From Opitutaceae bacterium (GTDB lineage: Bacteria > Verrucomicrobiota > Verrucomicrobiia > Opitutales > Opitutaceae), in contig JAIXQE010000068.1 in the NCBI GenBank assembly GCA_027485815.1, forward strand, positions 1 through 38,637: 38,637 bases of DNA, in the 5' to 3' direction. The position numbers were made by a program, and so were the translations under genes. Each line of letters opens with the position of its first letter. The stretch's first letter is position 1. Positions 1 to 38,637 of this stretch are shown in pieces. Below the pieces are notes generated by a model, which was not told the DNA's origin, did not search any database, and saw nothing but the letters and a program-made list of their open reading frames with translations.

Positions 1-915
1 AGCAGCATCCCCGGGGTCACCGCCGCCGGCTACACCTCCTACGCGCAGATCCTGGCGGCCTTCTTCCAGCTCCATCCGGAGCCCACCCGGACCCTGCGGA
101 ACCTCCGGCTCAACGCGAGCGGCACCGGCCTGCTCTCGAACAGCGTGGCCGGCCTCACCGACACCTCCGACCTCGATGCGCGCGGCCTGGAAGCCGAGCT
201 CGCCGGCAACGTCACCCGCCACTGGCGGGTTTCCGCCAACGTGGCCAAGCAGGAGACGGTTGTCACCGGCTCCGCGCGGCTCACCAAGCAGGTCGCGGAC
301 GCCGTGTACGCGAACCTGGTGAAGTTCAACCTGCTCGGGGTCGACCAGGGCCCGGCCCTGCCGGAGCGGCAGACCGCCGCCACGCGCTTCGCGAGCAACG
401 TGGGCAATCCGCTCGCCGCGACCCTCGCGCGCGACGGCGCGGCCTCGCCGGAGCAGCGGAAGTGGCGCGCGAACTTCACGTCCACGTACGACTTCAAGTC
501 CTTCGAGCATCCGCTGCTCAAGGCGCTGAGCCTCGGCGCTTCCGTGCGCTGGCAGGGCCGGGTGGCCATCGGGGCGCCGTTCCTCACCGGCCAGGCCCTG
601 AAGCAGCGGATCGCCGCGACCGACCCGCGTTACCCGGACGCCGCGCGCATCGCGGACAACGATCCCGTGATGCAGACGCAGATCCCGGACCTGGCGCGGC
701 CATTTTACGGCCCGGCGGAGTTTGCCGGGGACCTCTGGGCGGGTTACCGCCGACGCGTGTTCGGGCGGATCGACTGGCGGTTGCAGCTCAACGTGCGCAA
801 CGCGTGGGGCAACGGCGACGACATCCCCGTCACCGCGAATCCCGACGGCCGGATCGCGGTCATCCGCATCCCCAACGAGACCCGCTGGATCCTCGCGAAC
901 ACGTTCACGTTCTGA
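1..915 (+). CDS. TonB-dependent receptor, C-terminal part (5' truncated by window edge)
   Basis: The frame is open from base 1, so the gene begins upstream of the window; about 304 residues are visible. The protein ends in alternating hydrophobic/aromatic residues (RWILANTFTF) with a terminal phenylalanine, the signature of outer-membrane beta-barrels recognised by the BAM machinery. The preceding part has barrel-like strands (for example WRVSANVAKQETVV and WRANFTSTYDF) and a late NVRNAWGN strand typical of the large TonB receptors abundant in Opitutaceae. Such proteins import siderophores, glycans or cofactors across the outer membrane using TonB energy. The plug and TonB box lie outside the window, so the substrate cannot be named. 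Family assignment is by strand pattern and C-terminus only. Confidence 0.72.
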   Translation, partial: SSIPGVTAAGYTSYAQILAAFFQLHPEPTRTLRNLRLNASGTGLLSNSVAGLTDTSDLDARGLEAELAGNVTRHWRVSANVAKQETVVTGSARLTKQVADAVYANLVKFNLLGVDQGPALPERQTAATRFASNVGNPLAATLARDGAASPEQRKWRANFTSTYDFKSFEHPLLKALSLGASVRWQGRVAIGAPFLTGQALKQRIAATDPRYPDAARIADNDPVMQTQIPDLARPFYGPAEFAGDLWAGYRRRVFGRIDWRLQLNVRNAWGNGDDIPVTANPDGRIAVIRIPNETRWILANTFTF

Positions 916-967
916 CGTGGCCGCCGCATGCGGTTCACGGACCGAGGCACGCCGTATCGGGGTTGAG

Positions 968-993
968 TTGTAGCCGGGGAATCCTTCCCCGGG
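968..993 (+). repeat. REP-like palindrome (single copy)
   Basis: A 7-bp inverted repeat, CCGGGGA-ATCCT-TCCCCGG (974-992), is preceded by TGTAG. The same unit recurs at 3623-3646, and in inverted orientation at 3750-3773. It lies just after the TonB receptor gene in non-coding DNA. This matches the arrangement of bacterial REP elements; no transposase is seen nearby. Confidence 0.6.
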
Positions 994-1087
994 TGAGCCG
1001 GCCGAAAGGTGACGTGATCCCCGATCATCGGCCAGCGGTTCCGGCCACCTCGCGGCCGCCGGCGGCACCACCGCTACCCTCTACCCA

Positions 1088-1110
1088 CTACTCTCTACTC
1101 GCTACTCGCT
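1088..1110 (+). repeat. Heptanucleotide tandem repeat (CTACTCK, three units)
   Basis: Three consecutive 7-bp units (CTACTCT, CTACTCG, CTACTCG) and a partial fourth lie between the REP-like palindrome and the 3' end of the oxidoreductase gene. They are non-coding. It is a short microsatellite with no evident function. Confidence 0.55.
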
Positions 1111-1126
1111 CCTTCACTCCCGCCCC

Positions 1127-2554
1127 TCACTCCAGCTCCCACCCGCGGCGATACGCGCGGCGCACCAGCGGCGCCGCCTCGGGCAGATTGGTCACCCGCA
1201 GCGCCTTCGCGTCCCACTGGATCTTGCGCCCCGCCCGCAAGGCCACGTTGCCCAACAGCACCATCTCGCTGAATGGACCCGATTGCCCGAAAGCCGACAG
1301 CGCCGGCCCCTTCCCGCGGATCGCATCGATCCACTCCCGGTACGGGCCGCCCCCCTGGTCCATCGCGCCCTCCGCCGATTCTCCGCTCCCCGCCACCCGC
1401 GGCAGGGTCTTCGGCGGCAGCGTGAAGCCCTTGATCAGGCCCTCCGGCTTGAACACCCAATCCTGCCGGGAGCGGCCGAAGAACATCCGGCCCTTCTCGC
1501 CCACCACCAGCAGATCGAAGCGCCGGAACACGTGGTCCGCCGTCGGAAAATCCGCCTTCCACAGCCGCTCCGGCGGCGGGTTCCGGTAAACCCCCTCCTT
1601 GGGCGAGACGCCGTCATACCAAACCACCGTCACCGGCCCGCCGAAGTGGCTCGTCGGAAATTGGTACGTCACCCGCGACGAATTCGGCGCCGCGACTTCC
1701 GTGGTACCCTCGGCCTCCGCCTCGACGCTGGTCGGCGCGCCGAGCCCGAGCGCCCAGTACGGCATATCGAGGATATGGCAGCCCATGTCGCCGAGGGCGC
1801 CCGCGCCGAAATCCCAATAGCCGCGCCAATTGAAGGGTGCGAGGGCGCTGCTGTACTCGCGGAAGGGGGCGGGGCCGATCCATTGGTCCCAATTGAGGCC
1901 CGCCGGCACCGGCTCCGGCGTGGGCCAGGCCTTCATGCCCTGCGGCCAGATTGGGCGGTTCGTCCAGGCGTGGACCTCCGTGACCCGCCCGAGCACGCCG
2001 GCCTGCAGCAGTTCCACCGCGCGCCGGATCGGTTCGCCGGCGTGGGCCTGGTTGCCCATCTGCGTCTGCACGCGCGTCTGCGCGGCCACCTCGGCGAGCC
2101 GCCGGGCCTCCCAGACCGAGTGGGCGATCGGCTTCTGGCAGTACACGTGCTTGCCGCCGCGCATCGCCAGCAGCGAGGCGTGGAAGTGGTGATGGTCGGG
2201 CGTCGAAACGACCACCGCGTCGATCCCGGGGTGCGTCGCGAGCATTTCCCGGTAATCGGTGAAGAACTTGGCGGCGGGAAAGCGGTCAAGGATCGTGTCG
2301 CCGGCGGGGCCGGCCTTGGCCTTCTTGCGGCGCGTCAGCTCGGGTCGGCGCGGGTTCACCACGTCGCAGAGCGCGACGATCTCCCCGCCGGCGGCGGCGG
2401 TGGCGAGCGTGTCGGTGTGGCCCTTGCCCGTGACGCCGATGCAGGCGACCTGGATGCGGCTATTGGCCCCGCGGGCGGCGGCGGGCAGAATGGTGAAGGC
2501 CGCAGCGGCGCTGGCGCTGCGGCGGAGGAATTCACGGCGGGGCAGGGAGGACAT
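1127..2554 (-). CDS. Tat-exported Gfo/Idh/MocA family oxidoreductase
   Basis: A protein of 475 residues, probably an NAD(P)-dependent sugar or cyclitol oxidoreductase of the periplasm. The start at 2554 is chosen because it places a twin-arginine signal (RREFLRRS, residues 6-13) at the N-terminus, followed by an Ala-rich stretch; the open frame continues 58 codons upstream with low-complexity sequence. A Rossmann segment (IQVACIGVTGKGH, from about residue 34) and the family's Lys-Pro motif (CQKPIAHSV, about 139-147) are visible. The C-terminal part (WRGYWDFGAGALGDMGCHILD) is typical of the secreted verrucomicrobial/planctomycete subgroup. Substrate is unknown. It appears monocistronic, read away from the neighbouring PEP-CTERM gene's terminator. 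Confidence 0.88.
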   Translation of the reverse strand: MSSLPRREFLRRSASAAAAFTILPAAARGANSRIQVACIGVTGKGHTDTLATAAAGGEIVALCDVVNPRRPELTRRKKAKAGPAGDTILDRFPAAKFFTDYREMLATHPGIDAVVVSTPDHHHFHASLLAMRGGKHVYCQKPIAHSVWEARRLAEVAAQTRVQTQMGNQAHAGEPIRRAVELLQAGVLGRVTEVHAWTNRPIWPQGMKAWPTPEPVPAGLNWDQWIGPAPFREYSSALAPFNWRGYWDFGAGALGDMGCHILDMPYWALGLGAPTSVEAEAEGTTEVAAPNSSRVTYQFPTSHFGGPVTVVWYDGVSPKEGVYRNPPPERLWKADFPTADHVFRRFDLLVVGEKGRMFFGRSRQDWVFKPEGLIKGFTLPPKTLPRVAGSGESAEGAMDQGGGPYREWIDAIRGKGPALSAFGQSGPFSEMVLLGNVALRAGRKIQWDAKALRVTNLPEAAPLVRRAYRRGWELE

Positions 2555-2726
2555 CGGGAAGGGTGGGGGAAGGCGGCTGGAGGAGGCCGGAACCGCATCA
2601 GGCAAGACGATGGGAAGCGGACGGTGTAACGGGCAAGCCCGTCGCGGGCGAAGCGGGCCGCGCGGCAGGCGGTCTGCGTGGGTGGGGTGGCGGATCGCGA
2701 GCGATGGCAGATGCCGGGAAAGGGGC

Positions 2727-2754
2727 AAAAAAAACGAGGCGCGGGTGCGCCTCG
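2727..2754 (-). terminator. Intrinsic terminator of the PEP-CTERM gene
   Basis: Read on the minus strand, an 8-bp stem (CGAGGCGC / GCGCCTCG, loop ACCC) is followed by eight T residues (plus-strand A run 2727-2734). It begins 27 bases after the PEP-CTERM stop codon and separates that gene from the oxidoreductase gene downstream. Confidence 0.88.
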
Positions 2755-2781
2755 TGGGGGAGAGGGAAGGTGGAAGGGCGA

Positions 2782-3480
2782 TCAGGCCTGAGCCGCCTTC
2801 GCCCGCTGCCGGCGCCGGTGGATCACCGCGGCGGCGAGGCCCAGCCCGCCGGCGATGGCGGCGTAGGTGGACGGCTCGGGGACGGCAGTGAGAGTGTAGG
2901 TGCCGATGAAGGAGGCGCCGCCGAATGCGTCGTTGTATCCGACGTAAACGTTTCTTGGACCAGCCGAAGAAAACGTGAGATCCGTGGGCTGGTTTGTCGT
3001 TGTGAAGGAGATAGTCCCGCCTTGGGAAAAAGAAATGGATCCTGAGCCGAAGACCAACGCGTCTCCGGTAGATGTGTAGAGGGAAACGTTCTTGCCGAGA
3101 TTGAAGTTCTGGGTGGCGTCACCAGGGGGATTGCTGATCGTGCTCCCAGTGTAGTATCCCAAATCCAGGAAAAGCTCGCTTGCTCCAACTTTCACCTTCA
3201 AATCGCGCGTTCCCGTCAAAGGGATGTCCTCTGCATCAGGGAGGAAGTTACCCGGGGTAAAGTTGCCGGGGAAAAAGTTTAGCAGGGTGATGCCTTGGAA
3301 AGTATCAAGGGTGCTCGCACTGCCCGTCGGCGAGAGTGCCGTCGCTCCCGTCCCTGATATAGTAAAGAGGTTGGCTTCAGGATTAAAAGTGACGTTGAAC
3401 AGCACTGGCGGTTCTGCAGCCCCCGTTCGCGCCGCTGCGAACAATCCCAAAATCAACCCAACGAGTGCGTGGTGTTTCAT
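2782..3480 (-). CDS. PEP-CTERM sorting domain protein (exported)
   Basis: The protein has 232 residues. It starts with MKHHALVGLILGLFAAARTGAAE, read here as a signal peptide (MKHHALVGLI followed by LGLFAAARTGAA). It ends with VPEPSTYAAIAG, a hydrophobic segment and an Arg-rich tail (IHRRRQRAK). This tripartite C-terminus is the PEP-CTERM signal, recognised and cleaved by exosortases; a candidate exosortase is at 15863-16858. The middle is rich in Thr, Ser, Gly and Asn, probably beta-structured, with no recognisable catalytic domain. The start at 3480 is preferred over one 19 codons upstream because it begins the signal peptide. Bases 2960-3420 look more AT-rich than the neighbours, common for fast-evolving surface proteins. 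Role unknown; probably a surface or matrix protein. Confidence 0.85.
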   Translation of the reverse strand: MKHHALVGLILGLFAAARTGAAEPPVLFNVTFNPEANLFTISGTGATALSPTGSASTLDTFQGITLLNFFPGNFTPGNFLPDAEDIPLTGTRDLKVKVGASELFLDLGYYTGSTISNPPGDATQNFNLGKNVSLYTSTGDALVFGSGSISFSQGGTISFTTTNQPTDLTFSSAGPRNVYVGYNDAFGGASFIGTYTLTAVPEPSTYAAIAGGLGLAAAVIHRRRQRAKAAQA

Positions 3481-3622
3481 AGGGCGGGTAAGAATTTCCG
3501 CGTAGGAAGGGGGGTTCCCCCCGAGGGCGCAAGTCACAAGTGTATGGAATTAGGCGTCAGGTTGCGATGGGTGAATGGGTTGCGTCTGGTGCTGAGGCTG
3601 GATTTGCCGCCCTTCGCCTCGG

Positions 3623-3646
3623 TGTAGCCGGGGCATCCTGCCCCGG
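3623..3646 (+). repeat. REP-like palindrome, left member of inverted pair
   Basis: TGTAG is followed by CCGGGGC-ATCCT-GCCCCGG, a 7-bp stem with a 5-base loop. It differs from the 968-993 copy by a compensatory C/G change in the last stem pair, so the hairpin is preserved while the sequence varies. Confidence 0.65.
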
Positions 3647-3749
3647 ACGGCGGGAACGAGCCACCTGCCGCGAAGCGATTCCCGCCCTTCGGTCGCCCGC
3701 CCGCTGGCAGGGCGCACGCTCGCGCAGGAATGTGCTTTCGTCCCTTCGG

Positions 3750-3773
3750 CCGGGGAAGGATTCCCCGGCTACA
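3750..3773 (-). repeat. REP-like palindrome, right member of inverted pair
   Basis: This is the reverse complement of the 968-993 unit (CCGGGGA-AGGAT-TCCCCGG followed by CTACA). With 3623-3646 it forms a head-to-head pair about 100 bases apart, the arrangement of composite REP elements (BIME-like). Confidence 0.65.
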
Positions 3774-3824
3774 CCGGACTCCGGCTACACCAGACTCCGG
3801 ATGCACCAGACTCCGGATGCACGA
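3767..3824 (+). repeat. 16-bp tandem repeat, about 3.6 units
   Basis: Units GGCTACACCGGACTCC, GGCTACACCAGACTCC and GGATGCACCAGACTCC, plus a partial GGATGCACGA, follow head to tail. The first unit overlaps the tail of the REP-like palindrome, so the array probably grew by duplication of that edge. Confidence 0.75.
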
Positions 3825-3853
3825 AAAAATGGCGACACCGGACGCCTCCCCCC

Positions 3854-3888
3854 AAAAGAAAAACCGGCGCCCTGGTGGGGGCGCCGGT
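3854..3888 (-). terminator. Intrinsic terminator of the cytochrome c peroxidase gene
   Basis: On the minus strand a 9-bp stem (ACCGGCGCC / GGCGCCGGT) with an 8-base loop runs into a T-rich tract (TTTTTCTTTT). It lies about 20 bases after the stop codon at 3909. Confidence 0.85.
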
Positions 3889-3908
3889 GTCAGGCTGGCT
3901 TGGGTGGG

Positions 3909-5978
3909 TTAGTCGAGGAAGTTCCGGGTGGGCGTGCCGCCCGCGGCACCCACGGCCGGGATCTCGATCAACTGGTCCGCCGGGTTGTCGCTGCCCGTCG
4001 CCACCCCCGCGGGACCGTTCGTGATGAACAGCTGCGGATGGTCGAAGGGCGCCCGCTTGTAGCGGACCCGCTCGTCGGTCAGCGCCTTCAGGAAGGCCAC
4101 CAGGTCCGACTTCTCCTGCTGGGTCAGGCCCAGCGCACGGACCTGCTCGTGGTGACCAACCTCGTTGAAGTCGCCGCCGCGGTTGTAGAAGTCCACCACC
4201 TGCTCGAGGGTCAGGGTGCCACCGTTGTGGAAGTAAGGGGCGGTGAGCTCCACGTTGCGCAGGCCCGGGGTCTTGAAGAAGCCCTCAGCCACGAAGCGGT
4301 CGTTCGGGAAGGTGAAGAAGTACTCGTCGTAGCCGGTGAGCATCGCCTTGCGGAAGGTGCCCAGCTTCATCAGGTGCGACTCGGCCAAGGCGTTGCCGAA
4401 CGGATCGGGGGCGCCGATGCCACGGTCTTCCCGGTTCGGGCGGACGCCGATGTTGTAGTAGCCGGCATCGTACACGAAGTTCACGCCCGGGGAGATGTGC
4501 ATGAGCTCGATCTCGCCCTTGACGACCCGCTTGGGGACGCCGCCCGCCTCGAGGATGGCCGCGGGCGCCGCGCTGGTGAAGGTCGCGCCGACGTGGCACT
4601 CGTAGCACCGGCCCTTGCTCGCGAAGACGTCCATCCCGCGCTTCTGGGCGTCGGTCAGCGCCGTGAGGTCGCCCTCGGCATAGCGGTCGATCGGCGCATC
4701 ATTGGAGATCAGGGTCGACTGATAGGCCTGCAGGGCCAGGCCGAAGAAGAGGGCGAAGTTCGCCTGCATCTGGGTGAAGGTCTCGGTCGAGACGGTCAGC
4801 AGCCGGCGGGAGTTTTCATTGTCCAGGTCCAGCAGGCCGTTGTTCGCGGCCACCCAACGGCGGCGGATGCGCATCTCCTCGGTCTCAGTGGGATCCAGGG
4901 TCAGCTGCACGGTCGCCTGCCACCATTCCTTCTTGAAGGCCTGGCGGATAAGGTCGCCGTAGGTCGGGATGGTCAGGCCGGTGGTCGGAGCCCGGTAGAG
5001 GCCGAGCACGCTGTCCTGCGGGTGCACCTGCTGCTTGGCCAGCGGGCGCTGCAGGAGGAGGTGCTTCGCGGCGTGGATGAACTCGCGGCCGGCCGACGCC
5101 ATCTCGAAGCTGGAGAGGACCGGGCCGACGGCCTGCGAGGCCAGGCTGGAGTTTTCCAGCGCGATCTTGCGCTTCACCGGGGTGGTCGGGGTCGCGGCGT
5201 ACCAGACCATCGCCTTCTCGTCGCGGAGGCCCCAGTTGTTCACGCCATTGAACACGTTCTGGGCGCGGCCGTCCCAGAAATTGCGGAAGTTGAACACCGC
5301 ATTGATCACCGAGGGCGAATTACGCGGGCTCACCCGGCGGGTCTTGCTGCCGCCGTGGTGGAAGATCGCGTCGATCAGGTTCTCCTTGGTCTCATTCACG
5401 GACGGCCCCACGACCTGCATTCCCGTCAGGCGGGCGCTGTAGACGCCCTGCGAGCCGGCGACGTCGTTGCTGTCGCGCAGCACCGCCGACGTCCGCGACT
5501 CCGGATCCGCCAGCTTGCGGAAGGGGAAGTCCGCCGCCGTCAGCTGGTGCACGGGCGTGCCGACCTGGAAGGTCCGGTCGGAAGCGGGATTGCCCGCGCC
5601 GTCGGTCACCAGCAGGCCGGGATTGAGCTGGGCGCGGGAGCGGTTGTCCGCGCCGGCGTGGAAGTGGCAGCTGGCGCACGCCATCCGGCCGTCGCTGCCC
5701 ACCTGCATATCCCAGAAGAGTGCCTTGCCCAGCACGAGCACGGCCGCCGGATCGGCGATGTAGTCCGCGAGCGCATAGGGACGGGGGACGGGCACCTTGC
5801 GCAGCGAGAGCTTCGTCGCATCGAAGGGCTCCTCGGGGACGAAGGCATCCGGATTGGGCGCGACGAACCCGACCGTGCCACCGGCGTTGGGCGAGGTGGT
5901 CGTCGCGGGAGGGGTTTGAGCAAGCAAAGCCGGCGCCAGGGCGGCACTGGCGAGACAGTAGCGAACGAATGGTTTCAT
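3909..5978 (-). CDS. Di-haem cytochrome c peroxidase family protein
   Basis: The protein has 689 residues and begins with a signal peptide (MKPFVRYCLASAALAPALLA). Two c-type haem motifs are visible: C101-A-S-C104-H105 and C458-Y-E-C461-H462. The motif LRNVELTAPYFHNG near the C-terminus is characteristic of the CcpA/MauG superfamily. Such periplasmic enzymes reduce hydrogen peroxide or oxidise a protein or small substrate. This one is about twice the length of classical CcpA (about 320 residues), with a long insert between the haem domains as in larger MauG-like proteins, so the substrate is uncertain. It appears monocistronic, with a terminator downstream and a sigma-54-like element just upstream. 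Confidence 0.88.
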   Translation of the reverse strand: MKPFVRYCLASAALAPALLAQTPPATTTSPNAGGTVGFVAPNPDAFVPEEPFDATKLSLRKVPVPRPYALADYIADPAAVLVLGKALFWDMQVGSDGRMACASCHFHAGADNRSRAQLNPGLLVTDGAGNPASDRTFQVGTPVHQLTAADFPFRKLADPESRTSAVLRDSNDVAGSQGVYSARLTGMQVVGPSVNETKENLIDAIFHHGGSKTRRVSPRNSPSVINAVFNFRNFWDGRAQNVFNGVNNWGLRDEKAMVWYAATPTTPVKRKIALENSSLASQAVGPVLSSFEMASAGREFIHAAKHLLLQRPLAKQQVHPQDSVLGLYRAPTTGLTIPTYGDLIRQAFKKEWWQATVQLTLDPTETEEMRIRRRWVAANNGLLDLDNENSRRLLTVSTETFTQMQANFALFFGLALQAYQSTLISNDAPIDRYAEGDLTALTDAQKRGMDVFASKGRCYECHVGATFTSAAPAAILEAGGVPKRVVKGEIELMHISPGVNFVYDAGYYNIGVRPNREDRGIGAPDPFGNALAESHLMKLGTFRKAMLTGYDEYFFTFPNDRFVAEGFFKTPGLRNVELTAPYFHNGGTLTLEQVVDFYNRGGDFNEVGHHEQVRALGLTQQEKSDLVAFLKALTDERVRYKRAPFDHPQLFITNGPAGVATGSDNPADQLIEIPAVGAAGGTPTRNFLD

Positions 5979-5996
5979 AGGGATGCCTGCGCCTTA

Positions 5997-6011
5997 GCGG
6001 ATTATGTGCCA
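5997..6011 (-). promoter_or_regulatory. Candidate sigma-54 (-24/-12) promoter element before cytochrome c peroxidase
   Basis: On the minus strand TGGCAC-ATAAT-CCGC has the GG and GC pairs at the sigma-54 spacing. The -24 hexamer is perfect; the -12 element has CC in place of TT. The GC pair is only about 18 bases from the ATG, so the transcript would be almost leaderless. That weakens the call. Confidence 0.35.
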
Positions 6012-6120
6012 GCTCGGGGAAAATTGCGTAAGATGCTGTTTAACAGTTTGATACGATTTTGGTTAGTGCCGCCGGCTTCATTTTGGCCCGAGGGAGGGCC
6101 GGCGATGCGTAGGGTTTGCG

Positions 6121-6138
6121 TTAACGGGTTCCCGTTAA
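6121..6138. promoter_or_regulatory. Perfect 8-bp inverted repeat, operator-like
   Basis: TTAACGGG-TT-CCCGTTAA is a perfect palindrome with a 2-base centre, 143-160 bases upstream of the peroxidase start and about 110-127 bases upstream of its sigma-54-like element. That distance suits an activator binding site. No regulator gene is adjacent. Confidence 0.45.
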
Positions 6139-6399
6139 TATCGCCCTGGGAGTTGGACTAAAAATAGCGATATCAGGTACTTGCGAAAGTAGGGGCCGAA
6201 TGTCGGCTTTCCTCACGGTTAAGGCAGCCACGCGGCAAAAACGGCCGGAAAAGCGGGCCGGTAACGCCTGTGACGATCCGTTCAGACGGGATTCGTAAAG
6301 ATCCTCCGGGCGGCCCGGCGGGCGCTCCCGTTTACCTCTGAAACGGGCGGGCGGAGGGCGCGCGCGGGGCAGGCGCGGCCTCTTGGGTGGGGCGTGGGA

Positions 6400-6573
6400 C
6401 TACGTACTGAGAGTGCCTCTCTGGTAAGTAGTTACGACGCGAACGGTGGGTATGAGTCTCCGCTCGAAGCGGTTCCCTCGCGGGTGTCGGGAAGGCTTAC
6501 TGGAGGCCTTATGCATCACTCCGCTCCCGCTTTTCTCCGCTCCGCCACGCCCGTGCGGGAGCGTGCTCTTTTT
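6400..6573 (+). ncRNA. Hairpin-rich leader ending in a terminator-like stem (candidate structured RNA)
   Basis: Successive inverted repeats are visible: an imperfect 14-bp arm pair at 6400-6431 (CTACGTACTGAGAG ... CTCTCTGGTAAGTAG), 6460-6472 (CCGCT/AGCGG), 6473-6493 (TTCCC/GGGAA), 6492-6510 (AAGGC/GCCTT), and a perfect 9-bp pair at 6522-6563 (CGCTCCCGC/GCGGGAGCG) followed by TGCTCTTTTT. The last stem plus U-run resembles an intrinsic terminator but ends only 12 bases before the ATG of the next gene, with no plus-strand gene upstream to terminate. An attenuating leader is the simplest reading. No known riboswitch class is recognised. Confidence 0.4.
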
Positions 6574-6585
6574 CCCACCACTGCC

Positions 6586-7329
6586 ATGAATACCCTCCGC
6601 AAAACACTTGCCGCTGCGGCCGTCTCGGTCGCCCTCGGCGTTACTTCGGCCCAGGCCGTAATGGTCACGGCCTATGAGCTCATCTCGGACCGCGACTCCA
6701 GCGGCAGCAGCCGCTCGCTCCTCCGCACGACCAGCGACGGCACCTCGACCTGGCGCGCCGGGGAAGCGACGATCCTCGCGGAAAACCAGCTGAGCAGCAA
6801 CTGGGGCCTGTCCACGGGCAGCATGGTGACCTGGCAGCACACGCTGACGGGCTGGACCCTTCCGACTTACTCCGGGTTCTCGTTCCTCGGCGGTATGCTC
6901 GAGATCTCCGCCTCCGGGATGGATACGTGGGAGGCCGGCTTGGTCCGGGTGGAGCAATTCATCACCCTCGGGGAACTGACCAGCGGCTACTTCTCCCAGA
7001 ACTTCAACGGCGGCAGCATCACCGGGTATCTGAGCAACGGGACGATGAATGTCTCCGTGACCCCGTGGAGCAACCCCTTTGACTCTAACGATACCGACAC
7101 CTTCCAGGTGTACGCGTCCCGGCTGACCCTCTCTTATGACACGTCGCCGTTGTCCGGCGGGCTGCCGGACGGCTCCGACGGCAGCGGAGGCAGCCTCGTC
7201 GGCCCTGGCGGCATCGCGGGCGTCCCGGAAAGCAACTCAACGCTCCTGCTTGTGGCAGGGGCGTCGGTGCTCCTCTGGCGGTTCGCCCGGCGCAAGACGG
7301 GTGGGGTCGCCCGGGAAAAACTGAGCTGA
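6586..7329 (+). CDS. VPDSG-CTERM-like sorting-signal protein (exported)
   Basis: The protein has 247 residues. It begins with a signal peptide (MNTLRKTLAAAAVSVALG, cleavage probably after SAQA) and ends with VPESNSTLLLV, a hydrophobic segment and WRFARRK. This resembles the VPDSG-CTERM variant of the PEP-CTERM signal known from Verrucomicrobia, an exosortase substrate. The body is rich in Ser, Thr, Gly and Trp, with no catalytic motif. The frame is open further upstream (GTG at 6394, ATG at 6511), but 6586 places the signal peptide at the start. There is no clear ribosome-binding site before it. A terminator-like hairpin sits directly upstream, suggesting conditional expression. Likely a surface protein of unknown role. 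Confidence 0.78.
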   Translation: MNTLRKTLAAAAVSVALGVTSAQAVMVTAYELISDRDSSGSSRSLLRTTSDGTSTWRAGEATILAENQLSSNWGLSTGSMVTWQHTLTGWTLPTYSGFSFLGGMLEISASGMDTWEAGLVRVEQFITLGELTSGYFSQNFNGGSITGYLSNGTMNVSVTPWSNPFDSNDTDTFQVYASRLTLSYDTSPLSGGLPDGSDGSGGSLVGPGGIAGVPESNSTLLLVAGASVLLWRFARRKTGGVAREKLS

Positions 7330-7334
7330 ACCCA

Positions 7335-7354
7335 GGAGGGTCCTGAGACCCTCC
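7335..7354. terminator. Hairpin between convergent genes, possible bidirectional terminator
   Basis: A perfect 8-bp stem, GGAGGGTC / GACCCTCC, with loop CTGA lies in the 36-base gap between the convergent VPDSG-type gene and the Sco gene. No T-run follows on either strand, so termination efficiency is uncertain. Confidence 0.55.
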
Positions 7355-7365
7355 CGGGCGGCAGA

Positions 7366-8058
7366 TTACTGTTCTTCCGCCGTGGTGCCGAAGCCGGCGA
7401 AGTGCCGGAGCGACCGCGTGCGGGCCGTGCGCTCGAAGGTGTTGGCGATGTGGATGGGCTCCGAACCGGCGCCGATCCCGCCCCAACGGTCCCGGGAGTC
7501 ATTGCCGAAGATCAGCACCCCCGTGTGGCCGTTCTGGGCCAGGTCGTCCCCGCCCTCGGCATTGTTCTGCCGGATGGCGCGGAGGAGGTTCGTGGTGTCG
7601 GCCTTGGAGGCGGTGATGAAGTGCCAGTCGTCGATGTTGGCGACGCCGTTGCGGACGGCGTAGCGCAGCAGCGCGTCGGGCGTGTCCCGCTCCGGGTCGA
7701 TCGTGATGGAGAGCATCACGAACGGCTCCGTGCTGCGCTCCTTCAGGATCTTGTAGGCCTCGAACATGTGCTTCGTGGTGGTGGGGCAGATGCCCTCGCA
7801 GTGGGTGTAGATGAAGCCCATCATCACGCGGCGGTCGGCGACCAGGTCGGAGATGAACCGGAAGCGTTCATCGCGGTGGGAAACGACCTGGCAGTCCGGG
7901 ATCCGGCTGCTGACGCGGGCGGGGGCCGCGACGCCGGCCATCCGGGCGACGACGGCGCTCGCGCGGTAGCTCAGGTCGGTTGAGGCGGGCTGGGTCTCGG
8001 CGCAGGCGCGGCCGAAGAGCATTTCCCGGCGGGAGAGGAAGGCGGTGGCGGTGCTCAT
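7366..8058 (-). CDS. SCO1/SenC family copper chaperone
   Basis: The protein has 230 residues with a thioredoxin-like fold. The copper-binding CxxxC motif is seen in THCEGICPTT, and the third ligand is probably the histidine of GHTGVLIF. Sco proteins deliver copper to the CuA site of cytochrome oxidase or to other cuproenzymes and may act as thiol oxidoreductases in the periplasm. The start at 8058 begins MSTATAFLSRREMLFGRA, a weak Tat-like lead (SRREML) without an obvious hydrophobic core, so export is uncertain. It lies 11 bases downstream of the multicopper oxidase stop on the same strand and is surely co-transcribed; supplying copper to that oxidase is a reasonable inference. Confidence 0.85.
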   Translation of the reverse strand: MSTATAFLSRREMLFGRACAETQPASTDLSYRASAVVARMAGVAAPARVSSRIPDCQVVSHRDERFRFISDLVADRRVMMGFIYTHCEGICPTTTKHMFEAYKILKERSTEPFVMLSITIDPERDTPDALLRYAVRNGVANIDDWHFITASKADTTNLLRAIRQNNAEGGDDLAQNGHTGVLIFGNDSRDRWGGIGAGSEPIHIANTFERTARTRSLRHFAGFGTTAEEQ

Positions 8059-8069
8059 GGTGGGATTCC

Positions 8070-10034
8070 TCAGCTGAAGAGGGCGGGATGGGACTGGATG
8101 TAGGAGTGGGGGATGCCGACGATGGGCTCGGGAACCGAGAACCAGCGGTTGTTGAGGGTGGGGACCGCGACGGGGGCGGCGACGCGGCGACCATTCACGA
8201 TCGTCGTGCCCTGCCGGACGTTGCGGCAGATCTCCATGTTCTTCATCATCCGCATGTCCTCGTGGTTGTTGTTGTGGCAGTGGAAGACGAACGGCCCGTC
8301 GAAGGTGCGGAACTTCATCAGGAGCTCCGCGGTGGTGCCGCCCTCGAGCGAGATGTTGTCGCTCTTGTACTTCCAGGTCTCCTTCGGGACCACGCCGTTG
8401 TAGCGGATGACCTGGAAGGCCTCGACGTGGATGTGGATCGGGTGCCACCAGCCGCCGCTGCCGTTGCGCAGGACCCACTTCTCGGTGGCGCCACTGATGA
8501 TCGCGGCGTCGGGCCGGAAGGCGGAGTAGAACTCCGAGTTGACCTGCCAGGCGCCGTTCGACCGGTTGAAGTCGAAGTAGCGGGTGACGGTCGCTTCGGA
8601 CTCGAGGATGTTCTCGTGCGGCCGCAGCGGCGTGCCGGCGGCCACCGTGCACTCCTTGTAGCGGGTGTCCAAGGGCTTGTTCACCACGAACTTCATCACC
8701 CGCATCGGGGCGCGGCGATTGATGCCGTCGGGCTTCCGCCCCCCCGTCTGCTGCATGATATTCTCCAGGAAGATCTCCTGGCCGGCGAGGCGCGAGAAGT
8801 CGACGATGACGTCGGCGCGCTTGGCCGGGTTCATGTAGATCTCGGTCTGGTTGATCGCCTGCGGCAGCAGCCAGGTGTCATTGGCGAGCTGGAGGAAGGG
8901 CTGCCCGTTGCTGAGGCGTACGACCCAGTGGCGGGCGAGCGTGCAGGCCGAGAGGCGCAGGCGGTACTTGCGGGGTTCGACCTGGAGGACGGGCTGGGGC
9001 GCGCCGTTCACGCAGATGATGTCCCCGAGGTAGCCGTCGTGGTCGAAGTGATCCCAGAAGATCGTGCCGTCGGCATTCAGGCGCATGTCGCAGAGCGCCA
9101 GCGGCAGATCGTAGGGGCTCGCGATCGTGGCCCCGTTCGGGGACTTGATCAGCTGCTTGGTGACCGGATCGCGCAGATCGCAATCGGGCAGGACGCCGTC
9201 GCGCATCAGCTTCTCCTCCAGGTGATCCGTGTTGATGCAGAAGCCCAGGAGGCCGTGCTGCACGTTGTGGGCGGTCACGTCATTGCCGTGATCGTGGTAC
9301 CACATCGTGGAGGGCGACTCCGTGATCCAGTCGAGCTTCCCGTCCTTCTTGCGGGGGACAATGTTCGGATAGTAGTAATCGCGGCTCTTGCCGGGGAAGA
9401 CGTAGAAGCAGGGGTGGCCGTCGGAGTGCGACGGGGTGTGGGCCCCGTGGAGGTGGATCGAGGTCTCGACGTCACCCAGGTTGTTGGTGTTGCGGACCAC
9501 CATCGGCTCGCCGCTGCGGGAGCGGATGGTCGGCCCGAGGACAACGCCGTTGTAGCTGTACATCGGCGTCTGCACGCCCGGGAGGATCTGCACCCGGGTG
9601 GGCTGCATCACGTGGTGATGGCGCAGCTCCTTGAAGCGGGGGAGCGCGGCGTTGGCGTCGTTCTCGTTCTGGGTCAGGTTCCAGTTGTAGTTCGGATTCT
9701 CGCGATCCGCGGAGACCCAGTCGTTCTTGCCCGCGCGGGAGACGTGGTTGAGGGCGTACTCGGGGGCGATGCCGTGGTAGACGGGGTTCGCATCACCCGG
9801 CGGCTGGTTCGGGTTCGCCGGGGTGATGTTCGCCGGCACGGCTCGCGGCGAAAACGGCACCGGAATGGTGAACGGCGTGAACGCGAACGGCGTCGGCGGC
9901 GGAGCGCCGTAGGCGCGCGGCTTCAGGGTCAGGTAAGGAGCGACCCCGGCGGTGAGGATAGCCCCCATCCCGCCCTGCTTAATGAAGCCGCGGCGGGAAA
10001 GGTCCTTCTTGGTTTGGGAGGTTTGCTTGCGCAT
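8070..10034 (-). CDS. Tat-exported multicopper oxidase (CotA/bilirubin-oxidase-like)
   Basis: The protein has 654 residues. The N-terminus carries a twin-arginine signal (SRRGFIKQGG, residues 13-22). All four copper-ligand motifs are present: HLHG (194-197), WYHDHG (245-250), HPIHIHVEAF (near 528) and HCHNNNHEDMRM (near 585), the last giving the type 1 Cys, His and axial Met. Such enzymes oxidise phenols, metals or pigments while reducing oxygen to water. It is longer than typical laccases (about 500), with a long N-terminal part and internal loops as in CotA and phenoxazinone synthase types; substrate unknown. AGGGAGG lies 6 bases before the ATG. It is the first gene of an operon with the Sco chaperone. 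Confidence 0.92.
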   Translation of the reverse strand: MRKQTSQTKKDLSRRGFIKQGGMGAILTAGVAPYLTLKPRAYGAPPPTPFAFTPFTIPVPFSPRAVPANITPANPNQPPGDANPVYHGIAPEYALNHVSRAGKNDWVSADRENPNYNWNLTQNENDANAALPRFKELRHHHVMQPTRVQILPGVQTPMYSYNGVVLGPTIRSRSGEPMVVRNTNNLGDVETSIHLHGAHTPSHSDGHPCFYVFPGKSRDYYYPNIVPRKKDGKLDWITESPSTMWYHDHGNDVTAHNVQHGLLGFCINTDHLEEKLMRDGVLPDCDLRDPVTKQLIKSPNGATIASPYDLPLALCDMRLNADGTIFWDHFDHDGYLGDIICVNGAPQPVLQVEPRKYRLRLSACTLARHWVVRLSNGQPFLQLANDTWLLPQAINQTEIYMNPAKRADVIVDFSRLAGQEIFLENIMQQTGGRKPDGINRRAPMRVMKFVVNKPLDTRYKECTVAAGTPLRPHENILESEATVTRYFDFNRSNGAWQVNSEFYSAFRPDAAIISGATEKWVLRNGSGGWWHPIHIHVEAFQVIRYNGVVPKETWKYKSDNISLEGGTTAELLMKFRTFDGPFVFHCHNNNHEDMRMMKNMEICRNVRQGTTIVNGRRVAAPVAVPTLNNRWFSVPEPIVGIPHSYIQSHPALFS

Positions 10035-10537
10035 AGGTGGCCTCCCTAAAGCTAAGGCCGTGCCACAATTGCGATGGCTTTATAAGCCAATTAACAAGAA
10101 CAAGATAAAGAAGTATTAGAATCCAAATACGTAAATTCGACACAGTCTTGCGTCAGTTGCCGATTAACAAGTTTTTGCTACTCCCATTTGTATCAAACTT
10201 GCTAACTGCTGATGAATAATAAATTACGAAATCGGTCAAAGTGTCGGGTTTGGATACACCAAAAGTCGTCACCCAACGGTGAAGGGGGAATTGTCCGCCC
10301 CGCCGGTTCGCCTAAGTGCTGGAGATGAGGGGGATGGGCGGGAGCAGGCTGATCGACGGGTCGCACGGGCCGCCCCGGAATCCGCGTCCGGCGGGTTCGG
10401 GGACGGCAGGAGAGACGCATCCGGCCTAGGGTCTTGTTCCCAGTGGGGCGGTGCGATCCCGGGTCGCGGCCTCGCGTGAGGCCGGCTGGCACGGGCGGTT
10501 GACGCGGGGCCGCTCCGCGCTTCAGCCTCGGGGCCTG
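10035..10537. other. Divergent intergenic region, AT-rich in its left half
   Basis: No gene is supported. Bases 10065-10250 are strongly AT-rich and should hold the promoter of the multicopper oxidase (minus). Visible elements are a sigma-54-like site, a direct repeat ATTAACAAG (10090-10098 and 10163-10171), and an inverted repeat CAAGTTT / AAACTTG (10168-10174 and 10195-10201). The right half (10260-10537), leading to fabF, is GC-rich and I recognise nothing in it. Confidence 0.5.
10051..10065 (-). promoter_or_regulatory. Candidate sigma-54 (-24/-12) promoter element before multicopper oxidase
   Basis: On the minus strand TGGCAC-GGCCT-TAGC matches the sigma-54 consensus (TGGCAC-N5-TTGC) at all but one position. 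As at the peroxidase gene, the GC pair is only about 16 bases from the ATG. A start 12 bases downstream would cut off the Shine-Dalgarno sequence, which argues against it. Confidence 0.35.
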
Positions 10538-11860
10538 ATGTCCTCCCTGCCTGCCCCTTCCCGCCGCGTGGTGATCACTGGTCTCGGTGCGGTCACGCCC
10601 TGCGGCACGACCGCGGCGGAAACGTGGGCGGCGCTGGTGGCCGGGTGCAGCGGGATCGGGCCGATCACCCGCTTTGACGCCGCCGGCTGCACGGCGCGGA
10701 TCGCCGGAGAGGTGCGGGAGTATGATCCCTGCCGGCCCTTGGCGGCGCCGTTGCGCCCCCGCGGCGCGGCCGGCGAGGCCGTCCTGCAGGCGCTCACGCC
10801 CAAGGACGTGAAGAAATTCGGCCGCTTCACCCACCTCGGGGTGGGGGCGGCGGTCGAGGCCTATGCCGATTCCGGACTCGATGCCCACCGGGCGTCCCTC
10901 GCCCCCGAGCGCTTCGGCGTGAACCTGGGGGTTGGCCTCGGCGGGTTGCCGGAGATGGAGGCGATGCACGACGTCTGGAAGGCCGGTGGCTTCCGCAAGA
11001 TCTCCCCCTTCTTCATCATCCAGATCGCCCCGAACCTCCTGGCCGGGCAGGTCAGCCTCCTGCTCGACTGCCGCGGGCCCAACATGAGCGTGGCCTCCGC
11101 CTGCGCCACCAGCGGCCACGCCCTCGGGGAGGCGGCCGCGGCCATCGCCCGAGGCGACGCCGACGTGATGCTCGCCGGCGGCGCCGAGTCCACGGTCACG
11201 CCCCTCGCGGTGGGCGCTTTCGCGCAGATGCGGGCCCTTTCCACGCGCAACGATGATCCCACTCGCGCCTCGCGGCCGTACGACCGGGATCGGGATGGCT
11301 TCGTGCTGGCGGAGGGCGCGGTGGTCTGCGTCCTAGAGGAACGGGAGCAGGCGCTGCGGCGTGGCGCCCGGATCTACGCGGAACTGCGCGGCTACGGCGC
11401 CACGGCGGACGCCTACCATCTCTCCTCGCTGGCGCCGGGGGCCGAAGGCTCGGCCCGGGCCATGCGCGCGGCGCTCCAACGCTCCGGCCTGGCTCCCGGG
11501 GACATCGATTACGTCTCCGCCCACGCCACTTCCACCCCGGGCGGCGACGGCGAGGAGGCGACGGCCATTGCGGAAGTCTTTGGCGCGCACCGGGACTCGC
11601 TCCACGTGAGCGGGGTCAAGTCGATGACCGGCCACCTTCTGGGCGGCGCTGGCGCGATGGGGGTGTTCGCGGCCACGCTGGCCGTGCAGCACGGGATCAT
11701 TCCCCCCACCTTGAACCTCGATCAGGTCGACCCGGTCTGCGCGGCGCTGGGCCTCAATTACACGCCGCGCGAGGCGGTGCGGAAGCCGGTACGGGCGGCC
11801 TTGGCGAACAGCTTCGGCTTTGGCGGCACCAACGCCTCCCTCATCGTCGCCCGGCCGTAA
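10538..11860 (+). CDS. fabF: 3-oxoacyl-[acyl-carrier-protein] synthase II
   Basis: The protein has 440 residues. It catalyses the condensation of malonyl-ACP with a growing acyl-ACP in fatty acid elongation. The catalytic residues are C189 (in SACATSGHA), H329 (SAHATST), K361 and H366 (KSMTGH). Their spacing (140, 32 and 5) equals that of E. coli FabF (C163, H303, K335, H340). The start at 10538 gives the typical RRVVITGLGAVTP N-terminus; the open frame extends 29 codons upstream with unlikely sequence. Residues near 55-95 look longer than in E. coli FabF. No acpP, fabG or fabD lies beside it, so it may be either housekeeping or a specialised paralogue. It converges on the SNF2 gene with a 10-base gap. 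Confidence 0.88.
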   Translation: MSSLPAPSRRVVITGLGAVTPCGTTAAETWAALVAGCSGIGPITRFDAAGCTARIAGEVREYDPCRPLAAPLRPRGAAGEAVLQALTPKDVKKFGRFTHLGVGAAVEAYADSGLDAHRASLAPERFGVNLGVGLGGLPEMEAMHDVWKAGGFRKISPFFIIQIAPNLLAGQVSLLLDCRGPNMSVASACATSGHALGEAAAAIARGDADVMLAGGAESTVTPLAVGAFAQMRALSTRNDDPTRASRPYDRDRDGFVLAEGAVVCVLEEREQALRRGARIYAELRGYGATADAYHLSSLAPGAEGSARAMRAALQRSGLAPGDIDYVSAHATSTPGGDGEEATAIAEVFGAHRDSLHVSGVKSMTGHLLGGAGAMGVFAATLAVQHGIIPPTLNLDQVDPVCAALGLNYTPREAVRKPVRAALANSFGFGGTNASLIVARP

Positions 11861-11870
11861 CCCGGCGCGG

Positions 11871-14555
11871 TCAGTCGATCGTGTAGGGCTCCTGCGGCTC
11901 CTCGGCTTCGGCGGGAGTGGTGAGCGTGACGAGGCTGCGCAGGGAGGTGAAGTGCTGGCTGAGGTCGAAATCGCCTCCGAGCCCGCCGATCAGCCGGTCG
12001 AAGAGGTCGCGCTTGGAGGCCTTCAGGGCCTGGATGCGTTCCTCAATGGTGCCGGCGGTGATCATCCGGTAGACGAACACCGTGTTGGTCTGGCCGATCC
12101 GGTGGACGCGGTCGACGGCCTGGGCCTCGACGGCGGGGTTCCACCACGGATCCAGGAGGAACACGTAATCCGCGGCGTGGAGGGTGATGCCGGTGCCGGC
12201 GGCCTTCAGGGAGACGAGCATCACGGCGGCGCCGGGGGCGGTCTGGAAGGACTGCACCGGCTTCTGGCGGTCGAGGGTCATCCCGGTCAGCTCGTACCGG
12301 GCGAGGTCCGGGAATTGCGCCGCAAGGGCCTCGCGCACGCGGTCCAGCAGCATCACGAACTGGGAGAAGATGACGGCCTTGTGGCCGCTGCCGATGACCT
12401 CGGTGAGCTTCTCCAGGAGCAGGGTGATCTTGCCCGAGTCGCTGAGGGGCGACTTGCGCCAGGGCAGCATGTCCGGATCGCAGCAGGTCTGCCGGAGCCG
12501 GGTGAGGAGGGCGAGGAAGCCGAACGCCTTCTCGCGCATCGCGGCGCCGACGTCGTCGCCGAGGCGGTCGAGGCCCTCGCTGCAGATTCGGGCGTACTCG
12601 GCGCGTTGGACGTCGGTGAGGGGGCACAGCAGCTCCATCTCGACCTTGGGCGGGAGCTCCTGGGCGACCTCGCGCTTGGTGCGGCGGAGGATGAAGGGGG
12701 CGAGCTGCGTCCGGAGGCGGGCGAGGGTGGCCTCGCGGTCGCCGGCGAGGGCGGCCTCGAAGGCGGAGCGGGAGCCGAGCAGGCCGGGGAGCAGGAAGCG
12801 GAAGATGCTCCAGAGGTCCAGCTGGCGGTTCTCGAGCGGCGTGCCGGTGAGGACAATCCGGTGGTCGGCCCGGAGCGCGAAGCAGGTCCGGGTGACCTTG
12901 GCGTCGGGGTTCTTGATGAATTGGCCTTCGTCGAGGACGGCGTAGCCGAAATCGATCCCGTCGAGGTGGGTCCGGTGCTTGCGGAGCTGGGTGTAGCTGG
13001 CGATCCAGAGCACCGCGCCGGGATGCTGCTGGAAGGTATGGCCGGCCTTGAGCACCTCGCAGGAGAGCCCGGGGAAGAAACGGGCCATCTCCTCGCGCCA
13101 AACGGGGACGACGCTGGCCGGGCAAACGATGAGGGAGGCCTTGCCGGGGACGGGCCGGGCGGAGAGGAGGGCGAGGATCTGCAGCGTCTTGCCGAGGCCC
13201 ATCTCGTCGGCCAGGAGGCCGTGGCAGCCGACGTGGCCGAGGTGGAGCATCCATTCGACGCCGCGGCGCTGGTAGGGCCGGAGCAGGGACGCCAGCTCCG
13301 GGGGCGCGGCAGGCGGGCCGAGGACCCGCTCCCGCCACGCGGCGATCTCCGGAGAGAGGGAGAGTTTCAGCCGGTCATCGTTGAACAGCGAGAAGATCAG
13401 GTAGGGCGAGAGGGGGGCGTGATCGTCGTCGCCTGCCGCTTCGCCCAAGCTCCGCTGCCAGGTGGCGAAGGTGGCCCATTTCTCCGCCGGGACGGCGACG
13501 ATCCCGAGGTTGGGCAAGATCACCGGCTGGCCCTCCTTGCGCAGGAGCGCGGCCACCTCGGCGTCGGTTAACATCCGCTCGCCGGCCCGGAAGATCCAGC
13601 GCAGGTTGAGTCCGACGCCGTCGCCATTCGAACCGCCCGCCCGGGGCACCGCCTCCGCCACCGCCTCGATCTCGACGGTCCGGGTGCCCTTGAGCAGGTT
13701 GGCGGCCTTGTCGTCGAGTTCCACCGCGAAGAGCCGCTTCCATGCGGGCACGACGGTGCGGAGGAAGTTGGGGATCTCGATCAGGGACTCCAGCAGGTAG
13801 AGCCCCGTGTCCTGCTGGTAATGGAAGTGGGCCTTGCGGGCGTACGCGGCGAGACCGATGAGCTTCGCGCGCTCGGCGGAGGTGGGGTGGGGGTGGCCGG
13901 CCGCCTGGGCCTCGGGCCCGAGCGCGGGAAGGCGTTTCCCGCCGTTCCCCTCGTTCCAGACGGCCTGGAAGGTCAGGCCGGCGCTCTTGGTCTTGAAGAC
14001 CAGCACCAGCGTGCGGCTCGGGGCGCCCGCGGCCGGGGGCGCCGCGGCCGGGGGGGCGGCGGGAGCGGGGCGCGCGACCGGACCGGTGGCTCCGGGCGCC
14101 GGCGGGGTTCGCGGCGCCGCGCGAAACGGCGGCCGGGAATCGACCGGCAGCGGGGAAATCTCATCCGCCACCAGCTCCTCGATCTCGTGCAGTCCGGCGA
14201 CGGCCAGCGCCTGGGCGACCTCCGGGTCGGTGGAGGACGAACGCACGCTGATGCCCTGTTCGGTCCACTCGATCACCGCGTACTCATCGCGCTTCTCCAC
14301 CCGCCGGTGGACGATGGCGTCATGGTCCGTCAGCTCCAGTTCGCGGACCTGCCCCTCGACGTAGATCTGCCGCCCGCGCTCCAGCTGGTCGGCGGTGAAC
14401 GCCGGCGCCCAATCCCCCTCGAGCTTGCCGAACCAGAACTCCAGGGACCCTGGGGTATAGACGCGCTTGGGACCGTGCGACTGCATCGATCGAAACGGCG
14501 ACCGTGAGGGAGCGGGCGCCTGGGGTGCAATCCTGAAGTTGGTGCGCGTCGGCAA
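11871..14555 (-). CDS. SNF2-family DNA helicase/translocase
   Basis: The protein has 894 residues and is a superfamily 2 ATPase of the Snf2/RapA-like bacterial type. Motif I (ADEMGLGKTLQ) is near residue 455, motif II is DEGQ near 542, motif III LTGTPLENR follows, and the C-terminal helicase lobe ends with SLKAAGTGITLHAADYV and the VDRVHRIGQ motif near 818. The N-terminal 400 residues have no recognised domain and include a Pro/Ala-rich linker near residues 145-180. These proteins translocate on duplex DNA and remodel protein-DNA complexes; the bacterial role is unclear. The start at 14555 lies 9 bases after the waaA stop; M24 (14486) is an alternative. It is the last gene of the exosortase-waaA operon. 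Confidence 0.9.
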   Translation of the reverse strand: MPTRTNFRIAPQAPAPSRSPFRSMQSHGPKRVYTPGSLEFWFGKLEGDWAPAFTADQLERGRQIYVEGQVRELELTDHDAIVHRRVEKRDEYAVIEWTEQGISVRSSSTDPEVAQALAVAGLHEIEELVADEISPLPVDSRPPFRAAPRTPPAPGATGPVARPAPAAPPAAAPPAAGAPSRTLVLVFKTKSAGLTFQAVWNEGNGGKRLPALGPEAQAAGHPHPTSAERAKLIGLAAYARKAHFHYQQDTGLYLLESLIEIPNFLRTVVPAWKRLFAVELDDKAANLLKGTRTVEIEAVAEAVPRAGGSNGDGVGLNLRWIFRAGERMLTDAEVAALLRKEGQPVILPNLGIVAVPAEKWATFATWQRSLGEAAGDDDHAPLSPYLIFSLFNDDRLKLSLSPEIAAWRERVLGPPAAPPELASLLRPYQRRGVEWMLHLGHVGCHGLLADEMGLGKTLQILALLSARPVPGKASLIVCPASVVPVWREEMARFFPGLSCEVLKAGHTFQQHPGAVLWIASYTQLRKHRTHLDGIDFGYAVLDEGQFIKNPDAKVTRTCFALRADHRIVLTGTPLENRQLDLWSIFRFLLPGLLGSRSAFEAALAGDREATLARLRTQLAPFILRRTKREVAQELPPKVEMELLCPLTDVQRAEYARICSEGLDRLGDDVGAAMREKAFGFLALLTRLRQTCCDPDMLPWRKSPLSDSGKITLLLEKLTEVIGSGHKAVIFSQFVMLLDRVREALAAQFPDLARYELTGMTLDRQKPVQSFQTAPGAAVMLVSLKAAGTGITLHAADYVFLLDPWWNPAVEAQAVDRVHRIGQTNTVFVYRMITAGTIEERIQALKASKRDLFDRLIGGLGGDFDLSQHFTSLRSLVTLTTPAEAEEPQEPYTID

Positions 14556-14564
14556 CGCCCGCGT

Positions 14565-15866
14565 TCAGGCGCCCGGGGGCGGCGCGAGGAACGGCTGCAG
14601 GGCGGCCAAGGTGCGGTCGGCCGCGCCGCGGTTGCGCGCGTGCCACGTTTCGGCCTCGCGGCCGCGGCTGGCGCGGGCGGCGGGATCGGCCAGCAGCCGG
14701 GTCGCGGCCGCGACGAGCGCGGCGGGAGTGGCGACCGTCTCCGCTGCCCCGCCGGCCAGCAGTTCCCCCGCCACGGTGCGGAAGTTGCTCATTCCCGGCC
14801 CGAACAGGAGTGGTTTGCCCAAGGCCGCGGCCTCCACCGGGCTCTGTCCCTCGGTGTGCGGGGCGAGGCTCTTGCCGACGAACACGACGTCCGCGAGGTG
14901 CGTGAGCAGCGCGAGCTCGCCCGTGGTGTCGGCGACCGCCACGTCCACCGGCGCCATCGCCGCGCCGGAGGTGCGAAAGTGGCTGCGGACCCCGGCGGCA
15001 GCCAGGGTCTGGCGCACCTCCGCCCGTCGTTCGGCGTGGCGGGGTACCAGCAGCAGCTGGGCGGCGAGGCCTTGGGCGCGGGCGTGGCGCCAGGCCTCGA
15101 CCAACGCCGCCTCTTCCCCGGGCCACGTCGAAGCCCCGAGCAGCAGCGGCCCGGCCTCCAGCCCCAGTTCCTGGCGCAACCGCTCCCGTTCCCCGGGCGG
15201 GCACGCCCGCGGGGTGACGTCGAGCTTGAGGTTGCCGGTGATGCTGACCCGGTCCGCCGCGACCCCGAGGCGGCCGAGCCGCGCGGCGTCCTGGGCCGAG
15301 GCGGCGAGGAAGCGGGTGCGGCGCCCGAGCACCAGCGGCGCCAGCCCGGGCACCCGGCTGAGGCGGCGGAAGGACCGGTCGCTCAGGCGGGCGTTGACGC
15401 AGACCACAGGCACCTCCCGGCGCTCGGCCTGATACACGTGTTCCGGCCAACGTTCGCCCTCGGCCAGCACCACCAGTTGGGGACGCAGCGCGCGCCACGC
15501 GGCCGCCGAGCAGGGCCACGCATCGAGGGGAAAGTAGGCGAGGGTGGCGGCGAGGTTGCCATAGCGCTCGGTCGCGAGCCGCCGACCGGTGCTGGTGGTC
15601 GTCGTGAGCACGATTTCCGCGCCCGCCGCGTGCAACCCCCGCAGCACCGGGCCGAGGGCGAGCAGTTCGCCGACGCTCACCGCCTGGACCCAGACGCGGG
15701 TCCGGCCGGGACTCGGCGGGGGGAGGGGAGGGAGCCAGCCGAGGCGTTGCGAGAACCCGGGCCCGTAGCCGCCCCGGCGGATCATCCGCAGCCCGTAGCG
15801 CGGGGCGAGGGCGACCAGCGCCGGCGTGAACAGGGCCCGGTAGAGCCAGAGCAGCGGCGGGGTCAC
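14565..15866 (-). CDS. waaA: 3-deoxy-D-manno-octulosonic acid transferase
   Basis: The protein has 433 residues and adds Kdo from CMP-Kdo to lipid A precursor at the inner face of the cytoplasmic membrane, a committed step in LPS assembly. Features of the family are an N-terminal hydrophobic segment (LLWLYRALFTPALVALAPRY), the SVGE motif (residues about 64-67), an Asn-Ala-Arg-Leu-Ser-Asp motif (NARLSDRSF), TGNLKLD, and in the C-terminal GT-B lobe FVGKSLAPHTEGQSPVEAA. It starts with GTG overlapping the exosortase stop codon (GTGA, 15863-15866), so translation is probably coupled. It implies a Kdo-containing lipopolysaccharide. Confidence 0.92.
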   Translation of the reverse strand: MTPPLLWLYRALFTPALVALAPRYGLRMIRRGGYGPGFSQRLGWLPPLPPPSPGRTRVWVQAVSVGELLALGPVLRGLHAAGAEIVLTTTTSTGRRLATERYGNLAATLAYFPLDAWPCSAAAWRALRPQLVVLAEGERWPEHVYQAERREVPVVCVNARLSDRSFRRLSRVPGLAPLVLGRRTRFLAASAQDAARLGRLGVAADRVSITGNLKLDVTPRACPPGERERLRQELGLEAGPLLLGASTWPGEEAALVEAWRHARAQGLAAQLLLVPRHAERRAEVRQTLAAAGVRSHFRTSGAAMAPVDVAVADTTGELALLTHLADVVFVGKSLAPHTEGQSPVEAAALGKPLLFGPGMSNFRTVAGELLAGGAAETVATPAALVAAATRLLADPAARASRGREAETWHARNRGAADRTLAALQPFLAPPPGA

Positions 15867-16858
15867 GCGCTCGGGGCCACCGGGGGCGGTCGGCCCGCGG
15901 GCAGGAGCCGGAGGTTCAGCAGCGGCAGGAGGGCGAGCAGGCCCAGGACCGTGCCGCCGAGGACCGCGTAGCCGGCGACGTCGTGCACCGTGCCTTCAAT
16001 CGCCGCGTGGCCGTAGCGGTACGCCCACGCCGTCAGGAAGAGGCTGCGGCCGAGGTTCGTCACGAAGGCCAGCAGCAGCGCGGCCACCACGAGCGCGACC
16101 TTCTTCCAGCCCTGTTGCACGAAGACCGCGGACAGGAACGATCCGGCGAAGAGGCAGGCGGTGAGGGAGCGGATCCCGGAGCAGGCGTCCTCGACCCCGA
16201 CGAGGTTGGGCTGGCCGTTGACCGGTGGCAGCGCGAGCACGTTGCCGCGTTGCTCGATCGGCAGCCCGAGGGCGTCAAAGACGAACGCCACCACCGCGAC
16301 CACCCGCCGGAGGAGGAGGAGGTTGAGCTGGGACTCCACCGCCGAGACCATCGGGGCGGAGACGAGCCAGATCAGGACGGGAAAAACGAAAAGCCCGGCG
16401 AGGCGCAGGCGGGCGTCCGCGGCGAGATTGGCGCGCCCCGGCGAGGGGCTGGCCGGGGCGTTGAGCACGAGGAGCGCGGCCGTGATGCCGGCCATGCCGA
16501 GCGTGATGGCCAGCGTGCCGGGCTGCGAGGTGCCGGCGCCGGCGCGATAGAAGGAGCCGAGGAGGAAGAACGCCGCTCCCAGCAGGAGCGCGGAGCCCGT
16601 GAGGGTGGCGAGCAGCCATCCTTGCCACCCGCGGGCGCGCGGGCTGTCCGGCGCGGCGCAGGCGGCCGCGGCGGCGCGGATCCGCGGCCAGCGGTCGTGC
16701 ACGACAAAGGCTACGAAGAGCGGCACGAGCCACCCGAACGAGTAGTCCTGCTTCACGCGCCACCAGTGCGACTGATCCCACGCGGTGAAGAGCATGAAGC
16801 CGCCGGCGAGCAGCAGGGCGAGCCCGAGGGAGCCCGGGAGGTCGGAGCGGAGTTTCAT
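15863..16858 (-). CDS. Exosortase/archaeosortase family transpeptidase
   Basis: The protein has 331 residues and is a polytopic membrane protein with about eight hydrophobic segments. The catalytic triad of the family is visible: C226 in VEDACSGIRSL, R271 in VTNLGRSLFLT and H292 in VHDVAGYAV. Exosortases cleave PEP-CTERM-type signals and transfer the proteins to the cell surface. Two such substrates are encoded in this window. The start at 16858 (MKLRSDLPG) is chosen; an ATG at 16873 is possible. A 1451-codon open frame extends further upstream, but it is antisense to the ribosomal genes and spurious. It heads an operon with waaA and the SNF2 gene and is divergent from rpsL. Confidence 0.92.
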   Translation of the reverse strand: MKLRSDLPGSLGLALLLAGGFMLFTAWDQSHWWRVKQDYSFGWLVPLFVAFVVHDRWPRIRAAAAACAAPDSPRARGWQGWLLATLTGSALLLGAAFFLLGSFYRAGAGTSQPGTLAITLGMAGITAALLVLNAPASPSPGRANLAADARLRLAGLFVFPVLIWLVSAPMVSAVESQLNLLLLRRVVAVVAFVFDALGLPIEQRGNVLALPPVNGQPNLVGVEDACSGIRSLTACLFAGSFLSAVFVQQGWKKVALVVAALLLAFVTNLGRSLFLTAWAYRYGHAAIEGTVHDVAGYAVLGGTVLGLLALLPLLNLRLLPAGRPPPVAPSA

Positions 16859-17013
16859 CCAGCCGGCGCGCATTCGGGCGGAGGGAAACCGGCTTCCTCC
16901 GGGAAGCGAGCGCGATTTTGCGCTTGTCGGTCGCGGCCCGGGTCGCTGCGCTCTTCCGCTCCGTCGGCCGACTCCGGCCGGCGTTTCCCGCAGTTTGCTC
17001 CAGATTGTGCTTG

Positions 17014-17032
17014 CCGGCGGTTTCGCCGCCGG
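17014..17032 (+). promoter_or_regulatory. Hairpin in the rpsL leader
   Basis: A 7-bp stem (CCGGCGG / CCGCCGG, loop TTTCG) is followed by TAGCGTTTTCCTCTTTTC. It could act as an attenuator of the ribosomal operon or as a terminator-like element. No convincing -35/-10 pair is seen in 16859-17013. Confidence 0.4.
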
Positions 17033-17083
17033 TAGCGTTTTCCTCTTTTCGTCCCTTTTCCCTCGTAAGAATTCACTCCGCGT

Positions 17084-17464
17084 ATGCCGACCATCAACCA
17101 ACTCGTGCGCAAAGGCCGCCGCCAGGTGACCGCCAAGTCGAAGTCCCCGGCGCTGGCGGGCAACCCCTTCCGCCGCGGCGTGTGCGTGCAGGTGATGACC
17201 CGCACCCCGAAGAAGCCGAACTCGGCCATCCGTAAGGTCGCCAAGGTCCGGCTCACGAACGGCAACGAGGTGATCTCCTACATCCCGGACGAGGGCCACA
17301 ACCTGCAGGAGCACTCGATCGTGCTCGTCCGCGGCGGCCGCGTGAAGGATCTCCCCGGCGTCCGTTACCACATCGTCCGCGGCACCTTGGACGCCACCGG
17401 CGTCGAGAAGCGCCGCCGCTCCCGTTCCAAGTACGGCGTCAAGCGCCCGAAGGCCGCCAAGTAA
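17084..17464 (+). CDS. rpsL: Small ribosomal subunit protein uS12
   Basis: The protein has 126 residues and sits at the decoding centre, where it monitors tRNA selection. The conserved loops TPKKPNSA (residues 41-48) and [12 protein letters not shown] (84-95) are intact with Lys43 and Lys88, the positions whose substitution gives streptomycin resistance elsewhere. The C-terminus SKYGVKRPK is standard. It opens the str part of the cluster. rpoB/rpoC are not upstream; the exosortase operon diverges there instead. The leader before the ATG is pyrimidine-rich and lacks a clear Shine-Dalgarno. Confidence 0.98.
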
Positions 17465-17491
17465 CCCCGTTCGCCCCCCGCCACTTCCGCC

Positions 17492-17965
17492 ATGTCCCGC
17501 CGCCACCGAGCCGAGAAGCGTCAGGTTCAGCCCGATATCCGCTACCAGAGCCCCCTGGTCGCGCACCTCGTCAATGTGATCATGAAGGGGGGCAAGAAGA
17601 ACCTTGCCCAGCGCATTGTCTACGGAGCCTTTGAGAAGGTCTCCGAGAAGCTGCAGAAGGGCGACCCGGTCGACCTCCTGCTGGGCGCGCTGGAAAACGC
17701 CCGCCCCCGCCTCGAGGTGAAGAGCCGCCGCGTCGGTGGCGCCACCTACCAGGTGCCGGTCGAAATCTCCTTTGAGCGCCAGGAATCGCTCGCCCTCCGC
17801 TGGATCGTGGCCGCCGCCGGCGCCCGCAAGGGCATCCCGATGCGCGATGCCCTCGCCGCGGAAATCGTCGACGCCTACAACAACACGGGCTCGGTGGTGA
17901 AGAAGAAGGAAGACACGCACAAGATGGCCCAGGCCAACCGCGCCTTCGCCCACCTGCGCTGGTAA
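17492..17965 (+). CDS. rpsG: Small ribosomal subunit protein uS7
   Basis: The protein has 157 residues, the usual length. It nucleates assembly of the 30S head by binding the 3' domain of 16S rRNA and contacts E-site tRNA. Family features are [10 protein letters not shown] at the N-terminus, [19 protein letters not shown], the [15 protein letters not shown] hairpin, and the end RAFAHLRW. It follows rpsL by 27 bases. The spacer (CCCCCCGCCACTTCCGCC) is pyrimidine-rich with no Shine-Dalgarno. Confidence 0.98.
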
Positions 17966-17983
17966 CCGCCCGCCCTCCCGATC

Positions 17984-20173
<2,190 letters not shown>

Positions 20174-20192
20174 ACCCCGTTCCTCTTCCGCC

Positions 20193-20501
20193 ATGAAAGG
20201 CCAGCGCATCCGCATCAAACTCCAGGGCTTCGACTATCGCGTGATCGATCAGTCGGCTCAGGACATCGTCGAGACGGCCAAGCGGTCGGGCGCCCGGGTT
20301 TCCGGCCCGATCCCGCTGCCCACGCGCATCGAGAAGCTCTCGGTCAACCGCTCCCCCCACGTCGACAAGAAGTCGATGGAGCAGTTCGAGACCCGCACGC
20401 ACAAGCGGCTGATCGACATCATCGAGCCGACCGCCCAGACGGTGGACGAGCTGAAGAAGCTCAACCTGCCGTCCGGCGTCGACATCACCATCAACGTCTG
20501 A
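20193..20501 (+). CDS. rpsJ: Small ribosomal subunit protein uS10
   Basis: The protein has 102 residues. It is a 30S head protein that also partners NusB in antitermination. It shows the family sequences [35 protein letters not shown] and [12 protein letters not shown]. The start at 20193 is 19 bases after fusA; a longer open frame overlapping fusA is not needed. It begins the S10 section, with a structured 157-base spacer before rplC. Confidence 0.98.
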
Positions 20502-20566
20502 GCCCGCCCGGCTGCTCACCACCCTCCACCCTGCCTTTTCCTCCGCCCGGATTCGTCTCTCTACAG

Positions 20567-20613
20567 TTAGCAGACGCCGATGTTCCCCCCGGGGAACCTC
20601 CCGGCCCCGCTAA
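20567..20613 (+). promoter_or_regulatory. Nested stem-loop in the rpsJ-rplC spacer
   Basis: Outer arms TTAGC (20567-20571) and GCTAA (20609-20613) enclose a perfect inner palindrome GTTCCCC-CC-GGGGAAC (20582-20597). A further imperfect hairpin, GGTCCG / CGGAACC, follows at 20618-20636, before the rplC ATG at 20659. This is the largest spacer in the S10 section and may be a leader for ribosomal-protein autoregulation or an internal promoter region. No known leader class is recognised. Confidence 0.45.
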
Positions 20614-20658
20614 AGTAGGTCCGTCCAACGGAACCCACTCCACCTACCGCTTAGCCCA

Positions 20659-21378
20659 ATGATCTCCGAAATTCTAGGTAAGAAACTCGGGATGACCCAG
20701 GTTTACGACGCACAGAATGTGCTCGTGCCGGTCACCGTGGTCGAGGCCGGACCCTGCGCCGTGGTCCAGGTCAAGACCGCCGCCCGCGATGGCTATCACG
20801 CCGTGCAGCTGGGCTTTGCCCGCCAGAAGGAAAAGAACGCCTCCGCCGGCGAAATCGGCCATGCGAAGAAGGCCGGGCTCGACGCCGCTCCCCGGGTGCT
20901 GGCCGAAGTCCGCCTCGAGGCCGAAGCCAAGCTCAAGGTGGGTGACGTGGTCACCGCCGCGGCCTTCACCGAGGGCCAGCTGGTCGATGTGATCGGCGTG
21001 ACCAAGGGCAAGGGCTTCCAAGGCGTGGTCAAGCGCTGGCGGGTCGCGGGCGGACCGGCCACCCACGGTTCGATGTTCCATCGTCGGATCGGCTCCATCG
21101 GCATGCGCCAGACCCCTGGCCGCTCGTGGAAGAACCAGTCGATGCCCGGCCATATGGGCTCCGAGCGCCGCACGGTGCAGAACCTGCGCGTGGTGCGAGT
21201 CATTGCCGAGCGCAACCTGATCCTCGTGAAGGGCGCCATTCCCGGCGCGAACGGTGACGACGTGCTGGTGCGCACGGCCATCAAGGGCCAGCGCGCGGTG
21301 GTCGCCCCTGCGGCCGCCCCGGCTCCCGCCAAGGAGGCGAAGCCGGCCAAGGAAGCCAAGCCCGCAGCCAAGAAGTAA
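20659..21378 (+). CDS. rplC: Large ribosomal subunit protein uL3
   Basis: The protein has 239 residues and is an early 50S assembly protein near the peptidyl transferase centre. Recognisable are MISEILGKKLGMTQVY, GKGFQGVVKRW and SMPGHMGSERRTVQNLRVV, which contains the loop reaching into the subunit core. The last 25 or so residues are an Ala/Pro/Lys tail (APAPAKEAKPAKEAKPAAKK) beyond the normal C-terminus, one of several such tails in this cluster. Confidence 0.97.
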   Translation: MISEILGKKLGMTQVYDAQNVLVPVTVVEAGPCAVVQVKTAARDGYHAVQLGFARQKEKNASAGEIGHAKKAGLDAAPRVLAEVRLEAEAKLKVGDVVTAAAFTEGQLVDVIGVTKGKGFQGVVKRWRVAGGPATHGSMFHRRIGSIGMRQTPGRSWKNQSMPGHMGSERRTVQNLRVVRVIAERNLILVKGAIPGANGDDVLVRTAIKGQRAVVAPAAAPAPAKEAKPAKEAKPAAKK

Positions 21379-21392
21379 AGGAGAACCCTGAG

Positions 21393-22028
21393 ATGAAACT
21401 CGTAGTTTTCAGTTCCGACGGCAAGTCCAGCAGCGAGCGCGATTTCGCGAACGTCCCGACCTTCGAGGGCGACAAGGGCCTGCAGGCGCTCAAGGAGGTC
21501 ATCGTCGCGATCAACGCGAACAACCGCCAAGGCACGCACTCGACCAAGACCCGCGGCGAGGTCCGCGGCGGCGGCAAGAAGCCGTGGCGCCAGAAGGGCA
21601 CTGGCCGCGCCCGCGCCGGCTCCATCCGCTCCCCCCTGTGGGTCGGTGGCGGCGTGGTCTTCGGCCCCAAGCCCCGCGACTATTCGAAGAAGGTCAATGC
21701 GCGCGTCCGCCGCCTCGCCTTCAGCCGTGCGCTCTTCGACCGCTGCTCCGCGGGCGAACTCGCCGTCATCGAGGCCTTCCAGGCCGGCGTCGCCAAGACC
21801 AAGGCGATGAATGAGGTCGTCACCCGCATCGCTCCCAAGGGCCGCGTGCTCCTGGTCGATGCCGGCTTCGACGCCGTGACCTCCCGCGCCTCCCGCAATC
21901 TCGAGCGCGTGTCCCTGCAGGACGCGGCCCAGCTCAACACCCTGGATCTCGCCCAGTACGCGAAGATCATCGTCAGCACGAAGGCGCTCGAGGCCATCCT
22001 GGCCCGCGCCAATGGAGGAAAGAACTAA
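21393..22028 (+). CDS. rplD: Large ribosomal subunit protein uL4
   Basis: The protein has 211 residues and forms part of the polypeptide exit tunnel; in E. coli it represses its own operon. The tunnel loop is seen as TRGEVRGGGKKPWRQKGTGR followed by ARAGSIRSPLWVGGG. It has a genuine Shine-Dalgarno, AAAGGAG, 9 bases before the ATG, unlike many neighbours. Its stop codon shares one base with the rplW start (TAATG), indicating translational coupling. Confidence 0.97.
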   Translation: MKLVVFSSDGKSSSERDFANVPTFEGDKGLQALKEVIVAINANNRQGTHSTKTRGEVRGGGKKPWRQKGTGRARAGSIRSPLWVGGGVVFGPKPRDYSKKVNARVRRLAFSRALFDRCSAGELAVIEAFQAGVAKTKAMNEVVTRIAPKGRVLLVDAGFDAVTSRASRNLERVSLQDAAQLNTLDLAQYAKIIVSTKALEAILARANGGKN

Positions 22029-22309
22029 TGCAAGCCGACAAGATCCTCAAGCTCGTCCGCCTCACGGAGAAGTCGAACAAGCTCTCCTCGACGCTGGGCC
22101 AGTACACGTTCGAGGTCCACGGTCACGCCACCAAGGACCAGATCGCGGTCGCGGTGGAGGAGACCTTCAAGGTCACCGTCCGCCGGGTGAACACCCAGAA
22201 CTACCGCGGCAAGAACAAGCGCAGCCGCCAGGGCCGGCCCAGCGTCGGTTCCGACTACAAGAAGGCGATCGTGACCCTCAAGGCCGGCGACAAGATCGAA
22301 CTGGTCTGA
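22028..22309 (+). CDS. rplW: Large ribosomal subunit protein uL23
   Basis: The protein has 93 residues. It lies at the tunnel exit and docks trigger factor and SRP. Typical features are the N-terminal KLVRLTEKSNKLSS segment, YTFEVHGHATKDQIAVAVE and the basic loop NYRGKNKRSRQGRPSVGSDYK. It overlaps rplD by one base; GGAGG within the rplD end serves as ribosome-binding site. Confidence 0.97.
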   Translation: MQADKILKLVRLTEKSNKLSSTLGQYTFEVHGHATKDQIAVAVEETFKVTVRRVNTQNYRGKNKRSRQGRPSVGSDYKKAIVTLKAGDKIELV

Positions 22310-22337
22310 GCCCGCGCCCTCCCCCGGAGATCCCCCC

Positions 22338-23207
22338 ATGCCCATTCATTCCTTTCGTCCGCTGACGCCCGCCGGCCGTTTCACGGCCCTGAACAAGACG
22401 TCGGGCCAGCTTTCCCGCAAGCGCCCCGAGCGCGGCCTCACCCAGTCCAAGAACAAGACGGGTGGCCGCAACGTCTACGGCCGCGTGACCTCCCGCCATC
22501 GCGGCGGTGGCCACAAGCAGCTGTACCGCATCGTGGACTTCAAGCGCGCCCGGCTCGACCTGCCCGCCCGCGTCCAGGCCCTCGAGTACGATCCGAACCG
22601 CTCCGCGAACCTCGCGCTCATCGCCTATGCGGACGGCGTGAAGGCCTACATCCTCGCCCCCAAGGGCCTGAAGGTGGGTGACACGATCGTGACCTCCAAC
22701 AAGGCCACGACCAACGACTACACGGTCGGCAACAACTTCCCCCTCTCAATCATCCCGCCGTCGACCCAACTGCATTGCGTCGAGCTCGTGCCGGGACGCG
22801 GCGCGCAGATCGCCCGCAGCGCCGGCGCCAGCCTCGAGCTGGTGGCGATCGAGGACGGTCAGGCGACGCTCAAGATGCCCTCGGGCGAGCTGCGCTACGT
22901 CAACGCCAAGTGCCGCGCCACGATCGGTGAGGTCGGTAACGGCGACCACAACCAGCAGTCCCTCGGCAAGGCCGGCCGGTCCCGCTGGCTCGGCATCCGC
23001 CCGACGGTCCGCGGTATGGCGATGAACCCGGTCGACCACCCCAACGGTGGCGGTCAGGGCAAGTCCAAGGGCGGTGGCGGCCGCCAGCAGCTGGTGTCCC
23101 CTTGGGGCCAGTTGGCGAAGGGTTTCCCGACGCGCCGCCGGTCCAAGCCGTCGAACGCCCAGATCATCGTCCACCACAACGGCCGCAAGCCGCGCGGTCA
23201 GAAGTAA
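22338..23207 (+). CDS. rplB: Large ribosomal subunit protein uL2
   Basis: The protein has 289 residues and is a conserved 50S protein needed for subunit association and peptidyl transfer. Family sequences are GGRNVYGRVTSRHRGGGHKQLYR, YDPNRSANLALI and the C-terminal MNPVDHPNGGGQGKS. The usual HPHGGGEG motif reads HPNGGGQG here, keeping the first His but changing two other residues; this is probably a lineage variant. GGAG lies about 8 bases before the ATG. Confidence 0.97.
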   Translation: MPIHSFRPLTPAGRFTALNKTSGQLSRKRPERGLTQSKNKTGGRNVYGRVTSRHRGGGHKQLYRIVDFKRARLDLPARVQALEYDPNRSANLALIAYADGVKAYILAPKGLKVGDTIVTSNKATTNDYTVGNNFPLSIIPPSTQLHCVELVPGRGAQIARSAGASLELVAIEDGQATLKMPSGELRYVNAKCRATIGEVGNGDHNQQSLGKAGRSRWLGIRPTVRGMAMNPVDHPNGGGQGKSKGGGGRQQLVSPWGQLAKGFPTRRRSKPSNAQIIVHHNGRKPRGQK

Positions 23208-23225
23208 TCCAGCCCCCTCCGCACC

Positions 23226-23501
23226 ATGGCACGTTCCATCAAGAAGGGCTTCTTCGTCGACTACCACCTCCTCGAGAAGATCGAGAAGGCGGTCAAGGCC
23301 GGCACCAAGAAGCCGATCCAGACCTGGTCTCGCCGGTCGACCATCACCCCCGACTTCGTCGGCCACACGTTCAGCGTGCACAATGGCAAGGCGTTCGTCG
23401 CGGTGTACGTCACCGAGAACATGGTCGGCCACAAGCTCGGGGAGTTCGCCCCGACCCGCGTGTTCAAGGCGCACGGCGGCATGACCCGCAAGGAAGTCTG
23501 A
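23226..23501 (+). CDS. rpsS: Small ribosomal subunit protein uS19
   Basis: The protein has 91 residues and is a 30S head protein that forms an intersubunit bridge with uL5. It has the family sequences [38 protein letters not shown] and [14 protein letters not shown]. It follows rplB by 18 bases of pyrimidine-rich spacer. The next gene, starting 8 bases downstream, is not rplV but an exported protein. Confidence 0.98.
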
Positions 23502-23509
23502 TTTTCCCG

Positions 23510-23827
23510 ATGCGTCGTTTCCTTTCCCTCTTCCTGGCGGGTGTGCTCCCGATCGCGGCCCAAGCGGCGGCGACGGCGCCCCGCGCCGGCACCGTGCTGG
23601 CGGTGGAAGCGGGAAGCGTCGCGGACCTCGTGGTCCTCGATGCCGGGTTCGACGGCGGTCTGCGGCAGGGCATGCTCTGCCGCCTGGTCCGCGAGGGTCG
23701 CGAGATCGGCGAGGTCGTCCTCGTCGCGCTCCGTCCCGCGGTCAGCGCCGCCCTCATCACCCGCCTGGCGGGGGACCAAGCGGTCCGCCCCGGGGACGTC
23801 GCCCTCCTGAAGCTGTTAAAATCCTAA
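23510..23827 (+). CDS. Small exported protein inside the S10 operon (FlgT_C-like fold suspected)
   Basis: The protein has 105 residues. MRRFLSLFLAGVLPIAAQAAA is a good signal peptide. The mature part (about 85 residues) follows a pattern seen in beta-barrel domains such as the C-terminal domain of FlgT: a glycine-led strand (GTVLAVEAG), VVLDAGFDGGLRQGM, CRLVREGREIGEVVLVAL, then VRPGDVALL. This resemblance is by eye. It starts 8 bases after rpsS and ends 77 bases before rplV, interrupting the nearly universal rpsS-rplV adjacency, so it should be transcribed at ribosomal-protein levels. Codon use looks like its neighbours. Function unknown. The open frame extends back into rplB, but that part is antisense-like noise. 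Confidence 0.75.
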   Translation: MRRFLSLFLAGVLPIAAQAAATAPRAGTVLAVEAGSVADLVVLDAGFDGGLRQGMLCRLVREGREIGEVVLVALRPAVSAALITRLAGDQAVRPGDVALLKLLKS

Positions 23828-23904
23828 CCCAGATCGACCAACCAAAGGGTAAGGCGCCCCGCGCCGTTATCGCCGGCCTTTCCCGCCGGAATCCTTAAGC
23901 CACC

Positions 23905-24249
23905 ATGGAAGTCCAAGCCCTCACTCGCTACGCGCGCATGTCGCCCAAAAAGATGCGCGAGGTCGCCCGCACCATCCAAGGCCGTCCGGCCGCGGAGGCG
24001 GTCGAGTTCCTGAGCCTCGTGCCGCGCAAGTCCGCGCGCCTGATCGCCAAGACGCTGAAGAGCGCGATCGCGAACGCCGAGAACAACCGCAACCTCTCGG
24101 CGGACTCGCTGACCGTGCGCAGCGCGGTGATCGAGAACGGCCCCGTGCTGAAGCGCTTCAAGGCGGGCGCCCGCGGCACCGCGATGCCCCGGCGCAAGAA
24201 GATGTCCCACATCCGCATCATCCTCTCGGACGGCACCGACAACTCGTAA
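23905..24249 (+). CDS. rplV: Large ribosomal subunit protein uL22
   Basis: The protein has 114 residues and lines the exit tunnel near the constriction, where macrolide resistance changes occur in other bacteria. It shows RYARMSPKKMREVARTIQGR, KSAIANAENNRNL and the beta-hairpin GARGTAMPRRKKMSHIRIIL. The 77-base upstream spacer contains a short hairpin (CCGGC/GCCGG) and no strong Shine-Dalgarno. Confidence 0.98.
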   Translation: MEVQALTRYARMSPKKMREVARTIQGRPAAEAVEFLSLVPRKSARLIAKTLKSAIANAENNRNLSADSLTVRSAVIENGPVLKRFKAGARGTAMPRRKKMSHIRIILSDGTDNS

Positions 24250-24261
24250 TCCCCTTTTCCC

Positions 24262-24894
24262 ATGGGCCAAAAGACAAATCCCGTTGGTTTCCGCCTCGCC
24301 GTCCGCCGCAACTGGCAGTCCCGCTGGTACGCGGGCAAGAAGGATTTCGGCCGGTTGCTCGCCGAGGACCAGCTCATCCGCACCAAGCTGATGGAGAAGC
24401 TGAAGCAGGCCTCCGTGCCGCGCATCTTCATCGAACGCGCCTCGAACCGCGTGCGGGTCAAGATCTACACCGCCCGCCCCGGCATCGTGATCGGGCGCAA
24501 GGGCCAGGAGATCGAGAAGATCAAGGAGGAGCTGGCGAAGCTGACCGGCAAGGAGATCCTCCTCGACATCCAGGAGGTGAAGAAGCCCGAGATCGAGGCC
24601 GCCCTCGTCGCCGAGAACGTGGCCCTCCAGCTCGAGCGCCGCATCGCCTTCCGCCGCGCGATGAAGAAGGCCGTCGAGATGGCCATGGCCCTCGGGGCCG
24701 AAGGCATCCGGATCCAGTGCTCGGGCCGCCTTGGCGGTGCCGACATCGCCCGCCGCGAGTGGCAGCGCAAGGGCCGCGTGCCGCTGCACACCCTGCGCGA
24801 GAACATCGATTACGGGTTCGCCGAGGCCCTCACCGTCTACGGCAAGATCGGCGTGAAGTGCTGGATCTGCAAGCAGGAGTCCGACAACTCCTGA
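24262..24894 (+). CDS. rpsC: Small ribosomal subunit protein uS3
   Basis: The protein has 210 residues and forms the mRNA entry site with uS4 and uS5 and helps unwind mRNA. The N-terminus [12 protein letters not shown] is standard. The type II KH domain has its GxxG loop as GRKG in [19 protein letters not shown]. The C-terminal domain contains [25 protein letters not shown]. The spacer before it reads CCCCTTTTCCC directly up to the ATG, one of the clearest pyrimidine leaders here. Confidence 0.98.
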
Positions 24895-24930
24895 GCCGCC
24901 CGCCCAACCCTCTAACCGGAGAATTCTCCC

Positions 24931-25353
<423 letters not shown>

Positions 25354-25376
25354 GCGTCCAACCCTTTCCGACCGCC

Positions 25377-25583
25377 ATGACTTCCAAGGAAATCCGCGAA
25401 CTCGCGCCCGCCGAGATCTCGACCAAGCTCCGCGACATCCGCGGCCAGCTGCTCCAGCTCCGCCTGCGCAAGCAGACCGGCCAGGTCGAGAAGACCCACG
25501 AGCTGCGCGCCCTCCGCAAGGACATCGCCCGCCTCGAGACCATCCTGAATCAGAAGAAGGCCCAGGCGCCGAAGGCCGCCTAA
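25377..25583 (+). CDS. rpmC: Large ribosomal subunit protein uL29
   Basis: The protein has 68 residues, an alpha-helical pair located at the tunnel exit next to uL23. The core motif [21 protein letters not shown], with the LR/RK spacing of the family, is clear. A short QAPKAA tail extends the C-terminus. The spacer before it (CCCTTTCCGACCGCC) has no Shine-Dalgarno. Confidence 0.96.
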
Positions 25584-25600
25584 TCCTCGCCCCCCTAGCC

Positions 25601-25975
25601 ATGTCCTCTCCCGCTCCCGCCGCGCGCAGCACGCGCAAGACCCAGGTCGGCTTCGTTTCGAGCCGCTCGGGCGACAAGTCCATCAAGGTCACCGTCGCCT
25701 ACAAGACCCCCCATCCGCTCTACCACAAGGTCGTCAACCGCCAGACCGTCCTCCACGTCCACGACGAGGCGAACGAGACCCGCGTTGGCGACAAGGTGGA
25801 GGTGATGGAGACCCGTCCCCTCAGCCGCCTGAAGCGCTGGCGGGTCGTCGCGGTGCTCCAGAAGGCGATTGCCGCCGAGGGTACCGCCATCAGCGAGGCG
25901 GATGTCGCCGCCGCCGTGCCCACCAAGACCACCAAGCCCGCCGAGGCCGCCCCCGCCGCCCCGACGTCGGCCTGA
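25601..25975 (+). CDS. rpsQ: Small ribosomal subunit protein uS17 with C-terminal tail
   Basis: The protein has 124 residues; typical length is about 85. It is a primary 16S rRNA binder with an OB fold. The core is recognised by [19 protein letters not shown], the [14 protein letters not shown] segment and [15 protein letters not shown] tail of about 35 residues rich in Ala, Thr, Pro and Lys follows. Pyrimidine-rich leader; the start at 25601 is the only ATG upstream of the core. Confidence 0.95.
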
Positions 25976-26000
25976 ACCGCCCCGTCCCGAAGGAAGAGCC

Positions 26001-26366
26001 ATGATCCAACTGCGTTCCATTCTCGAGGTCGCCGACAATACCGGCGCCCGCAAGGCCGCCCTCATCCAACGGATGGGGCAGAACACGCCCTATGCCCACG
26101 TCGGCGACGTCGTCACCGTGCACATCAAGGAGAGCACGACCGACGCCACCGTGAAGAAGGGTGAGGTCGCCAAGGCCGTCGTCGTCCGCACCAAGGCCCC
26201 CATCCGCCGCGCGGACGGAAGCTACCTGCGGTTCGACAGCAATGCCATCGTCATCATCGACGCGACGAACAACCCCAAGGGCACCCGCATCTTCGGCCCC
26301 GTCGCCCGCGAGCTGCGCGCGCGGAACTTCATGAAGATCATCTCGCTCGCTCCGGAGGTCCTCTAA
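26001..26366 (+). CDS. rplN: Large ribosomal subunit protein uL14
   Basis: The protein has 121 residues, at the intersubunit face. The start at 26001 ([18 protein letters not shown]) fits the family and has AAGGAAG as ribosome-binding site; a longer open frame from 25869 overlaps rpsQ and is rejected. Conserved stretches are [25 protein letters not shown] and [17 protein letters not shown]. Confidence 0.98.
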
Positions 26367-26367
26367 C

Positions 26368-26640
26368 ATGCAGAAGTTCCACGTCAAACGCGGCGACCAG
26401 GTGGTCGTCATCGCCGGGGCCCACAAGGGCAAGTCCGGCAAGGTGCTCGAGATCCTCGCCGGCAGCCAGCGGGCCCGGGTCGAGGGGGTGGCGATGATCA
26501 AGCGCCACCTCAAGAAGTCCCAGGAGCACCCGCAGGGCACGATCGCGGAGCGCGAGGGCTCGGTCCACCTGAGCAACCTGATGCTCCAGGCGAATTTCGA
26601 CGCCAGCGGCCGCCGCAAGGCCGCCGCCCCCGCCGCCTGA
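26368..26640 (+). CDS. rplX: Large ribosomal subunit protein uL24
   Basis: The protein has 90 residues and initiates 50S assembly. The KOW motif is seen as KRGDQVVVIAGAHKGKSGKVL (residues about 6-26), and the HLKKSQEHPQGTIAEREGSVHLSN region follows. It starts one base after the rplN stop, with GGAGG in the rplN end. A 109-base C/T-rich spacer separates it from rplE; in E. coli the uS8 regulatory target lies near this junction. Confidence 0.97.
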   Translation: MQKFHVKRGDQVVVIAGAHKGKSGKVLEILAGSQRARVEGVAMIKRHLKKSQEHPQGTIAEREGSVHLSNLMLQANFDASGRRKAAAPAA

Positions 26641-26749
26641 TCGCACAGACGGCGCTTGCCATCCCCGGTTCCTTCCCGCGACCCTTCGCCCTTTTCCCCC
26701 CTCCCTTCGTCCTCCTTCCGTCCGGGGTCGGTAATCCCGGACACCTTCC

Positions 26750-27316
26750 ATGAGCACCGTTCCCAGTCTGAAGAAGCTTTACCTCGAGCAGGTGGTTCCC
26801 GAACTCACCCGCACCCGGGGCTACAAGAACAAGCACCAGGTCCCGCGCCTGGTGAAGATCGCGATCAACACCGGCATTGATGCCGATGCGGACAAGAACC
26901 AGATCGCGGACATCCAGCGGGATATCGCCCAGATCGCCGGCCAGAAGCCGGTGCTCGCCCGTTCGCGCAAGGCGATCGCCAACTTCAAGCTGAAGCAGGG
27001 CCAGGTCGTGGGCTGCCACGTGACCCTCCGCGGCGACGCGATGTGGGAATTCCTCTGCCGCCTCCTGGCGGTGGCGCTCCCGACCATCCGTGACTTCCGC
27101 GGCGTGCCGAGCAAGTTCGATGGCCAGGGCAACTACAACCTCGGCATCACCGACCATTCCATCTTCCCGGAAATCACGGTGGAGAACGTCAAGAAGCACA
27201 TCGGACTGGACCTCACCCTCGTGACGACGGCCAAGACCGATGATGAGGGGCGCGAGTTGCTCCGGCTGCTGGGGATGCCCTTCCGCCGCGTGGAATCCGC
27301 CGCCAAGGCCGCCTAA
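26750..27316 (+). CDS. rplE: Large ribosomal subunit protein uL5
   Basis: The protein has 188 residues. It binds 5S rRNA in the central protuberance and contacts P-site tRNA. Typical sequences are [75 protein letters not shown] and the [14 protein letters not shown] end. No Shine-Dalgarno is seen; the leader ends GGACACCTTCC. Confidence 0.98.
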
Positions 27317-27333
27317 TCCCGACCCTTTACGTC

Positions 27334-27639
27334 ATGCCGAAGACCTCCGCCATCGAGCGCAACCAGAAGCGCATCCGCCTCGTCGCCAAGTTCGCCGCGA
27401 AGCGTGCCGAACTGAAGGCCGCCCTGATCAACCCCGCCACGACCGACGAGGAGTTCTTCGCGGCGCAGAAGAAGCTGCAGAAGCTCCCCCGCAACTCGTC
27501 CCCGGTCCGCATCCGCAACCGCTGCTCCCTCAGCGGTCGGCCCCGGGCTTACAACCGCAAGTTCGGCGTCTCCCGTATCCAATTCCGCGAACTCGCCCTT
27601 GCCGGCAAGATCCCCGGCGTCGTCAAATCCTCCTGGTAA
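27334..27639 (+). CDS. rpsN: Small ribosomal subunit protein uS14 (long, zinc-free type)
   Basis: The protein has 101 residues, the length of the zinc-independent form; no CxxC pairs are present, in contrast to the 61-residue zinc form. Conserved parts are [38 protein letters not shown] and the end GVVKSSW. It is placed in the 30S head near the A site and follows rplE by 17 bases. Confidence 0.98.
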
Positions 27640-27662
27640 TTTCCCTGCTGGCCGGCGGGGGT

Positions 27663-27680
27663 GGGGGCCTTCGGGTCCCC
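27663..27680 (+). promoter_or_regulatory. UUCG-tetraloop hairpin in the rpsN-rpsH spacer
   Basis: GGGGGCC-TTCG-GGTCCCC forms a 7-bp stem (one G-U pair) with the very stable UUCG loop. There is no T-run, so it is not a classical terminator. It may protect or separate mRNA segments or take part in uS8-dependent feedback. Confidence 0.45.
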
Positions 27681-27720
27681 CGGATATGACCCGCCGTCCA
27701 ACCTCCAACCTTCATCCATC

Positions 27721-28113
27721 ATGACCGATCCGATCAGCGACTTCCTCACCCGGCTCCGGAACGCCTCCAAGGCGCGTCTGGAGGACTGCGTGATCCCGCA
27801 TTCCAAGCTCAAGGAAAGCATCCTGGGCATCCTCAAGGCCGAGGGCTATGTGACCGACTTCAGCAAGGGCACGGACGCCCAGGGCCACCCCACGCTGGTC
27901 GCGAAGATGAAGTATGTGGCGGGAGCCCCCGCCATCACCGGCCTCACCCGCGTCTCCACGCCGGGCCGTCGCCTCTATTACGCCTACACCGACGTGCCCC
28001 GGGTCCTCAACGGCCTCGGCATCGCGATCGTCTCCACCTCCAAGGGCGTGCTCAAGGACGCCGACTGCCGCCGTCAGAAGGCCGGCGGGGAGCTCCTTTG
28101 CAACGTCTGGTAA
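27721..28113 (+). CDS. rpsH: Small ribosomal subunit protein uS8
   Basis: The protein has 130 residues, a 16S central-domain binder and, in E. coli, the translational repressor of the spc operon. The start at 27721 gives the conserved MTDPISDFLTRLRNASKA N-terminus; the open frame extends 20 codons upstream through the hairpin and is rejected. The C-terminal IVSTSKGVLKDADCRRQ-type motif and GGELLCNVW end are present. Confidence 0.98.
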   Translation: MTDPISDFLTRLRNASKARLEDCVIPHSKLKESILGILKAEGYVTDFSKGTDAQGHPTLVAKMKYVAGAPAITGLTRVSTPGRRLYYAYTDVPRVLNGLGIAIVSTSKGVLKDADCRRQKAGGELLCNVW

Positions 28114-28143
28114 GCCGCTGCTCAACCTCAGCCCATCCATTCC

Positions 28144-28680
28144 ATGAGCCGCATCGGCAAACAACCCGTTTCCATCCCCGACAAGGTCAAGGTCTCCGTC
28201 ACCGGCGGAACCGTGCTCGTCGAGGGCCCCAAGGGCAAGGTGCAGAAGGCCTTCGCCCCCGCCGTCAAGGTGACGGTGGCCGACAAGAACGTCACTTTCG
28301 CTCCCACCGAAGAGACCCGTTTCGCCCGGGCGATGTACGGCACCGCGCGTTCCGTGGTTGCCGGGATGGTCAAGGGCGTCACGGAGGGCTACGCGAAGGA
28401 GCTGGAAATCCAAGGCGTCGGCTTCAAGGCCAACCTGAAGGGCAACCAGCTTGACCTCGCGCTGGGCTACTCGCACCCGATCCTGATGACGATCCCGGAG
28501 GGGATCAAGGTGACCGTGACCGATCAGACCAAGCTGAAGGTCGAGGGTGCGGACAAGCAGCTCGTCGGGGCGGTGACCGCGGAGATCCGCAGCTATTACC
28601 CGCCGGAGCCCTACAAGGGCAAGGGCGTGCGCATCGTCGGCGAGCGCGTCCGCCGCAAGGAAGGCAAGACCGTGGCCTAA
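28144..28680 (+). CDS. rplF: Large ribosomal subunit protein uL6
   Basis: The protein has 178 residues and two homologous domains near the sarcin-ricin loop. It shows MSRIGKQPVSIPDKVKV, the middle GVTEGYAKELEIQGVGF and the C-terminal YYPPEPYKGKGVRI followed by GERVRRKEGKT. It follows rpsH by 30 bases with a C-rich leader. Confidence 0.98.
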   Translation: MSRIGKQPVSIPDKVKVSVTGGTVLVEGPKGKVQKAFAPAVKVTVADKNVTFAPTEETRFARAMYGTARSVVAGMVKGVTEGYAKELEIQGVGFKANLKGNQLDLALGYSHPILMTIPEGIKVTVTDQTKLKVEGADKQLVGAVTAEIRSYYPPEPYKGKGVRIVGERVRRKEGKTVA

Positions 28681-28697
28681 GGCCGGGAGAATCCAGA

Positions 28698-29060
28698 ATG
28701 AAAACCATCAACAAAGCCCGCCTGCTGCAAAACCGCCGCTGGCGCATCCGCAAGAAGGTCAATGGGACGGCCGCCCGCCCCCGCCTCGCGGTCCGTTTCA
28801 CTTCCAAGCACGTGTACGCCCAGGCGATCAACGACGAGGCCGGCGCGACGCTGGTGTTTCTCTCGAGCCTCGACTCCGCGCTGCGCGAGCAGAAGCTGAA
28901 GGCCAACCTGGCGGGCGCGAAGGCGCTCGGCCAGGCCTTCGCCGCCAAAGCCAAGGCGGCCGGCATCACCGCGGTGGTCTTCGACCGCAGCGGCGCCCCG
29001 TATCACGGCAAGGTCAAGACGTTCGCCGACGCCGCGCGCGAGGGCGGGCTCCAATTCTAA
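28698..29060 (+). CDS. rplR: Large ribosomal subunit protein uL18
   Basis: The protein has 120 residues and binds 5S rRNA. Recognisable are [34 protein letters not shown] and [27 protein letters not shown] lies about 8 bases before the ATG, a genuine ribosome-binding site. Confidence 0.98.
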
Positions 29061-29067
29061 GCACCGC

Positions 29068-29724
29068 ATGAGCACCGAAAATTCTTCCGAGACTGTTGTG
29101 ACCCCGGTGGAGGCCGCCCCGGCCGCCCCGGCTGCCGCGCCCGAGCGCCCCGCGCGCGAGGGTCGTGGGGGTGGCGGTGGCTTCCGTGGCCCCGGTGGCG
29201 GGCGCGGTCCTCGCCGCGATGGCGGCCGCCGTGACTCGCGGGACAAGCCCCAGGAGGGCGATGGTCCGTCGATGATCGAGAAGGTCGTCTTCATCAACCG
29301 CTGCGCCAAGGTCGTGAAGGGCGGTCGCCGCTTCTCCTTCGCGGCGCTCGCCGTGGTCGGCGACGGCAAGGGCCGCGTCGGCATCGGCTACGGCAAGGCC
29401 AATGAGGTTCCGGATGCCATCAAGAAGGGCACCGCGAACGCCCACAAGCACCTGGTGAACGTGAAGCTCAAGGGTGACACGATCCCCCACGACGTCTTCG
29501 GCCAGTACGACGGCGGCAAGGTGCTCCTGCGCCCGGCCTCGCCCGGCACCGGCCTGATCGCCGGCGGCGGCGTCCGCGCGGTCCTCGAGGCGGCAGGGGT
29601 GAAGAACATCCTCACCAAGTCGATGGGGTCCTCGAACCACATCGCCGTGGTCCACGCCACCCTCGACGGCCTGCGCAAGCTCCGCCTCGCCGGTGACATC
29701 GCCCAGGTGCGCCAGACCGCCTGA
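29068..29724 (+). CDS. rpsE: Small ribosomal subunit protein uS5 with long N-terminal extension
   Basis: The protein has 218 residues; typical is about 165. It acts at the mRNA entry channel and in decoding fidelity. The first 65 or so residues are an extension rich in Pro/Ala, then Gly/Arg ([19 protein letters not shown]), which resembles RGG-type RNA-binding tails. The core is standard: [34 protein letters not shown] and [16 protein letters not shown]. It begins 7 bases after rplR. rpmD (uL30), usually next, is absent. Confidence 0.97.
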
Positions 29725-29754
29725 GTCCCCTTAGTCCCTCCCTATCATCCGAGT

Positions 29755-29779
29755 CGCCCGGCCTCCTCATCGCCGGGCG
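29755..29779 (+). promoter_or_regulatory. Perfect 8-bp hairpin in the rpsE-rplO spacer
   Basis: CGCCCGGC and GCCGGGCG pair around a 9-base loop, ending 18 bases before the rplO ATG and just upstream of its TGAGGA ribosome-binding site. No T-run. It occupies the place where rpmD normally lies. Confidence 0.5.
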
Positions 29780-29797
29780 GCGCCCTGAGGAAAATCC

Positions 29798-30244
29798 ATG
29801 AAGCTCCACGAACTGAAGAACGTCCCCGGTGCGGTGCACCGCAAGAAGCGCGTTGGCTGCGGCGAAGGCGGCGGCCACGGCAAGACCAGCACCAAGGGCG
29901 GCAAGGGCCAGACGGCCCGCTCCGGCGGCAGCATCCGCCCCGGCTTTGAAGGCGGTCAGATGCCCCTGTACCGCAAGCTCCCGCACCGCGGGTTCAACAA
30001 CTACAACCACCGGGTGGAGATCGCCGTGGTGAACATCGGGGCCCTCGCGGGTCTGGATGCCAAGGTGACCGAGGTGGACGCCGCGGTGCTCGCCAGCCAC
30101 GGGCTGATCCGGGCGGGCGAGAAGTCCGTGAAGATCCTCGGCGACGGCGAGCTCGGCCGCGCCCTCAAGGTCACGGCGGCCCGGTTCTCCGGCTCGGCCA
30201 AGGCCAAGATTGAAAAGGCCGGCGGCCAGGCCATCGTGGCCTGA
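29798..30244 (+). CDS. rplO: Large ribosomal subunit protein uL15
   Basis: The protein has 148 residues, a late 50S assembly protein. The N-terminal glycine-rich region (KKRVGCGEGGGHGKTSTKGGKG and SGGSIRPGFEGGQMPLYRKLP) is typical. The C-terminal globular part ends KIEKAGGQAIVA. GAGGA lies about 7 bases before the ATG. Confidence 0.98.
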   Translation: MKLHELKNVPGAVHRKKRVGCGEGGGHGKTSTKGGKGQTARSGGSIRPGFEGGQMPLYRKLPHRGFNNYNHRVEIAVVNIGALAGLDAKVTEVDAAVLASHGLIRAGEKSVKILGDGELGRALKVTAARFSGSAKAKIEKAGGQAIVA

Positions 30245-30343
30245 GCCCCGTTTCCGTTCCCCTCCCACTCCCTCCGTTCCGGCTCGTAGGGCCTTGACGG
30301 GGTGGAGTGGCTCCCAGCGCCCTCCCTCGCAATCCTCCCCGCT

Positions 30344-31849
30344 GTGTTTTCCGCCTTCACGAATTCCCTGAAGATCCCGGAGCTGCGCTCGCGCATCTTC
30401 TACACCCTGTCGCTGCTCTTCGTCTCGCGGGTCGCCTCGATCATCCCGCTGCCGGGCATCGATCCTGCCCCCCTCCAGAAGTTCTTCTCCGAGCAGGCGG
30501 CCTCGGGTGCGGGTAACCTCCTGGGATTGTACAACATGTTCACCGGCGGCGCCCTGACCAAGGGCGCGATCGCCGCGCTGGGCATCATGCCGTACATCAG
30601 CGCCTCGATCATCTTCCAGCTGATGACCGCGGTGGTGCCGGCGCTCAGCCGCCTGCAGCAGGAGGGCGACGTCGGCCGCCAGAAGCTCACGCAGTACACC
30701 CGTTACGCGACGGTCCTGATTTGCCTCATCCAAGGCACGCTGCTGATCCTGGCGCTGAATAATCCCGGCCAGCTCTTCCCCGGTTACGACGTTTCCACCT
30801 ACGGCCCGATCGTCATCATCAGCAAGTGGAGCTTCATCCTCACGTCCGTGATCTTCATGACCGCGGGCACCATGCTGCTGATGTGGCTGGGCGAGCAGAT
30901 CACGCAGCGCGGGATCGGCAACGGCGTGTCTTTGCTCATCACCGTGGGCATTTTGGCCGACATCCCCGGCGCCGCCCAGCAGACCTACAGCCTGTTCTTC
31001 AAGCCGGTGGGCACCGGCACCAGCCTCGGCGTCCCGCAGGCCGTCGTGATGCTGACCCTGTTCGTGGTCGTCACGATGGGCATCATCGCCGTCGTCCAGG
31101 CCCAGCGGAAGATTCCGGTCCAGTACGCGAAGCGCGTCGTCGGCAACAAGGTGATGGGCGGCCAGAGTTCCTTCCTCCCCCTCAAGGTGAACTATTCGGG
31201 CGTGATGCCCGTCATCTTCGCCAGCGCCATTTTGCTCTTCCCCCAGCAGATCTTCTCCTGGATCGGGGCGACCTACAATTTGAAGTTCCTGACGGAGTTT
31301 TCGCAGAACCTGCTGCGCGGCCACTGGACCTACTACGCGATCTACACGACCCTGATCCTGTTCTTCAGCTACTTCTGGGTCTCAGTGATGTTCAAGCCGA
31401 TCCAGATCGCGGACGACCTGAAGAAATACGGCGGCTATGTCCCCGGCGTGCGCCCGGGTGAGCCCACGGCGCAGTTCCTCGACTTCATCATGACGCGCCT
31501 GACGTTGGCCGGCGCGATTTTCCTCACGGTCATCGCGATCATGCCGGACGTGCTGCTCTTCGAGTTGAACGTGCCGACCCGCATCGCGTACTTCTTTGGT
31601 GGCACCGGAATGCTGATTACGGTCGGCGTCATCCTCGACACGATGCGCCAGATCGAGACCTTCCTGCTCCAGCGCCACTACGACGGCTTCCTGAAGAAGG
31701 GCCGGATCCGGGCGCGGAGCGCGGGCCCGCAGCAGGCTTCGGCCGGCGAGGCCCTGAGCCAGGAGGCCGTGATGAAGCTCGCCCTGCCGATGCTGGGATT
31801 GCTCCTGCTCGGCACCGCGATCTGGGCCTACAAGGCCTTTTTGAAATAA
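30344..31849 (+). CDS. secY: Preprotein translocase subunit SecY
   Basis: The protein has 501 residues and is the channel-forming subunit of the Sec translocon, with about ten transmembrane segments. Clear family sequences are SLKIPELRSRIFYTL at the start, GIMPYISASIIFQLMTAV, ITQRGIGNGVSLLI, and near the C-terminus FKPIQIADDLKKYGGYVPG followed by VRPGEPTAQFL. I choose the GTG at 30344 because it yields the usual FSAFTNSLKIPEL N-terminus; a GTG at 30302 would add 14 residues. Neither has a strong Shine-Dalgarno. It is followed by an adenylate-kinase-like gene and map, the normal spc order. Confidence 0.96.
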   Translation: MFSAFTNSLKIPELRSRIFYTLSLLFVSRVASIIPLPGIDPAPLQKFFSEQAASGAGNLLGLYNMFTGGALTKGAIAALGIMPYISASIIFQLMTAVVPALSRLQQEGDVGRQKLTQYTRYATVLICLIQGTLLILALNNPGQLFPGYDVSTYGPIVIISKWSFILTSVIFMTAGTMLLMWLGEQITQRGIGNGVSLLITVGILADIPGAAQQTYSLFFKPVGTGTSLGVPQAVVMLTLFVVVTMGIIAVVQAQRKIPVQYAKRVVGNKVMGGQSSFLPLKVNYSGVMPVIFASAILLFPQQIFSWIGATYNLKFLTEFSQNLLRGHWTYYAIYTTLILFFSYFWVSVMFKPIQIADDLKKYGGYVPGVRPGEPTAQFLDFIMTRLTLAGAIFLTVIAIMPDVLLFELNVPTRIAYFFGGTGMLITVGVILDTMRQIETFLLQRHYDGFLKKGRIRARSAGPQQASAGEALSQEAVMKLALPMLGLLLLGTAIWAYKAFLK

Positions 31850-31862
31850 GGCCTTTACTTCC

Positions 31863-32297
31863 TTGGTCGAGGCTGGCATCTCCGACCCTCCGGTGGGGTT
31901 CAGCCCCGTCGCCTCGTCCAAGGTGGTCCTCCTCGGTTTTCCCGCGGGGGCCGAGACCTTCCCTGAATTTCGTTCTTTGAATCTTGAGCACGTCTCTCCC
32001 GCTCTCCTGAAGGGGCGGGGGATTTCGCCCCTTGCGGCCCTCCCGGGCTGGAAGGATGAAGTCGCCTTGCTGGCGCTCCTGCGCCGCTGGTTCTTCGCGC
32101 GCAAACCTGATGCGGGCTTTGTCCTCACGGACTTCCCGGCTACGCTGCTCCAAGCCAAGGTGTTTGACGAATGGTTGGAAACCCGCGGGGAGGCGCTGAG
32201 CGCCGTCCTGACCGGTCCCAGCGCCCCTGCGGCGCTCGTTGAACACTATGGGACGCTCGGTCTCCTCCAGGAGACCGTCGTCCCCGCGCCCCGATGA
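31863..32297 (+). CDS. Degenerate adenylate-kinase-like protein at the adk position
   Basis: The protein has 144 residues from a TTG start (GTG codons downstream are alternatives). It lies between secY and map, where adk sits in most bacteria. By eye it aligns with the first half of adenylate kinase: VVLLGFPAGAETF replaces LLGAPGAGKGT, LEHVSPALLKG replaces the ISTGDMLRA region, DEVALLALLRRWF matches DELVIALVKER, and GFVLTDFPATLLQAKVFDEWL matches GFLLDGFPRTIPQA. The P-loop lysine is a glutamate, the arginine of DGFPRT is alanine, and the LID and C-terminal parts are missing. It should therefore not bind or phosphorylate nucleotides. The intact frame and the ATGA overlap with map suggest it is still translated. 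Function unknown. Confidence 0.72.
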   Translation: MVEAGISDPPVGFSPVASSKVVLLGFPAGAETFPEFRSLNLEHVSPALLKGRGISPLAALPGWKDEVALLALLRRWFFARKPDAGFVLTDFPATLLQAKVFDEWLETRGEALSAVLTGPSAPAALVEHYGTLGLLQETVVPAPR

Positions 32298-33073
32298 CGA
32301 TCCCGGTCAAGAATGCCGAAGGGATCGCCCGGATGCGCGCCGCGTGCGCCATCGCCGCCACCGTGCTTGAGGAACTCAAGCCGCTGGTCCGGCCGGGCGT
32401 CGCGACCCAAGACTTGGAAGAAGCGGGCCGGGCGGCGATCGCCCGCCTGGGCGCCCGCAGCGCCTGTTATGGTTATCAGCATGGATCCCGTCGTTATCCG
32501 GCGCACACCTGCATCTCGGTGAACGAGGAGGTCGTGCACGGCATCCCGTCCCTGCGGCGGGTGTTGCGCGATGGGGATATCGTTTCGCTGGACATCGTGG
32601 TCTGGCACGAGGGCTATGTGGGCGACAACGCCTGCACGGTACCCGTCGGGCTGATTTCCCCGGAGCGCGCGCGGTTGCTGCAGGTGAGCCGCGAGGCTCT
32701 GGACCTGGGCATCCAGCAGGCCCGGGTCGGCCAGCGCATCGGCGACATTTCGGCGGCGATCCAGCAGCACGTCGAGGCCGCCGGCTTCAACGTGGTGCGG
32801 GAAATGGTCGGGCACGGGGTGGGCGTGCGGATGCACGAGCCTCCGGAGATCCCGAACTTCGGCCGCCGGGGCACCGGCGACCGCATCCGCCCCGGGATGA
32901 CCCTGGCGATCGAACCGATGGTGAATGCCGGCGGTTACCGCACCCGCACCCTCGAGGATGGCTGGACGGTCGTCACCGCCGACGGTTCGGCCTCCGCCCA
33001 CTTCGAGCATACGGTGCTGACCACCGACGCGGGCCCCGAGATCCTCACCGTGCCCCGCCGCTCCGGCGTCTGA
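32294..33073 (+). CDS. map: Type I methionine aminopeptidase
   Basis: The protein has 259 residues and removes the N-terminal Met from nascent proteins. Metal ligands of the pita-bread fold are D100, D111, H174, E207 and E239; the substrate-binding His is H82 (VVHGIP). Motifs are [12 protein letters not shown] and AIEPMV. There is no N-terminal zinc-finger extension. The ATG overlaps the upstream stop codon (ATGA), so translation is coupled to the Adk-like gene. infA and rpmJ do not follow; rpsM starts 62 bases downstream. Confidence 0.97.
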
Positions 33074-33135
33074 GCCTCAAGATTTTCCCTCCCTTTTCCT
33101 TCCCCTGTTTCCACCTAACCCATCCGTTCCTCATC

Positions 33136-33516
33136 ATGCCTCGTCTCCTCGGCGTTGAAATTCCCGCGAAGAAGAAAGTCGCGTACTCCCTGCGTTACAT
33201 CAACGGGATCGGGCCCACGCGGGCCGATCAGCTCGTCAAGGAAGCGGGCCTGAACCCCGATATGCGGGCGCAGGACCTGACTGAGGAGCAGTTGAACAAG
33301 ATTCTGCACCTCATCACCGACCACAAGTGGGTGCTGGAGGGCGACCTCCGCCGCGAGATCGCGGCGAACCTGAAGCGCCTGCAGGCGATCAACTGCTACC
33401 GGGGCATCCGCCACCGCCGCAGCCTCCCGGTGCGCGGTCAGCGCACCAGCACCAATGCCCGTACCCGCAAGGGCCCGCGCAAGACCGTTGGCGTCACGAA
33501 AGCCAAGGAAGCTTAA
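33136..33516 (+). CDS. rpsM: Small ribosomal subunit protein uS13
   Basis: The protein has 126 residues, in the 30S head, contacting P-site tRNA and bridging to uL5. The N-terminus [19 protein letters not shown], the helix-hairpin-helix [18 protein letters not shown], and the basic end [20 protein letters not shown] are standard. It begins the alpha section. The leader is pyrimidine-rich (CCGTTCCTCATC). Confidence 0.98.
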
Positions 33517-33528
33517 TCCCTTATCGTC

Positions 33529-34173
33529 ATGGCCGAAGAAAAGTCCGCCCCCAAGAAAGAGAAGCCCGCCAAGCCCGCCGCCGAAGGCGCGCCGGCCGCC
33601 GCCCCCGCCGAGAAGAAGGCGAAGGCCCCGAAGGCTGCCGCCGACAAGGCGGTGAAGCCCGGCGCCGAGGGTGCCGCCCCGGCGGAAGCCGGTGCGCCCG
33701 CCGAGGCCGCCGCCCCCGCCAAGCCCGTGGAGATGGTCCACGGCGTGGCTCGCCAGCCGACCGCCGAGGAACTCCTCAAGGAGGAGCTGGGCGCCATCAA
33801 GGTCCGCAAGGCCAAGGGCTCCAAGAACGTCATCTCCGGCGTCGCGAACGTCCTCGCGTCGTTCAACAACACGATCGTCTCGATCACCGACCAGAAGGGC
33901 GCCGTGATCGCGTGGTCCTCCGCCGGCAAGTGCAACTTCCGCGGCTCCCGCAAGTCGACCGCGTACGCGGCCCAGGTGGTCGCCCAGGACGCCGCGCGCA
34001 ACGCGATGTCCCACGGCCTGAAGGATGTCGTGATCCGCGTGTCCGGTCCCGGCCTCGGCCGCGATTCGGCCATCCGCGCCCTCCAGGCGATCGGCCTGGA
34101 GATCACCTCCATCGTCGATGTGACGCCCATCCCGCACAACGGGTGCCGTCCCCGCAAGCGCCGTCGCGTCTAA
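33529..34173 (+). CDS. rpsK: Small ribosomal subunit protein uS11 with long N-terminal extension
   Basis: The protein has 214 residues; the usual length is about 130. The uS11 core begins near residue 88 ([18 protein letters not shown]) and includes [31 protein letters not shown] and the end [18 protein letters not shown]. The first 85 or so residues are an Ala/Pro/Lys/Glu-rich, probably disordered segment with no internal ATG suitable as a normal start until M74 (MVHGVARQP). uS11 lines the mRNA exit channel on the platform, so the extension would project near the mRNA 5' side. Confidence 0.96.
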
Positions 34174-34215
34174 GCCCGCGCGCCTCCTCCACAACCCTTC
34201 GCACCAGGATTTACC

Positions 34216-34827
34216 ATGGCTCGTTACACCGGCCCCACCACCCGCATCAGCCGCCGCTTCGGCCAGCACCTGCTCGGCTCCGGCAAGGCGCTCGAGCGCC
34301 GCGGCTATCCGCCCGGCCAGCACGGCCCGAAGCTTCGCCGGAAGGTCTCCGAGTACGCCGTCGGCCTCAATGAGAAGCAGAAGCTCCGTTACATCTACGG
34401 CCTGCTGGAGCGCCAGTTCCGCCGCGTCTTCGAGATCGCCAAGCGCGAGCGCGGCGTCACCGGCGAGCGCTTCCTGCAGCTCCTCGAGACCCGCCTCGAC
34501 AGCACCGTCTATCTCCTCGGCCTGGCCAAGAGCCGCGCCGCGGCCCGCCAGTTCGTGAACCACGGGCACATCCGGGTGAACGGCCACAAGGTCGACATCG
34601 CGAGCTACAACGTGCAGGCCGGCGACGAGATCGAGGTGAAGAACACCCCGGCCTCCCGCCAGCTGGCCACCCGCTGCCTCGAGGAGAACCGCATCCGGAA
34701 CGTCCCCGGCTGGCTCACGATGAATCCCGAGGCCTTCAAGGCCACCGTCGTCCGCCTCCCCACGCGCGAGGAGATGACCCAGGAGGTCAACGAGCAGCTG
34801 ATCGTCGAGTTCTACTCGCGGTTCTAA
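34216..34827 (+). CDS. rpsD: Small ribosomal subunit protein uS4
   Basis: The protein has 203 residues. It starts 30S assembly and represses the alpha operon in E. coli. It has the N-terminal MARYTGPTTRISRRFG, the KQKLRYIYGLLERQFRR helix and an S4-type RNA-binding domain (RLDSTVYLLGLAKSRAAARQ followed by FVNHGHIRVNG). No N-terminal zinc cysteines are present. AGGA lies about 8 bases before the ATG. Confidence 0.98.
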   Translation: MARYTGPTTRISRRFGQHLLGSGKALERRGYPPGQHGPKLRRKVSEYAVGLNEKQKLRYIYGLLERQFRRVFEIAKRERGVTGERFLQLLETRLDSTVYLLGLAKSRAAARQFVNHGHIRVNGHKVDIASYNVQAGDEIEVKNTPASRQLATRCLEENRIRNVPGWLTMNPEAFKATVVRLPTREEMTQEVNEQLIVEFYSRF

Positions 34828-34878
34828 GCCCGGCCTCCGGTCCCACCCACGTTTCTTCACCTGCAGAACTCCCCCGCC

Positions 34879-35880
34879 ATGCCAAAACGCCTCGGAAAGT
34901 TCGAACTCCCCAGCAAGCTCACCAAGGTCGAGGAGGGCGCCACGCCCACCTATGCGAAGTTCATCGCGGAGCCCTTTGAGGCCGGCTACGGCCACACCAT
35001 TGGCAACTCCCTCCGGCGCGTGCTGCTCAGCTCCATCGAGGGTGCCGCCATCTCCTCCATCAAGATCGACGGCGTGAACCACGAGTTCCAGTCGATCGAC
35101 GGGGTGGTCGAGGATGTCACCGACATCGTCCTCAACCTGAAGAAGATCCTCATCGTCTCCCAGAAGCGGGAGCCGATCTCGCTCCTCATCCGCGCCACCA
35201 AGGCCGGGGCGGTCACCGCGGCGGACATCCAGTCCGACGCCAACATCAAGGTGATGAACCCGGACCAGGTGATCTGCACGCTGGACCACAAGCGGACCTT
35301 CGAGGCGGAGATCGAGATCAAGACCGGCCGCGGTTATTTCCCGGGCGAGGCTAACAAGAAGGAAGACCAGCCGATCGGCGTCATCCCGATCGACTCGCTG
35401 TTCTCCCCGGTGCGCCTGGTCAAGTACGCCGTCGAGGCGACCCGCGTCGGCCAGATCACGGATTACGACAAGCTGATCCTCGAGGTCTGGACCGACGGCC
35501 GCATCACGCCGGACGACGCCCTCAAGCAGTCGGCTTCGATCCTGAAGCACCACCTGGACGTGTTCGACCGGGTGAGCGAGGAGCAGTACGAGTTCGAGAA
35601 CCAGCACTCCGAGGTCAGCGAGGAGCAGAACAAGCTCCGCAAGCTGCTCAACATGTCGGTGAACGAGATCGAGCTCTCGGTCCGCGCCGCCAACTGCCTG
35701 AACAACGCGAACATCACCACGGTCGGTGAGCTCGCGATGAAGACGGAGCAGGAGATGCTCAAGTACCGCAACTTCGGCAAGAAGTCGCTGAACGAGATCA
35801 AGGAGAAGCTCGAAGCCCTCGGGCTCTCGCTCGGGATGAAGTTCGACGAGCGCCTCCTCGAGGCCAAGAAGGAAGCCTGA
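34879..35880 (+). CDS. rpoA: RNA polymerase subunit alpha
   Basis: The protein has 333 residues. The N-terminal assembly domain shows FIAEPFEAGYGHTIGNSLRR and VLLSSIEGAAI; the C-terminal domain begins after a linker near residue 250 and shows NEIELSVRAANCLNNANI, TVGELAMKTEQEMLKYRNFG and KKSLNEIKEKL, the part that contacts UP elements and activators. A pyrimidine-rich leader (CTCCCCCGCC) precedes the ATG. Length and order are normal. Confidence 0.98.
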   Translation: MPKRLGKFELPSKLTKVEEGATPTYAKFIAEPFEAGYGHTIGNSLRRVLLSSIEGAAISSIKIDGVNHEFQSIDGVVEDVTDIVLNLKKILIVSQKREPISLLIRATKAGAVTAADIQSDANIKVMNPDQVICTLDHKRTFEAEIEIKTGRGYFPGEANKKEDQPIGVIPIDSLFSPVRLVKYAVEATRVGQITDYDKLILEVWTDGRITPDDALKQSASILKHHLDVFDRVSEEQYEFENQHSEVSEEQNKLRKLLNMSVNEIELSVRAANCLNNANITTVGELAMKTEQEMLKYRNFGKKSLNEIKEKLEALGLSLGMKFDERLLEAKKEA

Positions 35881-35896
35881 TCCCTCCCGTCGTGTC

Positions 35897-35919
35897 GGCC
35901 GGGCCCCGGTGGTCCGGCC
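35897..35919 (+). promoter_or_regulatory. GC-rich hairpin in the rpoA-rplQ spacer
   Basis: GGCCGGGCC and GGTCCGGCC form a 9-bp stem (one G-U pair) with a 5-base loop, 17 bases after the rpoA stop. There is no T-run. The 133-base spacer is unusually long for this cluster and otherwise shows no clear element. Confidence 0.45.
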
Positions 35920-36013
35920 GGCGCGGCACTCCCTTTCCCGCCTGCGCGCCGTCCGTCGCCGCCCTACGCTGCGGCCGGATTGCCGATCGGAGGCGGGCTA
36001 AACCCAACCCACC

Positions 36014-36532
36014 ATGCGTCACAATAAGCACCACGCCTCCCTGGGCGTCACCCGCGAGCATCGCCGGGCGATGCTCTCCAACCTTGCCGCCTCGCTCATC
36101 GAGCACGGGCGGATCGAGACCACCCTGACCAAGGCCAAGGCCCTGCGTCCCTTCATCGAGAAGGCCATCACCAAGGCCAAGCACGCCGCGGCCAAGGCCG
36201 AGAAGAAGGATGCGATCCACCTGCGCCGCCTCGTGCTCGCGGACATCCGCAACGAGGACGCCGTCACGAAGCTCTTCAACGAGCTGCACCAGCAGTTTGC
36301 GCAGCGGGCGGGTGGCTACACCCGCATCTACAAGCTGGGCGCCCGCCGCATCAGCGACGCGGCCGAGATGGCCCTGATCGAGTTCGTGAAGGCGGACGAT
36401 CCGGGCTACAAGAAGTCCTCCGGCCGCCGCGCCGCGAAGGGCAAGGGCAAGGTCAAGGCCAAGGCGAGCGCGCCGGCCGAGACCGCCGCCCCGGCCGCCG
36501 ACGCTCCCGCCACGGGCGAGGCGAAGGCCTGA
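36014..36532 (+). CDS. rplQ: Large ribosomal subunit protein bL17 with C-terminal tail
   Basis: The protein has 172 residues; typical is 115-130. The core is MRHNKHHASLGVTREHRRAML, the IETTLTKAKALRPFIEK helix and RAGGYTRIYKLGARRISDAAEMALIEF-like sequence. A tail of about 40 residues (Lys/Gly, then Ala/Pro-rich) follows. It is the last gene of the cluster, 22 bases before the terminator. Confidence 0.96.
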   Translation: MRHNKHHASLGVTREHRRAMLSNLAASLIEHGRIETTLTKAKALRPFIEKAITKAKHAAAKAEKKDAIHLRRLVLADIRNEDAVTKLFNELHQQFAQRAGGYTRIYKLGARRISDAAEMALIEFVKADDPGYKKSSGRRAAKGKGKVKAKASAPAETAAPAADAPATGEAKA

Positions 36533-36554
36533 TCCGCAGCAAAGTTTGATTCCC

Positions 36555-36589
36555 AGGCGCCGGGCCGAAATGGCCCGGCGCCTTTTTTT
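36555..36589 (+). terminator. Strong intrinsic terminator of the ribosomal cluster
   Basis: A perfect 12-bp stem (AGGCGCCGGGCC / GGCCCGGCGCCT, loop GAAAT) is followed by seven T residues. It is the best terminator in the window and marks the end of the cluster. Confidence 0.95.
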
Positions 36590-36628
36590 GGTTCGCGCGG
36601 GGAGCGGGGCGCCGGTAGCGGTCCTCGG

Positions 36629-36853
36629 ATGTTTCCCCTCTCCACCGGGATCGCCATCGTGGCTGGCTTGGGCCTCGGCGTCATCGGGGGGCTCTGGGCC
36701 TTTTATGAGCGCAGGGATCGCGGGGAGGGTGCCGCGGCCCGACCGGCGGCGCGCCATTGCGTGCGTTGCGATGCCGTCTACGGGGCGCCGCGCACAGAGG
36801 GCAGCGCGCCGTGTCCGCGTTGCGGGCACGCGAATCCCGCGCTGCGCTTCTGA
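36629..36853 (+). CDS. Small membrane protein with zinc-ribbon tail
   Basis: The protein has 74 residues. An N-terminal transmembrane helix (IAIVAGLGLGVIGGLWAFY, residues 8-26) is followed by a short basic linker and two cysteine pairs, HCVRCDAVYG and CPRCGHANP, forming a probable zinc ribbon facing the cytoplasm. The start at 36629 lies just after the ribosomal terminator. I do not recognise the family. Its position between rplQ and tRNA-Cys may be chance. The coding call rests on the coherent TM-plus-ribbon architecture. Confidence 0.6.
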   Translation: MFPLSTGIAIVAGLGLGVIGGLWAFYERRDRGEGAAARPAARHCVRCDAVYGAPRTEGSAPCPRCGHANPALRF

Positions 36854-36922
36854 AGCGCGGCAACGGGCGTGTTTCGGCTTGCGGTGCCGTGGCCGGCGCG
36901 CGACGTTTTCGGCCCCTTCAAG

Positions 36923-36997
36923 GGCGCGGTAGCCAAGTGGTAAGGCCGAGGTCTGCAAAACCTCTATGCGCCGGTTCAATTCCGGCCCGCGCCTCCA
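36923..36997 (+). tRNA. tRNA-Cys (anticodon GCA), CCA encoded
   Basis: The acceptor stem GGCGCGG pairs with CCGCGCC. The anticodon arm GAGGT-CTGCAAA-ACCTC carries GCA, and the T arm GCCGG-TTCAATT-CCGGC is perfect. The discriminator base is U and CCA is encoded. A tyrosine recombinase starts 102 bases downstream in the same orientation. Confidence 0.96.
36970..36997 (+). other. Candidate attachment site (attL) in the 3' end of tRNA-Cys
   Basis: The T arm, acceptor 3' strand and CCA of the tRNA form the usual crossover region for tRNA-targeting integrases. The tRNA is intact, as expected if the element restored its 3' end on insertion. The matching attR must lie beyond the window, so this is inferred from context only. 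Confidence 0.4.
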
Positions 36998-37098
36998 ATT
37001 TCCAGTCAACGAGTTACGGAAGAGTGCCACAGAATTGCCACTCCCGGTAATACACCTACCGTATTGTCGGTCGCCGTTTCGCCTGCTGGATTCTAGGG

Positions 37099-38214
37099 GT
37101 GCAGCCCCGAGATTTCCGCGTCCTCCAACGGCGAAATTCGCCGCGGTGGACCGCGCGTTTCTGGAGCTCCTCCCGCCAGCGACTCGTCGACGTCACCACG
37201 CCCTTCCGGGTGGACGACCCTCAAGGCTACCGTCGCGCTGTGGGCCATGCCCGGGGGCTGGTTGAGCGGGAAAATCCCGATCGGTCGCCCTGCGCTGAGG
37301 AGTGCTGGGACGTCTGGGTACTGCCCTTTCTGGAAGCGAGGTACGGCAACAGCGCCAAGACGCTGCGCCGTTACCGAGGGGCATGGGAGCAGTGGCGTGC
37401 GTTTCTCGAGCTCCGCGAGCTCCGGATACCCAGGGCGCTGACCTATCAGCAGGTCCTTGAGTTCGTCTCCTGGCGCTCGTCGCAGGTGAAGCGCCTCAGC
37501 GGGAAGCGCGTCTCCAAGAACACGGCCCTGTGCGATGTTCGGGTTATGGCGGTGGTCATGCGCGAAGCCATTCGCCGGTCCTTCGCCGAGACGAACCACT
37601 GCGAGAAGCTGGGAATCACGAAGGACCCCAGTCGGCAGAAGCCGGAGATGACCGACGGCGAGATCGCCCGGATTCGGGCCGCCCTCAAATCCCGCCCGGA
37701 GTGGATGACCATCTCCTTCGAGATCGCCCTCCATCAGGGGTGTCGGCTGTCCGAGACCAGCCTGCCCCTGTCTCAGGTCGACCTGATGCGGGACACGATC
37801 ACGTTCCACGCGAAGGGTAGGGGCGGCGGTCAGAAGCACGTATTTACCACGCAACTACACCCGGGACTTCGACCTCTCCTGTCCCGGATCAGCTCCGAGG
37901 GGCGTGAGCAATCGTGCGTCCTGCCGACGATGGCGGCGAAGCAGTGGCACAGTTTTTTTCGCGAAATCGGACTCTCCCACCTGTGCTTCCACTGCACGCG
38001 GGTGACCGTGATCACCCGCATGGCCCGCAACGGGGTACCGATCGCCCAGGCGATGCGGTTTGTCGGCCACGCCTCGGAGACGATCCACCGGATCTATCAG
38101 CGGTTGGCCGCGCCCGACTGCGCGATCGCGATCAACGCGCTCCGGTTCGGAGGTAGTGAGACGCCACGAACTCCGGATGCCGCTTTAGCCATTCGTGAAT
38201 CCGTGGCAGCGTAG
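37099..38214 (+). CDS. Tyrosine recombinase / integrase of a genomic island
   Basis: The protein has 371 residues from a GTG start. The catalytic set of phage-type integrases is visible: Arg in QGCRLSET, Lys in AKGRGGGQKH, His-x-x-Arg in HCTRVTV, His in FVGHASETIHR and the nucleophile Tyr in RIYQRL. An N-terminal core-binding segment (SAKTLRRYRGAWEQWRAFLE) precedes them. It integrates or excises DNA at an att site, most probably tRNA-Cys immediately upstream. Base composition is slightly lower in GC than the ribosomal cluster. The 3' end overlaps the convergent HTH gene by 83 bases. The true start is uncertain. Confidence 0.88.
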   Translation: MQPRDFRVLQRRNSPRWTARFWSSSRQRLVDVTTPFRVDDPQGYRRAVGHARGLVERENPDRSPCAEECWDVWVLPFLEARYGNSAKTLRRYRGAWEQWRAFLELRELRIPRALTYQQVLEFVSWRSSQVKRLSGKRVSKNTALCDVRVMAVVMREAIRRSFAETNHCEKLGITKDPSRQKPEMTDGEIARIRAALKSRPEWMTISFEIALHQGCRLSETSLPLSQVDLMRDTITFHAKGRGGGQKHVFTTQLHPGLRPLLSRISSEGREQSCVLPTMAAKQWHSFFREIGLSHLCFHCTRVTVITRMARNGVPIAQAMRFVGHASETIHRIYQRLAAPDCAIAINALRFGGSETPRTPDAALAIRESVAA

Positions 38215-38374
38215 AATACCGACCGGTGAAGGGGGTGTCGCCGAAGCCCTTTCCCGCCCGCTTAATGCCCTTCAGGACGAAGGGTGAGACCCCAAGCCGG
38301 GCGGCGATCTGCCGGGAGTTCATCAACGGCGCTGACACGGTACCGGGCTCGCTTGTGGTTGGGGTGAACTGCAT
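38132..38374 (-). CDS. Small helix-turn-helix protein, candidate excisionase
   Basis: The protein has 80 residues. MNSRQIAARLGVSPFVLKGI is a typical winged-helix/AlpA-like HTH (helix RQIAARLG, turn, recognition helix SPFVLKGIKRA), followed by RYSTLPRIHEWLKRHPEF. Such small proteins beside integrases direct excision (Xis/AlpA) or regulate the element. It opposes the integrase and overlaps its last 83 bases, an arrangement that could make the two genes mutually antagonistic. The start at 38374 or 38323 (the Met of MNSRQ) is possible; no strong ribosome-binding site is seen. Confidence 0.65.
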   Translation of the reverse strand: MQFTPTTSEPGTVSAPLMNSRQIAARLGVSPFVLKGIKRAGKGFGDTPFTGRYSTLPRIHEWLKRHPEFVASHYLRTGAR

Positions 38375-38474
38375 GGGATATTCTGGGGAGTTTGAGGCAA
38401 TGGAGTGGAGCGGATTGCCGCGCCCGTTGGGCTCCGGCGGAGCTGCTATGCGAGAGTCACTTTTCCTGAAAGGG

Positions 38475-38637
38475 ATGAGTTGCGATCTGATGAGTGATCG
38501 GAGACGGCGGTCGCTTTGTATGATCCTGAAATGTTTGGTGCTTCTTGTGGCCTGGATTTGCGGTCACGTAAGCTCGAGTTGTGGCCAGGGAATCACGTTG
38601 AAGTATAATCATACTGATGATTTCGTCCGGCGGAAGA
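38475..38637 (+). CDS. Putative exported protein, 3' truncated by window edge
   Basis: An uninterrupted frame of 54 codons runs to the window end. Starting at 38475 or, better, at the internal ATG 38520, it encodes a signal-peptide-like segment (MILKCLVLLVAWICGHVSSS) and then the start of a mature region (GITLKYNHTDDFVRR). Composition is more AT-rich than the left part of the window, fitting cargo of the island started by the integrase. The family cannot be named from so little sequence. Confidence 0.4.
   Translation, partial: MSCDLMSDRRRRSLCMILKCLVLLVAWICGHVSSSCGQGITLKYNHTDDFVRRK

Follow-up and report, generated by a model that had tools for sequence, protein, structure and literature searches.

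An exported-looking protein gene linked to rplV at the rpsS-rplV junction of Verrucomicrobiota

In bacteria, the gene order around rpsS-rplV is generally regarded as almost invariant, and an envelope gene inside a ribosomal-protein operon is known from secY of the spc operon. The gene described here, X, resembles secY in being a membrane or export gene that is co-located with ribosomal genes. It differs in that secY is a universal translocon gene, whereas X is dispensable and was seen in the one phylum sampled. For the C-terminal domain of X, the closest described protein is TsaP, which consists of a LysM domain followed by a C-terminal FlgT_C-like domain. According to the accessible part of one report, TsaP is a secretin-associated envelope protein of the type IV pilus machine (PMC7541494). 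TsaP and X are alike in that domain, for which TsaP was the best PDB match of a domain-only profile, but X is encoded in a ribosomal operon, no LysM domain was detected in the protein, and its presence hardly follows that of secretins. FlgT_C itself (PF16538) gave weak matches to long forms of the X family and to a paralogue in the same genome, but not to X. The layout of the long form, with anchor, coiled coil, and beta-domain, recalls MreC, and there is a borderline profile match; however, profile-profile comparison does not confirm it, and a true MreC is present elsewhere in the genome. Finally, CT421.2 is, like X, an uncharacterized protein typical of this superphylum; it is described as a PVC signature protein of about 53 to more than 80 aa in the accessible part of its source, and X was set against it by that description only (PMC3444138). 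In the open-access literature, PMC2474590 and PMC6920513 included, seen in part and with subscription journals mostly outside the search, we found no description of X, its place, or the RNA element reported below, an absence that is not proof of novelty.

The X gene and its surroundings

The window, that is, the whole 38,637-nt stretch of DNA that was analyzed, contains an S10 operon with the usual gene order, into which X is placed as follows.

23226..23501, plus strand: rpsS (ribosomal protein S19), the upstream neighbor of X
23510..23827, plus strand: X, 105 aa plus stop, ATG start, exported-looking, short form of the family
23510..23566, plus strand: residues 1-19 of X, which resemble a signal peptide with a possible cut at AQA^A (by inspection)
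23579..23821, plus strand: C-terminal domain of X, common to long forms, FlgT_C/TsaP-C-like
23844..23893, plus strand: conserved RNA element with two hairpins in the X-rplV interval
23905..24249, plus strand: rplV (ribosomal protein L22), the gene linked to X
24262..24894, plus strand: rpsC, the next operon gene, which is also 3' of X-rplV in ten examined genomes with rpsS elsewhere

The X start codon follows the rpsS stop after 8 nt, and the rplV ATG follows the X stop after 77 nt. A preliminary description of this DNA had proposed an exported-looking 105-aa open reading frame in this position, inside the S10 operon between rpsS and rplV. Our analysis bears this out, and the position proved to be far more conserved than the window alone could show. 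By inspection, the N-terminus of X (MRRFLSLFLAGVLPIAAQA^A) resembles a signal peptide. Elsewhere in the window there is an exosortase at 15866-16948 on the minus strand (PF09721, E 3.8e-38), and two ORFs, at 2782-3537 (minus) and 6394-7329 (plus), have tails that by eye are PEP-CTERM-like.

X belongs to a family with two forms. The short form, which prevails in the window's order, is made up of a signal peptide and the domain in about 105-190 aa. The long form, which prevails outside the order, has mostly 160-400 aa, with a hydrophobic N-terminus, a coiled-coil-like region, and the same C-terminal domain, although some long-form ORFs were taken from the first possible start codon and may start too early. 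When compared with hhalign, the two forms make one family (99%, E 3e-18). In four examples, the middle of the long form was rich in E, K, R, Q, L, and A and poor in G and P; this region reads as a coiled coil and draws coiled-coil matches. With respect to the N-terminus, a hydrophobic stretch was found in all 27 members of profile A1 but also in 52% of shuffles, while an AXA-like site was present in 26 and K/R near the start in 24, both counted without a shuffle control. Because so many shuffles pass, N-terminal hydrophobicity by itself is weak evidence of export. Eight rows of a larger set of 84, in which four genomes are present twice, had no strongly hydrophobic stretch within the first 90 residues, on a looser scan that about half of shuffles (49%) pass; these are perhaps start-site or contig-end errors.

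Our searches place the C-terminal domain near several known families and in none of them. The short form gave nothing convincing against Pfam, NCBIfam, or the PDB, where it retrieved a LysM protein at E 0.1. With the domain-only profile A7, four PDB chains were found at E<=10: TsaP (3jc8) was the best, followed by an RND efflux protein, MreC, and another LysM protein. The TsaP match had an E value of 0.0014 for the whole chain and was made up of two colinear stretches, which alone had E values of 0.61 and 270; it was weaker with the long-form profile. Among Pfam families, FlgT_C matched the long forms most often (4 of 14 members at E<=1, the lowest E value being 0.03), but neither X nor 27 short forms matched it at E<=1, and a PF16538 search of X's own genome did not list X at E<=10. 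Wherever FlgT_C scores were shown, they were below the curated cut-off of 27 bits, including 12.8 bits for the long form and 16 bits for C63, the paralogue in the same genome, and membership in FlgT_C was rejected on this ground. Membership in TsaP was likewise rejected, with only the C-terminal domain being similar; Pfam searches of the X family, which for the long forms covered the best 25 of 70 families listed, found no LysM domain. Because the TsaP, FlgT_C, and MreC matches are weak or unconfirmed, we name the domain FlgT_C/TsaP-C-like and file X in no family. The FlgT_C-like pattern noted in the preliminary description remains a fair description, and the wider profiles point to a remote resemblance to FlgT_C and TsaP. 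The claim does not extend to PF16538 membership, and that X has a FlgT_C-like domain should be read as a weakly supported guess from sequence comparison. Structure models of X were poor, with a mean pLDDT of 46.4 from the single sequence and 56.5 from four sequences, probably reflecting a shallow alignment, and a Foldseek search returned 0 matches at E<=0.001. The paralogue, a 253-codon ORF (G000:C63; L004, 38908-39162), is a second protein that combines a coiled coil with a C-terminal domain of this kind, and weaker, paralogue-like matches recur in the phylum.

Distribution of X and its link to rplV

Among near relatives, X is common and its position is constant. In a scan of contigs with the window protein, the three close relatives were MAGs, two assigned to Verrucomicrobia and one to Opitutae (isolate ErkenSummer). 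Matches at E<1e-4 were obtained in 30 of 57 genomes searched, including the window's own (ten families, one order), and X is thus conserved beyond chance. X adjoins rplV in all 33 loci that we read (L001, L006-L037) and is flanked by both rpsS and rplV in 32 of them, L025 being cut by a contig end; three pairs within the 33 (L006/L010, L007/L011, and L008/L012) are probably the same genomes. Of 26 congeners, 18 carry X and 8 gave no match below E 0.01, which makes X dispensable. For one of the eight (G022), the absence was confirmed by reading a short gap without X at L144. In ten pairwise comparisons among five close relatives, dN/dS was 0.08-0.37 for X, 0-0.14 for rpsS, and 0-0.12 for rplV. 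X is under purifying selection, which is weaker than that on its two neighbors. The preliminary description had held that absence from near relatives combined with a lack of purifying selection would speak against its proposal; what we found is a gene that is missing from some relatives, yet constrained where it occurs.

At the scale of the phylum, profile A1, made from 27 X members, matched 110 of 240 genomes at E<=0.001; within the order it matched 109 of 223, and both counts include paralogues. Using Pfam profiles, we placed rpsS and rplV in 123 genomes of the order and 135 of the phylum; these samples overlap, and joining them gave 226 genomes with a placed rplV, in which the window's order is over-represented and about a dozen of which also supplied rows to the profile. 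The distance from the rpsS domain to the rplV domain was less than 110 nt in 59 genomes, 110-250 nt in 24, and 250-2000 nt in 93. In the other 50, the two genes were far apart or not on one contig, some of these being contig ends or missing rpsS matches rather than proven splits. Among the matches listed, 74 of 75 at E<1e-10 were directly upstream of rplV. The share was 14 of 20 for E values between 1e-10 and 1e-6 and 7 of 47 for those between 1e-6 and 1e-3, a class that is incomplete because the phylum-wide matches were listed to an E value of about 1.6e-4. The 75th strong match, which closely follows rpsS on a different contig, has the look of an assembly fragment. Strong X members are bound to one place, directly before rplV, and the weaker matches elsewhere, mostly in longer ORFs, are taken for paralogues. 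One genome (G097) has two X copies on different contigs (C92:17421-17687 and C227:118-399), one after rpsS and one before rplV, probably reflecting an assembly break at X.

We counted a gene in the X-rplV family when its C-terminal domain was in an ORF directly upstream of rplV, as is the case for X itself. In 80 gap regions, which were picked to cover long, middle, short, and split gaps rather than at random, the domain was found in an ORF ending just before rplV in 57. Because the profile had been iterated on these ORFs, they were rescored family by family with held-out profiles: all 57 scored 27.5-83.6 bits, while the best non-member ORF scored 4.4-6.1 bits. Matches and gap reading together put X before rplV in at least 114 of the 226 genomes and at least 37 of 63 families. 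The number of genomes is a lower bound because 80 gaps were read, among them only 28 of the 50 genomes with rpsS and rplV apart. A survey of this interval across verrucomicrobial genomes had been suggested in the preliminary description. X was kept in every sampled genome of several families (14/14 in f29; 8/8 each in f8, f11, f19, and f20; 7/7 in f24). No X was found in 26 of the 63 families, several of which have genomes near 1 Mb.

Our results also show that the X-rplV link persists where rpsS lies elsewhere. Of 28 loci read in which rpsS does not adjoin rplV in the assembly, 23 have X directly before rplV and five (L106, L114, L116, L117, and L120) had no X found. At L115, and perhaps at L160, the contig starts close to X, and the apparent split may be no more than a contig end. 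By eye, the genes before X in split loci look non-ribosomal and differ between families. Ten split genomes were picked because they carry X; in all ten, rplV is followed by rpsC and rplP, and within about the first 1.2 kb after rpsS the other six ribosomal queries had no match in any. A hairpin followed by T's is visible 3' of rpsS in all five of these ten whose rpsS side was read in coding direction, one of them with a weak T-run.

The history of X was examined on an L22 tree, a short one of 104 columns and 80 chosen rows with a midpoint root. X occurs on both sides of that root, and its presence and absence call for at least 13 changes, 9 of which are forced by supported branches, compared to 20 in shuffles. 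A single supported branch unites 24 of the 28 split loci, with f62, f54, and f42 outside. The simplest reading would be an ancestral X with repeated loss. Apparently, X has been at the rpsS-rplV junction since before most families of the phylum parted.

A conserved RNA element before rplV

An RNA element, about 45-80 nt long, lies directly before rplV in the window's family. It has two hairpins, with a consensus that is roughly AAAG-[GGYAR..YURYC]-G-[CC..GG]-AAUC. In an alignment of 17 sequences, 95.0% of cells pair compared to 84.5% in shuffles, and changes on both sides of a pair occur in 23 cells compared to 6.8. The covariation score was 0.360 against 0.168 in shuffles, and fell to about 0.1 or less when the partner was slid by one column; further pair types, at 13 versus 12.3 in shuffles, were not in excess. 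With 33 distinct matches, 95.8% were paired and there were 47 such cells versus 14.4, in an alignment that is model-fitted and leans towards the model. The window sequence alone did not fold clearly better than shuffles (z -1.2). No Rfam match at E<=1 within 17000-32000 overlaps the element. The sole Rfam match was to a guanidine-II riboswitch inside X on the minus strand, with 22.2 bits where 32 are needed (E 0.76), and was taken as chance.

The element occurs with and without X. The RNA model, which was built from X-bearing loci only, finds it in seven X-less loci (L144-L147 and L149-L151) and not in X-less L148. In whole-genome searches, 29 of the family's 37 genomes had it, once each save for two weak second matches, with its place beside rplV checked in all but a few genomes (e.g., G002, G004, G005, and G032); outside the family it was present in 1 of 20 genomes (E 0.04). 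The element is a candidate leader that would control rplV and the following genes independently of X. In two 0.92-Mb genomes of family f32 (G287 and G305, loci L130 and L131), 160 and 325 nt lie between the rpsS stop and the L22 domain, with no long ORF and no X domain found and with blocks that by eye are shared; the gap is possibly a decaying X or leader. At four X-less loci (L152-L155, from f37, f39, f44, and f49), the distance from rpsS to the L22 domain is nonetheless 75-110 nt, with hairpins predicted in L153 and L154 without a shuffle control, and these families may have other junction elements.

What X may do

Our preferred reading, which we hold tentatively and at somewhat less than an even chance, is that X is an envelope protein, old in this phylum and inherited vertically, that is encoded by the cistron before rplV and whose supply follows the ribosomal mRNA. 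X would share its mRNA with L22 and the ribosomal proteins that follow, and would be exported by Sec. The short form would then be cut free into the periplasm; in the long form, the N-terminus would stay as an anchor and the coiled coil would serve as a spacer. The beta-rich domain, of the FlgT_C/TsaP-C kind, might serve as a structural clamp or as part of a ring, bound to a partner that is in the outer membrane or associated with the wall, and carriage on a ribosomal-protein mRNA would make the supply of X follow growth rate. Both a signal-peptide-like or anchor-like N-terminus and the repeated loss of X appear supported by the sequences. A simple sigma-70 consensus scan of 23000-24300 detected no promoter-like site, and no terminator-like site was found on the plus strand of that interval, which is consistent with co-transcription of X and is not proof of it. 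Against an envelope protein stand the poor structure models, the lack of a convincing family match, frequent loss, the 8 of 84 rows without a strongly hydrophobic start, and codon use below that of the ribosomal neighbors. Specifically, codon adaptation was 0.535 for X and 0.70-0.74 for rpsS, rplV, rplN, and fusA, none of which were in the reference set. Because of this difference, X is probably translated less than these four genes, and an output equal to that of ribosomal proteins is disfavored. That an envelope protein tuned to ribosome production, as the preliminary description put it, would be a necessity is argued against by this codon use, the repeated loss on the L22 tree (at least 9 forced changes), and the 8 of 26 congeners without a match.

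Loss is also what would be expected if X were a neutral passenger that entered the operon once and was kept mainly because it is difficult to excise without harming rplV. The 26 families in which no X was found and the low codon adaptation fit this idea, which we regard as unlikely, though the likeliest of the alternatives. Nevertheless, X is under purifying selection, keeps its link with rplV where other genes have taken the place upstream of it, and is present in all sampled genomes of f29, f8, f11, f19, f20, and f24.

Next in standing, and also unlikely, is that X takes the part of TsaP in this phylum and is an accessory ring protein at the secretin of the type IV pilus or of type II secretion. 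The PDB match of the domain profile suggests such a role, and in the accessible part of one study the PilQ secretin is reported to be the outer-membrane protein of highest abundance in Akkermansia (PMC4960237). In the order, a secretin was found in 58 of 59 genomes with X and 48 of 52 genomes without X, a difference in the right direction that does not reach significance (Fisher p 0.18). Yet, X lacks a detectable LysM domain, and its presence hardly tracks secretins, because these are nearly universal (117 of 123 genomes of the order), most X-less genomes have one, and an X-bearing genome (G114) had no secretin match.

Alternatively, X could act in cis, with its translation and its capture by the export machinery setting the expression of rplV and downstream genes, either as a SecM-like monitor or as a tether of the mRNA to the membrane. 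We consider this doubtful, and rank it below a role at the secretin. In its favor, X is the cistron directly before rplV even where no ribosomal gene is seen upstream, its start is signal-peptide-like, and in the window's family the junction also carries the RNA element. However, conservation of X is in the domain rather than the C-terminal tail, the RNA element is found with and without X, and some members exceed 300 aa. In addition, the SecM and RAPP/RAGP arrest motifs were found at the C-terminus in 0 of 84 rows, and a SecM-like secretion monitor was rejected for that reason. A broader version, to which we give a slim chance, would make the front of rplV a phylum-wide point of coupling between ribosome and envelope: the export state of nascent X, or X by a return signal, would adjust L22 and downstream genes, and the RNA element would share this control or have taken it over in the window's family.

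The least probable reading, that X is a divergent MreC-like elongasome component with membrane anchor, coiled coil, and beta-barrel, we consider very improbable: the long-form profile does reach MreC (9dvb) at E 0.003 over the coiled coil and the start of the barrel, and NCBIfam MreC models match at E 0.0005-0.02, each in one or two of 14 members, but hhalign against MreC of the same order gave a probability of 1.6-4.9% (E 0.008-0.03), the X region was absent among the matches listed for MreC (PF04085), canonical MreC occurs in 36 of 38 genomes and on another contig in the window's genome, the short form has no coiled coil, and the other PDB matches of the long-form profile are mostly plain coiled coils.

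Our findings bear on a part of the bacterial chromosome whose gene order seemed settled. The rpsS-rplV junction is a natural breakpoint, the site of a protein insert, of an RNA element, and of operon splits. In this phylum, a gene for an exported-looking protein occupies the junction, and it stayed with rplV when rpsS and rplV separated. How envelope growth is geared to ribosome synthesis is a long-standing question, and the X-rplV pair offers a testable handle on it.
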